Shown in pieces: positions 1 to 64,000 of a stretch of DNA of 64,000 nt; the first letter of the stretch is position 1, and each line of letters begins with the position of its first letter. The position numbers were made by a program, and so were the translations under genes. This DNA is from a virus, in IMG/VR virus record IMGVR_UViG_3300023184_000072, positions 1 through 64,000 of that record; one strand, given 5' to 3'. Under the pieces are notes generated by a model. The model was not told where the DNA came from, ran no database searches, and was given only the letters and a program-made list of their open reading frames with translations.

Positions 1-585
1 TTTAATCTAGATGAAACATTCTCTACTATAGGGGAAAAAGAAAACTATGCTATAGAGAGATGTTCTGGAGAATTGATAGCAGTGTGGGATGATGATGATG
101 TAGCTTTACCTAATCACCTATCTAACATAGCTAAGTTTTGGAGACCAGATGCTAATCTTTTACATTGGCAGAATGGTGTGTTCTATAATGAACCTAATAT
201 AACACAATTGATGGCTCTTGGTAACTCAGGTATTGTCTATAGCAAGAAAGCTTGGGAAGCAATTGGTAAGAGTCCAATAGAGAATGCTGGTGGAGATATG
301 ACATTAGTTGTAGCTCTACATAACTTAGGAAGAGATAAAGTGGTATTAGCTGATCCTCCTAATGAAGAATGTTCTTGGTTCTATATGTGGGGTGGTAGAG
401 GATACCATCAATCAGGTATGGGAACAGACACTGCAGAAAGACCTAGTGTTATAAAAAGACATAGTGATTATATAGAAAACTTAAGACAAAAAGGTCAAAT
501 ACCTACAGGAGATGTTCAATTGATGCCTCAATGGAATAAGAATTACACACAAATGTTAAAAGACTACATCAATGAACATAAATAG
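1..585 (+). CDS. Glycosyltransferase, GT-A fold (family 2-like), 5'-partial
   Basis: The open frame has no stop back to base 1, so the gene begins left of the window; the TTG near base 73 is not needed as a start. The visible part reads EKENYAIERCSGELIAVWDD and continues with further Asp residues. This is the nucleotide-sugar/metal-binding Asp cluster that follows an N-x-A-x-x-x-x-x-G-E segment in GT2-type enzymes. Downstream, GNSGIVYSKKAW and a GGDMTLVV stretch resemble the acceptor-side part of the same fold. It would transfer a sugar from a nucleotide donor in the cytoplasm; donor and acceptor are unknown. It overlaps the next gene by 14 bases, which suggests co-translation. The fold is fairly sure, the specificity is not. 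Confidence 0.75.
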   Translation, partial: FNLDETFSTIGEKENYAIERCSGELIAVWDDDDVALPNHLSNIAKFWRPDANLLHWQNGVFYNEPNITQLMALGNSGIVYSKKAWEAIGKSPIENAGGDMTLVVALHNLGRDKVVLADPPNEECSWFYMWGGRGYHQSGMGTDTAERPSVIKRHSDYIENLRQKGQIPTGDVQLMPQWNKNYTQMLKDYINEHK

Positions 586-1228
586 TATATCAATAGATTC
601 AACTAATTCTATGACAGAATTATGTCTTCTTGGAGTGAAATATCCAACAGATAAATCTCCATATAACAATGATGGAAACTTGCACAAACATGCATACACA
701 TCTATTTACAATCTATTATTCTCTAATATTAGATATAACAATCTATGTATAGGAGAACTAGGTATATTAGAGAATCATTCTATGCTTTCTTGGAGAGAGT
801 TCTTTCCTAATGCTAAATTGTATGGGTTTGAATGGTTTGATAATAGATTAAATAAAGCTATTCAAGATAGTATACCTAATTGTTCATATTTTAAAATGGA
901 TGTTACTAATCCAGAATCTATTGAAGAAGGATTACTTTATTCAGGAGGTGAGTTTGATATACTTATGGATGATAGTACACATGTATTTGAAGACCAGATT
1001 AAGTTTATCAATGTAGCATATAAGTATTTAAAACCTGGAGGGTTTCTAATTATAGAAGATATATTTATTAATGCTAACGAAGAAGATTATTCAGAAGCAA
1101 TAAATCATTTATCAGATTATTTCTCTTCTGCTACATTTATATTTGCTAATCATGCATTAAAACATTCTCCTGGATGGAATAATGATAAACTACTTGTATT
1201 ACATAGAAACAATAAACCATGTTCTTAA
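572..1228 (+). CDS. SAM-dependent methyltransferase (class I)
   Basis: A 218-residue protein. Residues 24-30 (YPTDKSP) and 61-74 (GELGI...SMLSW) match the start of class I methyltransferases of the sugar/macrolide O-methyltransferase type. The region has the order E-x-G, a W-R-x-F-F-P-N-A-K segment, then Y-G-F-E as the acidic end of strand 2. LMDDSTH (about 131-137) and LKPGGFLIIED (about 153-163) are the motif IV and motif V-like parts. It probably methylates a sugar hydroxyl in the glycan made or altered by the neighbouring glycosyltransferases. It overlaps both neighbours (14 and 10 bases), so the three + genes form one translationally coupled unit. The acceptor is inferred from context only. 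Confidence 0.75.
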   Translation: MNINSISIDSTNSMTELCLLGVKYPTDKSPYNNDGNLHKHAYTSIYNLLFSNIRYNNLCIGELGILENHSMLSWREFFPNAKLYGFEWFDNRLNKAIQDSIPNCSYFKMDVTNPESIEEGLLYSGGEFDILMDDSTHVFEDQIKFINVAYKYLKPGGFLIIEDIFINANEEDYSEAINHLSDYFSSATFIFANHALKHSPGWNNDKLLVLHRNNKPCS

Positions 1229-1758
1229 ATATAATCACCCCTTGTTCTAGACCAGAAAATCTAGAAACTATCTCTAAAAGTATAAATATCCCTAGAGATC
1301 AATATAGATGGATAGTAGTATTTGATTTATTAGAAGCACCAGCTAACATTCCAGAGAACTGTGAATGGTATGCTATCAAAGATGCTAAAAGTATGTCTGG
1401 TAATGCTCAAAGAAACTTTGCTCTTGATCTTGTTACACATGGACATATATATTTCAATGATGATGACACTATCATGCAACCTAACTTATGGGATGAGATA
1501 AAAAATGAAGATGTTGAAGATTTTATATCTTTCATACAAGCTAATAAAGATGGAAGTATTAGATTAGAAGGAGATCATATATCTGTAGGAACTATAGATA
1601 GTCACAACTTTGTTGTAGCAAACAAAACAATAGGAAATACAAGATGGGTATTAAATAGATATGATGCTGATGGTGTATTTGCACGAGAGTGCTTTGAGAA
1701 AGCAAAAACTATATTATATATAGACAAAGTGTTATCTGTATATAATTCTCTTAAATAA
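1219..1758 (+). CDS. Small glycosyltransferase-like protein
   Basis: At 179 residues this is short for a GT2 enzyme. It opens with FLNIITPCSRPENL, the usual first strand and donor loop (the T-P-x-x-R-P pattern). GNAQRNFALD (61-70) and HIYFNDDDTIMQPNLW (75-90) follow, with D81-D83 in the place of the DxD metal site. The C-terminal acceptor domain seems reduced. It ends just before a hairpin terminator shared with the convergent gene on the other strand. It probably acts on the same glycan as the two genes upstream; the donor sugar cannot be read from the sequence. Confidence 0.7.
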   Translation: MFLNIITPCSRPENLETISKSINIPRDQYRWIVVFDLLEAPANIPENCEWYAIKDAKSMSGNAQRNFALDLVTHGHIYFNDDDTIMQPNLWDEIKNEDVEDFISFIQANKDGSIRLEGDHISVGTIDSHNFVVANKTIGNTRWVLNRYDADGVFARECFEKAKTILYIDKVLSVYNSLK

Positions 1759-1760
1759 AA

Positions 1761-1782
1761 AAAGCTCCTTAATTGGAGCTTT
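1761..1782. terminator. Bidirectional intrinsic terminator between convergent genes
   Basis: AAAGCTCC and GGAGCTTT form a perfect 8-bp stem around a TTAATT loop. A-rich sequence lies on one side and TTATT on the other, so T-tracts follow the stem in both directions. It sits between the ends of the + and - operons, with the - gene stop at 1784-1786. Confidence 0.8.
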
Positions 1783-1783
1783 A

Positions 1784-2512
1784 TTAAAAAAGAAGTGAAT
1801 CTTTAATTATTTGAGGAAGTTTTTCTAAAGAACCTTTATGTTCTTCAAACACTTTTTTTACTACATTTTCATTATCAGTAGAATATCTCAAAAGTACACT
1901 TTGATATATTTTATTTGATTCTTGATTATTTTTTAACATAAGATCTTTACAACATTTACCTGTATCAATTAAATAGATGTTTGCATCAATTTTTAAATTG
2001 GTAGGTCTAGTGTGTCTACCAGGAAGCCACTCAAAGTCTTTTCTTAATATACATGTTTTAGAAAACCAATATGTATCCAACTTACCCCAACTCCTTTGTT
2101 CTAATATTTTCTTTGTTTCATCTAAAGGAGGTTCTGAATCATGTTGCAGTAATACTATACCTGTAGGTGCAATCCAATCGTTTAGTGTGTTAATAATATA
2201 ATTACGTAAATCTGGATGAAAAATCCTTTCATCTTGATCAGCATATAACACTATATATCCTTCATTAATAAATCTTTTTTTAATTTCGTTTTGTTTTTTA
2301 ATATTATTACCCCATCCATAAGATTTTGTAGAATACGTTTCAAAATTATTTATTCCATGAGATTGTAAATATGAAATTATGAGATTTTTGTTTACATCAT
2401 GAATAAGAAAATAAAACTCCTCTGGATGAAAGAAATTCTTATAATAATTGATAAAATTGTCTGAGAAGTAGTTAATCCTATCTATTTGTGTTATAACCTT
2501 AAGATTGTTCAT
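1784..2512 (-). CDS. Glycosyltransferase-like protein (GT-A type)
   Basis: A 242-residue protein. The first strand is LKVITQIDRINYF. The segment IVLYADQDERIFHPDL contains D92-x-D94, placed where the DxD metal-binding site of GT-A glycosyltransferases lies (for example the GT92 or Glyco_transf_2_4 groups). A run of Lys/Asn-rich helices follows. It is the last gene of the leftward operon, and its start overlaps the aminotransferase-like gene by 14 bases. It probably transfers the sugar prepared by the upstream aminotransferase and acyltransferase. The fold is moderately sure; the substrate is unknown. Confidence 0.6.
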   Translation of the reverse strand: MNNLKVITQIDRINYFSDNFINYYKNFFHPEEFYFLIHDVNKNLIISYLQSHGINNFETYSTKSYGWGNNIKKQNEIKKRFINEGYIVLYADQDERIFHPDLRNYIINTLNDWIAPTGIVLLQHDSEPPLDETKKILEQRSWGKLDTYWFSKTCILRKDFEWLPGRHTRPTNLKIDANIYLIDTGKCCKDLMLKNNQESNKIYQSVLLRYSTDNENVVKKVFEEHKGSLEKLPQIIKDSLLF

Positions 2513-3128
2513 ATATAGGAAATCTTGATAAATCTGGATATTCTAATTCCAAATCATCATTACTTATTGGTATTCCATTTTTATAAAACTGTGTCATTAA
2601 TAATAGTCCTCTTGTAGCTATTTCAGGCATCATATAAAAATTCCATCCTAACATATCAAAGTGATCATCATGGTATGAAACTTCATTTCTACCTGAAAAT
2701 CTTGCACGTTTAAACCAATTATAGGCTTGTTCATCATCTGTAAGAATAGCACCTCCTTTAGACAGCTTTAAATGTTTAAAAGGACCTGTAAAACTAATAC
2801 ACATGTGTGTTCCTGTAATGTACATATTGTTTGTAAATCTAAGAGCTGAATCCCATACCTTTGTAGGAATCAATTGATAGGCTCCCTTTAATGTTTTCTC
2901 ATCTGAATTCACCCATTTCACTTTTCCTCCAGCATGTATAATTTCACAAGGTACAGATGGATAGGTTCTACTAGGAATTGTTATCTCAAGACCTTTTACA
3001 TCTTCATACATTAAAGCTAGAAACAATGCATTAGTTTGATTATCTATAGCTACAGCAAATGGAGCTCCTGTATACTCACAAAGAGATTCTTCAAATTGTT
3101 CTGTCACTTTATAAACTCCTTCAGCCAT
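2499..3128 (-). CDS. Compact DegT/DnrJ/EryC1/StrS-type aminotransferase
   Basis: A 209-residue homologue of a PLP enzyme family that is normally about 370 residues. Recognisable pieces in order are LCEYTGAPFAVAIDNQTNAL (sugar/PLP-binding start), TIPSRTYPSVP, AGGKVKWVN, WDSALRF (D93, the Asp contacting the pyridine ring), and SFTGPFKHLKLSKGGAI. In the last piece K118 aligns with the PLP lysine. LGWNFYMMPEIATRG matches the family segment usually written GyNyRmxxixAA. About 40 residues of the central strand region and the whole C-terminal small domain are absent. The family makes amino sugars from keto sugars on nucleotide carriers. The shortened form may be a minimal active enzyme or a relic. 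It overlaps its neighbours by 14 and 8 bases. Confidence 0.7.
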   Translation of the reverse strand: MAEGVYKVTEQFEESLCEYTGAPFAVAIDNQTNALFLALMYEDVKGLEITIPSRTYPSVPCEIIHAGGKVKWVNSDEKTLKGAYQLIPTKVWDSALRFTNNMYITGTHMCISFTGPFKHLKLSKGGAILTDDEQAYNWFKRARFSGRNEVSYHDDHFDMLGWNFYMMPEIATRGLLLMTQFYKNGIPISNDDLELEYPDLSRFPIYEQS

Positions 3129-3747
3129 TTTCTCTTATAATTTTACAAGGACTTCCGTAAGCAATCACATCATCAGGAATATCTTTTGTCACTATAGAAC
3201 CAGCTCCTATAACACAATTCTTTCCTATTTTAACATGATCTAACACCATAGCACCCATTCCTATCTTTGTACCTTCTCCAATTGAAACATGTCCTGCTAT
3301 AGCAGCATTTGGATTAATAGTTACAAAGTCTGCAATGATTGTATGATGACCTATTGAAGAGTTTCTATTAACACTTACAAACTTTCCAAGATGACTGTGT
3401 GCACTTATGGAAACATTACTATGTATAGTGCAACCTTTTTCTAAAGTTGTAGTGGATGATATAGAAGCAGTGTTGTGTATAAGGTTTATGAAGTTCATAT
3501 CCTCTCCGAAGGTGTTTAAAATCTTTCTCTTTATAGAAGAGTTAGAAACACCTAGAGCAAATGTATCACCACCTGTAAGTTTGTTGGTGATTTCCCATTT
3601 GAATTTAGGATTGTTGAACGTATGTTCTATTGGAAGATCTAAATTGTTTACAATTTTTATTTCTGGAAACATTCCTTTTGATTCAAGAACATCCATAATC
3701 ATAGAAATTGTAACATCACTTTTTCCCAATAAGGTTAGTGTTTGCAT
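3121..3747 (-). CDS. NeuD/PglD-type sugar O- or N-acyltransferase
   Basis: A 208-residue protein. The N-terminal half (LTLLGKSDVTISMIMDVLES) resembles the Rossmann-like nucleotide-sugar domain of PglD/NeuD enzymes. From about residue 89 it becomes a left-handed beta-helix of hexapeptide repeats (GCTIHSNVSI, GKFVSV, IGHHTII, IAGHVSIGEG, IGMGAMV, IGAGSIVTKDIP). It closes with AYGSPCKIIRENG, the standard family end. Such enzymes transfer an acyl group from acyl-CoA to a nucleotide-linked amino sugar or sialic acid. Next to an aminotransferase homologue, the PglD-like role (acylating a 4-amino sugar) fits best. It overlaps the BKACE-type gene by 32 bases. Confidence 0.8.
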   Translation of the reverse strand: MQTLTLLGKSDVTISMIMDVLESKGMFPEIKIVNNLDLPIEHTFNNPKFKWEITNKLTGGDTFALGVSNSSIKRKILNTFGEDMNFINLIHNTASISSTTTLEKGCTIHSNVSISAHSHLGKFVSVNRNSSIGHHTIIADFVTINPNAAIAGHVSIGEGTKIGMGAMVLDHVKIGKNCVIGAGSIVTKDIPDDVIAYGSPCKIIRENG

Positions 3748-4543
3748 AGCCTTGTTCTTTAAATTCTATAGGTGTAAGTAGTTGATGATCAAGCTCTTCC
3801 ATTATTCTATGTGCTCTTTTTAGAAGCTCTATGTTTGTAGTCTTTTCCTTGTCTTTATAGTATAGATTGTCTTCAAGACCCACTCTTATACCATCTGCAT
3901 AGAGAAAACCTAAAACATTTGATTTTAATTGATCTTTCCCTATACCACCAAAGCACATCACTGAATTAGAAGGTTTATTAGCAACAATATTTGCAACACT
4001 TGTAACATCAACTTGTGCATTGTAAATGTTTCCAAATATCATATTTATATAATGGGGACCTTTTAAAACACCCTTCTTTATAAGATAGTTGGTGTAATTT
4101 AACATTCCACTATCAAAGCATTCTATTTCTGGAACAACACCATATTCATCCATTTTTTCTATAAGCTTAATTATTGTTTCAGGTTCATTAATAGAAGCAG
4201 CTTTTGGAAAGTTTATAGAACTCATAGTAAGACTTCCCATATCTGGCATAAGCTCAAGAACAGCTGAACGTTTCTCAAATTCTGGAAAATGTCTTCCTGT
4301 TAAAGATACACATATAGAGAGGTTAGGGCAGTGTTTTCTAATACCCTCAATAATCTTTTGGTATACATCTTTTCTATAGGTATTCAACAGCTGTTCATCT
4401 CTAGCATGAATGTGCACCATTGTTATGCCCAGCTCAAAAGCAAAATGCACCTCTTCCACTATTTCATTTGGGGAGATAGGTGCATTTGAATTTTCTTTTG
4501 TTGTTTGAGTTCCTGTAGGTGTGAAGTTTATTATTTTATTCAT
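3716..4543 (-). CDS. BKACE-family beta-keto acid cleavage enzyme (DUF849-like)
   Basis: A 275-residue protein with the family landmarks: FTPTGTQ near the start, VHIHARDE with H44 and H46, PEIECFDSGML (139-148), and VGLEDNLYY with E224. In characterised BKACE enzymes such as Kce, the two His and the late Glu bind zinc. The reaction exchanges acyl groups between a beta-keto acid and acetyl-CoA, giving acetoacetate and a new acyl-CoA. This is an unusual metabolic enzyme for a phage. Placed directly before an acyltransferase and an aminotransferase, it may supply an unusual acyl-CoA for decorating an amino sugar (inference). The metal ligands are intact, so activity is plausible. Confidence 0.8.
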   Translation of the reverse strand: MNKIINFTPTGTQTTKENSNAPISPNEIVEEVHFAFELGITMVHIHARDEQLLNTYRKDVYQKIIEGIRKHCPNLSICVSLTGRHFPEFEKRSAVLELMPDMGSLTMSSINFPKAASINEPETIIKLIEKMDEYGVVPEIECFDSGMLNYTNYLIKKGVLKGPHYINMIFGNIYNAQVDVTSVANIVANKPSNSVMCFGGIGKDQLKSNVLGFLYADGIRVGLEDNLYYKDKEKTTNIELLKRAHRIMEELDHQLLTPIEFKEQGYANTNLIGKK

Positions 4544-4556
4544 AAACTTTGTTGAT

Positions 4557-4718
4557 TTATTTTGATAATCTCTTTTGCTTCATTGGTTGCATAGGAGCTG
4601 TTCTTCTCACCTTATCATCCATAGACTTATTCTGAGAGAAAGGTTTGTCCTTCTTAGGTATAGGAACTTTAGGAGCCATTCTTGGTGCTCCAGATTTCTT
4701 AGCTTTACCAGAAGTCAT
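4557..4718 (-). CDS. Small basic protein, 53 residues, unknown
   Basis: It starts MTSGKAKKSGAPRMAPKVPI and ends KQKRLSK. It is rich in Lys, Arg and Pro with no hydrophobic segment. The start ATG lies two bases after the TAA of the upstream gene, and AAAGGTGGG about nine bases before it looks like a ribosome-binding site. The style (KSG, Lys-rich) matches the next genes upstream, so it probably belongs to the same set of basic virion-associated proteins. No function recognised. Confidence 0.65.
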   Translation of the reverse strand: MTSGKAKKSGAPRMAPKVPIPKKDKPFSQNKSMDDKVRRTAPMQPMKQKRLSK

Positions 4719-4719
4719 A

Positions 4720-5529
4720 TTAGCACCCACCTTTACAAGTTTTCATTTTACCACCAGACTTCATATTGAACTGGACATCACCATTCATTCTAGGATTTTC
4801 TGCTCCTCTTGCATTTCTTCTATCACTAATTCTATTAGCTACTTTATTAGCTCGATCTCTAGAAGTTTCATTAATTTTAGTAACTCTTTCATATTGACGT
4901 TTATTAAGATTTCTTGGAACAACGTTATTTCCATCTTGTGCTTTCTTAATTGCACCACCAGCTTTCATAGGTACCATAGAAGCAGCTTTACCACCATATT
5001 GCATTTTCTTAGGTGTCTTACCAGCTTTCTTCATAGCAATAGCTACAGCAGCTTGTTTAGCCATCTTACCACCCATTTTCATCTTAGCACCAGATTTAGC
5101 TTTTCCTTTACCAGCTACAATGATATCAGCTCTAGTTACACCAGGGTTTTTATCAAATCCAGCTTTAACAGATTTCATTCCTAAAGAACTACCACCTTGA
5201 GATTTTTTTACAGTTTTACCATTTTTACCCATTAATCCACCAAGAGCTTTTCCAGCTAATCCACCTATTAAGTTACCTCCCATTCCACTTAACATATCTC
5301 CTAATTGAGCTTTTTTAATCTTACTGCCAGTTTTAGCTTTTTTCATCACTTTACCACCATTCTTTTTTAACATGTTGTAATTTTGATCCTTAGCATCAAA
5401 GCCTTCACCACTTAGCATTTCACCTTTAGGTCCTTTGTACATTTGTACATCATTATTAGTTTTCTTCTTAGGAGTAACTTTTACAGTTGTTTTTTTCACT
5501 GCAACTACAGGTTTTTTTGGTTGTAACAT
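4720..5529 (-). CDS. Lys/Gly-rich protein with IKKAQ-G motifs
   Basis: A 269-residue, strongly basic protein. It carries repeated short motifs: SKIKKAQLGDML, KTVKKSQGG, TPKKMQYGGK and GGAIKKAQDG. A Gly-rich stretch near residues 80-105 (GMGGNLIGGLAGKALGGLMG) could be membrane-active or a collapsed helix. The rest looks disordered, ending KSGGKMKTCKGGC. The same motif recurs in at least five other proteins here, including two giant virion proteins. I do not recognise a catalytic domain. A virion or DNA-associated role is inferred from charge and context. Confidence 0.7.
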   Translation of the reverse strand: MLQPKKPVVAVKKTTVKVTPKKKTNNDVQMYKGPKGEMLSGEGFDAKDQNYNMLKKNGGKVMKKAKTGSKIKKAQLGDMLSGMGGNLIGGLAGKALGGLMGKNGKTVKKSQGGSSLGMKSVKAGFDKNPGVTRADIIVAGKGKAKSGAKMKMGGKMAKQAAVAIAMKKAGKTPKKMQYGGKAASMVPMKAGGAIKKAQDGNNVVPRNLNKRQYERVTKINETSRDRANKVANRISDRRNARGAENPRMNGDVQFNMKSGGKMKTCKGGC

Positions 5530-5606
5530 AATTTACATTATTAAGTTGTTAGTATTATTTATTGGTAAATAACCAAAGAAGTTATTCAGTTTGATTGCAA
5601 GGATTT

Positions 5607-5885
5607 TTAACAGTTCCATTTTCTCAAGCTTTTATTAATTCTTGAATTAGGATCGTGAGCTGTCTTAGCACTAGTAAGTTTCTTCTTCATACCTGACATT
5701 CTACTACAGAAGGATTTACGTCTTCCTGCAGCTTTACTTCCAGGTTTTAACTTAGAAGGTTTAGTGGTTACAGCTGTTTTAAGTTTGCTACCAGGATGTG
5801 ATTTTCTATATGAAGCCACACCTTTAGCATTTAATCCACCACTTGGATTCTTTCCAGATTTCTTTTGCCAAGCTTCTGATGCCAT
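5607..5885 (-). CDS. Small basic phage protein, DUF6321-like
   Basis: A 92-residue protein beginning ASEAWQKKSGKNPSGGLNAK and ending with SRINKSLRKWNC. The order AWxxKxGKNPxGGLNxKG, then KSFCSRM, then KKKLTSxKTAxDPxSRINKSLRKW, is what I remember as a phage family called DUF6321; I could not check this. It is highly basic, with C60 and a C-terminal Cys. It has no hydrophobic segment. Its start codon overlaps the stop of the upstream gene (TAATG), so it is translated as part of the operon. Function unknown; DNA or RNA binding is plausible. Confidence 0.65.
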   Translation of the reverse strand: MASEAWQKKSGKNPSGGLNAKGVASYRKSHPGSKLKTAVTTKPSKLKPGSKAAGRRKSFCSRMSGMKKKLTSAKTAHDPNSRINKSLRKWNC

Positions 5886-6856
5886 TATTTCTTAGTTTTA
5901 GCTTTAATTTTCTTTTCTTGTACTAACATTTGTTTAGTAGGTTTCTTTCCAGATCCTTTATTAGCACGAATGTTATCCCATAATCCTCTTTTAGACATAG
6001 AACCATCAGCACGTTTAATCATACCTCCAGCTTTAGCTTTCTTACTGTTCATTATAGACTGCTCATTTTTTAATTTACTTTTTAAATAATTCGTCTTAGA
6101 TTTAAACTTTTTTTCTTCAAGTTTAAACATAGCATTATCAAGAGAATCCTTACTTTTTTTTATTTTATCAAATATAGGTTTTGGATCAGAATACTGTGAT
6201 GTTCCATTCTGAGCTTTCTTTTTATCCATCATTTCTAATGCTCTAGCACTAAGCTTTGCTTTAGGAATAGAATCATTAATCTTACGTGCTTTATCAGAAG
6301 CTATTTCTCTAGAGAAAGACATACTAGAAGATTTTCCTTGATAGTATCTAGGACCATTATTAGTTTTTACCTTTTTAGTAGAAGTGTAATTACTTCCTTC
6401 TTTTGTAAGATATTCACCATCTTGAGCTTTCTTTATTGTACTACCAGTTTTAGATTTATTTAATCCTGTACATTTACCACCTTTACAAGGAGGAGGGTTA
6501 TTATTTTTTTTAGCATCAGTAGTTTCTAATCCTTCTAATTGAGCATCAGGTTTTCTTTTTTGTTTATCAAGTTGTTTGCTATATTGCCATCTTGTTAATC
6601 CACGTTTTTCAGCTTCACTAACAAATATTGAATCTTGTTTTCTCCAAAACTCAGATGATTTTTTTTCTTTCTCAACACGAGCAGCAATTCTATCTGCTCT
6701 TTCTTTATTTCTGACATCTCGTATAGAATCTCTTTGAATTGGTGTCATTACACCATTCTGTGCCTTTTTAATAGCACCACCAGATTTTAATGTACTTCCT
6801 TTATATGGACCCTTCTTCTTAACAAGAGGACCATTAGGAACTTTAGTAATTGCCAT
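5885..6856 (-). CDS. Basic, low-complexity protein with IKKAQ-G motifs
   Basis: A 323-residue Lys-rich protein that looks mostly disordered or helical. Motif copies are SGGAIKKAQNG (about 25-35), GSTIKKAQDGEYLT (about 138-151), KKKAQNGTSQ (about 212-221) and a degenerate AGGMIKRADG near 277-286. Between them are charged helices (DSIRDVRNKERADRIAARVE) and a CKGGKC pair. It ends KKPTKQMLVQEKKIKAKTKK. It overlaps the next gene as TAATG. No known domain. The repeats suggest a shared processing, sorting or partner-binding signal with neighbours. Confidence 0.65.
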   Translation of the reverse strand: MAITKVPNGPLVKKKGPYKGSTLKSGGAIKKAQNGVMTPIQRDSIRDVRNKERADRIAARVEKEKKSSEFWRKQDSIFVSEAEKRGLTRWQYSKQLDKQKRKPDAQLEGLETTDAKKNNNPPPCKGGKCTGLNKSKTGSTIKKAQDGEYLTKEGSNYTSTKKVKTNNGPRYYQGKSSSMSFSREIASDKARKINDSIPKAKLSARALEMMDKKKAQNGTSQYSDPKPIFDKIKKSKDSLDNAMFKLEEKKFKSKTNYLKSKLKNEQSIMNSKKAKAGGMIKRADGSMSKRGLWDNIRANKGSGKKPTKQMLVQEKKIKAKTKK

Positions 6857-6858
6857 GA

Positions 6859-7236
6859 TTATTTATTTTTAGATATTTTACGTAGTGTTTTAGCAAGAGC
6901 TTTGCGTTTAGGAGTGCATGTAGCTTTAGTCATAGGAGTGCAAAATCCCTTATGTGCAGGATTGATTGCTTTTTGTATCCACTTACCATCTTTAGCTTTT
7001 GTTATAGTAGTTCCTGATTTAGCTTTTTTCTTTTTAATAGAAGGAACATCAAATTTAACTCCACCATTAGGTTTAAATGTTGTTTCAGTCTTAGTATCTC
7101 CTCCAGGATATGTAGTTTTTTTAAGATCATAGTTCTTAGTACTATACATATCTATAGTAGGATATTTCTTTTTTAAAGTATCCCCTACTTGTGCTTTCTT
7201 AATAGCTTTCTTAATAGATTTTTTAACAGTAGCCAT
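6859..7236 (-). CDS. Basic protein with IKKAQ-G motifs
   Basis: A 125-residue basic protein. Motifs are IKKAIKKAQVGDTL (about 8-21) and TTITKAKDGKWI (about 76-87). The last third contains GFCTPMTKATCTPKRKALAK, where a Cys pair and Lys/Arg run resemble the C-terminal region of the 92-residue protein nearby (KSFCSRM...). It sits two bases from its downstream and upstream partners, so it is one link in a tight operon. Function unknown. Confidence 0.65.
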   Translation of the reverse strand: MATVKKSIKKAIKKAQVGDTLKKKYPTIDMYSTKNYDLKKTTYPGGDTKTETTFKPNGGVKFDVPSIKKKKAKSGTTITKAKDGKWIQKAINPAHKGFCTPMTKATCTPKRKALAKTLRKISKNK

Positions 7237-7238
7237 AA

Positions 7239-7721
7239 CTATTTCTTTTTCATCTTGGTAGCACCAAGTTGTTTATCTTTTACAAGCTTAGCTTTACCTT
7301 TAGCACCAGCTAATGTTTTGTTTTGTACTTTAGTCCAAGCACCTTTAGGATCTACAGGACCAACTCTTTTGTTGGAGGCTTTAAGTCCAGTTAGACTTCC
7401 ACCATTTTTCATTTTCTTTTTAGTTTTTACCACTTTACCACCGTTTTTTCTTTCATCTACAGTTGAATTTGGACCAAACTTTTTATCATGAGCAGCTTGT
7501 AAAGCATCTATTTGTTTTGAACGAGTACCACCAAAACCACCATTGTAGTAGTTATCTCTTGGACTGTTTCCACCTAATGTATCTTTAGATATATCATAAG
7601 TATCACTTAATCCTTCTTTTCCTTTGTATTTATTCAAATAGTCTAACATAGGTGTAGACTTTTTAGCTTTTACAGTAGCACTGTTTTGTGCCTTTTTAAT
7701 AGGTCTTTTAATTGTTGCCAT
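7239..7721 (-). CDS. Basic protein with IKKAQ motif
   Basis: A 160-residue Lys/Gly-rich protein. It starts ATIKRPIKKAQNSATVKAKK, so the motif lies within the first 12 residues as in the 125-residue neighbour. A central GGFGGTRSKQ and a later NGGKVVKTKKKMKNGG segment follow, then a KNKTLAGAKGKAKLVK tail. No known domain. The N-terminal similarity to the neighbouring gene (ATxKxxIKKAQ) suggests tandem duplication followed by divergence. It overlaps the upstream gene by 14 bases. Confidence 0.65.
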   Translation of the reverse strand: MATIKRPIKKAQNSATVKAKKSTPMLDYLNKYKGKEGLSDTYDISKDTLGGNSPRDNYYNGGFGGTRSKQIDALQAAHDKKFGPNSTVDERKNGGKVVKTKKKMKNGGSLTGLKASNKRVGPVDPKGAWTKVQNKTLAGAKGKAKLVKDKQLGATKMKKK

Positions 7722-7911
7722 AGCGTTTAAATGTTATATTGGGTTTAACGATTATATCTTTGTGAGTGTATTGCCACATCTCACCTGTAGTGTTTATTAT
7801 AATTGTATAGATGGTGTCTGTTTCTGTTCCATAATCTGTAACAAGAAATATCACACCCTCTCCCTTTGGTGTTATAACATCTATTCTATTCTTTGGTTCG
7901 TATATTCTCAT
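7708..7911 (-). CDS. Small beta-rich protein, unknown
   Basis: A 67-residue protein with alternating hydrophobic strands (EGVIFLVTDYG, TIYTIIINTTGEMWQY, DIIVKPNITF). This suggests a small SH3-like or beta-barrel fold. Unlike its neighbours it is not Lys-rich and lacks the IKKAQ motif. It overlaps the downstream gene by 14 bases. No function recognised. Confidence 0.6.
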   Translation of the reverse strand: MRIYEPKNRIDVITPKGEGVIFLVTDYGTETDTIYTIIINTTGEMWQYTHKDIIVKPNITFKRYGNN

Positions 7912-7960
7912 AGAGAAGAGCTTTTATTCGGGTGTTATTCATCTCCCAACACCTAGATTT

Positions 7961-8209
7961 TTAAAGATCTTTAGAAGAAATTTCTTCTACTGGAGCTTCC
8001 ACTTCTTTAATGATATCAGTTTCTACACCTTTAATCATTAATTCTTCAATCACTTGATTAGCTTGCATCATTAATTGAAAACGTGCTGCTTCTTCAGAAG
8101 ATAAATAAGCTCTAACAGTGTTAAGGATTAATCCAAACTGTTGTCCTGTTAATTCAAATCTGTCTTCAGGAGTCCAAGTGTACCTTTTTGCAGGATCATA
8201 CTGTGCCAT
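7961..8209 (-). CDS. Small conserved-looking phage protein, unknown
   Basis: An 82-residue acidic protein opening AQYDPAKRYTWTPEDRFELT, followed by an amphipathic helix (FGLILNTVRAYLSSEEAARFQLMMQ) and an acidic tail (EVEAPVEEISS). The YTWTPEDxFELTGxxFG pattern looks familiar from crAss-like phage genomes, but I cannot name the family. It contrasts with the basic proteins downstream. It is separated from its neighbours by about 50 bases on each side. Confidence 0.65.
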   Translation of the reverse strand: MAQYDPAKRYTWTPEDRFELTGQQFGLILNTVRAYLSSEEAARFQLMMQANQVIEELMIKGVETDIIKEVEAPVEEISSKDL

Positions 8210-8256
8210 AATTTAATTGGTTTTTATTATTAATCTGTAAATGTAAATAATGTTTT

Positions 8257-8544
8257 TTAATTATCCAAATTTATTTCAAACGTAATAACGCTTGTTGTTT
8301 TAATACTCTTGCTCATGTCCACTCTTATGTGAAACATATTACAAAACTTAAGAATTTCTTCTATAAGCATATTGTTATACTTAGGAAGACTTGCTGCTAT
8401 TCTGAATTTATATGAGTGAGAGTTCTTTGTAATCTCAAGACTACATAATTCATCAACAGAAGAAATAACACCTTCCAAGTGTGCAAGAAAAACTTCATCG
8501 TTATCTTGCATCACCTTTGGAAAATGTTTTCTGTTTACTTCCAT
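8257..8544 (-). CDS. Hypothetical protein, 95 residues
   Basis: An alpha/beta-looking protein with no signal or membrane segment. Strands such as HSYKFRIAASL and TSVITFEINLD bracket a helix (NNMLIEEILKFCNMFHI). Its ATG overlaps the TAA of the upstream Dps-like gene (TAATG), so the two are likely translated together. No domain recognised. Confidence 0.6.
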   Translation of the reverse strand: MEVNRKHFPKVMQDNDEVFLAHLEGVISSVDELCSLEITKNSHSYKFRIAASLPKYNNMLIEEILKFCNMFHIRVDMSKSIKTTSVITFEINLDN

Positions 8545-8969
8545 TATGACAAAGTAAGTCTATAAAGGGTTTGAGCTGCTTCTCCACTTAATGATTGAGC
8601 AACATTCTCTATGTCTGGCATATTATTAGCTTCACCAAACTCTTCTAAGTCTTTAGCAAAGGTTACAAGTTCTCTTACCACCTGATTAGGCATACCAGAA
8701 GTGTAGTCTTTAAGAACATCTATCTTATATGCTCTAACTCTCTTACCTGAATATCCCATAATCTTTTCTACTATTTCATCTTGGAAGTCACCCACTTTAT
8801 CGTAAATAGTTCCTAATGCAGAATGTTCAGCAAAAGATGTAGTTTGAAAATGTAATAAATGGAGTTGTTCGTAGTAAAATGATAATTTTCCTGCAATAGT
8901 CTCTAATGTAAGAGAGCTACTTCCTGCGCTTTCCATCATTTCTTCTGGGAATAGAGATTTTAGTGCCAT
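8544..8969 (-). CDS. Dps/ferritin-like four-helix protein (DUF5856-like)
   Basis: A 141-residue helical protein. The segment QLHLLHFQTTSFAEHSALG, then YDKVGDFQDEIVEKIMG, gives H40, H49, D64, E65 and E68. This spacing resembles the Dps ferroxidase pattern (H-W-x-V, H, D-x-x-A-E). A phage family remembered as DUF5856 has the same look. Dps proteins oxidise and store iron or coat DNA; whether the phage protein binds metal is not known. It sits in the virion-gene region next to DNA-binding-like basic proteins. The fold is moderately sure. Confidence 0.55.
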   Translation of the reverse strand: MALKSLFPEEMMESAGSSSLTLETIAGKLSFYYEQLHLLHFQTTSFAEHSALGTIYDKVGDFQDEIVEKIMGYSGKRVRAYKIDVLKDYTSGMPNQVVRELVTFAKDLEEFGEANNMPDIENVAQSLSGEAAQTLYRLTLS

Positions 8970-8986
8970 GTTGTTTAGTTTTTAAA

Positions 8987-9196
8987 TTAAGGAGCTGGTG
9001 TTGTAGTGGTGGTAGTAGTAGGTGCAACAGTAGTTGTTGTTGTAGTTGTAAAGTTACAACACTCTTTAGCATCTATTTCTTTCCAATTACCAACCTTCGG
9101 TTTAAATGCTTGTACAATTAAACTACTTGGTATAATACGTCCTGAACCATCAAAACGTACAAAAGCTTTAAGCTTATTATTGTTATTACTTCTCAT
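8987..9196 (-). CDS. Small adhesin/linker protein: KAxxRFDGSGR head plus poly-Thr tail
   Basis: A 69-residue protein. Residues 9-48 form a head module (LKAFVRFDGSGRIIPSSLIV ... KPKVGNWKEIDAKECCN) shared by four genes here. A poly-Thr tail broken by VAP and ending TPAP follows. It has no C-terminal domain, unlike the longer relatives. The Thr codons are mixed (ACA, ACT, ACC), so the tract is kept at protein level rather than being a simple triplet repeat. It probably attaches to the virion through the head. Function is inferred from the modular family. Confidence 0.6.
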   Translation of the reverse strand: MRSNNNNKLKAFVRFDGSGRIIPSSLIVQAFKPKVGNWKEIDAKECCNFTTTTTTTVAPTTTTTTTPAP

Positions 9197-9198
9197 GA

Positions 9199-9402
9199 TT
9201 AAAGTGCTGTAGTTGTTGTACTAGTAGTTGGTGCTATAGTTGTTGTAGTGGTAGTAGTAAGGAAACAGCACTCATATGCATTTATTTCTTTCCACTTTCC
9301 TACCTTTGGCTTATTTTTTCTAAGGATTAAGCTTCCTGCAACTATTCTACCAGATCCATCGAATCTGACAAAAGCTCTTAAAGGTCTACTATTTAGGTTC
9401 AT
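9199..9402 (-). CDS. Small adhesin/linker protein, paralogue of the preceding gene
   Basis: A 67-residue protein with the same head (LRAFVRFDGSGRIVAGSLIL ... KPKVGKWKEINAYECC) and a poly-Thr tail interrupted by IAP and S. It lies two bases from its paralogue, so the pair is a tandem duplication. Its start overlaps the end of a 43-residue gene upstream by 14 bases. Role as for the other head-plus-Thr proteins: probably a minimal virion-surface element. Confidence 0.6.
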   Translation of the reverse strand: MNLNSRPLRAFVRFDGSGRIVAGSLILRKNKPKVGKWKEINAYECCFLTTTTTTTIAPTTSTTTTAL

Positions 9403-9520
9403 CTTCTATAATTGTATTAGTAGTTGTAGATGTTGTTGTTTCATCTACCACTATTGTTTCTTTACCAGTGATCTTACTCACTTTAGCCATTGTTTCTTTT
9501 AATTTTTCAAAATTTCCCAT
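9389..9520 (-). CDS. Very small protein, 43 residues, with Thr-rich segment
   Basis: It starts at ATG 9520-9518 (MGNFEKLKETMAKVSK), contains ETTTSTTTNT, and ends EDEPK with TAG at 9391-9389. It fills the gap between two head-module genes and overlaps the downstream start by 14 bases, an arrangement usual in this operon. An internal Met at residue 11 could also be the start. It is charged, with no membrane segment. Function unknown; the Thr run links it to the surrounding family. Confidence 0.45.
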   Translation of the reverse strand: MGNFEKLKETMAKVSKITGKETIVVDETTTSTTTNTIIEDEPK

Positions 9521-9534
9521 TAGTGTAATTTTAA

Positions 9535-9972
9535 TTAGTCAGCAAATGAATAAGCAACAAGTTCAGTTGAACCATTAGCAGCAAATAAAGCAGCTATAGT
9601 AGCATTAGGTGTATATGATAAACCTCCATCAATTGCTTTAAAACTACCAAGAAAATAATATCTACTATTATTGTATGCAGCTAACTCTTCAAAGCTATTC
9701 ACTGTAACATTATCATCAGATTGATTATACAAATACATATAAGGACTTGCATCATCATTTTCTACTACAAAATCTGGATAGCTAAAAGGAAAACTATCTT
9801 CTACAGCTACTACAATTGTTCTTTGATCTACATTACAGCATTCGTATGCTTGTGTTTCAATCCATTTACCCACTTTAGGTTTTTGACGTCTAAGTACAGT
9901 ACTTCCTGGTACAATTCTACCAGTTCCATCAAAGCGAGAATACGCTTTTAAGTCACGTTTGTTTGGTGTCAT
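9535..9972 (-). CDS. Adhesin-like protein: DGTGR head with a different C-terminal domain
   Basis: A 145-residue protein. The head (LKAYSRFDGTGRIVPGSTVL ... KPKVGKWIETQAYECCN) is the same module as in the three related genes. It is joined without poly-Thr to a distinct C-terminal domain of about 95 residues (VVAVEDSFPFSYPDFVVEND ... STELVAYSFAD) that looks beta-rich. This shows that the head is combined with unrelated ends. It is probably a virion surface or tail-fibre component. The C-terminal domain is not recognised. Confidence 0.6.
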   Translation of the reverse strand: MTPNKRDLKAYSRFDGTGRIVPGSTVLRRQKPKVGKWIETQAYECCNVDQRTIVVAVEDSFPFSYPDFVVENDDASPYMYLYNQSDDNVTVNSFEELAAYNNSRYYFLGSFKAIDGGLSYTPNATIAALFAANGSTELVAYSFAD

Positions 9973-10002
9973 TTTTTTGTTTTTATTTATTATTAATTAA
10001 TT

Positions 10003-11262
10003 TTAACAAGGATTATTTAATGTTGTGAGTCCTACTTGCCAATAGTTTGTACCATCACAGTTTAATATTTTATTTGAGCTACCATTGCTAGTAGTTTTAT
10101 ATGTAATAGATGCTGGATCTACATAGCCTTTAGCTGTACCATCCCAAGCTTCTATACCTAGTTCTGCAGCAACTCTATCAATTCTACATGCATATCCATA
10201 ATAGAATATACCGCCAACTTGTCCTCCAGCAAATACCAATCCAATTATCTTTCTTACACCACCAAAATCAGCAATTAATGCAGATCCTGAATCACCAGAA
10301 TACACTGGATTAGCACAAATAGTAGATAGACTAGGATCATTTTCAGGTTTTACATATTTTATTGTATCAAGAAATGTAGCAGGTGTAGGAACTCCTTGTA
10401 ATTTATATGCTGGTGCTAGTGCTGTAAATAAAGCAAACACTCTTAATGCACAAGTTGCTCCACCTTTAGGTCCTGTAGTTCTTCCAGAACTATATAACAT
10501 TGGATTAGATGTCAATAAGTTATCTATTTCTGATGTAGAAGCAAATGGAAGAGGAAATGTATAATCATTCACTCCAGCTTGTTGATATGATGTTGCTATA
10601 TCTACATCTTCAGGATCTAAAGAGAATATTGCACCATCTACATAATTAAATCCATTTCCTGCTTTATGAATAGGTACATATCTTAATGATCTTCCAATTG
10701 TATAAGCAGGATCAGTAGGAATAGACCCACTTTCACCATTTTGATATATATAGTCTACTGGAGAATATTCATTTTGAATAACACCAGCTAGATTTTGTTC
10801 TGATGTATAGAATGCATCTTGTATAGTTACGTGGTTATTAGTAACACCTACTAATGTTTGTGTTTCTGTATGTACTGCTATGAATCCCATAGTTCCTACA
10901 CTATTTACATTGTTCTTTGATGTAATTGATAAACCACCTATTAACGGTCTTGTGAAAGCTCTATTATCAGCTGAGTTAGGTCCAGCTACTTGTCCACAAT
11001 AAGGATTACAAGCAAGTAATTCTGCTCTACTAACTTCATAAACATCTGTTCTTAACACTTGATCACCTATTACTATTTCATTAGGTAAGATTTCTTCTGG
11101 AGATAATTCAGATAGAGGTTTTTTCTCTTCTACACCATACATTATACAAAGCTCATCAGTTTGTTCTTTTCCAACAAACTTATATCCATAGGAAATACTA
11201 TTAACATTAGGAGTGGACAATGATAACTCTTGTACCTTTAATTTTATATCTTCAATATTCAT
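10003..11262 (-). CDS. Trypsin-like serine protease (NAL1-like chymotrypsin fold)
   Basis: A 419-residue protein. GVTNNHVTIQDA places the catalytic His at H144, YVDGAIFSL the Asp at D209, and YSGDSGSALI the nucleophile at S325. The segment SSGRTTGPKGGAT just before the Ser region matches the GRTTG pattern of NAL1-like and related bacterial trypsin-like proteases. The N-terminal 100 residues are extra. No signal peptide is seen, so it acts in the host cytoplasm or inside/on the virion. Its place between adhesin genes suggests cleavage of virion or host-surface proteins (inference). The triad is complete, so activity is likely. Confidence 0.8.
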   Translation of the reverse strand: MNIEDIKLKVQELSLSTPNVNSISYGYKFVGKEQTDELCIMYGVEEKKPLSELSPEEILPNEIVIGDQVLRTDVYEVSRAELLACNPYCGQVAGPNSADNRAFTRPLIGGLSITSKNNVNSVGTMGFIAVHTETQTLVGVTNNHVTIQDAFYTSEQNLAGVIQNEYSPVDYIYQNGESGSIPTDPAYTIGRSLRYVPIHKAGNGFNYVDGAIFSLDPEDVDIATSYQQAGVNDYTFPLPFASTSEIDNLLTSNPMLYSSGRTTGPKGGATCALRVFALFTALAPAYKLQGVPTPATFLDTIKYVKPENDPSLSTICANPVYSGDSGSALIADFGGVRKIIGLVFAGGQVGGIFYYGYACRIDRVAAELGIEAWDGTAKGYVDPASITYKTTSNGSSNKILNCDGTNYWQVGLTTLNNPC

Positions 11263-11264
11263 AA

Positions 11265-13247
11265 TTATAAAGATTCAAAGTGTGTGTAAATTGTATTAAA
11301 GCCTGATGGTGCTAATGTAGTAGTTGATGTTGTAGTTGCTGGTGTGTCAGAAATAAGACGTACAGATAAACCAACTTCTTTTCTAAAGTCTCCACCATAA
11401 GCATCATCATTGTTATAATCAAATCCTAAATTTTTAGCAGTTAATGGAGCAGTACCTGCAGTAGTTGTCCAAAAACCACCTCCAAAAGAAATATATGTAA
11501 AGTCTCCAACATAAGCATTACGAAGACCTCCTGGAAGAAATGTAAAACCAGTAGAATTAGTTGCACCAACATTTGGACTTGCCCAATGTACTGTTCCTGC
11601 TTCTTTCAATGGTCCTCCTGCAACTGACAATCCTCCTAAATAATTAACTAAAGTTGTACATTCAGCATCTGTTGGTATATGCCAACCTAAAGGAGCTATA
11701 TTTCTTGGGTCTGTAACTGCATACCAATTGTATAATTTACCATATGTACAACCATTATCATCATCATTATCATAGTAACACCATGCACCTGTTGTAAGAG
11801 CTGCCCATGCAGTAGGATCTTGAACTTGTGGTATCGGATCACCATTTTGATATGTATCTATATTTAAATTACATCCTGTCCATGTTTGAGTTCCAATAGT
11901 TACATCAGGTAAAGAACATGGTGGGCATGAATCTTTAATTAAGCGTACTGAGTTTCCGCTTCTTTTGTAATATCCTTTTTGTTCAAATAATTCCGATATT
12001 GTTAAATCATTCCAATTATATAATTCCCAATAGTATAAGGCATCAGTATATGCATCTGGGTAGAAGGGGGTGGTAGTCCAAAAAACGCCAAATAAGCCTA
12101 ACCCAGAAAATGTTCCATTTTCATTACTCCCACCAGGTAATCCTGTCCAACCAGAACTATTAGTAGCACCTAAATTATTAGGAAACCAATGATTAAATCC
12201 TGTTTCTTTTAATTTACCGCCAGCATCATTAACAGCTCCCGTACCTCCAGGGCTAAGGTAAGTCATTAATGTATAAAAATCACTATCAGTAGGAACATGG
12301 TATCCAGCTGGTGCTAATCCTCTTGGATCAGTTATAGCATATCCATTATATAATTTACCATAAACACAACCATTTAATGGATCATTATCATAATAACACC
12401 AAGCTCCAGTTGTTAAAGCAGCAAATTCTGCTGGGTCTTGTACTTGTGGTATTTCATCACCATCATTAGTAGTAAATGTATAATATTCTATATAAGGAGG
12501 ACCAGGTGCAACACCACCACCAGCAAATAACAATTTAATATTATTAACAGGTTTATTAAAATTTAAAGTGTATGTAAAATCTCCAACATTATTTCCTAAT
12601 ATAAGACAAGGAAGAGGAGTAGTTTTACCAGTACATGTAATAAAATCACCTGCATTATTTAAAGTGGGTCCAGAATATGTTGTATTAATAATTAAATCTC
12701 CATAAGTTACAGTACCAATACCACCAACAATAGCATTAGGTAATGCTACTACATTACATGAAGTGCAATCTAGAGGTGGTGTAACATCATCTAAACATAG
12801 AGAAATTGTTGATCCATCACCTCCTCCAGGTCCTGTTATTGTTATTTGAGTATAAGAATTAGTTGATCCCACTTGAACTAAACTAGCTCCTCCATTAGGG
12901 TTAGCATATGTAACTTCTAATACATTACCATTTAAAGTGGTTCCACATGATTCACCACACAAAGAAAGTGTAGGTGTTCCAGTTTGATACTTTGTAACAT
13001 CTAAATTACATCCAGTCCAAGTTTGATCACCTATTACTATATCGCCTAATGCACATATAGTTGGGCAAGGATAACCTGTAGTAGTGGTAGTAGATGTTGG
13101 AGTGATACAACATTCATATGAATTAACCTCTCTCCATTTCCCAACTGTAGGTTTGTTTTTTCTATATATAAGACTGCTTGGAACATCTCTCCCAGATCCA
13201 TCTATTCTAATATAAGCTTTTAAAAACTTTGCAGTTGGATTATTCAT
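11265..13247 (-). CDS. Tail adhesin: DGSGR head, poly-Thr, two FISUMP domains
   Basis: A 660-residue protein. Residues 9-47 are the KAYIRIDGSGR head, then a short Thr run (52-57). The first FISUMP-type domain (Fibrobacter succinogenes major paralogous domain) starts at VIGDQTWTGCNLDVTKYQTG (71-90). It resumes near residue 265 (IPQVQDPAEFAAL ... YGKLYNGYAITDPRG ... GNSVRLI) after an insert of about 170 residues. A second, uninterrupted copy runs about 449-638 (YGKLYNWYAVTDPRN, GWHIPTDAEC, LSVRLIS). It ends with another Thr run and a 15-residue tail. FISUMP domains are C-type-lectin-like surface modules in Bacteroidota/Fibrobacter, so a glycan- or receptor-binding role is likely. Confidence 0.75.
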   Translation of the reverse strand: MNNPTAKFLKAYIRIDGSGRDVPSSLIYRKNKPTVGKWREVNSYECCITPTSTTTTTGYPCPTICALGDIVIGDQTWTGCNLDVTKYQTGTPTLSLCGESCGTTLNGNVLEVTYANPNGGASLVQVGSTNSYTQITITGPGGGDGSTISLCLDDVTPPLDCTSCNVVALPNAIVGGIGTVTYGDLIINTTYSGPTLNNAGDFITCTGKTTPLPCLILGNNVGDFTYTLNFNKPVNNIKLLFAGGGVAPGPPYIEYYTFTTNDGDEIPQVQDPAEFAALTTGAWCYYDNDPLNGCVYGKLYNGYAITDPRGLAPAGYHVPTDSDFYTLMTYLSPGGTGAVNDAGGKLKETGFNHWFPNNLGATNSSGWTGLPGGSNENGTFSGLGLFGVFWTTTPFYPDAYTDALYYWELYNWNDLTISELFEQKGYYKRSGNSVRLIKDSCPPCSLPDVTIGTQTWTGCNLNIDTYQNGDPIPQVQDPTAWAALTTGAWCYYDNDDDNGCTYGKLYNWYAVTDPRNIAPLGWHIPTDAECTTLVNYLGGLSVAGGPLKEAGTVHWASPNVGATNSTGFTFLPGGLRNAYVGDFTYISFGGGFWTTTAGTAPLTAKNLGFDYNNDDAYGGDFRKEVGLSVRLISDTPATTTSTTTLAPSGFNTIYTHFESL

Positions 13248-13248
13248 A

Positions 13249-14265
13249 TTAATAGTCTAATTTATATTTTTCTTTTATTTCGTTTAGCTTAGTGGCATAA
13301 AACCACGTACAAAACTTTTTAGAATTCTCATTATTAAGAATCATGTCTAAGCTAGCATCTTTTGTAGGATCAGTTCCCATGTGATATTTGCCTTTATAGA
13401 AAGCTGGGTAACCATTTCCTGTTTCAGAAACTATTCCTGCATTATGAAAGATTGTGTGTGTGTCTAATTTTATAAGAGGATCTGTTGCCCAAGCAAAAGC
13501 TAGTTCAGGAACCACCTTTGTTTCTTGTTCTCTAAACCATAAGTTCCAAAGAACAGCCCACATATCAGCACACCAACTTTGATATCCTGAGTTTTCATCT
13601 TTAAAGAACTCTCTATTTATCTTCTGTAAATAAGTTCTTATAAGAATACAATCATTCATCACCTTACTCCAGAAATCACCATCTATATTCTTTAATAGAT
13701 ATTGTGCTCCTCCTGAATGATCATTGTTAGCTTCACAAACTTCTCTACTTATTCCTATTACACTTGCAATCTCTGCAAGGATGTCTCTAGATTTATATTC
13801 TTCTAGTTTCTCTGGTAACACTTGATGTATCTTACTATCAAAATACTTAGCATTGATATAACTGTTTGTATCTGATAGATAGTTTACATCATCTTCCAAA
13901 AATTGATCCACATTGAAATCTTTCATAAAAAGAATGTCAGAGTCACAATAGAAGATTGCTTTTTCTTTTAGTTCTGGATGTTTCTTGAAATGTTTCCAAA
14001 GAACATAAGGACGTAATACAGGAATGTATATTCCAATCAATTGATTTAGATTATCCTCATCTTCATAGAAGTGAAACTCAGCTTCTGGATATAGGTCTTC
14101 TATTTGTTTCCATTTATCTCTATTCTCTCTTCCTTTAGCAGCGAATATAAGATTGATTGCTTTGTCAGAATGTCCTATCTCTTTAAGACTTTCCATCCAA
14201 AGATTCACTTGCCATGTATAATAAATATCGCTTGGGCAAGCTTGGATAAACTTTAAATCTTTCAT
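13249..14265 (-). CDS. Glycosyltransferase (GT-A, GT8-like)
   Basis: A 338-residue protein. IFYCDSDILFMKDF contains D108-x-D110, the metal-binding DxD. The preceding LRPYVLWKHFKKHPELKEKA and the late IFHNAGIV ... GKYHMG stretch fit the donor and C-terminal His regions of GT8-like enzymes. It is embedded in the adhesin array rather than in the sugar cluster at the left end, two bases from the FISUMP adhesin. It may modify the adhesins themselves or a host glycan. The fold is fairly sure; the substrate is unknown. Confidence 0.65.
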   Translation of the reverse strand: MKDLKFIQACPSDIYYTWQVNLWMESLKEIGHSDKAINLIFAAKGRENRDKWKQIEDLYPEAEFHFYEDEDNLNQLIGIYIPVLRPYVLWKHFKKHPELKEKAIFYCDSDILFMKDFNVDQFLEDDVNYLSDTNSYINAKYFDSKIHQVLPEKLEEYKSRDILAEIASVIGISREVCEANNDHSGGAQYLLKNIDGDFWSKVMNDCILIRTYLQKINREFFKDENSGYQSWCADMWAVLWNLWFREQETKVVPELAFAWATDPLIKLDTHTIFHNAGIVSETGNGYPAFYKGKYHMGTDPTKDASLDMILNNENSKKFCTWFYATKLNEIKEKYKLDY

Positions 14266-14297
14266 AATGTAGTTGGTTTTAATTTTTGTTTTTTATA

Positions 14298-15125
14298 TTA
14301 AGAAATAGCTGTTACTACTCCATCTTTTATTTCTATACATCCTGTATTAATATTATAATTTCCATTAGGAAATGGTGTTGTTGCATTTTGATCTAACCAC
14401 ACTTCACATCCAATAGTTGGCCAAGAGTCTATACATGCTTGTGTCATCCAAACATCAAAATAATCAACTAAAGCACAAGAACTACCACCACATGATATAG
14501 GACAATTAACAAATGTATAATTAGTATTAACTAAACAATCTCCTAGATTTGTTACAATTAATCCTTCTGAATAAGTTAATGATCCTACAACCATACAATC
14601 TGTTAGTGATTGTCCACCACTTTCTAACCTACCTTGTATAAATATTCCATCACAACTTACATATGAATAATCCCAGTTAACACCTGGAGGATCTGCAGGA
14701 GGTTCAACATTATAAAAATTACAAGAATAATTACAAACATCTCCACATACACCATCATCTAATATTAAACCTCTAGTAAAAATAATTGAACCAGGAGAAG
14801 TACATAAATTTATAGTTATACCACTATCTATTGAAACATCCTTTATTTCATTTCCTAAACAATCTATATATGAATATGTTAAAGTATCATTTGTATTATT
14901 TATTAGTGTATAACAATTACAATTTATTGTAGTAGTGGTAGTAGTAGTTGTCGTAGGTGCAACTGTTGTGGTTGTAGTTGTTGTTGGAGCTACCGTAGTG
15001 GTGGTTGTAGTTGTTGTTACACATCCACAAGATCTAACACATATCAATCTTTCAAGTTGTTTTGATATCTGCCAAAGAAGATTTGTTGTTGTACTAGCAC
15101 CTATTTGTCTGCTTGGTATAGCCAT
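14298..15125 (-). CDS. Modular adhesin: MAIPSRQIG head, poly-Thr, Cys-rich repeats
   Basis: A 275-residue protein. The head (MAIPSRQIGASTTTNLLWQI, then SKQLERL.CVRSCGC) is shared with the two small genes just upstream. A long poly-Thr linker with two VAP interruptions spans about residues 36-68. Two or three Cys-containing repeats follow, of the type YxDCxGxxxxxxxxxGxxxxxCxxxGS (near 87-120 and 147-185), then a C-terminal domain (DVWMTQACIDSWPTIGCEVW). Paired Cys suggest disulfides or metal binding outside the host cytoplasm. It is probably a receptor-binding or decoration protein on the virion. Confidence 0.65.
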   Translation of the reverse strand: MAIPSRQIGASTTTNLLWQISKQLERLICVRSCGCVTTTTTTTTVAPTTTTTTTVAPTTTTTTTTTINCNCYTLINNTNDTLTYSYIDCLGNEIKDVSIDSGITINLCTSPGSIIFTRGLILDDGVCGDVCNYSCNFYNVEPPADPPGVNWDYSYVSCDGIFIQGRLESGGQSLTDCMVVGSLTYSEGLIVTNLGDCLVNTNYTFVNCPISCGGSSCALVDYFDVWMTQACIDSWPTIGCEVWLDQNATTPFPNGNYNINTGCIEIKDGVVTAIS

Positions 15126-15135
15126 TGTTTATTTT

Positions 15136-15273
15136 TTATGATGTTGTTGTAGTAGTTGTGGTTGTTGAACATCCACAAGCACTTACACATTTTAAATATT
15201 GTAACTGCTTAGATATCTGCCAAAGTAAGTTAGCTTTAGTGCTCCATCCAATCTGTCTACTAGGTATAGCCAT
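15136..15273 (-). CDS. Small head-only paralogue, 45 residues
   Basis: The start ATG is at 15273-15271 and the TAA at 15138-15136. It reads MAIPSRQIGWSTKANLLWQI, then SKQLQYLKCVSACGC and eight Thr. The head matches the 275-residue adhesin next door almost residue for residue, but the protein stops right after the Thr run. It is either a minimal functional element or an acceptor site for new C-terminal domains. Confidence 0.6.
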   Translation of the reverse strand: MAIPSRQIGWSTKANLLWQISKQLQYLKCVSACGCSTTTTTTTTS

Positions 15274-15280
15274 TGTTCTT

Positions 15281-15433
15281 TTATATTATAGGTAAAGTGG
15301 TTGTACTAGTAGTGGTTGTACAATTTGCACAAGCCTGAGCTGTAACATTAATAAGTTGCTCTAATTGCTTAGAGATTTGCCATAATAGGTTATCTTCTGT
15401 GCTCCAGCCTATTTGTCTAGATGGTATAGCCAT
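15281..15433 (-). CDS. Small head-only paralogue, 50 residues
   Basis: The start ATG is at 15433-15431 and the TAA at 15283-15281. It reads MAIPSRQIGWSTEDNLLWQI, then SKQLEQLINVTAQACANC, TTTTSTTT and LPII. It is the third tandem copy of this head module. It lies just downstream of a candidate promoter and may be the first gene of its unit. Confidence 0.6.
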   Translation of the reverse strand: MAIPSRQIGWSTEDNLLWQISKQLEQLINVTAQACANCTTTTSTTTLPII

Positions 15434-15454
15434 AGTGTTTTTATTTTAATTATA

Positions 15455-15462
15455 CAAATGTA
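15455..15462 (-). promoter_or_regulatory. Candidate Bacteroidota-type promoter (-7 TACATTTG)
   Basis: On the - strand the AT-rich gap before the head-only genes contains TACATTTG, a full match to TAnnTTTG, 22 bases before the ATG. No good -33 TTTG is seen at the usual distance, so this is tentative. Confidence 0.4.
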
Positions 15463-15505
15463 TTAATAATTATTTTAATATTCCTAATATTTTTTAATAT
15501 CTTTT

Positions 15506-16330
15506 TTAAAAAGAGATTATTATAACTAATCCATCTCCTCCTTTGCCTCCATTTCCTCCTCCTAAAACTCCTGCTCCTCCATTACCTCCTCCTGAACCTA
15601 TACCTCCATTACCACCTATTCCACCAAATCCTACTGTAGAACCTCCTCCTCCAGCACCTCCTAAAGAGTAAAAAGGTTTCCAAGACATTATTCCATTTGC
15701 TCCATCACCTCCATTACCTACAGTTACAGCTGAACCACCTTGTATTAATGGAGATATGCTTGTAGCTAATATTGAACCTCCAGCAGCAGTTGTTAATCCA
15801 TTTTGCCAAGATCCAGGACATGTTATTTGAGATGTTAAAGGTGTTACATCAGAATTAGGTTGTGCTATTCCTTGTGTTGATGCAAAATTAGATAAGTTTA
15901 TAAAAGTAGCTCCTGTAGATGTAAGTACTGTTTCTCCAGCACTAGAAGAGGCTGCTATATTTCCTGATGCCATTATAATATTTTGTGCAGTAGTATTATT
16001 TGGTAATAAACTAACAAAACTTCTTGTGCCACTACCTCCTGATACTACAGTAGTAGTACCTATTGCTCCTGCACCTCCAAGTCCTACTTGAACATATAAT
16101 GAATCAGATAATAAAGAAGCATTAAATAATGCTCTAGTTACAGCTCCAGCTCCACCTCCATTAGTATAAGTACCTCCAAAAGGACTTGAACCACCAGCTC
16201 CACCACCAATACATATTATATAAACATAATTGCATTTTCTAGGTTTTTGCCATGTCTGCCATGCTCCACCACCACCATAATATATTTTTATGTCTTGTTG
16301 ATTATTTGGTATATGAGATAAATCTAACAT
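15506..16330 (-). CDS. Glycine-rich adhesin (poly-Gly domain), copy 3 of 3
   Basis: A 274-residue protein opening MLDLSHIPNN, then WQTWQKPRKCNYVYIICIGG, a beta segment that leads into glycine runs. The C-terminal third is dominated by GGNGG/GGAGG runs and ends KGGDGLVIIISF. This is the glycine-rich domain seen in phage tail-tip adhesins, where poly-Gly helices can form a sandwich that carries receptor-binding loops. It is the last of three tandem paralogues. It is probably a tail-fibre tip or other adhesin. No catalytic motif. Confidence 0.65.
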   Translation of the reverse strand: MLDLSHIPNNQQDIKIYYGGGGAWQTWQKPRKCNYVYIICIGGGAGGSSPFGGTYTNGGGAGAVTRALFNASLLSDSLYVQVGLGGAGAIGTTTVVSGGSGTRSFVSLLPNNTTAQNIIMASGNIAASSSAGETVLTSTGATFINLSNFASTQGIAQPNSDVTPLTSQITCPGSWQNGLTTAAGGSILATSISPLIQGGSAVTVGNGGDGANGIMSWKPFYSLGGAGGGGSTVGFGGIGGNGGIGSGGGNGGAGVLGGGNGGKGGDGLVIIISF

Positions 16331-16331
16331 A

Positions 16332-17213
16332 TTATAAACTTGTTGTTATTATTATAAAACCATCACCACCTCTTCCACCATTACCTGCATTCACTCCTGT
16401 GTTAGTAGAAGCTCCACCCCCCCCTCCACCAGTTCCTGATGCTCCATTACCTCCATTTCCTCCATTTGTACTTGCAGCAGAAGAACCCCCTCCTCCTAGA
16501 CCACCAAAAAGCATAAGTATTGGTTTATAAAAAATAGGACCATTAATTCCATTTGTATTTAATGCAGATGCTGCAATTCCTGGAAATACTCCTTGTGTTA
16601 TAAAAGCTCCACCAGCACCTGTACCTCCTCCTCCTGTTGCTCCAACTATAGGAGTTGCAGGAGTGATATTTGTACCTGCAGCAGTACCCCCTGCAGCTCC
16701 TGCAGCTCCTGCTTGAAAAGTAAATGTTCCTAAATTAGCAAAAATATTATTTGCAATTAATGATATTGTTTCTCCTGCTCCTGCTGTTCCTCCTGCTGTT
16801 GTACCTCCTCCTCCTGCTGTTGCAGGTGTAGTTCCTGAGCGTAAAACTACATTTGATACTGATGATGTATCAGGTATAAGACATACAAAACTACTTTGCC
16901 CTGAAGAGCCTGCTGTTGCAGTTGTTCCACCTAATCCTCCTGTTCCACCTATTCCAGGTAGTATGTAAAGTATATTTGGAAGTAAGTTTGCATCTATGGT
17001 TAATCTTGCAGTAGCTCCTGTACCTCCACCACCTCCACCACCTCTTGGTGTAGAAGCTGATTGTAATCCACCACCACCTCCAGCACCTGAACCTTGACAA
17101 ATAATACTGACAAATTTAGCACCTCTTGGTTTTATCCATGTTTGCCAAGTTCCTCCATTGAAGAAACCTTGTACATTTGAATTTTGATTTTGAAAATATG
17201 ATAGGTCTAACAT
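16332..17213 (-). CDS. Glycine-rich adhesin, copy 2 of 3
   Basis: A 293-residue paralogue: MLDLSYFQNQ, then WQTWIKPRGAKFVSIICQGS, several GGGGG runs and the end RGGDGFIIITTSL. The start and end blocks align with the copies on both sides, while the middle (loops between Gly runs, about residues 90-240) differs. This is the expected pattern for variable receptor-binding loops on a fixed poly-Gly scaffold. It overlaps the upstream copy by 7 bases. Confidence 0.65.
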   Translation of the reverse strand: MLDLSYFQNQNSNVQGFFNGGTWQTWIKPRGAKFVSIICQGSGAGGGGGLQSASTPRGGGGGGGTGATARLTIDANLLPNILYILPGIGGTGGLGGTTATAGSSGQSSFVCLIPDTSSVSNVVLRSGTTPATAGGGGTTAGGTAGAGETISLIANNIFANLGTFTFQAGAAGAAGGTAAGTNITPATPIVGATGGGGTGAGGAFITQGVFPGIAASALNTNGINGPIFYKPILMLFGGLGGGGSSAASTNGGNGGNGASGTGGGGGGASTNTGVNAGNGGRGGDGFIIITTSL

Positions 17214-18106
17214 ATCACTGTAATTATAACTAATCCATCTCCACCTCTACCACCAACACCACCAGAAACTGAACCAGCACCTCCTCCACCTCCACCAGAA
17301 CCATACCATGCATTTCCACCTCTACCTCCTGCACCTGTTGTTCCTAACTTTCCAGCACCTCCAGCACCTCCAGTTCCACAAAGTGGTTGAAATAAACCAT
17401 ATCCACTATCCCCATTTGCACCATCTGTTGAACCACCATTAACTTGATTAGTTAATATGGCAGTTGCTGCTGTTATATTTCCTCCTGTAGCACTACTAAT
17501 TGAGGTTTTTCCTCCACCACCAGCTCCACCTGTAAATAAACCTGTTCCTAAAGCAGCTTGATTACTTCCTGCTGTAGGTGTTATAGTACCTCCTGCAGAA
17601 CCATTAACTCCTGCAATTGAAGTGAATATTCCTAAATTTCCAAAAGCACTTAAAGTAGCACTTGTTGCTAATCCTTGTTGACCTCCATTACCACCAGCTA
17701 ACACTGTACCAGCTACTCCTGATACTGCCCATCCACCAGCATTTGCTGATGATTGTATTAATAATGTTTGAGCATTATTTGATGGTACTAAAGCTATAGA
17801 ACTTACACCATTCATATTACTGGGATTAGCTTGACCAACTTGTATGTATAAAGTATCAGGAAGTAAAAAAGCAGGAAATATTCCCCTTGTATAACCACTT
17901 GAACCTCCACCACCACCTCCTCCAGCATTTCCTGTACCAACAAAACCATTTCCCCCTGCACCTCCTCCACCAATTAAAAATACAACTAAAAATTTAGCAC
18001 CACGAGGTTTATTCCATGTCTGCCAACCAACAGTAGTATTTGAACTATTTACATAAAATGTATAAGTTTGTTGTTGTTGAGAAGGTATATGAGATAGGTC
18101 TAACAT
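17207..18106 (-). CDS. Glycine-rich adhesin, copy 1 of 3
   Basis: A 299-residue paralogue. The start is taken at 18106 (MLDLSHIPSQQQ) because both paralogues begin MLDLS and because the upstream 59-residue gene ends at 18108, leaving ATG right after its TAA. An upstream in-frame ATG at 18142 would overlap that gene. Blocks VGWQTWNKPRGAKFLVVFLI and RGGDGLVIITVIC frame the glycine-rich core. Role as for the other copies: probable tail adhesin. Confidence 0.65.
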   Translation of the reverse strand: MLDLSHIPSQQQQTYTFYVNSSNTTVGWQTWNKPRGAKFLVVFLIGGGGAGGNGFVGTGNAGGGGGGGSSGYTRGIFPAFLLPDTLYIQVGQANPSNMNGVSSIALVPSNNAQTLLIQSSANAGGWAVSGVAGTVLAGGNGGQQGLATSATLSAFGNLGIFTSIAGVNGSAGGTITPTAGSNQAALGTGLFTGGAGGGGKTSISSATGGNITAATAILTNQVNGGSTDGANGDSGYGLFQPLCGTGGAGGAGKLGTTGAGGRGGNAWYGSGGGGGGAGSVSGGVGGRGGDGLVIITVIC

Positions 18107-18107
18107 A

Positions 18108-18287
18108 TTATTTTGCCCATGTTGGTTTTGGTGGGTTTGCATCTATAACATGACTCTCAACAGGAAAACTTGGGTATTCCAATGTATTTCCTTCTAAGTC
18201 AGTTATTCTTATTACGTTTCCATTACTTACTTCTTGATACGCTTGGAAATCCCATCCAAACGTAAACTCTATTAATATATATTCCAT
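18108..18287 (-). CDS. Small protein, 59 residues, unknown
   Basis: It starts MEYILIEFTFGWDFQAYQEV and ends DANPPKPTWAK, with TAA at 18110-18108. Its ATG overlaps the stop of the upstream gene (TAATG), and its stop is directly followed by the ATG of the first glycine-rich adhesin. It looks like a beta-strand protein with a Pro-rich end. It may be a connector or chaperone for the adhesins downstream (inference). Confidence 0.55.
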   Translation of the reverse strand: MEYILIEFTFGWDFQAYQEVSNGNVIRITDLEGNTLEYPSFPVESHVIDANPPKPTWAK

Positions 18288-18703
18288 TAGTATTTTCCAG
18301 CTATAGTTGTAACATAGTATCCAGCCGCTACAGTTGTTCCTAATGTTATATTAAGTTTGTATCCAGGAGGCAGAGCAAAGTTTAATGGTAGTTCATAAAC
18401 AGGCAATGCTGCTACCTCTGATAATGTTGTTGCTGAAAGAGTAATCTCATCCCATAAAACATTATTAGCTGCTGTAGCATTTGTAGATCCATTATTTATA
18501 AAAACTCTAGCTACTGTTGCTACATTTGTTCCAGCTGCTCTGAATCTTATTCTTTGAACAAAACCTCCGTTTGTAGCATCTGCTGTAAAAGAAGTTAAAA
18601 CTGTTCCTGTTCCATCCTTTGCTACGTTAGCTGTTGTAATTGCTGTTGCTCCCCATTGAACATCTCCTGCTATTGAAAATATTGGTTGTGTATTTACTGC
18701 CAT
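18287..18703 (-). CDS. Beta-rich virion protein, unknown
   Basis: A 138-residue protein rich in Ala, Thr and Val: QPIFSIAGDVQWGATAITTA, VQRIRFRAAGTNVATVARVF, YELPLNFALPPGYKLNITLG. It looks like a jelly-roll or similar beta sandwich, and the sequence style is common in phage decoration or tail proteins of aquatic phages. I cannot name the family. No signal peptide. It is placed among tail-fibre genes. Confidence 0.55.
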   Translation of the reverse strand: MAVNTQPIFSIAGDVQWGATAITTANVAKDGTGTVLTSFTADATNGGFVQRIRFRAAGTNVATVARVFINNGSTNATAANNVLWDEITLSATTLSEVAALPVYELPLNFALPPGYKLNITLGTTVAAGYYVTTIAGKY

Positions 18704-18716
18704 TGGTTATTTATTT

Positions 18717-20702
18717 TTAAAATATATTTTGTAATCCTTGTGTCATTGCTTGTACTAATCCTAAATTTGGTTTAGCGTTAAATGTAGTCCAGTTTGCTGA
18801 ACTTAATGCTCCTCTATTTGTAGCAGATGCTGTTGGTAGATTAAATGTATGTGTTGTTCCTGTAGAAGATATTGCAAAATCAGTTCCTGTTGTTCCTGTA
18901 GTTAGTGTTTGAGAGGATCCTGTTAAACTATTAATAGCTGTAATTCCTGTACCAGCCATTATACCACTCTGTTGTGTAACAGTTAATATAACTGAAGCAG
19001 CAGATGGTGGTGGACTTCCAGCAGCATAATACTGCATTTGAACATTTGTATGGTCTGTTGTACTCCAAACTAATTCATAATACTGACCAGCTACAACACT
19101 TAAAACATAGTTCCATCCAGCAACAATATGATAAGGATCTCCAGGATTTTTTCTTGCTTCTAATCCTATAACTCCAGCACTACCAGGAACATCAACACCA
19201 TTTAATCGTAACCATATAGTTACATCTTGTGGTGAGTTAGCAAGATTTTGAAATTGAGAACTAAACTGTAAGTTATATATTCCTGTATTAGCAAATGTTA
19301 TTCTTGTTAGATTAGTACCATTAGTAACAACAGATACACCATTAGCTAAATCTATTGTTCTGAATATCATCGCATACCCAGTGTTGTCAACAGCAGCAGT
19401 TTGAGTTACATTATCTTGCCAAGCTCCATAATAACCTGTTGGTGTAGCAGCAGTATTAGTTCCCCATTTTAAACCTGTGGATGCTGTACTATCAGCTATC
19501 AGTATTTGGGTATCTAATCCTACTGGTAGTCTTGCATTTGTTGAATTAAATGTAAATAAATCTCCCTTAGTTGTAAGAGGAGATGTGAATGTTGCAGGAG
19601 TAGGTATATTTAATACATTAGATATTAATGTAGCAGCACCTGTACCAGTAGTTGTAAGACTTGTAATTCTATTTGTATAAGCTGTATTCCAATTACTAGC
19701 ACTCGTTATTCTTGAATCTGCTAATGTTCCAGTCCAACCTAATGTTAATGATGTAGCTTGTAATAAAGCTGTTGAAGGACTACCACCAAGAGTTAGTGTT
19801 ACATTTGTATCATCTGTTTTTGTTAGAGCAGCAGGTGTTACTGATGCAGTAGCATTTAATGTTGTTCCTGAAAATGATAACCCTGTACCTAGTGTTATCT
19901 CTTCCATTACCCCTGTACCTGCTGTACTTCTACCAATAAGTTTATTAGTAGCCATTGATGTAGAAATATCAGGAGTTGTTCCTCCACTTGAAACTATTGG
20001 AGAAGTTCCTGTAACAGATGTAACAGTTCCACTTGGTATTGTTGGATATGCAATTTGTTTTACATTTCCTGAACTATCTCTTAATAATAAATAATCAGAT
20101 GTAGTTCCTGTGTCTGGAGTTTGTGTAAAGATTAATTTACCTGTAGTGGCTACATTTATACCTTCTGTATAAGAACTTCCAGCTTTTAAACTTAAAGATC
20201 CCTTTGATTTTAATTCTAATCCTGATGTATTATCACTTATTATAGTACTAACTTGAGAGATACCTGGATTCCCTAATGAAACGTCAATTTGAGATTGTGC
20301 TCTTTGAATAGATAAATATGAATTTCCATCTAATAAAGATCTTGCTGAATAATTTATATATGTAGTTCCTGCTGATTCTAGAATATTTGAGTCACCTATA
20401 GAGTTAGTCCCTGTAAACTTTGGTATGTAGTTAGTTGTTCCTGATATAGGAAGTGTGGCAGAAGTTAAATAACCTGCAGGGTTTGTAGATAGAGGATAAT
20501 ATACAAGATCATACACTAATTCTCCATTAGCCCATACAACAGTGGGATTTGGATAGGTACCAGATAAATCACCACCAGCAGGACCAGTGGGAGAACCACC
20601 ACCTCCACTACCAACTCTCTTTATGTTCCCATTTTTATCTAAAACAAGAACTCTAGCATCATCGGTAGATGTGTTTCCATATTTATCTAATATCTGTACC
20701 AT
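18717..20702 (-). CDS. Long tail-fibre-like protein
   Basis: A 661-residue protein. The N-terminus (MVQILDKYGNTSTDDARVLV) is followed by GGGGSPTGPAGGDLSGTYPN, a segment frequent at the neck of tail fibres in Bacteroidota phages. The body consists of Thr/Ser/Gly-rich beta repeats, and residues near 440-560 form a separate beta domain (IFRTIDLANGVSVV ... WNYVLSVVAGQYYELVWSTT). The C-terminal part (GAISS/TGTTHTFNLPTASATN) resembles the start of a chaperone-type tail end. It is probably a trimeric fibre. It overlaps its upstream neighbour by one base. Confidence 0.6.
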   Translation of the reverse strand: MVQILDKYGNTSTDDARVLVLDKNGNIKRVGSGGGGSPTGPAGGDLSGTYPNPTVVWANGELVYDLVYYPLSTNPAGYLTSATLPISGTTNYIPKFTGTNSIGDSNILESAGTTYINYSARSLLDGNSYLSIQRAQSQIDVSLGNPGISQVSTIISDNTSGLELKSKGSLSLKAGSSYTEGINVATTGKLIFTQTPDTGTTSDYLLLRDSSGNVKQIAYPTIPSGTVTSVTGTSPIVSSGGTTPDISTSMATNKLIGRSTAGTGVMEEITLGTGLSFSGTTLNATASVTPAALTKTDDTNVTLTLGGSPSTALLQATSLTLGWTGTLADSRITSASNWNTAYTNRITSLTTTGTGAATLISNVLNIPTPATFTSPLTTKGDLFTFNSTNARLPVGLDTQILIADSTASTGLKWGTNTAATPTGYYGAWQDNVTQTAAVDNTGYAMIFRTIDLANGVSVVTNGTNLTRITFANTGIYNLQFSSQFQNLANSPQDVTIWLRLNGVDVPGSAGVIGLEARKNPGDPYHIVAGWNYVLSVVAGQYYELVWSTTDHTNVQMQYYAAGSPPPSAASVILTVTQQSGIMAGTGITAINSLTGSSQTLTTGTTGTDFAISSTGTTHTFNLPTASATNRGALSSANWTTFNAKPNLGLVQAMTQGLQNIF

Positions 20703-21001
20703 TATGATTGTGTAGCACTAATATAAAATGTTGTACCAGGAACATCAGAAATTAGTTGCAAATAGTTTCCATTCTCAAGAGTGTATGTTTCAAGATCTCT
20801 TACTGAATCTCCTGCATCTAATGTGAATTCATATATAGGCACTTCATGTATACCAGGACCTGTCATGTATCTATTTAGATTAAACACATAAGCAGTGTCT
20901 AGATTATTAATTATAATACTATTTATAACCAAAGAAGTGGTGGTACAAGTTATTTTTGTACTACCATCAGTTGCTACATGTCCTTGAAATATTACAGTCA
21001 T
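20702..21001 (-). CDS. Small beta-rich protein, probable tail/fibre accessory
   Basis: A 99-residue protein with strands throughout (MTVIFQGHVATDGSTKITCT, SIIINNLDTAYVFNLNRYMT, NYLQLISDVPGTTFYISATQ). It precedes the 661-residue fibre gene with a TAATG overlap, so it is probably a structural partner such as a collar or adaptor. No family recognised. Confidence 0.5.
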   Translation of the reverse strand: MTVIFQGHVATDGSTKITCTTTSLVINSIIINNLDTAYVFNLNRYMTGPGIHEVPIYEFTLDAGDSVRDLETYTLENGNYLQLISDVPGTTFYISATQS

Positions 21002-21004
21002 AGT

Positions 21005-21142
21005 TTATCTACCTTGACCTCTATAAAGTTTCTTATAATTCTTAGAACTCTTTAAAGAAGATGTTTGTGATTTAGCATGTACACCAGGACGTTTTATGTT
21101 TGGTTTAACTAGCTTTTCTACTGTGTTGGTTAATTTTGCCAT
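21005..21142 (-). CDS. Very small basic protein, 45 residues
   Basis: The start ATG is at 21142-21140 and the TAA at 21007-21005. The protein (MAKLTNTVEKLVKPNIKRPG, then VHAK, and the end KNYKKLYRGQGR) is rich in Lys and Arg. The same type of short basic protein with RPGVH and a NYKKxYxGQG end seems familiar from other Bacteroidota phages. It might bind nucleic acid. It fits exactly between the endolysin and the 99-residue gene. Confidence 0.6.
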   Translation of the reverse strand: MAKLTNTVEKLVKPNIKRPGVHAKSQTSSLKSSKNYKKLYRGQGR

Positions 21143-21144
21143 TA

Positions 21145-21606
21145 TTATATAATTACATACCCAGATTTATCTCTAGGTTTAGTTTGTAATGTTCTCCAAT
21201 TATTAAAACCTATTTTATCAAAATGAGGCATATCTTTAAAGCTTGTCCAATTTCCTCCCCAGCTCCATCCATGTTTAGCAAATATCTTTACACATTCATC
21301 CCAGTCTGATATTTTATCACCATCCCAATCTTTATGTGTATCCCAGCTAGCATCTTTACCATCTATAATCAATACAATGTCTACAGCAAAACCATAATTA
21401 TGAACTGACTGTCCACCTTTAGCATTAGTCACTTTTGGTCTTTGGTTAAATAAAGCATCTTGCTCTGCAAATGTTCTTAGTCCTTGTGATATTCTAACTT
21501 GTGATCTTCCTGTAAGAGCTTTATTACATTCATTAATAATGTCTTCCATTTCTTTTCTTACAGAAGGATGTAATAAATTAATTCTATCTAATGTTGTTTT
21601 GTCCAT
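21145..21606 (-). CDS. Endolysin: M15-family peptidase
   Basis: A 153-residue protein with the M15 zinc peptidase signature: SVHNYGFAVDIVL gives H69 and D76, and DMPHFDKIG gives H128 as the third zinc ligand. The preceding QGLRTFAEQDALF is the substrate-side Arg segment. Enzymes of this type cut peptide stems in peptidoglycan (D-Ala-D-Ala carboxypeptidase or L-Ala-D-Glu endopeptidase, as in T5-type endolysins). No signal peptide, so it needs a holin to reach the wall. It sits just downstream of holin- and spanin-like genes. Confident as a lysis enzyme. Confidence 0.85.
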   Translation of the reverse strand: MDKTTLDRINLLHPSVRKEMEDIINECNKALTGRSQVRISQGLRTFAEQDALFNQRPKVTNAKGGQSVHNYGFAVDIVLIIDGKDASWDTHKDWDGDKISDWDECVKIFAKHGWSWGGNWTSFKDMPHFDKIGFNNWRTLQTKPRDKSGYVII

Positions 21607-21612
21607 GGTTTA

Positions 21613-22086
21613 TTAAAATAAGTTATATTCTAGTATTACACCATAACCTGGAGGGTTATTTGGTTGTACAAAATATAATGCTCCTATACTAAATCTTATA
21701 AATTCAAGCATTAGGTTTGTATATAATGTAGGTTCTTTTAATGTAAATTGTGTTGTTTGAACACCAGCATATCCATGCACCTCAAAAGGTCTTTTGTTCT
21801 TGATAATCTGTTTATTGATATCAATAATCTCCTTTTGGTATGTTATAATAGAATCTTTTATATCTAATTGATTCTTGAATTGAATCTCCTTCTTCTCAAA
21901 GTTTTTGATTCTGCATTCTTGTTCTTCTATGATTTGATTAGCAGCATCTAAATGTACAAGATCTTTAGCTATAGCTCTAGCTTGTTTTTCTGTTAGAACA
22001 ACAACACTATCTTTCTTGGTATCTATCTGAGAAAAACTTTTGAAGCCCACTAATAGGAAGACTATCAATAACTTTAACTTGTACAT
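21613..22086 (-). CDS. Secreted, outer-membrane-directed lysis protein (spanin-like)
   Basis: A 157-residue protein. An N-terminal signal peptide (KLKLLIVFLLVGFKSFSQ) is followed by a charged coiled coil (about residues 30-100) and a beta-rich end (GYAGVQTTQFTLKEP ... GYGVILEYNLF) with a terminal Phe as in outer-membrane proteins. There is no lipobox Cys, so it is not a typical o-spanin lipoprotein. Its start lies 80 bases inside the upstream gene in another frame, the nested arrangement of Rz/Rz1 pairs. Probable role: outer-membrane disruption in lysis. Confidence 0.5.
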   Translation of the reverse strand: MYKLKLLIVFLLVGFKSFSQIDTKKDSVVVLTEKQARAIAKDLVHLDAANQIIEEQECRIKNFEKKEIQFKNQLDIKDSIITYQKEIIDINKQIIKNKRPFEVHGYAGVQTTQFTLKEPTLYTNLMLEFIRFSIGALYFVQPNNPPGYGVILEYNLF

Positions 22087-22336
22087 ATTCTTTTTGTTTT
22101 ATAGTTTTAATCTTAGTGACTATTAATGTATCTATCTTAGAAAGACTATCAATCATCTTAATAGATCTGTGGTCTTTCTTTTCAAGTTGATACACCTTGG
22201 TTTCTAACTCTTTAGTTTGATTAATTAAGTTAGAATTCTTTTCTTGGGAAACAGTGTAACTAAATAGCCACAATGCAGCAATCACTACAGCAAGCCATTG
22301 TTTTTCTAAACTATCAAGAAACTTATTTAGTATCAT
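22007..22336 (-). CDS. Inner-membrane spanin-like protein (i-spanin candidate)
   Basis: A 109-residue protein starting at ATG 22336 (MILNKFLDSLEKQWLAVVIA). This start directly follows the upstream TAA at 22340-22338; a GTG 9 bases earlier would add three residues. One transmembrane helix (LAVVIAALWLFSYTV, about 15-29) is followed by a long periplasmic-type coiled coil (SNLINQTKELETKVYQLEKK). This is the layout of i-spanins (Rz). The second gene of the pair starts inside its 3' end. Function inferred from topology and the lysis context. Confidence 0.55.
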   Translation of the reverse strand: MILNKFLDSLEKQWLAVVIAALWLFSYTVSQEKNSNLINQTKELETKVYQLEKKDHRSIKMIDSLSKIDTLIVTKIKTIKQKEYVQVKVIDSLPISGLQKFFSDRYQER

Positions 22337-22337
22337 T

Positions 22338-22517
22338 TTATACACCTGTTACGTCATGATCTTTAGACAAATATCCAAATACAGCAATACCAATAGCTAG
22401 AACAAATTTAAACCAGTCTTTCTTTAGATCTAGTCCATCTGTTGCTAATGGTTGTAAAGCTATCATTGAAGCTAATAAAAGTCCTGTTAGAGTGGTCTTC
22501 CAGTTTTTCACTATCAT
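22338..22517 (-). CDS. Small holin candidate, 59 residues
   Basis: The start ATG is at 22517-22515 (ATGA overlap with the upstream gene) and the TAA at 22340-22338. It reads MIVKNWKTTLTGLLLASMIA, LQPLATDGLDLKKDW, then FKFVLAIGIAVFGYL and SKDHDVTGV. Two hydrophobic helices are separated by a charged turn, the size and layout of a class II holin. It stands between an XhlA-like gene and the spanin-like gene in the lysis cassette. It would form the membrane lesion that lets the endolysin out. Confidence 0.6.
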   Translation of the reverse strand: MIVKNWKTTLTGLLLASMIALQPLATDGLDLKKDWFKFVLAIGIAVFGYLSKDHDVTGV

Positions 22518-22867
22518 TTTATATTTTTATACACTACAGATAGATATTGAATCAATGCTCCAATAGCTATAATTATACCTACAGTCCAGGTAAATCTTTT
22601 CTTAAACTCCTCTTGTTTCTGAAGCTTGTTTTCTAATTCTTTAATTTTCTCTTTAAGCTCAGCTATGTCTGCAACAAACCCACCAGTTTTTGTTAGAGCA
22701 TTACCTAATATTGCATCCACTACTTGTGTTAGCTTAGTATCTATAGAGGTCATTTTCTCTTCTAGATCATACAGTCGTTGGTCCATGCTTTTTAATTCTT
22801 TTTCCACTTGTTTTTCAAATGCGTTTTCCATATGGGTGAGGGGAGTTAGTATAGCATACGCATACAT
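22514..22867 (-). CDS. XhlA-like holin-associated protein
   Basis: A 117-residue protein with a long coiled coil (FEKQVEKELKSMDQRLYDLE ... ELKEKIKELENKLQKQ) and a C-terminal transmembrane helix (FTWTVGIIIAIGALIQYL). This is the layout of XhlA-family haemolysin/holin partners. The start may be ATG 22867 or ATG 22831 (MENAFEKQ); neither has a clear ribosome-binding site, as is common in Bacteroidota. It is the first gene of the lysis unit, downstream of a candidate promoter. Confidence 0.55.
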   Translation of the reverse strand: MYAYAILTPLTHMENAFEKQVEKELKSMDQRLYDLEEKMTSIDTKLTQVVDAILGNALTKTGGFVADIAELKEKIKELENKLQKQEEFKKRFTWTVGIIIAIGALIQYLSVVYKNIK

Positions 22868-22905
22868 AGATTGTAACGATGCAATGATTATACCATTATA
22901 TCTAG

Positions 22906-22913
22906 CAAATATA
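22906..22913 (-). promoter_or_regulatory. Candidate Bacteroidota-type promoter for the lysis/tail unit
   Basis: The - strand reads TATATTTG, a full TAnnTTTG match, 39 bases before the first possible start of the XhlA-like gene, in a 122-base AT-rich gap after the 1688-residue gene. A TTTC about 20 bases upstream is a weak -33. A TATAAT a few bases downstream could give a second start. Confidence 0.4.
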
Positions 22914-22989
22914 AAATTTATATTTGGAATAATGAAATTGTTAAAATAGATTTATAACATAATATAGCATAAGAGAAATATATTTTTCT

Positions 22990-25900
22990 TTATCTAATAC
23001 CTGATTGTGATTGCATTTTTATTTTAAGATCTTTAGCAAGTGAAGGATAGAACATTGGAAGCATTCCAGCAGCTTGATTAGTTATTGGATTAGTTTTCAT
23101 CCAATATTTGATAACACTAGTTTTTTCAACAAGATCATCATCTCCTGTAGCTAAACCATATGATTCTTTCAAAAACCCTTCCAATCCTTTTTCATAGTTA
23201 TTTAATAATCCCATTGCAGGGAATATTCCTTTTTCTGGTATACTTAATAAACTTCCAGGATTATAGAAGTATCCAATCTCATCTTTAAACTTATCTGTAG
23301 CTTTAAGAGCAAACTTCCATTGGTTCTTAACCATTGGATCTTCATCATCATCTGGAGCCATAGCTTTAAGTCCTAAGAATAAAGCCCATAATGCAGCATA
23401 GAATAATACATCTATTAACTGATTCTTAATGTTTGCTCTAACAAGATCAATGAATTCATCTTCTGTCATTTCAAGTTCTTTATCAGTATCAGCTTTATAA
23501 TCTGCTCTCTTTTTATCATATAACTGTCTAATGTAATCCATACCTTTATCATTACCCATCAATGAGTTTTTAAGATTGGCAATAGATCCTCTAAAGTCAT
23601 CTGATATAATTCTAGCAATCATTCTAGTTCTTCCCCATTCATAAGCATCTGATGCAGCATTATATTTAATGTTACCCATACGTACATCAACAAGTCTAGG
23701 AATCCAGTTCTTAAATACCATGAAAGAGTTTCCATATATATTTAAGTTCATTAGACGTTTGTTTTCTTCTGTCATAGATCCTAATGCATCAGCTGTAAAA
23801 CTTTGCACCTTTCTTCTTAATTCTAATACAGAATCAGATTTTCTATCTATACCAGGGATAACAAGTTTTCCATCTACTACATTACTAACATTCAACACTC
23901 CTTTTTCTTTGATAAGTTCTTCTACAGCTTTTTCATATTTTTCAGCTCTAGCATCTCTTTCTGATTGTGTTCCTTCATAGAAGTTTTTAAACTCATCTGT
24001 AGTTTTTAAATACTCTCTAACATTAACTACTTGGCCATCTAAAACAATTGTATTCTTTAAGAAAGAAAAGAAGTTTAATCTTTGTACAGCTAAATCTCCT
24101 TCTATCATCATTATCATTAGCCAATCTTGTAATGCTTGATCATCTAATTTATTTATAGATAGTTTTGTTGCAGCATGTTTATTATAACTTTCTGTAAATG
24201 GTATAAAGTAATCAAGAGCAGCAAGTATTTTTTGTTTATCTTCACCACCCATTTTATTACCTAACAACCATTGTTCTGTAGATACATAATCTTTTTTAGT
24301 AAAATATTTACCAGCATTAATAAATCCTTGTGCTGTACCTCCAAAGTAGTTAGAAGATGATGATAATATATTAAGACCAAGTGCTGTCACTTGGAATGTA
24401 TTATTCATCTGTGTAATAGCTTTGTTAATACTTATTTGTCTTCCGTCTAAGTTCTCTGGTAATAATTTGAATCCAAGAGTTTTATTAATTGTTGTTCCAA
24501 AGTTTCCAAACTTACCAAGTAATTGGTCATATGCTTCACTCTCTATATACTTCTGTTGGTATATAATTGCTTTAATCATATCCTCTATAAGTTTAGAGTT
24601 TTCATCATTATTGTTTATGTATATCAAATCACCATTAGCATCCTTTTGTGTTTTATTAAACATTGATGTAGCAATAGCTTGTTTATTTTTCTCAAGTCTC
24701 AATAATGCTAATGCTTGATCTTCTATACTTGATAGATATTGAAACTTAATAGCAAACTCATTATACATAGCCATTGTTTTGAAAAGATCTTCAGAATGTT
24801 GTCCTTCAAATTCTCTAGTTAAATATTTAGGAATCTTATTAACTACATTACCATTTATTGGATCATATTTTCCCATTCCCACTTCATCTTCATCAACAGA
24901 AATGTTTTTAAGAAATTGTTCTCCAATAGTTATTTTTCCACCAAATATAAGTTTTTCAGAAAGCCCTTTTCTTAACCAAGGAAGAAATGTTCTAGCTTGA
25001 CCATTTGATATATATCCTATAGCAGCGTATGCTTCATTTCTTTCTATAATGTAATTATAGAAATCAAGAGCAGGTTTGTTTAAATAGTTACCAGAAGCAT
25101 CTTTTTTATGTAACTCTTTCCATTCTTCAGATTGCCATTTATCTTTAGGAAATTGTTTAGCTTCTCTATATAATAACCAACCAAGAGAATTATCTGCAGT
25201 GATACTATATAGTGATGCCACTTTAGCTTTTTCTGCAGCTATATCATATTCATTTTGTTCTTGAGTACCAAGTCTAGGAAGATTATCTATTCTATTATAT
25301 TCTTCTTCTCTTTTATTCTCAAGATATTTTTTATAAGCTTCTACATCAATATTATCTTTGATCCATTTAACATCTTTAACATTCTTATCTGTAGCTTTTT
25401 TTAATTCATTATAGAATTCAGGTTTGTATTCATCAATTAATTCATTAGATCCTTTCTTCTTAATCATATTAAACATGTTCTTAGCTGATAATCCTTTAGC
25501 AGAAGCCCATGCTTGATATTCATTTTTCAATTTAGTTAATCTTGCCACTTCAGTTTGTGTATCCATACCAGCACGTCCAAAAGCAGCATTAGCTTTTTGA
25601 AATAATGCAGCCATTCCTTTTAACTGAATAGTAGATGTTGTACCTAACCATTTAGAAAATAATCCTTTTACAACTTTTTCTCCTTTTTCTGTACCACCAA
25701 TTTGTTCAACAGTGAACTCAGTGAATATATCAGATAGATTAGAATTTAGTTTTCTTGATTGATATGCTGTATCTCTAAGTTCTTCTTTTAATTCTTTATC
25801 TTCATCTGATAATTTTCCTTCAAATAAGAAGTCAAGATCTGTATCTAATGTTATATAATGTTGTAATGCATCTTCAGCAAGTCTTAATGATTTAACAAAG

Positions 25901-28056
25901 TCTGATATTTCTTGTTCAGAAAATCCTTCTTTACTTTTAAACTTTTCATTATATGTATTAATAAGACTTTGTATCTGTACATTTAATATTTTAGATTGGT
26001 ATAATAAAGGACCAATATCTTGTTTCATTTGCAATTGTCTAATTGCAGAATAAAGAGCATTCAATTGTTCAGCTTTATTTAATCTTTCTGATGGTAATGC
26101 TTTCTGTTCAGATAGCTTTGCATATATGTCATTTAGTTTATCTAAAAGAACATTTATCTTCTTAGTTGCTTCTGTATCATTTTCAATAATAACTTTCTCA
26201 CCAGCTACACCAACAGGAATTAAATAGTCTTGTTTAATGTTTTTAATATTAACATCTCCTATTTCTATTTGCAATAGTTTAGGAAGCACCTTTGTTTTTG
26301 GATTTGCTTCAGAATAAACTGCTCTGATAGGAATCATTCTAGTTTGTCCAAAGTCTTTTATATCTACACCATAATTATCTTTGATGATAGTTTTATATTG
26401 TTTCATCTGTCTATCCCAAGAAGCAACATTGTACCAAGGAACATCTTGATATCTTTGTGTATCAAGTCCAATAAACTTCCAGTCAAGAATATTAACCTTT
26501 CCTTCAGGAGTGACCGCTAAGAAATCCACTGTACCAGCAACACTTCTTTTAGGATCATATATTGTCATCTCTGACATAAACACTGTATCTTTATCAAATG
26601 ATTCAAGACGTGATCTAAGATTATCTCTTAGTAGCTCATAGATAGTGTTATCATTTGGATCAATGAATGATACATGATTATCATTTAATACAGCAGCATC
26701 CATCTCATCACTACTTTTTCTTTTACCATTCTCATCTGTAAACAAACTAAATGCATGCTCAAAGTCTTTGTGACCTGCAGTACCCTTATCAGCTTTTAAT
26801 GTATTGATTGCTTTCTTGTATTCAGAATCAGTTAGTGCATCTTGTGCACGTATTTCATCATACCAAGTTTTAATAATATTACTAACTCTATTTTTTATTT
26901 CTTTACCATCAATAAAATACTTTTCCTCTTCACCACCAAGTTCATTCTTAACAGCTTTCTTTTCAATTCTACTAGCCACTTCTTTAATACCATTAACAAC
27001 TTTTTGTTGTTTAGATAATTGGAAGAACATTTCTCCTGCATTCTCTCTAATATCTTCAACTGTACCTATTGCTTCACCTCTAATAATTTTCATAGCAGCC
27101 ATATCAAAGCCACTCTTAGTAAATAAGTTTTTTAAATAATTAACAATCTGTTCCCACCATCCTTCAGCATTTGCAATGCGTTCTGGTTTCTCTGTATTGT
27201 TCTCATTATTATTAATGATAGTTTCAACTAACACCTTAGCAATAGCTTCTTCTTTAAGTTTGATTACATTTGGTTTACCATCTATTTGATAAGCAGGATT
27301 ATTTCCATATGATTCAAATACCTCATTCATTATAGCATAACTATTAATTTCACTCATCAACTTTTTATACAAAGCTGGATTAGTTTGTTTAATAATAGCA
27401 ACAGCAAAGTGCATAGCTTCTTCAGGAAGAGCTGTTGCTTCTTTACCATCTATCACTTGAATAAGTTTTTGTGTAAGTAGTGCAACAGCATTAGCATCTT
27501 GCTTAATACCATTCACTACAATATTATCCATTGATTTTACATCTACACCAATGTTCTTAAGAAAGTCTTTTATTAGAGATAAAGTTTGCGGAGAAGCAGA
27601 TGTTGGTATAGCTTCTTCTTCTTTTTGAAACATTAAATCTTGTTCTTTATATCCTTGACCAAATGCATTTTTATATTGTTCATAATCAAAAGTTTTACCT
27701 GTTTTAGTAAAACCATTTTGTAAAAGAGCAGTAAGAGAAATATCAAAAATTGGATGACTGTCTATTTCTTCATCTAATGTTCCATCAGGATTTAAATTAT
27801 ATACAGATTCTATTTGAACAGGATCTAAATTATAAAATGGAATTTGATCAGCAGTTGAAATTGCTTCATATTGTGTATCATAAGATTCTTCTGAAAGAGC
27901 TTCCTGATTTAAAAACTGAGAACCTACACGATTAGAATCATGAACCATATATTCAACTCCATCATATTCTATAATCTCACCTTGTTTAGGAATATATTTT
28001 TCAGCAAATGCTTCTTCAGTCATTTGTTGATTATTATATGTTATTATACAACTCAT
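22990..28056 (-). CDS. Giant virion protein with RecB-like nuclease domain and variant zincin
   Basis: A 1688-residue protein. A PD-(D/E)XK nuclease of the RecB type spans about 420-560: GTAGHKDFEHAF with H429, E497 in MSEMTIYDP, AGTVDFLAV with D511, LDWKF with D525 and K527, and QMKQY (Q550 to Y554). All core motifs are present. Nearer the N-terminus, LPEEAMHFAVAII (210-222) with a later KEE (268-270) looks like a zincin helix whose first His is Glu. The rest is long helical and charged. Its ATG overlaps the stop of the 4222-residue gene (ATGA). It is probably carried in the virion and ejected; the nuclease could act on host or phage DNA. Confidence 0.75.
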   Translation of the reverse strand: MSCIITYNNQQMTEEAFAEKYIPKQGEIIEYDGVEYMVHDSNRVGSQFLNQEALSEESYDTQYEAISTADQIPFYNLDPVQIESVYNLNPDGTLDEEIDSHPIFDISLTALLQNGFTKTGKTFDYEQYKNAFGQGYKEQDLMFQKEEEAIPTSASPQTLSLIKDFLKNIGVDVKSMDNIVVNGIKQDANAVALLTQKLIQVIDGKEATALPEEAMHFAVAIIKQTNPALYKKLMSEINSYAIMNEVFESYGNNPAYQIDGKPNVIKLKEEAIAKVLVETIINNNENNTEKPERIANAEGWWEQIVNYLKNLFTKSGFDMAAMKIIRGEAIGTVEDIRENAGEMFFQLSKQQKVVNGIKEVASRIEKKAVKNELGGEEEKYFIDGKEIKNRVSNIIKTWYDEIRAQDALTDSEYKKAINTLKADKGTAGHKDFEHAFSLFTDENGKRKSSDEMDAAVLNDNHVSFIDPNDNTIYELLRDNLRSRLESFDKDTVFMSEMTIYDPKRSVAGTVDFLAVTPEGKVNILDWKFIGLDTQRYQDVPWYNVASWDRQMKQYKTIIKDNYGVDIKDFGQTRMIPIRAVYSEANPKTKVLPKLLQIEIGDVNIKNIKQDYLIPVGVAGEKVIIENDTEATKKINVLLDKLNDIYAKLSEQKALPSERLNKAEQLNALYSAIRQLQMKQDIGPLLYQSKILNVQIQSLINTYNEKFKSKEGFSEQEISDFVKSLRLAEDALQHYITLDTDLDFLFEGKLSDEDKELKEELRDTAYQSRKLNSNLSDIFTEFTVEQIGGTEKGEKVVKGLFSKWLGTTSTIQLKGMAALFQKANAAFGRAGMDTQTEVARLTKLKNEYQAWASAKGLSAKNMFNMIKKKGSNELIDEYKPEFYNELKKATDKNVKDVKWIKDNIDVEAYKKYLENKREEEYNRIDNLPRLGTQEQNEYDIAAEKAKVASLYSITADNSLGWLLYREAKQFPKDKWQSEEWKELHKKDASGNYLNKPALDFYNYIIERNEAYAAIGYISNGQARTFLPWLRKGLSEKLIFGGKITIGEQFLKNISVDEDEVGMGKYDPINGNVVNKIPKYLTREFEGQHSEDLFKTMAMYNEFAIKFQYLSSIEDQALALLRLEKNKQAIATSMFNKTQKDANGDLIYINNNDENSKLIEDMIKAIIYQQKYIESEAYDQLLGKFGNFGTTINKTLGFKLLPENLDGRQISINKAITQMNNTFQVTALGLNILSSSSNYFGGTAQGFINAGKYFTKKDYVSTEQWLLGNKMGGEDKQKILAALDYFIPFTESYNKHAATKLSINKLDDQALQDWLMIMMIEGDLAVQRLNFFSFLKNTIVLDGQVVNVREYLKTTDEFKNFYEGTQSERDARAEKYEKAVEELIKEKGVLNVSNVVDGKLVIPGIDRKSDSVLELRRKVQSFTADALGSMTEENKRLMNLNIYGNSFMVFKNWIPRLVDVRMGNIKYNAASDAYEWGRTRMIARIISDDFRGSIANLKNSLMGNDKGMDYIRQLYDKKRADYKADTDKELEMTEDEFIDLVRANIKNQLIDVLFYAALWALFLGLKAMAPDDDEDPMVKNQWKFALKATDKFKDEIGYFYNPGSLLSIPEKGIFPAMGLLNNYEKGLEGFLKESYGLATGDDDLVEKTSVIKYWMKTNPITNQAAGMLPMFYPSLAKDLKIKMQSQSGIR

Positions 28057-31000
28057 GATTTACAATTTTTATCTATTATGTTATTTTCTTTAAGTGCATT
28101 TACAATATCTGTTGTATTAGATTTTGTAAGTATTTCTGTTGGTAAAGATACAACTTCTTCTTGAATTTCACCACCATAAAAGCTAACAATATCTGCATCA
28201 TTTAACTCTCTTGTTGTTTTCAATGTACCATTATCAATTACAGAAGGTCTGAAGTCTGTGTAGTTCTCTGTAGCTCTATTACCATCCCCATAAAGATTTA
28301 CTAGTTTGTATACAGATTGTGGAAATCCTTTTTTATCTAGTATTCTTAATGGTTCTCCTGTAGATAAAAACACTCTCTTATATCCAAGTACATCATTTAA
28401 AGAGTAGTCTCCTTTTTTCTTTCTAGCAGCATAGTTAGCACCAGTAACAGTGTTACCAGTTAGTACATCAACTCTCACACCACTTTTCAATTTCACCACT
28501 CTAGGTACAGCAACATAGTCACTATTCATAGCTTTTTGATTATACTTATCTCCAATCACTAACACTTGTCTATCTATTGATTGAAGATTCATTGAATCAA
28601 TCTTTGGAAAAGAAGGAGAGTAATAACCAGTAGTGCTAGGAAGTCCTAGTATCTCAGCAGCATAATCTACACTCTTAGGTTTAAAGAATGGTGTAACTCT
28701 AGGCATAATCAATGCATCATTAAAATTATTTCTTTGGAACATTCCATCAGCAAATGCTTTTAATGTTTCATCAGAAGAAATAGAATTAACAACAGGAGCC
28801 ACTATAGTAGAATAATCTTCTATAGGAATAATGTTCTTAATAGATATAGCTGATTGATAACTTCCTTGTAGAATAGATAGAGCAATTAAATGTCTATATA
28901 ACACTTTTGTGTCAGCATTATAATCTCTAAGTTCTCTCATCATATCTGTATAGAGATCTTCATCATATGCATCTTTGATGTTAGCTCTAAGCTCTACACT
29001 CTTAGCTCCATTCTCTCTTTCAGAAGGAACAACTTGTAAGTCTTTTAGTATTTGTAAATCAGGATATTTTTGTTTTGCTATCTCTAATCTATTAGCAACA
29101 GATGTTTTTGCATTAACAAGAAGATTTTCTGTTCTACTATTAATACCAGTTTTAGTTTGTATAATGTAATCTAAGAATGCCATTTTAGCTTTGTTAGATA
29201 TCTTATTGAAGTTATCAATACTAAGGTATTTATTCTTAGCATAAGTTTTCATTATATCTTCTGTAATGATTCTAAGATTGTCTTGCTCTAATTTGAATAT
29301 AGCTCCCATTGCTTGCATGGATGCAGAAAGAAGCTTAGCTTGATTTCCAAGGAATGTATTATCAAGAATTTCTTTTGCAGAAGAAATAATGTTTATATCA
29401 TTAGCTTTCTGCGTTTGTAATTCTTTTCTTGCAAACATATCTCCAGATCCAAATCTACTTGTATCATAGTTTGTAGCTTGTGTGAAATCAAAATTAAATT
29501 CAGCCATCTTGGCATATTTCAAGAACTCTTTGAGAATAGCTTGTTGTTCACCATTCTCTTTTGTATTAAATTTACTAGCGGCATATTTAGATATATTTCC
29601 TTTTAATCCATCTACATTTATATTAGCATTATCAATTTCTTCTTGTGTTGAAGGAAACAATGATTTAGCATAATTAATATTATCTTCATAGAAAAGATTA
29701 GAAGAATTATTAGCATTTACAATTCTTAAATATTCTGAAATGATTGGTTGATTCAAAAAGTATATAGATTGTTCTCCTGCACCAATATTCTCTAAGAACA
29801 TGAATGTTCCAATAACAAGATTTGATTGAATGATTCTTGTAATAAAGTCATCCTTAGCTACATCCACTACAGCTGTTGCATATCCAGAAAGTCTATTAGA
29901 GATTAATTGATTAGTTCCATCAGCAGTTCTTGTTCCACCTAAAGATATTCTATCTACACCATTCACCTTTGTAGTGTTATGTTTCAATACAATACTTCCA
30001 TCACCTAATAATTCTTGGTCTTCTTTAGATAAACCATCAAACTTAGCAGGATCAATATAAGCTTGTATCTTTTGTCTTAATGAAAGATTTGTAATATTTA
30101 CAGCTACAACACCAACCCATCTTTTACCCATAAGAAATGAGTTTCTCAAATTGGTCATGTAGTTTCTATTAAGAATTCTATTTGGAATTTTGTTCTCATC
30201 AATTCCTCTTAACTTATCTAATTCTCCAGCAGCATCTTTTAATCCAGCATCATCTACAGGAGATACAAGTCTTTCAAAGTTTTCAGGAAGCGTGATAAGT
30301 TTTTCAAGACTATCATAGTATTCATTCTCAAGAGCTTTCTTATACATATCTTTTACATACTCAATACGCAATTCAGCTTGTAAGTTTTTATCTGTTAACT
30401 TATTAAGATCTTTCTCAATCAATTCTCTGAACTCATATGGGTTTTCATATTGTTCTTCTTTAGCTTTGATATAATCTCCATAGATATTAAGTAGTCCTTT
30501 TGGATCTTCTAATCCATAAACAACAATATCTAATGCTTCTATAAGATCAGCTTTCTTCATTTGTTTAACACCAAGAGTATCATCAAACACTTTACCATAG
30601 AAGTCTTTTGTATTCTGTTCATCACCTTGTAATCTAACAAGTTTAATATTACCTGTTCTATCTACATACACAGATTTAAGGTACATGTTCAACTTATCAA
30701 TATCAAAATCCGATCCAGCTTTAGTAGTAATCTCTGAAGGTACTACAACTGTTGCTCCCATATATTGTGGAAGGAATCCTTTCACTCTAAACACCTCAGC
30801 AGAAGAAAGAGCTTGTGTAGGAATTCTAAATCCAATACCAGAAAGAATTGATCTTCCTTCTTCTGTACCATTTAAATATTTCAATAACTCGTTATCTGTT
30901 TTAAATTTGTTTTTGAATTTATCTTTAAACCAATGAGGAAGTAACACTTCACAATATGGTTGTTCTTTAGTATAGAATTTAAGACTCTCATCTGTAAGCA

Positions 31001-34000
31001 TTACACCAGCTTTTTCTTCATCAGTTAATGTTTCATACTTCTCTTTAGTTATCTTCTCCCATATGCCTTCCTTGTTCTTCATAACAATACTTCTACCTTT
31101 TGTAAAAGACTCAAGCATTGTTGCAGGCATTTGTACATGTGCTCCTCCATTCATTTTAGGAGAAACAATTGCTTTATCAATCATTGAGTAAACAATACTT
31201 CTAATCTGTACATAAGAAGGAGAAGCTTCAAATGGAATCATAAACTGATTCTCATCATTAAGTTTGATTGTTTGTTTTGTATTAGTAGAAACTTCTCTTC
31301 TCATCATCTCTCTCATTAATGTTTCAGATACACTTTTACCATCTTTCATTACAAATCCATTACCAAGATCTTCTATACCTAATCTGTTAAGAAGTTCATT
31401 GTATGCATTTTGATGCATTGCATTAAGAATGTCTGTATTACGTTTATATTCTTCTGCAGCTCTAGGACTTGTTGGAATACCATTATCAAATAAATCTATA
31501 CTTGCAATCTTAGTAATCTGAGAACCTCTAGTTTGTGATTTGTTATCACTACTAGCTGTCTCCACTTGAATACCATAAGCTTTCCAAGGAACTTGTACAA
31601 TAGATTCATCAGAGAAAGCTTCAGTGTTAAATGAACCATCTCCATTGTAAAGACTATGTAACTCTTGTGCTCCCACCTTTCTACCTGATTCAACAATAGC
31701 ATAACCTATATTTTGATTCTTCATTTGAACATATAGCTTCTCAAGGTTAGTTCCTTTCACCATACTATAGTAGATAGGCACTTGAGAGAACTTATCTAAT
31801 ATAAGATCAAAATTGTTTTTATTAAACTTGTTTCCAGATACAATAGGTTTTAATATCTCTGTTGTATATTTAGGACGTGGAGTTTCCATAAGCTTAACAT
31901 CATGTGCTCTTAAAGCTTCACTAGTATATTCATATCCAGGAAGATTTTGTCTTGTAAAAGCCATTTCCCATTGGAACCATTTTTCTTCTGGTCCTTGTAA
32001 ATCCCATTGTCCATTCTTAAGTTTAATCTCTCTGTGTGTTGTATCCATTAACCATGAAACAGCATCTGCCTCATTTGTTTTTGAATATAATGAATTAATA
32101 GCAGAAAGACTACCTGCAGTGATAACATCTTTTACAGTGATAGTATTAGTATGAGATTTATGTAAGTGATATCCAGGATCATTCTCTGTTAACTTAATAC
32201 CATCAGCATTGTTTATATTATTATTCAAATATGTATTATATTCAGCACTATCAAATGTTGTTCTTCTTGGAGATAGAAAAGATTTAATACGTTTAGTTTC
32301 ATCTAATGCTCCTCCTTTTTTAACAGCAAATTGATATGGATCTCCAAATAATATTTTGTGATATTCTATGTTAGCAATAATATAATTAACATTAGCATAT
32401 GTTATAATATGATTTATATCATCAGCAGATAAAGAATTTTTCTTTAATGATTCAGCTTTAAGGAAGTTATCATCAAGATCTTGGTAAGCATATGTATCTT
32501 TTCCTACTGGATTAATTTTATCATTTGCTTTAAGAACATTTGTTGTGTCTACAACCATAGTATCAATAAATTCTTTTACAGAGTTATTAATATCAGATAT
32601 GTTATCATTTACATATGCTGTGATTTCTTCAAGAGTGCGACCATCTTCAATCATTTCATTGATTGCTTCTAAATTCTTAGGTGCAAGAATATCTTTAAAG
32701 AATCTAAGTTGTTTAGGTCTATTTACTATTTCATCTATTTCTTCAGCTAGATCAGATAGTTTTTTTCTATCTTCTTCTGTTTTATTTTTCTTAGTAAATA
32801 GAGCAGCAAACTCTTTATTAAGTTGTTCAATTTTTTGTAGATTACCAACATTATTTAACTTCTCTCTATTTGTATAATCTAGAGCTAAATTAATGTCATC
32901 CATTAAATATCCTTTGAATATAGAATTAACATCTGTATAAGAGTTTCTTGCTATAGAATCAAATGAAACATTGTTACCAATATTCATCATCCATTCTGTA
33001 GATCCATCTGCAGGAATAAGGATGTAATATTTACCATTAAGGTTTTGATTAATTTCCATTGTAAATCTATCACCTATTGTTAATTTAGATGTAGAAGTAC
33101 CTTTATCATCATCTTGATTTTCTTCTCCTTGTATAACAGAAACTTTGAAATCTTTTATTTTGTTTCCATCCTTATCATAGAACAATCCACCTTTTTTCAA
33201 GACTTGACTACCTGTAGAGAACACATCATTTAATTCAGGTCTTGATTGTTTTAATTGATCAATAGTTGCTGATTCATTAAATTCATTCTCAAATACAGAT
33301 GGTGTATTGTTTTCAGAGAAAGCACCAATACGTTGTCCCTCTACACCAAAGTATGTACTCTCTTGTGAAGGATTGTTCACTTTATTATATAGTTCAGCTA
33401 ATGTAGATAATGGCCCACCAATATCTAATGTTTTACCAGAGATGCTCATTAAATCATTGTTACTTCCAAAGTAACCATATATACTTTCTACTTGGTCAGT
33501 AAAACTATTTTTACCTACTTTATCACTAGGTTTAAGTTTAACATATGTATCATAATCAAACGTAACTCCAATAGCATTTAACATTGCTATCATGGCTTTA
33601 GGTTTTCTTATAGGCATATCTTTAAGTGCATCCTGATCTATTACATATTTATTATTTATATATTTAACAATAGTTCCATCTCCTTTAGCTAAAGTTTGAA
33701 TGTTTGTCATCCATTCTTTTTCTGTTTGTTGAGTAGCTGTAAATAAATTAGCAGCTCCTGTATGAACACTATCAGCAGATTTATATTGTATTAATGCATT
33801 TGGTTTTTGTCTAGCAAATGTTTGTATAAATTGAACAAATAATCTCCAGTCATTATCATTAAACTCACCAAATGGAACCACCTTATCTTTACCACCCACC
33901 TTTTGGAATACACTAACATAGTTAGAATCATCCTGTGCTAGGTTGAATAATTTATTTGTAAATGCACCAACACTAGATGTATTAGAAAGTTTATCTAATA

Positions 34001-37000
34001 ATGTAGAAAACACTCTACTAAAGTTTAAAAGTTTATATCCTTCAATCTCATTACCTTCAATAGTCATTTTAGAATACTTATTCTTAAGAGGAGTGCTTAA
34101 TGTAATAGCACTTTCTTGATTGCTAGGTTCTCTTTCAATCACTGTAGAACATAAAAACTTAACTGCAGGAGCAGAATTCTTCTTAGTATCTAATGTGAAT
34201 GGCTCAGCAGCATAATCATTTTTATTTGATTCTTCATTATTAATGCTTTGTACATCTTCATCATTAAAGTTGATACCTCTTGTACGCAATTGATCTCTTA
34301 CTTCTTGTTTAAGATCTTCCCATGTTTTATCACTTAGTAATTGTCTTCTACCTTCTTCAATAAGCATATCCTCAATCTTACCAAACATTTCTGTTCCAGT
34401 AATTCTTTCAGGATTAAATAAAAGACTCTTATCTCCTTCTCTAAATAATATACCAGCAGCTCTTGCTGTCATATCCTGTACAAAGTTATTAGCTTGTTGT
34501 GCAGTTAGCTGAGATACTCTACTATATTCAGAGAATGGATTATTATTTACAAAGTTTTTAAATCCTTCTACGTCTTGCTTACCACCTAGTATGTGAATTT
34601 GTTCTGGCTCAAATACTATATATTCTGAATCATTTCCATAATAATCCTCTACAATAATACCATTTCCTGAACCTTCAAATTTTTTTCTTAAGTCTCTAGC
34701 ATAACTCTCAACTGATTTAGGAGTCTCTCCTTCTATAGTTAAATCGTCTATTAAATTATTATGACTTTCAAAATCTATACGTGTGCTTATTTTTGGTATA
34801 TTAATTAAGTATGAGTTTGCTTTATAAAAATTACCTTCATAATCCTCTCCATAATCCCTAGCATCTTTTTCGTTTTTAGCAAAAAAACCACCAAGATATG
34901 CAGAAATATTAGTTATAAATTTTTCTTTTCTTGTATTTGGTAATATTTTCTCACCAGAAGGATTAGCATGATAAACAATATCTTTAACTTGACTATCAGG
35001 AAATATAGAATCAATATATTGAGAATATTGTTGAGGTGTTCCTATATTAGTTAACTCTGGACTAGAGTCAAATATTTCTTGCACACCTTCTTTAACTACA
35101 GGAGTAGCTAATGTTCTTTCTTTAAACTTACCTGATTCAATTGCTTTAAAGAATTCTTCTTTCAAAGATGGTTTAACTACAAATGATTTAAAGAAATCCA
35201 TTATAGCTTTAAAGAATCTACGAACTTTTTCTCCTAATGATCTAGCAGGTAATTTACCTTTTCTAAACTCAGAGAAGTCATCCATTATTCTTTCTTCAGC
35301 TTGAAGATCTGTAGCATCTGCATAAGCAATCTTTTTACGAGAAGCTCTATCAGTAAATGTACCAGACTTAGATTTGAACTCATCTAGTAAAGCTCTTTGC
35401 TCTTCAGGAGATAACATACCTTTAAATATAGCATGGCCTATCTCATGATACTCTGTACCTCTTAATCCTCCACGAACAAACTTAGCTACACCATCTTCAA
35501 ATGCACCCCAAGCTTTTTCTCCATCATATGTATCAATAAGATTTTCTAACACTTCAAAAGGAATGTTAGGAACATTTTCTGCATGCCATTCTTTGAACAA
35601 TTCTAATTCAGCCTCTGTCATTCTTTCATTCTCATCAAGCCCCACCTTTCTGAAATCACCACCTGGTTTTTTCTGAACAGGAACAACTGGTTTTTCTGTT
35701 GGAGTTTCTAAAGCAGCTTGTTCTGCATCATATTTAGCATTGATTTCATTAAATAAATTTATAAATTTAGTTGCTATTCCTTCATTGAATTGATGTATTC
35801 TATCTATTACAGAATAACTATTTGCTTTTAGTAAATCTAAACTTTGTTCAAAACTTATAGATGCAGCAGGACTTCCTTTTTTAAAATTAGTTAATTTGTC
35901 TTTTAATTCTTCTTGTCTTCTTTTTTCTATATCAGCTTTCTTATCATCTATATCAGAAACTTCTTCTACTACTTCTTCAGCTACAGGAGCTTCTTGTGCA
36001 GGAGCTGCTGCTTTTAACTTATCTAACTCTGCTGAAATTCTAAGAGCTAAATAATCTGTAATATATTTCTCTTCTTCTTCTAAAGGAATAGAAGCATCAA
36101 ATCTATTAGCTGCTTTTAGTGCTCCTTTAATCTTTTCAAATGTAGGTTTATCTGCAAAAAGTTTTGCAGTTGTTTCATTACTCTCTACCTCTACATTAAA
36201 GTTACTATCAGCATCTTCTATTGCTGTAAACTGTACAGGACCAGCATCAATAATATATGGATTTGATGTTGTACCATCTATTACATATTCTCCTAATGTA
36301 GGAACTTCCACACCAGCAGGTGCTTCTTCTTTAGCTTTTTGTACAGGTGTAATTATTTGTACATTAAAACTATCTGGTTCTGCTATTGTAGAATATCTTT
36401 GTTTAAAAGAATAAGGTCTTCCTGGAATAGGTTTAGCTATAGATGTAGACAAAGGAGTATCACCAGAAGGTCTAGCTTTACCACTAGGATATGTTTTAGC
36501 CAATAAGAATGTTTGGTAGTTTGTCCATTTACTAGATGTAAACTGACCATCTTTATTAATGTACCACTCTTCAAATGGAGCTTGTGCAAAATCAGTTAAT
36601 GTTTTATTATTAACGCTTATAAATGCTTTCTCAGTTAAGTGTTCTTTTATATCTGCTTCATGTTGAGCTATGTCTGATAAAGGATAACTCTTATTACCAA
36701 GTTTCAAACTCATTGATTCAATATCAATACGTATTTGATTAGGAGAAGTTGTATCATCTTTTGATTTCCAATATAATACATTCTGTAAGAATGTTGTAAA
36801 CTGTCTATTTAAAGTTACTCTTTGTCCTGTGTTAGCTTGTTCTACAGCAGTGTTTGCAAGTCTTTTAATCACTTCATATGTACCAGCTGCTTCTCTATCA
36901 TTAAATGTTCTATTGTTTAAGAATGCAATAGTATCTCCATATTGTAATACAGGAACTCCAGGAGGTGTTTTTTGTATCTCACCTTTACTATTAACAATAG

Positions 37001-40000
37001 TTCCTGTTGTAGGAATAACAATTAAGTTTGCTTGGTTAGCAATAAGAGACTCATCAATTAATACATCACCAACATGGTTTTTTTCTTTAAGACCATTAGC
37101 ATCTTTTAATTCAATAGGAATACCATTTGATACAGAAAATTCAAATGTAGGAAACTCTGTAGCTCCTGCATTGAATAATGTTTTTCTATATTCACCCCAA
37201 GCTTTTGAGTAAGCTTCAGCTTCAGCTTGTTGGTCTTTTCTATATCTAGGATCACCTGATCTATTAAGTAAAGATGTTGTACGCATTGTTTGGAATATAA
37301 TCTTATTAAGATCAGTTCCTGGTTCACCCACTTTACCAATTCTCTCACCATTTTTGTTTACAAAGAATAAACCATCTACATCTTGTTCTACAAATACTTG
37401 TGCAACCCATCCAGAGTTAACATCATTAACTCCTTCAATAGAATCAATACTAGTAGAAGGATCTTTCTCATAAGACATCTGAACTATTCCATCAAGTTGT
37501 AATCCTTCAGCTTGTTTAGATGTAATTAATATAGATCTTAGTTTAGATCTATTAGGCATACCTGCAACATTGTTTAAAAACTCTCTTGAGTTTGTAATAA
37601 ATGGAGCAACTGCTACTGTAGGATTATCTTCTTCTGATGCTGATGAACTAGAAAGAAATAATATTGAAGCATCTGGAAGACGTGATTCTTTAACATTCTC
37701 TGCTGCTTCTGAATTAACTGAAGCAATAGTTCCTGACTTATGTTCAAGTTCTGTTTGTTCTTTAGCTATGTCTTCTTTATTCTTTTGTAATTTCTCTTGG
37801 TCTGTCTCAAGTTTTTTATATCCTGTTAATCTTTTTGGATCAATATTTAATATATCTCCATTAACATCTTCCACCTTAACTGTACCATTTTCATTAACAT
37901 TTAAAACTTTCACCTTAGATAAGTTAGTACTCTCATCAGTTAAGTCTTTAGCTTCTTCTTTAGCTTGTTCCTCAGTTTTATGAAAAGATATAGTTCCATC
38001 AGGAGCTGTCACTTGGTATCTACCATCAGCAATCTTTTTAATAGAAGCTTTCTTTGTAGCTCTCACTTCATAATCTCTACCTACTTCTAATTTTTCTTTT
38101 TGCTTATCTTTATTAACAAATGTAGGTTCAACTACATCTTTAGCATTTTCAGTTACAACTTCTTCTTTAGCAATATCTTCTGCTTGTTTGAAATATTTAT
38201 TAAATCCTTTTTCTGTAGCTAATTCATCAAATGCAACAGCAGCTTTTTTCTTATGTTCATTTAATTCATTTATACCAGCTCCATAATTATATAATTCTGT
38301 TGAATTTTCAAGACCTACAACATCATCTTTTGTACCATCTTGATTGTTTAATTCAAAGTTTAATAATGAATGAAATGTTTTTAAATCTAATTGTCCATTA
38401 TTTAAAGCTATTGTAATTTTTTCAGATGCTGTACGTAAAGCTTTAACTTGTTCTCTAGTAGCTTTTTTATCAGCAGGTGTAGTGTAATCAGTAATTGTAT
38501 TCATTAACTGATTAGCTTGCTCCTCATATGATTTAGATAGTTCTTGTAATGATTCTTTATTAGTAACATTAGCTAATGTACTATTAGTTACAAGAGGATT
38601 TACTGAAGATACTTTTTCTTGTATAGAATTAAGTCTTTCATTTACATCATCTTTTATTGTTCCATAATATGTAATGTCTTCTTTCCAATCTTCAAAAGTA
38701 GAATGGTTAAAAGCTTCAAGAGATTCTTCACCTGGTTTTGGATCTACAATATATCTAAATGGATTTTTAAATGTATTGTTGACAGCATTAGTTGTTTCTT
38801 TTATAGAATTAGCTTTGTTTATTAATGAGTCTACATACTCATTCACTGTATTCTTATTAGATGCATTGAAATCCATTCCAAAAGATTTTTGAAAATCTTC
38901 TTTAGTAAGATCTTTCAACATATTCAATTGTTCTATTGTAACATCATGCATCCCTGATGGAATACGTGATTGTACAAAATTAAAGAACATGTCATGTTTA
39001 AGATTTTTATATTTAAATACATTTCCAGTTGCAGCAGCATCTTTCATTTCTTTTGCTATAGCTGAAGAACTTAATGTATTATCATATTTATTAGAAAGAA
39101 TACCTGTCATTCCATATCTATTAAGAATGTTTATAGAAGAATTTAATCTTTTATCTTGACCGTTTCCTTTTTTATAATCATAAAATTGTTTAGCTCCTCC
39201 AGTTAATACAGCAGTAAGTCCACCAATAATCATATTATCAATACCTTCTGTTGTATTAAATTGTTGAGAAAGTCCATAAGTGGTTGAGCTCATTGCTTCA
39301 CTTAACCATTTACCATTCTCATAGTTTTTTTTATTATTTGGATCTTTATACTTTCTTGTATAATAATCATATGTTCCTTTCTCAGCAGCAAACTGTCCAC
39401 CTTCTTGATATACACCTTCAGATAATACATCAGCTAATTTAGGTTTAACAAAATCCCAAACTTTATTACCAACACCTGTAACAGCTTTCTTTTCAAATGT
39501 ATCAAGACTTCCTTCTTTAAGAGTTATTTTACCAGCTTCTTCAAGTTTTTTTGTAAGACTTCCTTGAATTCCTTTTTCTGCTGTTGTAAAAGATTTAAAT
39601 AAGTTATCAAACTGTATAGCATTTGATACAGTTAAAAGAGCCATGTTAATACCAAATCTAGTATTCATTGCATTAGTAGCATAGTCTTCTATTTCTTTAG
39701 ATGCTTCTGCTGTTAACTCTTCACCTGGATGATCTAATTCATATTGTTTTAATAATTCTTCTTTAACTTGTCTATATCCATCTCTACCTTCAACACCAGC
39801 TTCTGTCATAGAAGAACCTATAAGTCCTGCACCATATCTAAAACTATTTGTTAGTTTTGTATAAGCAGCTCCTTGTGCAAGTTTTTCAGCAGATAATAAA
39901 CTTTTTCCAACAACACCAGCTTCATTAGCTATGTCTAGCACTTTATCTACTTCATTAGATCCAGCAAATATTTTGTTTAAATATAAAGCAGCTTTACCTA

Positions 40001-40721
40001 TTTGTGCACCTATTAATGGAAGTTCTCCTATACCTTCTGTTATTGCTCCTATAGCAAGATCTTGTGCAGCTGCTCCTAACATAGCTCCTCCCATAAACCC
40101 AAGATTTTTAATAACAGATTCTCCCCAGAAGTTTGCTGATCCAGCAAATCCAGGAATCATTGCTAAATGAGGATGTTCTTTTTCATATCTTGTGTAATAG
40201 TTTGGAAAAACATTTTCCATGTTTTTTATCCAATTATCTATACTACCTTCATATCCATTTGGATCTCCAGATAGTTTTGAAAAATCTGCATTCTTTGCAG
40301 CTATATAAGTATTAGGAACATTAGAAAGCGATTGTGCAAATGTACCTACAGCTGTTACTCCTGCTTTAACAAGACTATGTCCTAGTTGAGAGAAAGCATT
40401 TTGTTGTAATCCATATACATTCTCAAGATCTTTATCTCTTTGAAACAATGGATACTTTTGATTTTCAATTAACTCTCCTCTTGTAACTACACCCATAGGT
40501 GAACTAAATGTAGGAGTTTTAATTGGAGCATTTGCAAGACTTGAAATTTCTTCAATACTGTTTCCTTTTCTACTAATTGTATTAGCTCCTAAATCTCCTC
40601 CAATAACAGGATTAAGACTTACATCAACTTCTCTTGTAGCAAGAGATGTTAGATCTGGTCTTCTTGGTGCTTCACCTCTATTAGAAACATTATCTATAAG
40701 TTCATTGTCAAAAATTGGCAT
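28053..40721 (-). CDS. Giant virion protein: zincin protease, ADP-ribosyltransferase-like and RNA polymerase domains
   Basis: A 4222-residue protein. The N-terminal region has Gly/Ala-rich helices (LGFMGGAMLGAAAQDLAIGA). A zincin follows: EYHEIGHAIF with H1759, E1760, H1763 and the third ligand at E1809/E1810. The next domain (about 1905-2045) has VYHANPSG with H1918, GGFFAKNEKDARDYG and VFEPEQIHIL with E2040/Q2041, as in ADP-ribosyltransferases of polyvalent phage proteins. Near the C-terminus, GSDFDIDKLN (D3338, D3340, D3342) is the metal-binding motif of two-barrel RNA polymerases, in the form used by crAss-like virion RNA polymerases (phi14:2 gp66 type). GYAIVESGRKVGA lies in the expected partner barrel. 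It would enter the host with the DNA and start early transcription. Confidence 0.8.
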   Translation of the reverse strand: MPIFDNELIDNVSNRGEAPRRPDLTSLATREVDVSLNPVIGGDLGANTISRKGNSIEEISSLANAPIKTPTFSSPMGVVTRGELIENQKYPLFQRDKDLENVYGLQQNAFSQLGHSLVKAGVTAVGTFAQSLSNVPNTYIAAKNADFSKLSGDPNGYEGSIDNWIKNMENVFPNYYTRYEKEHPHLAMIPGFAGSANFWGESVIKNLGFMGGAMLGAAAQDLAIGAITEGIGELPLIGAQIGKAALYLNKIFAGSNEVDKVLDIANEAGVVGKSLLSAEKLAQGAAYTKLTNSFRYGAGLIGSSMTEAGVEGRDGYRQVKEELLKQYELDHPGEELTAEASKEIEDYATNAMNTRFGINMALLTVSNAIQFDNLFKSFTTAEKGIQGSLTKKLEEAGKITLKEGSLDTFEKKAVTGVGNKVWDFVKPKLADVLSEGVYQEGGQFAAEKGTYDYYTRKYKDPNNKKNYENGKWLSEAMSSTTYGLSQQFNTTEGIDNMIIGGLTAVLTGGAKQFYDYKKGNGQDKRLNSSINILNRYGMTGILSNKYDNTLSSSAIAKEMKDAAATGNVFKYKNLKHDMFFNFVQSRIPSGMHDVTIEQLNMLKDLTKEDFQKSFGMDFNASNKNTVNEYVDSLINKANSIKETTNAVNNTFKNPFRYIVDPKPGEESLEAFNHSTFEDWKEDITYYGTIKDDVNERLNSIQEKVSSVNPLVTNSTLANVTNKESLQELSKSYEEQANQLMNTITDYTTPADKKATREQVKALRTASEKITIALNNGQLDLKTFHSLLNFELNNQDGTKDDVVGLENSTELYNYGAGINELNEHKKKAAVAFDELATEKGFNKYFKQAEDIAKEEVVTENAKDVVEPTFVNKDKQKEKLEVGRDYEVRATKKASIKKIADGRYQVTAPDGTISFHKTEEQAKEEAKDLTDESTNLSKVKVLNVNENGTVKVEDVNGDILNIDPKRLTGYKKLETDQEKLQKNKEDIAKEQTELEHKSGTIASVNSEAAENVKESRLPDASILFLSSSSASEEDNPTVAVAPFITNSREFLNNVAGMPNRSKLRSILITSKQAEGLQLDGIVQMSYEKDPSTSIDSIEGVNDVNSGWVAQVFVEQDVDGLFFVNKNGERIGKVGEPGTDLNKIIFQTMRTTSLLNRSGDPRYRKDQQAEAEAYSKAWGEYRKTLFNAGATEFPTFEFSVSNGIPIELKDANGLKEKNHVGDVLIDESLIANQANLIVIPTTGTIVNSKGEIQKTPPGVPVLQYGDTIAFLNNRTFNDREAAGTYEVIKRLANTAVEQANTGQRVTLNRQFTTFLQNVLYWKSKDDTTSPNQIRIDIESMSLKLGNKSYPLSDIAQHEADIKEHLTEKAFISVNNKTLTDFAQAPFEEWYINKDGQFTSSKWTNYQTFLLAKTYPSGKARPSGDTPLSTSIAKPIPGRPYSFKQRYSTIAEPDSFNVQIITPVQKAKEEAPAGVEVPTLGEYVIDGTTSNPYIIDAGPVQFTAIEDADSNFNVEVESNETTAKLFADKPTFEKIKGALKAANRFDASIPLEEEEKYITDYLALRISAELDKLKAAAPAQEAPVAEEVVEEVSDIDDKKADIEKRRQEELKDKLTNFKKGSPAASISFEQSLDLLKANSYSVIDRIHQFNEGIATKFINLFNEINAKYDAEQAALETPTEKPVVPVQKKPGGDFRKVGLDENERMTEAELELFKEWHAENVPNIPFEVLENLIDTYDGEKAWGAFEDGVAKFVRGGLRGTEYHEIGHAIFKGMLSPEEQRALLDEFKSKSGTFTDRASRKKIAYADATDLQAEERIMDDFSEFRKGKLPARSLGEKVRRFFKAIMDFFKSFVVKPSLKEEFFKAIESGKFKERTLATPVVKEGVQEIFDSSPELTNIGTPQQYSQYIDSIFPDSQVKDIVYHANPSGEKILPNTRKEKFITNISAYLGGFFAKNEKDARDYGEDYEGNFYKANSYLINIPKISTRIDFESHNNLIDDLTIEGETPKSVESYARDLRKKFEGSGNGIIVEDYYGNDSEYIVFEPEQIHILGGKQDVEGFKNFVNNNPFSEYSRVSQLTAQQANNFVQDMTARAAGILFREGDKSLLFNPERITGTEMFGKIEDMLIEEGRRQLLSDKTWEDLKQEVRDQLRTRGINFNDEDVQSINNEESNKNDYAAEPFTLDTKKNSAPAVKFLCSTVIEREPSNQESAITLSTPLKNKYSKMTIEGNEIEGYKLLNFSRVFSTLLDKLSNTSSVGAFTNKLFNLAQDDSNYVSVFQKVGGKDKVVPFGEFNDNDWRLFVQFIQTFARQKPNALIQYKSADSVHTGAANLFTATQQTEKEWMTNIQTLAKGDGTIVKYINNKYVIDQDALKDMPIRKPKAMIAMLNAIGVTFDYDTYVKLKPSDKVGKNSFTDQVESIYGYFGSNNDLMSISGKTLDIGGPLSTLAELYNKVNNPSQESTYFGVEGQRIGAFSENNTPSVFENEFNESATIDQLKQSRPELNDVFSTGSQVLKKGGLFYDKDGNKIKDFKVSVIQGEENQDDDKGTSTSKLTIGDRFTMEINQNLNGKYYILIPADGSTEWMMNIGNNVSFDSIARNSYTDVNSIFKGYLMDDINLALDYTNREKLNNVGNLQKIEQLNKEFAALFTKKNKTEEDRKKLSDLAEEIDEIVNRPKQLRFFKDILAPKNLEAINEMIEDGRTLEEITAYVNDNISDINNSVKEFIDTMVVDTTNVLKANDKINPVGKDTYAYQDLDDNFLKAESLKKNSLSADDINHIITYANVNYIIANIEYHKILFGDPYQFAVKKGGALDETKRIKSFLSPRRTTFDSAEYNTYLNNNINNADGIKLTENDPGYHLHKSHTNTITVKDVITAGSLSAINSLYSKTNEADAVSWLMDTTHREIKLKNGQWDLQGPEEKWFQWEMAFTRQNLPGYEYTSEALRAHDVKLMETPRPKYTTEILKPIVSGNKFNKNNFDLILDKFSQVPIYYSMVKGTNLEKLYVQMKNQNIGYAIVESGRKVGAQELHSLYNGDGSFNTEAFSDESIVQVPWKAYGIQVETASSDNKSQTRGSQITKIASIDLFDNGIPTSPRAAEEYKRNTDILNAMHQNAYNELLNRLGIEDLGNGFVMKDGKSVSETLMREMMRREVSTNTKQTIKLNDENQFMIPFEASPSYVQIRSIVYSMIDKAIVSPKMNGGAHVQMPATMLESFTKGRSIVMKNKEGIWEKITKEKYETLTDEEKAGVMLTDESLKFYTKEQPYCEVLLPHWFKDKFKNKFKTDNELLKYLNGTEEGRSILSGIGFRIPTQALSSAEVFRVKGFLPQYMGATVVVPSEITTKAGSDFDIDKLNMYLKSVYVDRTGNIKLVRLQGDEQNTKDFYGKVFDDTLGVKQMKKADLIEALDIVVYGLEDPKGLLNIYGDYIKAKEEQYENPYEFRELIEKDLNKLTDKNLQAELRIEYVKDMYKKALENEYYDSLEKLITLPENFERLVSPVDDAGLKDAAGELDKLRGIDENKIPNRILNRNYMTNLRNSFLMGKRWVGVVAVNITNLSLRQKIQAYIDPAKFDGLSKEDQELLGDGSIVLKHNTTKVNGVDRISLGGTRTADGTNQLISNRLSGYATAVVDVAKDDFITRIIQSNLVIGTFMFLENIGAGEQSIYFLNQPIISEYLRIVNANNSSNLFYEDNINYAKSLFPSTQEEIDNANINVDGLKGNISKYAASKFNTKENGEQQAILKEFLKYAKMAEFNFDFTQATNYDTSRFGSGDMFARKELQTQKANDINIISSAKEILDNTFLGNQAKLLSASMQAMGAIFKLEQDNLRIITEDIMKTYAKNKYLSIDNFNKISNKAKMAFLDYIIQTKTGINSRTENLLVNAKTSVANRLEIAKQKYPDLQILKDLQVVPSERENGAKSVELRANIKDAYDEDLYTDMMRELRDYNADTKVLYRHLIALSILQGSYQSAISIKNIIPIEDYSTIVAPVVNSISSDETLKAFADGMFQRNNFNDALIMPRVTPFFKPKSVDYAAEILGLPSTTGYYSPSFPKIDSMNLQSIDRQVLVIGDKYNQKAMNSDYVAVPRVVKLKSGVRVDVLTGNTVTGANYAARKKKGDYSLNDVLGYKRVFLSTGEPLRILDKKGFPQSVYKLVNLYGDGNRATENYTDFRPSVIDNGTLKTTRELNDADIVSFYGGEIQEEVVSLPTEILTKSNTTDIVNALKENNIIDKNCKS

Positions 40722-40723
40722 AT

Positions 40724-43333
40724 CTATTGTTTTAATGTATAATTAACTGCATCCATCCCAATACCATTAATAGCATCTTGAATAGACTCTTCTCCTATAT
40801 ATCCTTGTTGGTTCACAACTGTGTTGTGCCATATCTTTCCATCAAATGCATATAATCTAATTTGGTAACTATCAGTTTTTCCTCCACGATTACTACTAGC
40901 TCCTTCAACATCATATCTTACATTTTTAGCTTGTGTTGTTCCATTTAATAAAGGAATATTATATCCTGTATATTGAGCTCCAATAGCATCTCCTCTTTTA
41001 TTAATATTTGTTGTTTTTCCTGGAGAAGCCATTATCATAGATTTAATTTGTGTAACAGGATTTGTTGCAGCATATCTAGGATAGTAAGCTTGAAAGGTTT
41101 GTGCACTCATTGGTATAATCTGTCTTTCTGTACCTTTTTGAATAACTAGTTCTCCAGACCCATCATAGTTTTTAACTATCTGATAATCTAATACAGTTTT
41201 AGGATCTTCTCTCCATTTTTGAACAGTGTCAGGATCATAATCTTTTGTTTTATTAAGATCTAATATACCAAGTTCTGGATTCATAGAATCAGAAATCAAT
41301 GCATCTGTATGTTGCATATCTACTTCATTCTTTTTATTTAATGATCCAGCCATTGTCATGTTCTCAGGCATGTGAGCATTTAAATATTTAGATTCAGCAT
41401 CAAGTTTTCTTTTATTCATAGATGATGCAACGTTATCAAATTGAGAATGTATTACCTTTGCTCTATCAACTATTAATTTTTCACTATATGACATTGGTTG
41501 ATTATGAAAATATTTAACAAGTGCTCTAGCTACATTTTCATTTTTAGTTCCTTTAAATCTATTTATAAGATTATTTTCATTTAATGTAACTGCTGGAACA
41601 GCACCTGGTCTAACTGAAACTCCTGTTGATTTAATTGAATTTTGATATTGTTTCATTACAGAGAATAAATCTTTTGAACTATACATCTCTTTACCATTCT
41701 TATCTACAACTCCTCCAAACTGTTTGAATGTTTTATCTAACTCAGCATCTATATTTGTTGTAAAACTTTTAGCACCTTTTAATAAATTATAATTATGTAG
41801 GTTGTCATGATCAAGTTGTCTTCTTTGTGTAAGGTAAACTCTTAAGTCATTATCTTTTAAATTAAGACTGCTTGGATCTTGATCATACTTAGAAGCAAGA
41901 TCGTCTAATGTATCTTTTGTATATCCTTTGTTTGATCTAATAAATTCAGAATCCAATAAACTAATTTGATACTTATTTGAATTAATTTTATTATTTATAT
42001 CAACAACTGTTGTATTAGGAACATCTGTTTTTTGTGCACCTTCATGAGTAATAGGTTCTGCTCCTAATTTCTCTTTTTCCTTTTCTGCTCTTTCTAAAGC
42101 TTTATCCTGTCTTTCAGTTTTCCATTTAAGAAGATCAAATGCATGATCTGCATTCCATTCATTAATTCTAGTGTTTTCTTTATTAACATCAAACTGAAAC
42201 TTCTTTTTTTCCATAGCTGCTTGAGCATATGGATTATTCATAAGTTCTTCTGTATAGGATTCTGTTGATTTATCTTGAGCAAGATTAGTTAAATACTTTT
42301 GTGTATAAACTTTAGTTTTATATTGTTCTACTACATCAGGATTATTTAATGCTTCTAAAGAAGCTTGTAATTCTTTTTCAGCAGCACCACTTTCTATTTT
42401 TGAATTAATATCATTTAACTTAGCTTGTAGTAAAGCTTTATCAGCATCTGGTAATTTTGGACTTCTTAATGCAACATTTAATTCTGTTGCGTATTGTGTA
42501 ATTTGTTTTTTCTGAAGTTCAAATGTATTAACTAAATCTTGTTTTATAGAATCTGCAGATTTGTTTCTATAGTGATAGTCAGCATCAATAGCTAATTGCT
42601 GTTGATCATTTTCTGTTGTAGTATCATAAAATGTATTAAGGATAGTTTTAGCAGATTTACCTTTAGTAGTAATTCTTTTCATTGCATCATCATATTGTGC
42701 TACTCCTTTTGTAGGATCTAATGAAGCATTACCCTTAGCATCAAAATATAATGTCTTACCCTCAGAGTTTGTTTTATATGGTTGATCATAACTATATTCA
42801 ATAGCTTCTACATCTTTTGCAACATCACCATATTTTTTTGAAAGGTCTGTGTATGGGACATATTTTCCTGTAAAACTAGCATTAAGATCTTTATTATTTA
42901 CATAACTACTAACTTGTTTATTTAAATAAAGTTCATTTTGTGGAGATGACTTTCCTTCTTTTCTAGCTGTTTCTAAAAGAGATTGTTCTTTTCTAACTTT
43001 AGCTGTAGAAGATACAGCATTTAAAATATGTTTATCTTTAGTAATTTGATTAGTCATTCCATTAACAGAATTAACAAGTTGGAAGTCTGAAAAATCTCCA
43101 GCTCCAACCCATCTTAAATCGTTACCAAGTTGATTAAGTTTAGATTGAAGATATTTTTGTTGAGTACCATTTGCAATATCTAATCCTGCAACATTATCAA
43201 TATTTGATTGTATCTTTTCTATACCTTGTTCATACTTCTGTTGTTTGTCCATACCGACTTTCAACATAAGATCATTTGGGATCTCTGATACGTAAGGAGC
43301 AAATTGTGGTATAGAATCAGTGAATGAGGCCAT
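40724..43333 (-). CDS. Coiled-coil virion cargo-type protein of crAss-like phages
   Basis: An 869-residue protein opening ASFTDSIPQFAPYVSEIPND, then MLKVGMDKQQKYEQGIEKIQ and AGDFSDFQLVNSVNGM. From memory, this order of segments marks a protein that precedes the RNA polymerase-bearing giants in crAss-like phages and is thought to be stored in the virion. Most of it is charged helix and coiled coil (DKALERAEKEKEKLG). No enzyme motif seen. It is the first gene of the transcription unit that includes the 4222- and 1688-residue genes, downstream of the best promoter in the window. Confidence 0.7.
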   Translation of the reverse strand: MASFTDSIPQFAPYVSEIPNDLMLKVGMDKQQKYEQGIEKIQSNIDNVAGLDIANGTQQKYLQSKLNQLGNDLRWVGAGDFSDFQLVNSVNGMTNQITKDKHILNAVSSTAKVRKEQSLLETARKEGKSSPQNELYLNKQVSSYVNNKDLNASFTGKYVPYTDLSKKYGDVAKDVEAIEYSYDQPYKTNSEGKTLYFDAKGNASLDPTKGVAQYDDAMKRITTKGKSAKTILNTFYDTTTENDQQQLAIDADYHYRNKSADSIKQDLVNTFELQKKQITQYATELNVALRSPKLPDADKALLQAKLNDINSKIESGAAEKELQASLEALNNPDVVEQYKTKVYTQKYLTNLAQDKSTESYTEELMNNPYAQAAMEKKKFQFDVNKENTRINEWNADHAFDLLKWKTERQDKALERAEKEKEKLGAEPITHEGAQKTDVPNTTVVDINNKINSNKYQISLLDSEFIRSNKGYTKDTLDDLASKYDQDPSSLNLKDNDLRVYLTQRRQLDHDNLHNYNLLKGAKSFTTNIDAELDKTFKQFGGVVDKNGKEMYSSKDLFSVMKQYQNSIKSTGVSVRPGAVPAVTLNENNLINRFKGTKNENVARALVKYFHNQPMSYSEKLIVDRAKVIHSQFDNVASSMNKRKLDAESKYLNAHMPENMTMAGSLNKKNEVDMQHTDALISDSMNPELGILDLNKTKDYDPDTVQKWREDPKTVLDYQIVKNYDGSGELVIQKGTERQIIPMSAQTFQAYYPRYAATNPVTQIKSMIMASPGKTTNINKRGDAIGAQYTGYNIPLLNGTTQAKNVRYDVEGASSNRGGKTDSYQIRLYAFDGKIWHNTVVNQQGYIGEESIQDAINGIGMDAVNYTLKQ

Positions 43334-43349
43334 ATTCTTTTATTTTATT

Positions 43350-43364
43350 ATGTACTATGTACAT
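43350..43364. promoter_or_regulatory. Palindrome at the transcription start: operator candidate
   Basis: ATGTAC-TAT-GTACAT is a perfect inverted repeat with a 3-base centre. It lies just downstream of the -7 element at 43370-43377, where transcription should begin, and 17 bases before the ATG of the 869-residue gene. A repressor or activator binding site is likely, but no regulator gene is visible here. Confidence 0.45.
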
Positions 43365-43369
43365 GTTAG

Positions 43370-43400
43370 CAAATTTAATGTAAATTATTATATATACAAA
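43370..43400 (-). promoter_or_regulatory. Bacteroidota-type promoter for the giant-protein unit
   Basis: The - strand has TTTG at 43400-43397, 19 bases, then TAAATTTG at 43377-43370. Both elements match the Bacteroidota primary-sigma consensus (-33 TTTG, -7 TAnnTTTG) with the usual spacing. It is the strongest promoter-like site in the window and sits in a 98-base gap before the 869-residue gene. It suggests that the host primary sigma factor transcribes the giant proteins. Confidence 0.65.
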
Positions 43401-43433
43401 CTTTTATAGTTAATTAAAATAACTAAGAAAGTT
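43399..43433 (-). terminator. AT-rich hairpin at the 3' end of the 1349-residue gene
   Basis: On the - strand AACTTTCTTAGTTA pairs imperfectly with TAACTATAAAAGTT around a 7-base loop, starting at the stop codon of the upstream gene and running into the -33 element. A weak terminator or attenuator is possible. There is no clean T-run, only TTTGTATAT. Confidence 0.3.
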
Positions 43434-46400
43434 ATAGATTTTTAAAAGCTTTAACTATGTTACTATTTAAGTTTTTATTCTTAATAGTTTTTCCATCTCT
43501 AGCAGTACTCTTTTTTCCTTTAGAGTGTACACCTATAATATTTCCTTCAGAATCATATGAGAATTCTTTACCAGCTGCAAGTCCTTTACCTTTAGTACCA
43601 GATGCTACACCTTTTCCTGTTGTATCAAAATCTATATATCTAGGAAGTTTAATAATTCTACCATCAGGACCAAATGTATAATCTGGATGTTCAGCCATTC
43701 CAATATTATACTCCATGTTCTCTTTTTTGTTAGCAGCTTCTTTAGCATATAATGATGTTAATGCAGCTTCTGTAGTAGCTTTAGTATTAGATTTAGCTTG
43801 TGCTAGTTTATTAGCTGCATCCATATCTATTCCTAAGTTTCTAGCTCTATCTTGATTAACAGTGTTTATGTTATCATTATATACTCCTTGGTATCCTTGT
43901 TGGTTAATCTCAAATTCTTTAGAACCTATTTGATTCATAGCATCTGCTACACTAGCCATTATAGCTGATTGTGCTGCAGGATTATTTCCAGAATTCTTTA
44001 CAGCTTCTCTAGCTTGAGAAAGAACTGCATTTCTATCCTTATCTGCAGAATATTTATATGGGGTTTTTAACATAGAATACATATGATTTTCAGCTAATCC
44101 TTCAACTTGATTATTTGCAAGAGCATATAACTCAGGATTGATTTGATTACCTAATGGCATATTGAATGCAGGATACAATCCTCTAATTAAACTACTAGCT
44201 GCAGATGCCCAAGGAAATCCTTTCTTAGGAGTTTCTTCTATTGCTTCAAGTTCAGTAGCAGCTGGTTTAGTTGGTGTTGGAGTGATAGTTGGTGCTACTG
44301 CAGGTGTTGCATTTTTATCAATAATAGAATTTAATATTGTATGATAAGGTCCCACTTTTTTATCAGAAGCTAATTCATAAGCTTTAGCTATTTTTCCTGA
44401 CATAGTTTTTTCTTTATTTAAAACAGCTTTGACATCTTCTGCATCTTGTCCAGAATAGTTTTCAAGATCACTTATTAATTGTTTAGCTATTGTAGGATCA
44501 GAAAATGCTTTATCTCTTTTAGGTCCCCATTGTGTTTCATAATTTGAACCTTTAAAAATATCTCCTGCTGTATCTGGTGCATTATAATCTATTGAACCAG
44601 GAAGAGTTCCTTTTACTGCATATGTACCATCTTGAGCTTTTATTGTTTTACCATTTTTAGCAACTTGAGAAAGTTCTCCTTTAGCTAATGTATGACTCAC
44701 TTCTCCATTCTTAGCAAACTTCTCTTGAGAAACTTCTTTACCTAATAGGTTAGTTAAAAAATCAGTTGTTTGATGAATATGATCTTGGTAAGCAGCAAGA
44801 TTTTCTTTGTCTTTTGCTAGTTGTTTTAATTTCATATTAAGTCCTAGTGTTTGCACTTCTTTTGTTTTATCTCCTAATGCTCCTATTGCTGTATTAGATT
44901 TAGGAACATCACTTGTTATTTTTTCTAACTCACCTGTATATTTTTTTTCTTGAGGAACAATTATATTATTTACAACATGTTTAACTTTTTTGTTAGCATA
45001 TTTTTCAGGTAATTGGAATTGTTCTAACAAATCTTTATTAGTATTAAGATTACCATATACAACAGCACCATCATTTGTTATAGAAATAGGTTCATTAGTT
45101 TCTATTTCTACATCTGGTTCATCTCCCATGTCTCCACCATCTTTCATTATAGAAAGTCCTATACCTGTTCTTCCTTGTTCATCTTTTTGGAAATGAGAAT
45201 TACCATATGCATTATATGTAAGTCCTTCTCCTTCTGAATAAGGATTGTATGATACAGGTTTTACACCTTCCCCTCCAGGAAGATTTCCACCCCAATGAGT
45301 TTTTAATTCTCCACCATCAGCATAAGTTTCCATAGCTCTTTCACTTGGAGGAGTGTATTCTTTTAAATGTCCACCAGCTCTATATTTATGTGCATAGTCA
45401 GCAAAGTCTTCTGCAGTGTGATCACCAAACATTGCAATCACTTGAGGATTCCAATCATTACTAACCCAACCACCTTCTTTTCTAACACTTCCAAATTGTC
45501 CCATATTTTTCCACATAGAATTATCCATTATTCTTTGTTGTGTGTTAGCATTGCTTTGAGTTAATTTATTTATTTTTCCAGCATCACCAAATGCTTGATC
45601 AAGTCCTCCTCCTACTAATTGTAAAGCTAATCCTGCTCCTGGGAATGCCATATCTGCTAATGGAGCAAGTGCTCCTGCTGCTTGAAAACCAGCATTATTA
45701 TTATATCCAGCTCCTATTAAATTACTACCTAAACTATTGATAGGTCCCATTATATCCATTCCACCACCAGCTGCTCCTTCAAGATCTCCACCATCAGCAT
45801 ATTGTTTAACTTGATCAAGATCATCATATAATGTACCAGGAGCAAATGTATTAGAAATTTCTCCACCATCTTTATACATAACAAAGTTAGGAGTGAATGG
45901 TTGATTTAACATTCTAGGTGCAGCTTGTCCTAATTGTTTAGCTCCTTGTCCTAAATATCCTGCAGCTCTAGATCCTGCACCTTCTCCAATAGCAGTAGGA
46001 AATGCTTCATAAGAAACTTCAGGTAAACCTGATAATAATGTAGCAGCATTTAATGCAGCTTTAGGAGTAAGTTTTAATCCTTTCTTAATATGACTAAGGA
46101 TTCTTTGTTTATCTGTTTTGTTTGGATTATATCTATTAGCCATAACTTCTTTTCTGAATGCTTCAGAAGTTTCATCTTCTCTAGTTCCACTAGGATTAAG
46201 CACACTCTTAAAATCTCCAAATGCTTTACTAGGATGAGCCATGTAATATAAAGGTCTTTCTCCTAATAAATAATCATCATATTCTGCTTGAGATCTTTTA
46301 GCTTCTTCTTCTCTTTGTGTTTGATTTCTTTTATCAGTAGATAACATTGCATCACTACCCTTGTATTTAGGTTTACCTTTAAAGAAGTCTTCATAAGATT

Positions 46401-47481
46401 GTATAGGTTTTTTAATAGGTGCAAGTCTTCCTGTAGGAGTTTCTCTATGTTGTACAGGTGTACGTGATTGAGAACTATTTTTAGGAGGAGTACTTCTTAA
46501 GTTTTCTTTTTTGAATCTAGGATCATTTAATTCACTTAATAGTTTTGTGTTATCTTTAGCAGATCCTGTTGTATATCCAAGTCTTTTAGCTTCACTCCAT
46601 GGAAGTCCTGTTTTTGCAACCCAGTTATCTCTAGCAGATTTACTATCAATTTTAGGTGATTGTTTGATTGGTTGAATATCACTATCAGTCATATCATAAT
46701 AATCATATCCTTCAGAATCTTTTCCCATTCCTTCTACAAATCCTTCTTGAGCTTTTTGAATGTTTAAACCATCTCTACCCACTCCTCTTAATATATCATA
46801 TCCTGTACCTTGAGAAGGATAGAACATATTTGTAGAAGCAGTATAGTTTTCTGGTCTATCTAATACATGTTTTTGATAACGATCATTTACATCAGTAGAT
46901 TTACTTAATTCTTCCATAGGTTTAAGTAAAGCTTCTTGCTGTTGAAGAGATTTTTTTTGTTTTCTTTCTGCTGCAAAAGCATTAAAAATTCCTGGAATAG
47001 CACCTGCTATACCTGCAACCATTTGAGGAGATATAGCACTTGAACCTTCACCTTTATAATCTTTACCACCAAGTCCACCTGTTACAGATTTATCTTCACC
47101 AAATACACCATTAGAAATTTTTCCAATTCCTTTTTGTATTGCTGGATTATTTTGCATAAACTGTTGTCCATAGTTTTGCATAGCAAAAGGATTACCTGAA
47201 GATTGAAAAGTATTACCAGCCATCTGTTGTGTACTAGGTGCACCAAATGATGGAGTGGATGACATATTACTACCAAAGTTCCATTGGTTCTGTGGACCAA
47301 ATGATTGTCCAAAATAATTTGGACTACCAGGAGTATTTGTTGCATTGTAGTATCCTGATTGTGCTTTCTTAATAGACTTAGCTTCAGGGTGAGCTTTAAA
47401 GAAAGCTGCTTCTGTTGGATACTTCTTGTAAAATGCTGCTTCAGATTTTACTCCTGCAATTTTTAAAATTTGTGACTTCAT
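43432..47481 (-). CDS. Large crAss-like virion protein with KAQ-G motifs
   Basis: A 1349-residue protein. It starts with GVKSEAAFYKKYPTEAAFFK, then SIKKAQSGYY. More motifs are LNIQKAQEG, KTIKAQDGTY and ARDGKTIKN near the end. Gly/Ala helices (MVAGIAGAIPGIFNAFAAER) alternate with GGE/DGG linkers such as MYKDGGEISNTFAPGTLYDD. A Pro/Thr-rich region near 1080 (TPAVAPTITPTPTKP) is followed by a helical part. The EISNTFAPGTLYDD and PISITNDGAVVYGN segments look like those of large crAss-like virion proteins. No catalytic motif. It is probably ejected or structural. Confidence 0.65.
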   Translation of the reverse strand: MKSQILKIAGVKSEAAFYKKYPTEAAFFKAHPEAKSIKKAQSGYYNATNTPGSPNYFGQSFGPQNQWNFGSNMSSTPSFGAPSTQQMAGNTFQSSGNPFAMQNYGQQFMQNNPAIQKGIGKISNGVFGEDKSVTGGLGGKDYKGEGSSAISPQMVAGIAGAIPGIFNAFAAERKQKKSLQQQEALLKPMEELSKSTDVNDRYQKHVLDRPENYTASTNMFYPSQGTGYDILRGVGRDGLNIQKAQEGFVEGMGKDSEGYDYYDMTDSDIQPIKQSPKIDSKSARDNWVAKTGLPWSEAKRLGYTTGSAKDNTKLLSELNDPRFKKENLRSTPPKNSSQSRTPVQHRETPTGRLAPIKKPIQSYEDFFKGKPKYKGSDAMLSTDKRNQTQREEEAKRSQAEYDDYLLGERPLYYMAHPSKAFGDFKSVLNPSGTREDETSEAFRKEVMANRYNPNKTDKQRILSHIKKGLKLTPKAALNAATLLSGLPEVSYEAFPTAIGEGAGSRAAGYLGQGAKQLGQAAPRMLNQPFTPNFVMYKDGGEISNTFAPGTLYDDLDQVKQYADGGDLEGAAGGGMDIMGPINSLGSNLIGAGYNNNAGFQAAGALAPLADMAFPGAGLALQLVGGGLDQAFGDAGKINKLTQSNANTQQRIMDNSMWKNMGQFGSVRKEGGWVSNDWNPQVIAMFGDHTAEDFADYAHKYRAGGHLKEYTPPSERAMETYADGGELKTHWGGNLPGGEGVKPVSYNPYSEGEGLTYNAYGNSHFQKDEQGRTGIGLSIMKDGGDMGDEPDVEIETNEPISITNDGAVVYGNLNTNKDLLEQFQLPEKYANKKVKHVVNNIIVPQEKKYTGELEKITSDVPKSNTAIGALGDKTKEVQTLGLNMKLKQLAKDKENLAAYQDHIHQTTDFLTNLLGKEVSQEKFAKNGEVSHTLAKGELSQVAKNGKTIKAQDGTYAVKGTLPGSIDYNAPDTAGDIFKGSNYETQWGPKRDKAFSDPTIAKQLISDLENYSGQDAEDVKAVLNKEKTMSGKIAKAYELASDKKVGPYHTILNSIIDKNATPAVAPTITPTPTKPAATELEAIEETPKKGFPWASAASSLIRGLYPAFNMPLGNQINPELYALANNQVEGLAENHMYSMLKTPYKYSADKDRNAVLSQAREAVKNSGNNPAAQSAIMASVADAMNQIGSKEFEINQQGYQGVYNDNINTVNQDRARNLGIDMDAANKLAQAKSNTKATTEAALTSLYAKEAANKKENMEYNIGMAEHPDYTFGPDGRIIKLPRYIDFDTTGKGVASGTKGKGLAAGKEFSYDSEGNIIGVHSKGKKSTARDGKTIKNKNLNSNIVKAFKNL

Positions 47482-47487
47482 AATATA

Positions 47488-50202
47488 TTAGTATTGGTCC
47501 AACCATCCACCTGGTTGTTTTGTGTTATAGTTTGTAAAGTTAGTTAATTGATCTAGATTAACCAAACCTTTTTGTTCTTGTCTTAATCCATTTTTAGCCA
47601 TAGGAAACTCTGTAACTTTCTTTCCTTTAAACTTATAGTTTTTTCCTGGCTTCATTAGTTTAGTATCTCCTTCATCTGATATACCAAGAACAGGATAAGG
47701 AACTCCTTCCATTGTTATATCATTAGAACCTATTTCTGTTATCTCTCCTGGATGATCCCATTGTCCTCTATCATCTTTAATGATTCCTCCATCTCTTTGT
47801 TTAATATATTCTCCTTTATTTTTTATAATAGTAGGTATATTTTCATTACCTGAATAATATGATAATGTAGCTCTATGGTGACCATCATTTATTTGATAAC
47901 TTCCATCTGGTAATTCGCTAATGTTAATTGGTTCTTTTTCTAAAAATTTTTGATATTTTGCAGCGTCATTAGGATTATTTTTTAAATGTTCAACCATCTC
48001 TTTAAGAGTAGGTTGACCTGGTTTTGCACTTTCTACTTCAATACCAATGCTTTTCAAAATATCTCTTGCTCCTTCTGATGTAGCACCTTGATTACCAATA
48101 CTACCACTTGGTTTACGAACATTGTTTAAATCAAATAATTCAAAATTATTATTAGGTAAATCATTAATATCTATAACAGATGAACTTCTTAATATAGAAC
48201 GAGGATCTTGTACAGGTGTGCTAGGATTCATTCTAGCTTTCTGTTCATTAAACCATTTTATATATTCATCTTCTTGATGTGGTATATACTCACCTATTTG
48301 AGATTCACCTATACGTGAGAAATATGGTTCTAAACCTTGTTCAGCCTCTGCAACATATGGTTTGTAATTACCTATTGATTCAGCAATTGTAGGAACTTTA
48401 TAATCTCCTACAATAGGTAAAACTCTTTTTGAATTTATAAAGTTTTTACCAGCATTTAATCCTTTTGAAATGTATGGTGCTAAAATTTCTTCACCTGCAC
48501 CAAATGCTAAAGGTTCTGCAAAAGCCATAGCAGCTTGTCCATAATTACCTCTATTAATATTATCTGGAAATGCACCTAGTTTATTAGCCATTGAACCTAA
48601 CCATGCAGCAGGATTTATATAATCATCAAATACATTATCATTTAAAGATAATCTCATATGTGTATCTATAGCACCATTAGCATCTTTAAAATCTTGTGTA
48701 GAATTAAATTGTCCTCTACCTTGAGCAAGTATCTCTTTACGCATTCTTGCTTTTCTTTCTAACTCTTTATCAGACAATCTTGCATCAGTTTCTCTTTCTG
48801 ACTGAGTTCTTTTATCAGTAGATAGCATTGCTTGATTAAGTGTGTTACCATAACCTGCAGCTTTACTTTTAGCTATAGCTGCTTTAAACTCTGCTAAAGA
48901 ATCTCTTGTACCTCCACCTACTTTTGTACCTCCTTGAGCTACATCATAACTATTTAACCATTCACCATCTTTTGCACTAGCCATTGTTTTCTTTGCATAT
49001 GGACCATTACTAGGAGCAGGAGATTGTGTACGTGCATAGGAGAAACCTACAGCTCCTGGAATAGAACCACCCATTGCATGTTTTTTATACATATTATCTT
49101 TATCTCTATATCCATCTGGAATTAGATTATTATCAGATAAATATTTTATTGTTTCACTTTTTTGTTTTTTAGACATAAAAGGAGTTGATCCAATAGTTGC
49201 TCCAACCATATTATTCAATTGATCTTCTGCTCCTTCTTTAATTGTATCCCACATACTATAAGGACGTTTAACTGTACCTCTGTTAGGTTCAATTAATTCA
49301 TGACCAAGTCCTGCTGCACTACCTCCTAAAAATCCTGCTGCTTGTGGTATTCCTATATATTGCATCCATGAAGGAAATTTATTTTGAATAGCTTCAGATG
49401 TAAATCTACCAGCCATTGGATGTCTAATATTATCTGTTTGATCTTCTCCTGGATCTGTATATTCATCAGCAGCTTGTTCAGCTTTTTGCATAGGATGATC
49501 TAACCAATCTTCTACTTTATCTTGAATATTTTTCTTTTTATTATTTTTCTTACCATTCTGTGCTTGAGGAACATAATTAACTGGATAGACAGATCCACCC
49601 ATTTGTTGTTTAAGAGCTGCTGGTTTTTTACGTAAAGGTTTTCTATCACCCATGTCTGAAAGCACACCATGTTTTTGAGCTTTTATTAAAAGATCATGTT
49701 GATTCTCTTCTGAGATAGGTAATGTTCCTACAATACTTCCTATAAAATTATTATACAAATCAGATCCATGTTCTTTCCAACTATTTGGTGCATTAAGTTC
49801 ATGAGCTGCTCCTGCAATATTAGTACCTATAATTTTCAATGGTGCAACCCCAGGAATAAAGTTTGTCCATCCAGGTAATGCAGAAGACATAGCAGCAGCA
49901 CTTGATGAATGTCTTATAGCATCTAATCCTCCATTATGTGAACCTGTATTAATTCCTTGTTGCTGAGCTCTTCTAGAAGCTCTTTCTTTTACTGGATCTA
50001 TATATTCTTTTAAAAGTTCTTTTTCTGTGTTACTAAATTTCTTTTTTAAATAACCACCAGTTTGAAACTGTCCACCCCATGCAGGAGAATAGTTTCTACC
50101 TACATTGCTATATCCATCTCCTTGAAAACCTTCAGGAGCAGAAGCTTGTGAATCATTGTAATTATCTTCTTCACCGTAATTATCTAACCAACCTTTTGCC
50201 AT
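47488..50202 (-). CDS. Multidomain virion protein: two DUF6973-like domains and a ParB-like domain
   Basis: A 904-residue protein. Two repeats have the order D-x-x-R-H, then H-E, then D-x-x-N-N: D94/R97/H98, H134/E135, D148/N151/N152; and D257/R260/H261, H301/E302, D327/N330/N331. This is the pattern of the DUF6973-type domain. MGGSIPGAVGFSYARTQSPA and the VPQAQNG, ASAKDGEWL and PMAKNGLR motifs link it to crAss-like virion proteins. NDGHHRATLSYY (D773-R777) matches the core of ParB/sulfiredoxin-like domains. GEITEIGSNDITMEGVPYPV is a further familiar crAss-like block. GWLD-Y occurs at both ends. The roles are unknown; hydrolase or nuclease activity is possible. Confidence 0.6.
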   Translation of the reverse strand: MAKGWLDNYGEEDNYNDSQASAPEGFQGDGYSNVGRNYSPAWGGQFQTGGYLKKKFSNTEKELLKEYIDPVKERASRRAQQQGINTGSHNGGLDAIRHSSSAAAMSSALPGWTNFIPGVAPLKIIGTNIAGAAHELNAPNSWKEHGSDLYNNFIGSIVGTLPISEENQHDLLIKAQKHGVLSDMGDRKPLRKKPAALKQQMGGSVYPVNYVPQAQNGKKNNKKKNIQDKVEDWLDHPMQKAEQAADEYTDPGEDQTDNIRHPMAGRFTSEAIQNKFPSWMQYIGIPQAAGFLGGSAAGLGHELIEPNRGTVKRPYSMWDTIKEGAEDQLNNMVGATIGSTPFMSKKQKSETIKYLSDNNLIPDGYRDKDNMYKKHAMGGSIPGAVGFSYARTQSPAPSNGPYAKKTMASAKDGEWLNSYDVAQGGTKVGGGTRDSLAEFKAAIAKSKAAGYGNTLNQAMLSTDKRTQSERETDARLSDKELERKARMRKEILAQGRGQFNSTQDFKDANGAIDTHMRLSLNDNVFDDYINPAAWLGSMANKLGAFPDNINRGNYGQAAMAFAEPLAFGAGEEILAPYISKGLNAGKNFINSKRVLPIVGDYKVPTIAESIGNYKPYVAEAEQGLEPYFSRIGESQIGEYIPHQEDEYIKWFNEQKARMNPSTPVQDPRSILRSSSVIDINDLPNNNFELFDLNNVRKPSGSIGNQGATSEGARDILKSIGIEVESAKPGQPTLKEMVEHLKNNPNDAAKYQKFLEKEPINISELPDGSYQINDGHHRATLSYYSGNENIPTIIKNKGEYIKQRDGGIIKDDRGQWDHPGEITEIGSNDITMEGVPYPVLGISDEGDTKLMKPGKNYKFKGKKVTEFPMAKNGLRQEQKGLVNLDQLTNFTNYNTKQPGGWLDQY

Positions 50203-51068
50203 TACTTATAAGATATTTGAGATGGGGTTACTATGAATTGACTAACTAAATGTATATCAGCTCTATTATCAAGAATGTGTCTCACCTTTAAATCTTTTGC
50301 TCTTAGAGGAGATTTCTTAAAACTTCTAGGACCATAATCCATATTGGCTTGATTAACTGCTTTATCCACTGAAAGACTCTCACATGATGTATAGAACAAT
50401 GGAACTTGAGAACTTTTCTCTAATGCCCAGAATGTATTATACTGATAGAAGTTATCACTCTTAGTGTAAGTGATAGTTTTACTTTCAGCGTTAAAGATAG
50501 GGTATTGATTGTAAGCTTGCAAGTTATGCATTGGTTTTGCAACTAACTCAAGAACACCAGAACTCTGTTGTCCATTATATAGAATAGCTTTATTAAACCA
50601 TTTGTTGTTTGTTTCTATTCTTACATTATCATTAAAGACACCATCAGGTATAGGAAGATATTCATATGCCTTTGTATAGTCTTTTACATTCTGTAAGATT
50701 TCATCTTGATAGTTGTAAGCAAATGGATATTCAATAACATATGGTTCTATGTTTCCATAGAATATATTGTATATCTCTATGTTAGTTAAATGTCTCCATA
50801 CACATCCTGTAACAGATTGTGTGTATTTTATATTTGCATATTCTGCAATATTAAAATCTTTCAATTGTATAGTGAAAGATGTTTTACATTTACCTAAAGA
50901 TACTAATATCACTGCATATACACTACTATCTACAACATAACTCACTCCTTGTATTAATGCTTTCTTAGGAACATTCTCAGCTATAATGTTTCCATATATA
51001 TCCGTAATGTTAAATGGTCCAACATTTGGTCCAGTCTGTACTAACTTTATGGTTATAACTTTTGTCAT
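50202..51068 (-). CDS. Tail protein with VGPFN head domain
   Basis: A 288-residue protein. Residues 1-70 (ITIKLVQTGPNVGPFNITDI ... VILVSLGKCKTSFTIQL) form a small beta domain also found in the 95-residue gene at 60685. The C-terminal part (PYVIEYPFAYNYQDEILQNV ... AVNQANMDYGPRSFKKSPLR ... VRHILDNRADIHLVSQFIVT) continues a tail-protein region. It is the last of three consecutive tail genes with poly-Thr or beta modules, so it may be the C-terminal part of a longer protein in relatives. Role inferred: tail or receptor-complex component. Confidence 0.55.
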   Translation of the reverse strand: MTKVITIKLVQTGPNVGPFNITDIYGNIIAENVPKKALIQGVSYVVDSSVYAVILVSLGKCKTSFTIQLKDFNIAEYANIKYTQSVTGCVWRHLTNIEIYNIFYGNIEPYVIEYPFAYNYQDEILQNVKDYTKAYEYLPIPDGVFNDNVRIETNNKWFNKAILYNGQQSSGVLELVAKPMHNLQAYNQYPIFNAESKTITYTKSDNFYQYNTFWALEKSSQVPLFYTSCESLSVDKAVNQANMDYGPRSFKKSPLRAKDLKVRHILDNRADIHLVSQFIVTPSQISYK

Positions 51069-51069
51069 A

Positions 51070-52578
51070 TTAAGGGGTAGTTGTAGTGGTAGTTGTTGTA
51101 GAAGAAGAACTAGATGTAGTGGTAGTAGTTAATGGTATCTCAGCAGAGAAACAAGATGAAACTTGTGTAATTGAAATTGGATTATAAGTAAATGTTTCTG
51201 CAGGTAATAAATCATATGGATTAGTTTTATCTAATAACCAAGATGCACCTTCTGTATCTACAATAAATAACCAACAATTACATTCGTATAAGTTAGCAGG
51301 AGTAATTGCAGTTATTTCTATATCATATTCTATTGTTCCTAATGGATAATCATATTGTGTTAAATAGTAACTACTAGTCATACTATCTTGATTGATCAAT
51401 AATAATTTACTATTACTTGTAAGAATTAAATTACCAATAGCTATTCTATTTGTAATTAAAGTAAATATAGATGTTAATGCTTCTGTATCCATATTTATTT
51501 CAACCACTTCATTAGTTGTATCATTCACTGCTATTACTACATCATCATTTTTAGCAGTGATTCCAGAGTTGATTGTAAATCCTACAGGAAATGCAATATT
51601 TTTATTATATGTAGCATCAAAAGGAATAAGTGTTATATCCCATTGATGGAACTCTGTATCAACACTCCATAAATAATTTTTAGTCATTGCTATTCCTATT
51701 CCAGGAGTGTAGTTAGGAACATTAAGTAATTCCATAGGTTGTCCTAAATTATGATAATATATATTTGTTCCTGAACTAATTAGTGCTGTACAACAATTAT
51801 CTATATATGGAGCAGTGGTTGTACTAGTTGTTGTAGCATTACAATCACAATCTACAATTTCTAATATAACACCACCTGATACACGATATGCAAATTTACC
51901 ATATACACTTTCTTCAGTGTAATACCATCCATCAGGAACAAATGTACAATCTGTTAAAGTGGAATCGTAATAAACAATTTGATTAACTTCATAAGAAGCA
52001 GCTTGTGTACTAAATCCTGTTACTGTAACACCTAAAGGTTGTAAAATTAAAAATGAAACTGCATTACAAACATCTTGTAAACTATTTGATGAAACTACTG
52101 CTGGTTCTGTTCCAACTTGATAACCTGTACCAAAATTATTAGATTGTAAATTAGAAGGTCTTTGGCATATAGTGGTAGTAGTTGTAGCAGGAACTGTAAT
52201 AATTGCTGTACCATCCATGTTACAATCTGTTATAATTATTCTTCCATCTATACCACAATCTAATGTTGTTGTACTTGTAGTGGTAGAAGGAGAAGGATAG
52301 TATGTTGTAGTGGTACTAGTCATAGGTGGATTCTTATCCATCACTCCAGCAATAGCTTGAAACCCACCAGCTAACCCATCATCACAACATCCATTAAGTC
52401 CTGAATAGAAGAAGTTATTCTCTCCTATATAGAAGTTAGGAATATAGCTATGAAAGGATATCCATTTTTGAGTGTTTAAATTATACGACATAGTCCAACT
52501 CTTATTACAAAAGTATTCGGGATCTTCAAGATAAACTTGTGTACGTATAACTACTTTATTTATATTATCTTCAGCCAT
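51070..52578 (-). CDS. Tail protein with poly-Thr linkers and beta-propeller-like end
   Basis: A 502-residue protein. The N-terminus (VIRTQVYLEDPEYFCNKSWT, then MSYNLNTQKWISFHSYIPNF) matches a segment I know from crAss-like tail proteins. Several Thr linkers (TSTTTTYYPSPSTTTSTTT, TTTTTICQ, TTSTTTAPY) separate Cys-containing small domains. From about residue 275 there are repeated four-strand units (YLWSVDTEFHQWDITLIPFD, SKLLLINQDSMTSSYYLTQY) suggesting a propeller. It ends with a Thr/Ser run. Probably a tail-tip protein contacting the host. Confidence 0.6.
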   Translation of the reverse strand: MAEDNINKVVIRTQVYLEDPEYFCNKSWTMSYNLNTQKWISFHSYIPNFYIGENNFFYSGLNGCCDDGLAGGFQAIAGVMDKNPPMTSTTTTYYPSPSTTTSTTTLDCGIDGRIIITDCNMDGTAIITVPATTTTTICQRPSNLQSNNFGTGYQVGTEPAVVSSNSLQDVCNAVSFLILQPLGVTVTGFSTQAASYEVNQIVYYDSTLTDCTFVPDGWYYTEESVYGKFAYRVSGGVILEIVDCDCNATTTSTTTAPYIDNCCTALISSGTNIYYHNLGQPMELLNVPNYTPGIGIAMTKNYLWSVDTEFHQWDITLIPFDATYNKNIAFPVGFTINSGITAKNDDVVIAVNDTTNEVVEINMDTEALTSIFTLITNRIAIGNLILTSNSKLLLINQDSMTSSYYLTQYDYPLGTIEYDIEITAITPANLYECNCWLFIVDTEGASWLLDKTNPYDLLPAETFTYNPISITQVSSCFSAEIPLTTTTTSSSSSTTTTTTTTP

Positions 52579-52589
52579 TGGATTAATCT

Positions 52590-55500
52590 TTATGAAGTTG
52601 TGGTAGTTGTTGTAGTAGGTTGAATTATATCATATACTGTCTCAATATAAAACTCTCTTTTTACAGGATCATATTTAACATCTTTATCAATAGGAATATA
52701 ATCTAGTTTAGTAATAATAACTCTTTCAAATTTACTATCATATACTCCATGTAATCCAATACCATTAAAATTATTATCTATATCTACTTTTGGAAAGTAT
52801 CTTTGTATTTCAAATGATAAATGATCTGTCATAAATCTATTTACACCAGAACCAAATCCCCCTATCTCATTAATCTTTACACCTTCAATTAAAAATATCT
52901 GTCCTCTTTTAGCATCTACTGTAACTTGTCCTTGTGGAATTTTAAGAAAGAATTTATTTTGACTTCCTACAAATCCAAGATCTGTTTCAGCAAAATCAAT
53001 AGGTGGAGTTTCTCCAAATAATTTAGTTCCTCCTAAATAAGCAGCTTTTGGATTTGTAGAATTCATTGTTAATAAGTTATTATATAACAATGATTTATTT
53101 TCAAATCTAGCAAGTACAGCTTTGTTTTGAATACCATCTAATGATATAAGATTTCCATAGTTTTGAGGAAAATCAAATAAAGCTGTTGGAGAATATCTTA
53201 ACCAATTATTAACTCTTACATCTACATTCTGTTCTTGTGCATCAGAGTAAATAGCTCTAAATGGATAGTTTGTAAAACATAATTGATTAGTCCAATCTGC
53301 AGGAAGATGACTGAAATAATTTTCTTTATTCTGTTTAGAATATGTTGGATTATAATGATATGTATTATCAAATGTAATAGGTACAAATGTTTCTTGTACC
53401 CAGTTATCAGGAATACCTGTTGTTACATGTGGCCAAAAATCACCTTCTCTATTATTAAATGCTTGTCTTAAATCTGTATTATAAGAACTCTCGCAATAGA
53501 AGTTAGGAATACCATATGCAAATAAATAAAAGTATCCATCATAATAAGTTCTATATGTTCCATTTATCCCATCAATTCCTTCAGAAATTTTAGCAGGGTC
53601 TGTAGGACAATCAAAACTATGTGCTTTAACTGATATTATATTTTTAAAATTACGACCATCTCTATTGAAGTCATATAATATAGATCTAGATGAATGCCAA
53701 TATTTAGGATAGGCAATATTACCTAACTCATCATAAAATATTTCTGAATCATCTGGAGAATTAACTCTATTATCTATAAAGAATGGAAGCTTAGTTTTGA
53801 ATGCAAAACGAGAGATGAATGTATCACCACCAAATACAGTGAATGATGATTTATAATTTGGAGAATTAAATATTTGTTGTGCTCCAGTATCAACAGTTTG
53901 ATATGAATATATTTGTCCCCATTGATTAGTTATTACATTTTTTAAAGATGCATAATAAGAAACAACTGTTATATCTTTTTGATTTTCTGGAGAGTTACAA
54001 TTATCAAAATCTGTTATTGTTTTTCTAGATATATCTGTTATATAAGGAATTGTTCCATTTAATAAAGATGGTGTTTCACTAGGAAACAATAATGGATCTA
54101 CAACATTACTATTTCTTTTTTCTAATGTCTTTAAGTATATAGATGTTTCTCTTTGATAATTGTTTATACTAATTCCACTTGGTTCCCCAACAGATTGAAC
54201 AACAGGAATTAAATATTGTTTTAAGTCAAGTTCTCTTTGTTTAATACCAGTGCTATTCCCAACAGTAACATTATTATCTATATCTGCAGAATAATCATAA
54301 CTAGCTATAGAGTTATATGAATAAGCATAATTTTTTCTTAATATACCATTTATAAAAAGTTGTAAATAAGTTTGGTATCCTGTAAACATTGCTATTGCAT
54401 TGAAAGGATCAGTAATTGCTGCAATATTATAAGAACTGTTTAAAGCATCTTTTTGAGCTTCATATGAAAGAAGTCTATATTTTGCATTACTTCTAACATT
54501 AACATGATGAGCAGTTCCTGCACCATACATTACATTCTCTAGTTTAAGAATACTTCCTAAGAAAGGTTGTCCAAAAGATGTTTCTGGAGAATTAAATACT
54601 TGTCTATATTTAAGATCTTTTTTTGCAGGATTAAAAGAATCTATAGGAATTTCTTTTCCACAGTCTTTTGTGCTTCTTCTTCCAATTGTAGGATTATAAA
54701 TATCACCACCTGGACCAAAATCAAATACACCTGGAGCACTTGTTACATTACCTTGTTTTTGTTTACTATAAGCACATTGACATCCAACAGGACTCCAATC
54801 ACCATTTATACCTCTATTACTACAATCATCACCTGGAGCATCATCAACATTTACTCTTGAATACACATCACCTCCTCCTGCAAACCAACCATTACCTTTT
54901 ACCCAAGGATCTTTATAAATATATGTAGAATTATTATTTGTAAAAGGATCATTCCATTGTACATGAAATCCTCTACAACCTATAGATTCTGTATTCCATA
55001 CATCATAATTTGCAGGACCTATATACATAGTATCTGGATAATTAGCAAATGGTCTTGTTCCAGAACATATTTCTATCATCTCACCAACTGGTACTTCTAT
55101 AGTTGTAGGTCTTCCTGTTTCTAAACTTGTATATACATATGTAGGAACTTTAGTTAGATCATTAGTCACTCCTTTATAACAATATATAATCCATGGTTTA
55201 GCTTCTTGAATCCATGCATTATTTGTTTCATCTATAAATGGATCTACATTAAGATCATTATATGGATAGTTTGGATAATAGTAGTCTTGATTTTCTCTTT
55301 TATAAGATCCAACATTTCTAAGAATACCTTTTGCTATAATTGATTTATTGGTTGATCTATCTCCTCTTATTATTTTAAATCCAACAATATTATCTTTCTG
55401 CTCTTGTGTAAGAGAAGATGTTTGTATTAGTGAATGAATTTGATAAGAATCTACATTAATACCTAATGGATATACTGAATCATTTTGCATTACCACTTTA

Positions 55501-57104
55501 TACTTACCATTTTCTATTGTAGGAGTAGCACTTTCAAATGCTGGACTTACAAGAATGTCAGGAAACTTATGGTGTCTAATAGGTTTATTTGCTAGGTCTC
55601 CCCACAAAGCTACATTACAAGGATAGGTTTCTTCTGATTCCCAATAAGCAAATTCGCCATATTCATGTGGTGTTGCATTACCAATTGGAAGTCCAGTAGC
55701 TTGCCCTATTACAGTTGCTGTATTATATATCTTCCAATAAGGACTATATCCAATCCCTGTTGAAGGATCTATAGTGGTAGGTTCACCTATGAAGTCAGCA
55801 TTAGTAGTTGGAATATCTGGAAGCTGTAAATCATTATAATTTAATACTCTTCCAGGAATATGAAAACCATCTGTTTGTTTACCATTAGCTAATAAAAATA
55901 CTATTTCAATTGCATATATTTCATCACGTAGATATCCACGTAAGTTTGTAGCATTCACTTCATCAGCATAACTTTCTGTTGCAGGTAATTTATATGTTTG
56001 CCATTTAAGATCTATTTGACTAGCAATAGATTGGTAATTAATTCTATCTATAGATGTAAGATTATCCCATACAAGAATATCTTGTACAGCTGTAAGATCT
56101 TGTGCTATTTCATAATAAGGATATTTTTCAAATATATCTCCAATACTTAATGTTGCAGTGGTTACATCTTCTCCTGTGTACGTAATCTTTTTAGTTGAAG
56201 AACTAATAGAATAAGTTCCTACTAAATTAACAGATGTGGATGCATTCACTGTTTTTACAACAGCTAAGTTAAAATATCTAAATTCTCCTGAAACATCTAA
56301 ATTACTAACTTGTACTACAACAGATTTACCAACTTCATAATCAAAATTAAAATCTGTAATATGTGTATCAACTATAGGACAAGGATTTGTAACAGAATAA
56401 TAAGATGTATATCCATTACCAGAAACATCACAATATTGAATTGCAAATTGAACTGTTCCTGCTTTTAAATTTCCACCACTAATAACTTTTGTAATACTTA
56501 AATCAGGAATGTTAAAATTAGGTTGTAATTTTATTCTATTACAATCTAAATTACCTACATCATATACAGGATCACATAAAGAAGTTCCAGATAATAATTT
56601 CCAAGGAATATTTTCAAGAGTGATATCCATATATCTTCTTGGATTATATCCATCTGTCCAATATATTTCTGTTGTACAATTTGTAATTTTATGTACCACC
56701 TTATGTATAGGATAGTGTATATTAAAATTTAAACATGGAGCATTTGTCAATGTATTATAAATACAATCATTGTTTTCCATATATCCTATTTCAGAACCTC
56801 CTGTTGTAGGATTTGCTAAAAAGAATATATGTTTGTTTTTTTCATTAATAAAATAAGTTCCTATTAAAGCATATCCTGAAGGAAACTGTACACAGAATTC
56901 ATTACCTTGTTCATTCTGATAATTAACTGAACTAGAATCAAAGTTTTCTAAAGCTGCATTTAATGCATAGGTTAATTCTCCTGGCTTAACTTGGTTTATT
57001 GTATTATCCATGTTAAGTCCAGAAACAGCAACACCATATTCCATTTTGATATTGCTTTTATCTCCATCAAGTATTTTTTTAATTTGATCTAATTCGTCTG
57101 CCAT
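52590..57104 (-). CDS. Large conserved tail protein (1504 residues)
   Basis: The N-terminal block (VAVSGLNMDNTINQVKPGEL, NAALENFDSSSVNYQNEQGN, YWTDGYNPRRYMDI) is typical of the long tail protein of crAss-like phages, sometimes labelled stabilization protein. The body is beta-rich with many Tyr/Asn/Pro, fitting a multi-domain tail hub or sheath-free tail tip. The C-terminus (GLHGVYDSKFERVIITKLDY, then DPVKREFYIETVYDIIQP) ends in a poly-Thr run. No enzyme motif seen. It is followed directly by the 502- and 288-residue tail proteins, which may be separated pieces of one long protein. Confidence 0.65.
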   Translation of the reverse strand: MADELDQIKKILDGDKSNIKMEYGVAVSGLNMDNTINQVKPGELTYALNAALENFDSSSVNYQNEQGNEFCVQFPSGYALIGTYFINEKNKHIFFLANPTTGGSEIGYMENNDCIYNTLTNAPCLNFNIHYPIHKVVHKITNCTTEIYWTDGYNPRRYMDITLENIPWKLLSGTSLCDPVYDVGNLDCNRIKLQPNFNIPDLSITKVISGGNLKAGTVQFAIQYCDVSGNGYTSYYSVTNPCPIVDTHITDFNFDYEVGKSVVVQVSNLDVSGEFRYFNLAVVKTVNASTSVNLVGTYSISSSTKKITYTGEDVTTATLSIGDIFEKYPYYEIAQDLTAVQDILVWDNLTSIDRINYQSIASQIDLKWQTYKLPATESYADEVNATNLRGYLRDEIYAIEIVFLLANGKQTDGFHIPGRVLNYNDLQLPDIPTTNADFIGEPTTIDPSTGIGYSPYWKIYNTATVIGQATGLPIGNATPHEYGEFAYWESEETYPCNVALWGDLANKPIRHHKFPDILVSPAFESATPTIENGKYKVVMQNDSVYPLGINVDSYQIHSLIQTSSLTQEQKDNIVGFKIIRGDRSTNKSIIAKGILRNVGSYKRENQDYYYPNYPYNDLNVDPFIDETNNAWIQEAKPWIIYCYKGVTNDLTKVPTYVYTSLETGRPTTIEVPVGEMIEICSGTRPFANYPDTMYIGPANYDVWNTESIGCRGFHVQWNDPFTNNNSTYIYKDPWVKGNGWFAGGGDVYSRVNVDDAPGDDCSNRGINGDWSPVGCQCAYSKQKQGNVTSAPGVFDFGPGGDIYNPTIGRRSTKDCGKEIPIDSFNPAKKDLKYRQVFNSPETSFGQPFLGSILKLENVMYGAGTAHHVNVRSNAKYRLLSYEAQKDALNSSYNIAAITDPFNAIAMFTGYQTYLQLFINGILRKNYAYSYNSIASYDYSADIDNNVTVGNSTGIKQRELDLKQYLIPVVQSVGEPSGISINNYQRETSIYLKTLEKRNSNVVDPLLFPSETPSLLNGTIPYITDISRKTITDFDNCNSPENQKDITVVSYYASLKNVITNQWGQIYSYQTVDTGAQQIFNSPNYKSSFTVFGGDTFISRFAFKTKLPFFIDNRVNSPDDSEIFYDELGNIAYPKYWHSSRSILYDFNRDGRNFKNIISVKAHSFDCPTDPAKISEGIDGINGTYRTYYDGYFYLFAYGIPNFYCESSYNTDLRQAFNNREGDFWPHVTTGIPDNWVQETFVPITFDNTYHYNPTYSKQNKENYFSHLPADWTNQLCFTNYPFRAIYSDAQEQNVDVRVNNWLRYSPTALFDFPQNYGNLISLDGIQNKAVLARFENKSLLYNNLLTMNSTNPKAAYLGGTKLFGETPPIDFAETDLGFVGSQNKFFLKIPQGQVTVDAKRGQIFLIEGVKINEIGGFGSGVNRFMTDHLSFEIQRYFPKVDIDNNFNGIGLHGVYDSKFERVIITKLDYIPIDKDVKYDPVKREFYIETVYDIIQPTTTTTTTS

Positions 57105-57109
57105 AGTGA

Positions 57110-58084
57110 TTAGTTATTACGTCTTCTACCATATCTATTAGTACGGTTAGGAAGTTCATACATATTAAATCTATTCAAATCGTTTTTGATTCTTCTTTGT
57201 TTCTCCCAAGGAGTTTGTTTCTTAATTTCTATATCAGCCATAATGAATGATTCTTCATATGCTTGTTTATGATATACGAGTTTTTGTTGTAACTGATTGA
57301 AAGTTTCATCATTAGTTTGGTTAGTAAGCATTTCAAACACTTTAAACTTAATAAATGCTTCTACATATTCTCTTATACGATAGTTATCAGGAATCATTTG
57401 ATTTCCTATTTCATCATATTCTGTAGAATAGAATAATAAGTGAACTGTTCCATTTCTGAAATTTGTAACAAACTTATTATCTCTAATATCAAAACTATCA
57501 TAGCTAGCAGCTCCAGGAGTGAATTCATGAATAGGAGGAGCTTGAGCATACATTTCCCAATTGTTTGTATAGTCTACACCACAGTTTTGTCTTGCAGATA
57601 TATTTCCAGGTTTTAATAAATACTCATGAGTAAATTGTCTAGCTGTACTATTATTTGTTTTATAAACAGCTTGTACTAATTCTGGCATACATGTACCATC
57701 ACATTGTGGAACTTGACAACCAGGTCTGTTACAAGGTGTACCTCCAATAGTTAATGGAGCAATTTGTATAGTGGTTGCACTAGCTGCTTGAGAATAAAAT
57801 GAGTTAGCATCTTGATATGGAAAACCATTCACTGCTGTACACATCCAAGCTTCTCTTACAGCATAGAAGTTATCAGGAAGTCTAGCTTGAAAATCTTCTA
57901 TATAAAGAATCTCTTCACTTATAACAAATGTAGTTCTTCCTAACTTCTTTAGAGCTTTGTCTAAGTAAGTAGGAAATAAAAGATCATCTATTGCACCAGT
58001 ATCAAAATAACTTTTCAGTTCTTCTTTTACAGTTGAATAAATAGGTTCAGGCGATATAAAATTATATTTATAGTAGTAACTCAT
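57110..58084 (-). CDS. Connector/tail-junction structural protein
   Basis: A 324-residue protein. It opens SYYYKYNFISPEPIYSTVKE with an amphipathic helix and FDTGAIDDLLFPTYLDKALK, a pattern like the head-tail connector/ring proteins of crAss-like phages. Two Cys-x(n)-Cys groups (CNRPGCQVPQCDGTC) suggest a metal site, and the C-terminal part is helical (ADIEIKKQTPWEKQRRIKND) and ends in Arg-rich NRTNRYGRRRNN. It lies between the long tail protein and other structural genes. The exact ring is not assigned. Confidence 0.55.
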   Translation of the reverse strand: MSYYYKYNFISPEPIYSTVKEELKSYFDTGAIDDLLFPTYLDKALKKLGRTTFVISEEILYIEDFQARLPDNFYAVREAWMCTAVNGFPYQDANSFYSQAASATTIQIAPLTIGGTPCNRPGCQVPQCDGTCMPELVQAVYKTNNSTARQFTHEYLLKPGNISARQNCGVDYTNNWEMYAQAPPIHEFTPGAASYDSFDIRDNKFVTNFRNGTVHLLFYSTEYDEIGNQMIPDNYRIREYVEAFIKFKVFEMLTNQTNDETFNQLQQKLVYHKQAYEESFIMADIEIKKQTPWEKQRRIKNDLNRFNMYELPNRTNRYGRRRNN

Positions 58085-58090
58085 AATTTA

Positions 58091-58570
58091 TTATTTTTTC
58101 CATTCATGGTAAATATGTTGATACTTATCGCTGGTTTTTAAGTAGTGTGATAATAGTCTTGATGTAAGTCTAGAAGGTTTGAAATACCAAAGATCAGAAT
58201 GTTTAAATCTTGCTGTGTTTTTAAACCACATCCAACCAAAAAAGAATCCTTCTGTATGGTAATTGAAGTTATATATTACCTTTCCCTTCTCTTTAGTTTT
58301 TTGCCAATCTATTGGAAGATTAATAAACTCTTTCCCATCAGCATTTGTAATCTTTCTTCTTTTCTTTTTATTTATAGAGAACTCTCCAAACCCATAAGGT
58401 AGTTTTGCTTTATCACCTGTCTCTAATATATATTCTTTAAAAGATTCATTATAAGTGTAGGTAATGTTTCTCCATTCATCATATGTAAGTTTTATAGATG
58501 GATGTTTTTTACAAAACAAGTTGTAATTATCCTTACTTGAAGATCTCCATTCCACTTTAACTCTTGCCAT
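58091..58570 (-). CDS. Conserved crAss-like structural protein, 159 residues
   Basis: It reads ARVKVEWRSSSKDNYNLFCK, then KLPYGFGEFSINKKKRRKIT, DWQKTKEKGKVIYNFNYHTE, GFFFGWMWFKNTARFKHSDL and WYFKPSRLTSRLL. The order LPxGxG, then DWxKTKEKGKxxYNxNxHT, then WxW, is a conserved small protein of the crAss-like structural module, in my recollection a possible capsid-hinge or ring component. It is basic and aromatic-rich. Function not assigned. Confidence 0.6.
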   Translation of the reverse strand: MARVKVEWRSSSKDNYNLFCKKHPSIKLTYDEWRNITYTYNESFKEYILETGDKAKLPYGFGEFSINKKKRRKITNADGKEFINLPIDWQKTKEKGKVIYNFNYHTEGFFFGWMWFKNTARFKHSDLWYFKPSRLTSRLLSHYLKTSDKYQHIYHEWKK

Positions 58571-58573
58571 TTA

Positions 58574-59302
58574 TTATGTGGTTGGTCCAGAATTAGGTGC
58601 TTGACCATCTAATCCTTGTTCAGTTTGATCTGTTTTAATATTGAAATATGTTTGCAATAGTTTCTTAGATGTTAACTCAAGGACTTGTTGTTCTAGATAT
58701 CCAGGAAGAGGAAACTCTTTATCTAATGGATTCATACATAATTGTTCATTTGTATAATCTGGAGTTCCACATCCACATTCTGGATATAAGATTTCATTAT
58801 CTACATCTTCTTCAAAAAATGCTACTAATCTAATTGATTTAATCATAGGATTATTTACATATAGATACTCATTAGTTATCCAGAAATATTCCTCATTTTT
58901 GATTATAGGAAGTTTTAAAAGATTGATATATCTATTGACAGTGATTTCTTTTAACTTCTTTCCTCTACCACTTAATGCATTAATAGAATAAACTCCTTGT
59001 ATTACATATTGGTAATTACCTTCTGATACACGTGGAAGTTTAAATTTAGTTCTAGCTATTGTGCATTCATCTACATAATTACAACATTCAGAAATAGGTA
59101 CTTCTACCATCTCTAAACAAGGAATGGTAGTAAATAATGTGTCAGTTGCCCAAAGCTTTCTTAGATTGGTTTCTCTCTTTATAAGTAATAAAGAATTGTT
59201 TCTTATTTCAGATGCAATTGCTCTATCGGTTATCAAAGAGTCAGTCGAAAGTATCTTGTGGACACTTCTAACATCTGATACTAATTTTCTTAATGTTGCC
59301 AT
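58574..59302 (-). CDS. Structural protein (ring/connector type)
   Basis: A 242-residue protein. The N-terminal helical region (TLRKLVSDVRSVHKILSTDS) is followed by a beta part (YQYVIQGVYSINALSGRGKK, EEYFWITNEYLYV) and a Cys cluster (ECGCGTPDYTNEQLC) like the one in the 324-residue gene. A helical, Gln-rich tail follows. It is placed between the phosphoesterase and the 159-residue gene and separated by only a few bases. Probably part of the head-tail junction; I cannot assign it further. Confidence 0.55.
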   Translation of the reverse strand: MATLRKLVSDVRSVHKILSTDSLITDRAIASEIRNNSLLLIKRETNLRKLWATDTLFTTIPCLEMVEVPISECCNYVDECTIARTKFKLPRVSEGNYQYVIQGVYSINALSGRGKKLKEITVNRYINLLKLPIIKNEEYFWITNEYLYVNNPMIKSIRLVAFFEEDVDNEILYPECGCGTPDYTNEQLCMNPLDKEFPLPGYLEQQVLELTSKKLLQTYFNIKTDQTEQGLDGQAPNSGPTT

Positions 59303-59304
59303 AA

Positions 59305-60510
59305 TTATATTCGTTGTTCGAATTCAGCTATTTTACCAAGCTCCATATCATATACTAATGCTAGAGCAGCTCTTACTGAATGTACAAAATTATTATCTAA
59401 GTGCCATCTATCAGTTCCTGAAAGACTAGGCATTTGTTGTATTCTCACTCCTTTAACTTCTTTAGCCATATAGTGATGTTTATCACCTGTATGTACTTCT
59501 CTATATTTAGCATTACCAAATGCTTGACTATACTGAGGATGTGTTGCAAACAATAATGGTAAATCTTCTAACTTACAATTACCATGGTGCCAACCAATGA
59601 ATGTATTTCCTAATGTGATTCCTTTAATAACACTATGCTCTCTTATAAAATCTACATCAATAGCTTCTTTAAAGAATACATCTAATGCATGTGCTAAATA
59701 AAAAGATTTAGTTCTGTCATGATTACCTTGTACTAACACTACCACCACTTGACTTGCATATTGTCTTAACATATTAATAGTCTTAACTAAAATATCAAAA
59801 CCTAATTCATATTCTTCTGAATAATCCATTATAGTATCTTGTGGTGTACCATTTGTAGTTTGGTGTTGATAGTTATCAGTGTGGAAGAAATCATTTGATA
59901 TAGGTAACACTACAGTGTCTATATGATAATTAGATACCACTTTGTTAATCAAAGATTGAGCCACATCAAAATATCTTTGAGCTCTTGCTTGTGGACTGTT
60001 ATCACCATCTATTGTTTTCTTAGCTAAATGGTAATCAGCTATAGAGATTTCTACATTTACAACATCTTTAAAGTTTGGTACCTTATCAACTGTTATATTG
60101 TTTGGTTTGTAGTTTTGTAAAAACTTAGCAAAGTCTTCAGGAGAATAATCTTTTGCTTGTTTTAGTTTTGAAAAGACTGAGGAAGTAAACTTCCCACTTG
60201 GTAACATCTTAGACCAGTAGTTGGTTATGATGTATTTATCTAAGTTTATCTTATGTAGCTTGGCTAGTTCAATATCATCTTTAGGTTCAAAGTCTGATAT
60301 AATTGTACTTTCTATTGTACCTTTTTCAACATTCACTTTACGTTCTCCTGTATAATTTATTACAGGTTCACTATCTTTTTCTTTAAGCTCTTTCATGAGC
60401 TCATTCACTTCGTATTCACTTATTCCTAATTTCTCAGCATAGAATTTTTTACTTTTCTTCTGCGTTAACAACTCTTCTAATCTGTACAATAAACTTTGAT
60501 TTTCAGACAT
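59305..60510 (-). CDS. Calcineurin-type metallophosphoesterase with N-terminal HTH-like region
   Basis: A 401-residue protein. The metal ligands appear in the standard order: D159-x-H161 (ADYHLA), D207 (ISNDFFH), G262-N263-H264-D265 (VQGNHDRTK), H308/H309 (GWHHG) and H340 to H345/H346 (HTGDKHH). The catalytic core is therefore complete. Residues 15-45 (KKSKKFYAEKLGISEYEVNE) resemble a helix-turn-helix. The family includes DNA and nucleotide phosphatases and nucleases. Sited at the start of the structural operon, it may process DNA ends or nucleotides during ejection or assembly (inference). Confidence 0.75.
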   Translation of the reverse strand: MSENQSLLYRLEELLTQKKSKKFYAEKLGISEYEVNELMKELKEKDSEPVINYTGERKVNVEKGTIESTIISDFEPKDDIELAKLHKINLDKYIITNYWSKMLPSGKFTSSVFSKLKQAKDYSPEDFAKFLQNYKPNNITVDKVPNFKDVVNVEISIADYHLAKKTIDGDNSPQARAQRYFDVAQSLINKVVSNYHIDTVVLPISNDFFHTDNYQHQTTNGTPQDTIMDYSEEYELGFDILVKTINMLRQYASQVVVVLVQGNHDRTKSFYLAHALDVFFKEAIDVDFIREHSVIKGITLGNTFIGWHHGNCKLEDLPLLFATHPQYSQAFGNAKYREVHTGDKHHYMAKEVKGVRIQQMPSLSGTDRWHLDNNFVHSVRAALALVYDMELGKIAEFEQRI

Positions 60511-60538
60511 ATGTATTTATATTAGTTAAAAAATATCG

Positions 60539-60560
60539 TAAAGATAAACAATAGTTTTTA
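60539..60560 (-). promoter_or_regulatory. Weak promoter candidate before the phosphoesterase gene
   Basis: The - strand carries TATCTTTA at 60546-60539, 7 of 8 positions of TAnnTTTG, with a TTTG about 21 bases upstream. It follows a double hairpin and precedes the ATG by 28 bases. The location is right for restarting transcription, but the match is imperfect. Confidence 0.3.
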
Positions 60561-60625
60561 TATAATCCAAATAATTTTAGTTAGAGAGTTAATTATTTAT
60601 AATTAAATTAGTTATAAAACAAAAA

Positions 60626-60678
60626 CTCCCCAAGAAGATCTTGAGGAGAAACCTTGTAAAACCAACAAAACAAGGTTT
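60626..60678 (-). terminator. Double-hairpin intrinsic terminator
   Basis: Read on the - strand, AAACCTTGT and ACAAGGTTT form a 9-bp stem (60678-60649). It is followed at once by CTCCTCAAGA/TCTTGGGGAG, a 10-bp stem with one G-T pair (60648-60626), then TTTTTGTTTT. It ends the unit holding the Thr-rich adhesins at the right end. Confidence 0.8.
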
Positions 60679-60684
60679 TTTAAT

Positions 60685-60972
60685 TTATTCAGGTACTGTT
60701 GTAGATGTAGTAGTTGTACTTCTACTAAATGTAGTGGTTGTTGTAGTTGTTGGTTCAATTAGTACTATGTCAAAATAGTTATTACACTCTCCAGTAGAAA
60801 GTAATCTAATAGTTGTTGTACCATCAGGTACTAAATCTGAAGCATATCCACTTGTTAAATCTACTGTAGCAACAGCTGTTTCAAATGCTGTTGTATATAA
60901 ATCAACATTTGAATACAGATTAAATGGGCCTACATTAGCTCCAGCTAATGTTAATGTTATGAATACTGTCAT
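60685..60972 (-). CDS. Small adhesin: VGPFN head domain plus Thr tail
   Basis: A 95-residue protein. Residues 1-72 (VFITLTLAGANVGPFNLYSN ... DGTTTIRLLSTGECNNYFDIVL) are the same beta domain that opens the 288-residue tail protein at 50202. A Thr/Ser run ending VPE follows. It is a free-standing copy of a virion-binding head without a C-terminal effector part. It lies just before a strong terminator, so it is the last gene of its unit. A surface role is inferred. Confidence 0.6.
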   Translation of the reverse strand: MTVFITLTLAGANVGPFNLYSNVDLYTTAFETAVATVDLTSGYASDLVPDGTTTIRLLSTGECNNYFDIVLIEPTTTTTTTFSRSTTTTSTTVPE

Positions 60973-60992
60973 TTTATTTTATTTTATTGATT

Positions 60993-62450
60993 TTAACCAA
61001 ATTTATAAACTTGTCCATCACCTTCACCAATATTTAATTGTTGTCCAGCAAAGAATTGACAAGTTCCAATTGCACGAACTGCTGACCAATCAGAATCTGT
61101 TCCACAAGATATTTTAACAAATGTAGTTGTACCTGCATATATTATCCAAACACCTCCAACATAACCTGGTGTTTTTTCACCAACACAAATTATATCTCCA
61201 TTAGGTGATGCTGATAAACTAGTCCAATATCCTGGTGATGTAGATAATGAAACAAATGCTCCAGTTCCTCCTGTTTGTTTCCAAACATTATAAGGACCAC
61301 ATATATACACATCTCCATTTGGTGCTACAGTGATATCTCTTGCTCCACTATATGCTGTACCATGATATGTAAATCCAGTTGCAGATACTACTCTTGTATA
61401 AATATTTCCAGAAGTATCAAGTGTCCATAATGTATCATATTGATCTACATATAATCCTGTCCAGTTAGCATTTCCAGCAAATGGAAAAATAGGAGTGAAT
61501 GAAGATGCACTAACAGTTTTTACATATAATGTACCACCATATCTTGCAGCATATATATTACCTAAAGAATCTGCAGCTATTGCAGCATCTAAACTATTTG
61601 ATGCTGGTACAGTAGACCAAGGACCACCTACAGGATATTTATAAACTGTACCACCTAGAGTACATCCATATAATGTACCATCTGTTGTTGTAGTTAATCC
61701 TTTCCATGTATTTACATTTGTAGAAAGCATGTTAACTGGACAATATTCACATGTTGTAGTGGTAGTAGTTGTACTACTTGTACTACTTGTAGATGTTGTA
61801 CTTGTAGAAGTTGTACTTGTAGTTGATGTACTAGAACTACTTGTAGTTGTAGTAGTTGATGGTGGTATAGTAGTGGTAGTAGTTGTTGTTTGACAAACTC
61901 CTAAAATACATGCAGGACCATTTGTAACTGTTACTAATGGTGCATGTGTCACTCCACAACATCCACAATAACTATTTGTAGCACCTACTTGTATTATAGT
62001 GTATTCAATTTGTCCTAAACAATTATTATATTCTATTTCTTGTATTGTTGGCTCTCCATTATAAAAAGTGACACAATTACAAGCTATTGTTGTACTTGTA
62101 CTAGTTGTTGTTGATGTAGAAGAAGATGAAGTTGTTGTAGTTGTAGGACAACAACAATTACAAGCTATTGTTGTAGTGGTTGTTGTTGTGGGACAACATA
62201 TATTTAATTGATCATTAATATTAATTATCTCTTCTGAAATAATCATCACCTCTTCAGTGATGTTTGTTACATCATCTATAAGTTCATTAATACTATTTGT
62301 TGCATTACATATAATACTATCAAATTTAACAAGAATATCATTTAATCCATCACATGGTTGTACACCTGTACAAGGAAGTGGAGTGCTATCATATCCAATA
62401 GCACTCGTTCCTATTATTGTTGTATTATTTATTTGAGGACAATTAGCCAT
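60993..62450 (-). CDS. Modular adhesin: coiled coil, poly-Thr, Cys modules, beta-propeller
   Basis: A 485-residue protein. The N-terminal 85 residues include a helical stretch (NSINELIDDVTNITEEVMII) that could trimerise. Thr/Ser linkers alternate with Cys modules: CCPTTTTTTTIACNCCCP, and a YNNCLGQIEYTIIQVGATNS / GCCGVTH / ACILGVC unit like that in the next gene. From about residue 245, repeated strands (WKGLTTTTDGTLYGCTLGGT, AADSLGNIYAARYGGTLYVK, YVDQYDTLWTLDTSGNIYTR) suggest a six-bladed propeller. Probably a receptor-binding fibre. Confidence 0.6.
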   Translation of the reverse strand: MANCPQINNTTIIGTSAIGYDSTPLPCTGVQPCDGLNDILVKFDSIICNATNSINELIDDVTNITEEVMIISEEIININDQLNICCPTTTTTTTIACNCCCPTTTTTSSSSTSTTTSTSTTIACNCVTFYNGEPTIQEIEYNNCLGQIEYTIIQVGATNSYCGCCGVTHAPLVTVTNGPACILGVCQTTTTTTTIPPSTTTTTSSSSTSTTSTTSTSTTSTSSTSSTTTTTTTCEYCPVNMLSTNVNTWKGLTTTTDGTLYGCTLGGTVYKYPVGGPWSTVPASNSLDAAIAADSLGNIYAARYGGTLYVKTVSASSFTPIFPFAGNANWTGLYVDQYDTLWTLDTSGNIYTRVVSATGFTYHGTAYSGARDITVAPNGDVYICGPYNVWKQTGGTGAFVSLSTSPGYWTSLSASPNGDIICVGEKTPGYVGGVWIIYAGTTTFVKISCGTDSDWSAVRAIGTCQFFAGQQLNIGEGDGQVYKFG

Positions 62451-62459
62451 GTTTTATAT

Positions 62460-64000
62460 TTATAATGCTGTTGTTGTTGTTGTTGTAGTACAAGGTGTAG
62501 AATCTTTAATATATGCATTGCTAAGAACTAATGTTGATGCATTCATACATCCTGTTGGTTCTGTACCTCCTCCTGTAACTGTTCCAGATATAGGAGCTCC
62601 ATTACAATCAAATCCTGTCCAAGACCCTGATGGAGAATTTCCTTGTACTAAATAATTAATACAATCTACAACAGTTGTGGTTGTAGTGGTAGTTATACAA
62701 GAAGGGAAGTCAACAATCACACTATTAATAATTTGAACTACAACCCATATACCATCGTAATCAATTTGGTAATATCCATCAAGTCCTGCTAATGTACATC
62801 CAGTAGATCCTGCATAAGCTACATCGCCTAATTCTGGATATTCCTGATTCCAATGTACTATATAAGATGAGGTTATTGTACAACTAGCATCTTGTAAACA
62901 AGCAGCAGCATCACATGCATCAACTAAGAAACTACCTGAATCAGGAATAGTGTTAGTACCATTCACCACTGTACCAGTAAATGGATGAGGGATAGCAGCA
63001 TTACATGTAGTTGATGTAGTAGTTGTAGATGTTGATGATGTTGATGTGCTAGTTGAACTAGAACTAGTAGTTGTTGTTGATGTACAATCAGGACAATAGT
63101 TTTGAACAAATCCTGTACCAAGAGTTGCAATATTTGTTAATTCAGTATATGCATACAATTTAATTTTAATTTGCCAATATTCAAAAAGAGTGTTGCATTC
63201 AAAATTATCTCTTGTCATTAACATAGGATATTGCCAAGTATATAATCCTGTAGGATATATTTTAAGACTAGGTGCAACAATTGTTCCATTATATTCTATT
63301 TGCAATCCTGCAACAGGTGTAACACTAAAAATTTCTACATATTCAATTTCACTCCATAAAATAGTTGGAATAAACATACCAGTAATAATTTGAGGGGAAG
63401 GAAGAGGATATGAGAATGGATAATCTAATACACTACATCCATCTTCTACAGTAGCTTGATATTCTGATGATATATTACGTATTGGAGGAGGAACTGAAGT
63501 GGTAGTAGTAGATGTAGTAGAACTTGATGTACTAGTTGTTGTTGATGTAGAACTAGTTGTAGTAGATGTTGTTACTGGATCACAATGTCCAACACGACAA
63601 TCTACTCCCACTGTAATTAATACAAGTGGATCACTAGCAAATCCTTGAGATCCACAAATTTTTATAACTTCATTAGAGAATATTTCTACAGGACCACTAG
63701 GATCGTTGTTACAATCTATGTAAGTTATTATATGAGTATCAACATCTCTATTGTTAAATGTTAAACATTCACATGGATATAATACTGTTGTTGTAGATGT
63801 TGTAGTTGAACTACTAGTAGATGTTGTTGTAGAAGTGCCACAAGGACCATTTGGTGTTACAATCACTGTACCTGGAACTGTAAGAGGACTATCTGTTACA
63901 ACACAAATATTTGTGTCTCCTGGTAATAATACAACAGCTTCTTGTAAATGTGTAATACAATCAGTAATAATTATACCTACTGCTATATCTCCTGTATTAT
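62460..64000 (-). CDS. Modular Thr/Ser-rich adhesin, 5' end beyond window
   Basis: The open frame runs to the right edge, so at least 513 residues are visible and the start is missing; a GTG at 63866 is not needed as a start. The Cys module (HIITYIDCNNDPSGPVEIFS ... VGVDCRVGHC) resembles the one in the 485-residue gene, and the part upstream (TDCITHLQEAVVLLPGDTNI) is another copy. Long Thr/Ser linkers (STTTSSTSTTTSTSSSTTST) separate beta domains (about 140-235 and 290-360). Codon use is mixed Thr/Ser. It is probably a long tail fibre or decoration protein. Confidence 0.6.
   Translation of the reverse strand, partial: NTGDIAVGIIITDCITHLQEAVVLLPGDTNICVVTDSPLTVPGTVIVTPNGPCGTSTTTSTSSSTTTSTTTVLYPCECLTFNNRDVDTHIITYIDCNNDPSGPVEIFSNEVIKICGSQGFASDPLVLITVGVDCRVGHCDPVTTSTTTSSTSTTTSTSSSTTSTTTTSVPPPIRNISSEYQATVEDGCSVLDYPFSYPLPSPQIITGMFIPTILWSEIEYVEIFSVTPVAGLQIEYNGTIVAPSLKIYPTGLYTWQYPMLMTRDNFECNTLFEYWQIKIKLYAYTELTNIATLGTGFVQNYCPDCTSTTTTSSSSTSTSTSSTSTTTTSTTCNAAIPHPFTGTVVNGTNTIPDSGSFLVDACDAAACLQDASCTITSSYIVHWNQEYPELGDVAYAGSTGCTLAGLDGYYQIDYDGIWVVVQIINSVIVDFPSCITTTTTTTVVDCINYLVQGNSPSGSWTGFDCNGAPISGTVTGGGTEPTGCMNASTLVLSNAYIKDSTPCTTTTTTTAL

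What the first reader, a model, noticed from the sequence alone, without database searches (positions are those of the whole stretch)
28053..40721. One 4222-residue virion protein combines zincin protease, ADP-ribosyltransferase-like and RNA polymerase domains
Seen: HEIGH (H1759/H1763) with EE at 1809-1810; VYHAN (H1918) and VFEPEQI (E2040) with about 120 residues between them; GSDFDIDK (D3338-D3342). Known: DFDID is the catalytic motif of crAss-like virion RNA polymerases; ADP-ribosyltransferase and zincin domains occur together in polyvalent phage proteins. Inferred: the phage ejects a polymerase fused to, or matured away from, two host-modifying enzymes, comparable in role to T4 Alt but on a single giant chain.
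Basis: partly seen in the sequence, partly recalled or inferred. Interest (0 to 1): 0.85.

Follow-up and report, generated by a model that had tools for sequence, protein, structure and literature searches.

The report
Virus polymerase carrying swappable effector enzymes
A crAss-like phage gene encodes one giant protein that joins an injected RNA polymerase to a protease-like domain and a recently inserted ADP-ribosyltransferase-type domain, and in related phages the same insertion sites hold other counter-defence-type enzymes, so the polymerase appears to be a carrier whose cargo is exchanged between phages.

Summary
The 4222-residue ORF (minus strand, 28053-40721) is a Crassvirales virion-RNA-polymerase protein. 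Residues about 2511-3758 match the solved phi14:2 polymerase (phmmer E=1.9e-18, profile E=1.4e-40) with DFDID on DFDID. Residues 1735-1870 match a zincin-like domain conserved in polymerase-block proteins of other crAss-like phages. Zincin and polymerase on one chain is not new: cr4_1, cr118_1 and cr130_1 already have it. Zincin plus ART on a virion polymerase is published for N4-like phages.

The third domain is the surprise. The ADP-ribosyltransferase module (1873-2060) is absent from the nearest relatives. It interrupts DNA that is 95.6% and 98.3% identical on either side, replacing 11 nt with 563 nt in frame. Across about 70 related giants, four junctions hold variable inserts. The same families (ART, NADAR, AlkB-like oxygenase, SLOG, SF1 helicase, an unnamed 120-residue domain) recur, several at different sites. 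Published gut Crassvirales show the same set.

Corrections: the family triad is H-Y/F-D, not H...E2040, and the window has H1918-F1946-N2020, so its ART may be impaired. In 48-50 of about 70 relatives the zincin motif is HExxE. Cleavage and virion location of this chain are not shown.

The parts
28053..40721 (-). Giant fused virion RNA polymerase protein, 4222 aa (= crAss001 gp47-like part + gp50-like part on one chain)
   Evidence: tblastn of crAss001 gp47 (E=2e-17 and 3e-9) and gp50 (E=6e-19) to this ORF
38973..40430 (-). N-terminal segment (residues about 98-583) homologous to crAss001 gp47 residues 83-607
   Evidence: the segment exists in two divergent versions among relatives (about 60% or about 26% identity)
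35655..36020 (-). Variable site A, between the 'mid' segment and the zincin (30-614 aa in relatives; NADAR or an unnamed domain in some)
35106..35654 (-). Zincin-like domain, residues 1690-1872; HEIGH 1759-1763, E1810
   Evidence: AF2 pLDDT mostly above 90 with strands and HExxH helix
34542..35105 (-). Inserted ADP-ribosyltransferase (ART-PolyVal/HYD2-type) module, residues 1873-2060, variable site B
   Evidence: Pfam PF18760 E=0.0019; AF2 pTM 0.72; Foldseek hits are ARTs; absent in the closest relatives
29448..33191 (-). RNA polymerase core (residues 2511-3758) with catalytic DFDID 3338-3342 (30696-30710)
   Evidence: phmmer to 6vr4 E=1.9e-18; profile E=1.4e-40
28056..28151 (-). Variable site C, C-terminal tail after residue about 4190 (12-1163 aa in relatives: AlkB-like oxygenase, NADAR, SLOG, SF1 helicase, DUF7831)
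22990..28056 (-). Downstream polymerase-block protein (P0002, 1688 aa) with exonuclease-like match at 393-527; its N-terminus is variable site D (1-1238 aa in relatives; ART in L016, L079, L084, L097)
40724..43333 (-). Upstream 869-aa protein in the place of a crAss001 gp45-type ejection (cargo) protein; assignment by position only

Best explanation
The ORF is a Crassvirales virion RNA polymerase fused in one chain to the zincin-bearing gp47-type cargo protein. It also serves as an ejected carrier for exchangeable effector domains. Shown: homology of the polymerase, zincin-like domain and ART module; recent in-frame insertion of the ART; the same effector families at four junctions in relatives. 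Inferred: the chain is packed in the head and pushed through the tail ahead of or with the DNA. The polymerase then starts early transcription while the carried enzyme acts on host molecules or host defence signals in the first minutes. ART, NADAR and SLOG all belong to NAD/ADP-ribose chemistry, which points to counter-defence. In this phage the ART may be weak or inactive. Proteolytic release by the zincin is possible but not shown.
For: RNAP. Crassvirales genome: portal E=5e-37, TerL, IHF. Zincin across the order with HExxH in crAss001, cr4_1, cr118_1, cr108_1, cr130_1. ART fold; the viral hits include ART-PolyVal proteins and a Roseobacter phage vRNAP. Cassette. Variable sites and shared domain families. 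Scatter on the polymerase tree: NADAR needs at least 5 changes, ART at site D 4, at site B 2. The ART module shares an ORF with crass-type RNAP in 32 fetched loci and with the downstream protein in 16, near-duplicate contigs counted. Published gut phage cr130_1: zincin HEAFH 2642 and DFDID 4229 on one 5801-aa chain, NADAR and DUF7831 after it, and ART-PolyVal E=8e-24 at the N-terminus of the next protein. Virion location by homology: crAss001 gp47, gp49 and gp50 found by mass spectrometry (PMC10172136); phi14:2 g065-g067 annotated from MS/MS.
Against: No proteomics or activity for this phage. The ART triad is H-F-N instead of the family H-Y/F-D. In 48-50 of about 70 relatives the zincin motif is HExxE, so processing by this domain cannot be a general requirement. 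phi14:2, whose polymerase works, shows no HExxH in g066 or g067. Only 25 of 74 loci carry a domain that could be named; the other inserts are unidentified and could be linkers.
Confidence: 0.68

Rival explanations
1. The polymerase and the modification enzymes are active partners in one programme, as with T4 Alt: the ART ADP-ribosylates host RNA polymerase or translation factors so that host transcription gives way to the phage polymerase.
For: ART lies on the polymerase chain; Iyer et al. 2017 propose this role for N4-like RNAP-ART fusions (PMC5512222).
Against: The ART is absent in nearly all close relatives and replaced there by unrelated domains, so it cannot be a fixed part of the transcription switch; catalytic Asp replaced by Asn.
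Confidence: 0.2
2. The ART in this phage is a decayed, inactive cassette, and the zincin is a structural domain that has lost catalysis in much of the clade.
For: H-F-N triad; HExxE in 48-50 of about 70 relatives; no significant link between HExxH and insert length.
Against: The module is intact in length and fold, in frame between highly similar flanks, and Phe for Tyr occurs in about a third of relatives. The zincin domain itself stays strongly conserved.
Confidence: 0.3
3. The ART insertion is an assembly chimera of two metagenomic phages.
For: It occurs in only one of the closest relatives.
Against: Exact in-frame replacement (563 nt for 11 nt), similar low GC (0.285 against 0.308), a second, divergent ART at the very same site in L049, and related ARTs elsewhere in the same gene block of many contigs.
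Confidence: 0.04
4. The inserted domains act inside the virion or during assembly (spacers, packaging signals, processing) and not on the host.
For: Inserts sit at domain borders and protein ends, as spacers would.
Against: Recognisable inserts are enzymes (NADAR, AlkB-like oxygenase, SLOG, helicase, ART), not structural folds.
Confidence: 0.1

Closest known systems
Crassvirales virion RNA polymerase (phi14:2 gp66, PDB 6vr4; crAss001 gp50)
   Same: Homologous polymerase core, DFDID motif, same gene block, place next to the cargo proteins
   Different: Here fused to the gp47-type zincin protein and carrying an ART; in phi14:2 and crAss001 the parts are separate genes
Fused giants of Suoliviridae: cr4_1 YP_010112556.1, cr118_1 YP_010110531.1, cr130_1 YP_010113266.1
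   Same: Zincin HExxH and RNAP DFDID on one chain; NADAR and DUF7831 (cr130_1) or SF1 helicase (cr118_1) at the C-terminus; ART at the start of the next protein in cr130_1
   Different: ART is not between zincin and RNAP; annotated only as hypothetical, exonuclease V or DprA-like protein
N4-like vRNAP polyvalent proteins (Iyer et al. 2017, e.g. Roseovarius Plymouth podovirus 1)
   Same: Virion RNAP with zincin and HYD2-type ART on one chain
   Different: Their polymerase is the N4-type virion RNAP (single-subunit, T7-like, by my own knowledge), unrelated to the two-barrel crass enzyme; the architecture is convergent
T4 Alt
   Same: Injected ADP-ribosyltransferase (likeness in role only)
   Different: Separate protein, different ART family, not fused to a polymerase

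Membership tests
Crassvirales virion RNA polymerase | Sequence homology to the phi14:2 gp66 two-barrel core | tested here: met
   E=1.9e-18 and 1.4e-40 to 6vr4
Crassvirales virion RNA polymerase | DxDxD catalytic motif in register | tested here: met
   DFDID on DFDID; DFD[IVF]D in 66 of 66 relatives
Crassvirales virion RNA polymerase | Genome with Crassvirales portal, TerL and IHF genes | tested here: met
Crassvirales virion RNA polymerase | Packaged in the virion | not testable with these tools
   Only by homology
Polyvalent-protein ART (Pfam ART-PolyVal, HYD2 type) | Sequence match to PF18760 | tested here: inconclusive
   Window E=0.0019, below the curated cut-off; related ARTs of the same block: L016 2.1e-5, cr130_1 8e-24, above the cut-off
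Polyvalent-protein ART (Pfam ART-PolyVal, HYD2 type) | ART fold | tested here: met
   AF2 pLDDT 78.6; 49 of the top 50 PDB hits are ARTs by name, best E only 0.013; viral models including ART-PolyVal proteins at E below 1e-3, best hit 1.9e-6
Polyvalent-protein ART (Pfam ART-PolyVal, HYD2 type) | H-Y-D active site | tested here: not met
   H1918 kept, Tyr is F1946, Asp is N2020; 46 of 61 relatives have H-[YF]-D
Zincin-like metallopeptidase | HExxH plus downstream Glu | tested here: met
   HEIGH 1759-1763, E1810 invariant in A2; but HExxE in most close relatives
Zincin-like metallopeptidase | Zincin fold | tested here: inconclusive
   Confident model with helix, strands, HExxH helix and following helix; Foldseek of the whole 412-aa model gave nothing significant
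Polyvalent protein | Several unrelated enzymatic domains with zincin on one phage polypeptide, exchanged between members | tested here: met

The most novel reading that the evidence does not exclude
Crassvirales virion polymerase proteins are, across the order, delivery platforms with fixed exchange sites around the zincin and at the gene ends, where counter-defence cassettes (ART, NADAR, SLOG, AlkB-like, helicase and unnamed domains) are swapped in frame between cargo genes. This evolved independently of the N4-type polymerase fusions.
Probability: 0.6. Interest if true: 0.75.

Novelty: new variant of a known kind. Interest (0 to 1): 0.6.

Why it matters
Crassvirales are among the most abundant phages known, and what their giant ejected proteins do besides transcription is open. 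This analysis gives those proteins a readable plan: a conserved polymerase and zincin core plus exchange sites holding recognisable NAD/ADP-ribose and nucleic-acid enzymes. It makes testable whether early injection of counter-defence enzymes explains host range differences, and it offers a way to discover unknown counter-defence domains by reading what sits at the same sites. It also shows two unrelated virion polymerases arriving at the same architecture.

Tried and rejected
The forward strand of the given coordinates has no ORF; the gene is on the minus strand. Pfam on the whole protein found only a weak ART match and no zincin or RNAP. PHROGs and NCBIfam gave nothing for the zincin-ART region. 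Profile searches of ART and zincin against PDB sequences found nothing meaningful. A combined zincin+ART alignment misplaced the ART rows, so ART was folded alone (A8) and zincin+ART with zincin rows (A9). No structure was predicted for the RNAP because homology to a solved structure already answers it. Link between HExxH and insert size: none significant. The idea that the zincin-RNAP fusion itself is new was dropped after cr4_1, cr118_1 and cr130_1. E2040 as catalytic residue was dropped. The ART has no close relative in the 50,697 phage records by tblastn, although a divergent one is there in cr130_1.

Full report
1. The observation. The gene is on the minus strand, 40721 to 28053, 4222 codons without internal stops.

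2. The genome. The window is part of an 86,304-bp virus record. Pieces of the record outside the window match the crAss001 and phi14:2 portal (E=1.7e-32 and 5e-37) and TerL (E=2.6e-10). The window itself matches IHF (E=6e-17) and, weakly, g074-type and gp44/g071-type proteins. So this is a Crassvirales phage, far from those in the annotated phage collection.

3. The chain is two crAss001 proteins in one. crAss001 gp47 matches at residues about 98-583 and again at 1734-1866 (the zincin region). gp50, the polymerase, matches at about 2879-3811. In crAss001 these are separate genes, both found in virions by mass spectrometry (PMC10172136). In cr4_1 (4491 aa), cr118_1 (4946 aa) and cr130_1 (5801 aa, read with code 15) zincin HExxH and DFDID lie on one chain. 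The fusion is therefore a known state of the order, although the records do not name it.

4. The polymerase. phmmer to PDB 6vr4 gives E=1.9e-18 over residues 2511-3758, and a 37-row profile gives E=1.4e-40, with DFDID aligned to DFDID. The motif is DFD[IVF]D in all 66 relatives examined. This answers the double-psi barrel question by homology to a solved structure; no structure of this polymerase was predicted here.

5. The zincin-like domain. Residues 1690-1872 are conserved in the close relatives and recognised in crAss001, cr85_1, cr108_1, cr118_1 and Dulem virus 41 with HExxH. The model is confident (pLDDT mostly above 90) with the helix-strand-HExxH-helix order. In the window's own clade the second His is Glu in 48-50 of about 70 sequences; window, L001/L011 and about 17 others keep HExxH. 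E1810 is invariant in the 12-row alignment. Catalysis is therefore plausible here but cannot be a general need of the clade.

6. The ART module. Pfam ART-PolyVal matches weakly (E=0.0019). The AF2 model from 61 related modules has pLDDT 78.6 and pTM 0.72. In the PDB, 49 of the top 50 hits are ADP-ribosyltransferases by name (individually weak, best E=0.013, low TM-scores); the remaining one, 6kyf, is listed only as an anti-CRISPR protein. Among viral models there are 18 hits at E below 1e-3, including proteins named ART-PolyVal, and further down a Roseobacter phage vRNAP. The family pattern is H-[YF]-D, which fits the HYD2 clade of Iyer et al. 2017 (PMC5512222). The window has H1918, F1946, N2020. 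E2033 could substitute as the acid (inference); E2040 is not a good candidate.

7. The ART is a recent cassette. Residues 1873-2060 have no counterpart in the aligned orthologues' giant protein. Against L011, DNA identity is 95.6% over 639 nt up to the junction and 98.3% over 419 nt after it; 563 nt in the window replace 11 nt, net 184 codons in frame. A 37%-identical ART sits in a different protein, the N-terminus of the downstream gene, in L016.

8. Four exchange sites. In about 70 distinct giants: site A before the zincin holds 30-614 aa; site B after it holds 12-14 aa in 67 of 70, with inserts only in the window, L049 and L062; site C at the C-terminus holds 12-1163 aa; site D, the N-terminus of the downstream protein, holds 1-1238 aa. 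Families named by Pfam or by homology: NADAR at A and C; ART at B and D; an unnamed 120-residue domain at A, B, C and D; AlkB-like 2OG oxygenase, SF1 helicase, SLOG and DUF7831 at C. 25 of 74 loci carry at least one named domain. On the polymerase tree these labels are scattered: at least 5 changes for NADAR, 4 for ART at D, 2 for ART at B. Nearly identical polymerases differ at the sites, e.g. L042 and L077 (229 against 46 aa at A).

9. Breadth. A scan with the ART alignment returned 162 related viral stretches, 80 kept. Among the fetched loci with an ART hit it shares an ORF with crass-type RNAP in 32 and with the downstream protein in 16, near-duplicate contigs counted. In the published gut phages cr130_1 and cr131_1 the polymerase-block proteins carry NADAR and DUF7831, and the next protein starts with ART-PolyVal (cr130_1 E=8e-24; cr131_1 0.0028); cr118_1 ends in an SF1 helicase.

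10. Mechanism. Shown: homologies, architecture, cassette exchange. From established work on relatives: packaging of the polymerase-block proteins, a proposed ejection model, and early transcription by the virion polymerase (PMC10172136; PMC7886860). Inferred: carried domains act on host targets or defence signals directly after entry; NADAR, SLOG and ART are all tied to NAD/ADP-ribose conflicts (PMC9503650). Unknown: targets, whether the chain is cut, whether this window's ART is active.

11. Literature. Iyer et al. 2017 describe N4-like vRNAPs fused with zincin and ART; neither that paper nor the 2022 NAD/ADPr survey mentions crAss phages. Yutin et al. 2021 describe 'large, multidomain proteins' of the transcription block and a PDDEXK domain in one of them, but its figure could not be read. 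The 2018 founding paper and the phi14:2 structure paper were not available, so part of this may already be marked in a figure.

Noticed in passing
A2 alignment; window 35433-35447 (HEIGH): The second zinc ligand of the zincin motif toggles between His and Glu (HExxH in about 20, HExxE in about 50 relatives) while the first His and Glu and E1810 stay conserved.
   Followed up: partly
L044 site A residues 117-238, L062 site B, L029/L030/L035/L049/L050/L053/L093 site C, L016 site D: An unnamed domain of about 120 residues, without Pfam or PHROGs match in the copies tested, occurs at all four exchange sites; a candidate new effector family.
   Followed up: partly
window residues 100-500 of the giant (39222-40424): The N-terminal segment comes in two versions (about 60% or about 26% identity) that do not follow the identity of the polymerase part closely, suggesting exchange of the N-terminus too.
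   Followed up: no
L042 and L077: Polymerases almost identical, but site A is 229 aa in one and 46 aa in the other: a natural pair for seeing a cassette come or go.
   Followed up: no
NC_055901.1 13777-31182 (L187): RefSeq names this 5801-aa polymerase protein 'DprA-like'; it carries zincin, RNAP DFDID, NADAR and DUF7831, so the name reflects only a small part.
   Followed up: partly
window 43432-47481: 1349-aa protein next to the cargo block; no match in the annotated phage collection and no PHROGs family.
   Followed up: no
window 22990-28056, residues 393-527: Exonuclease-like match (phrog_298, E=3e-5) in the downstream protein, in line with the PDDEXK domain reported in crAss transcription-block proteins.
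   Followed up: no
L001:8972-10003 and L037:5987-7732 (site A inserts): Large inserts (344 and 582 aa) without any recognisable family at the same site where other phages carry NADAR.
   Followed up: partly
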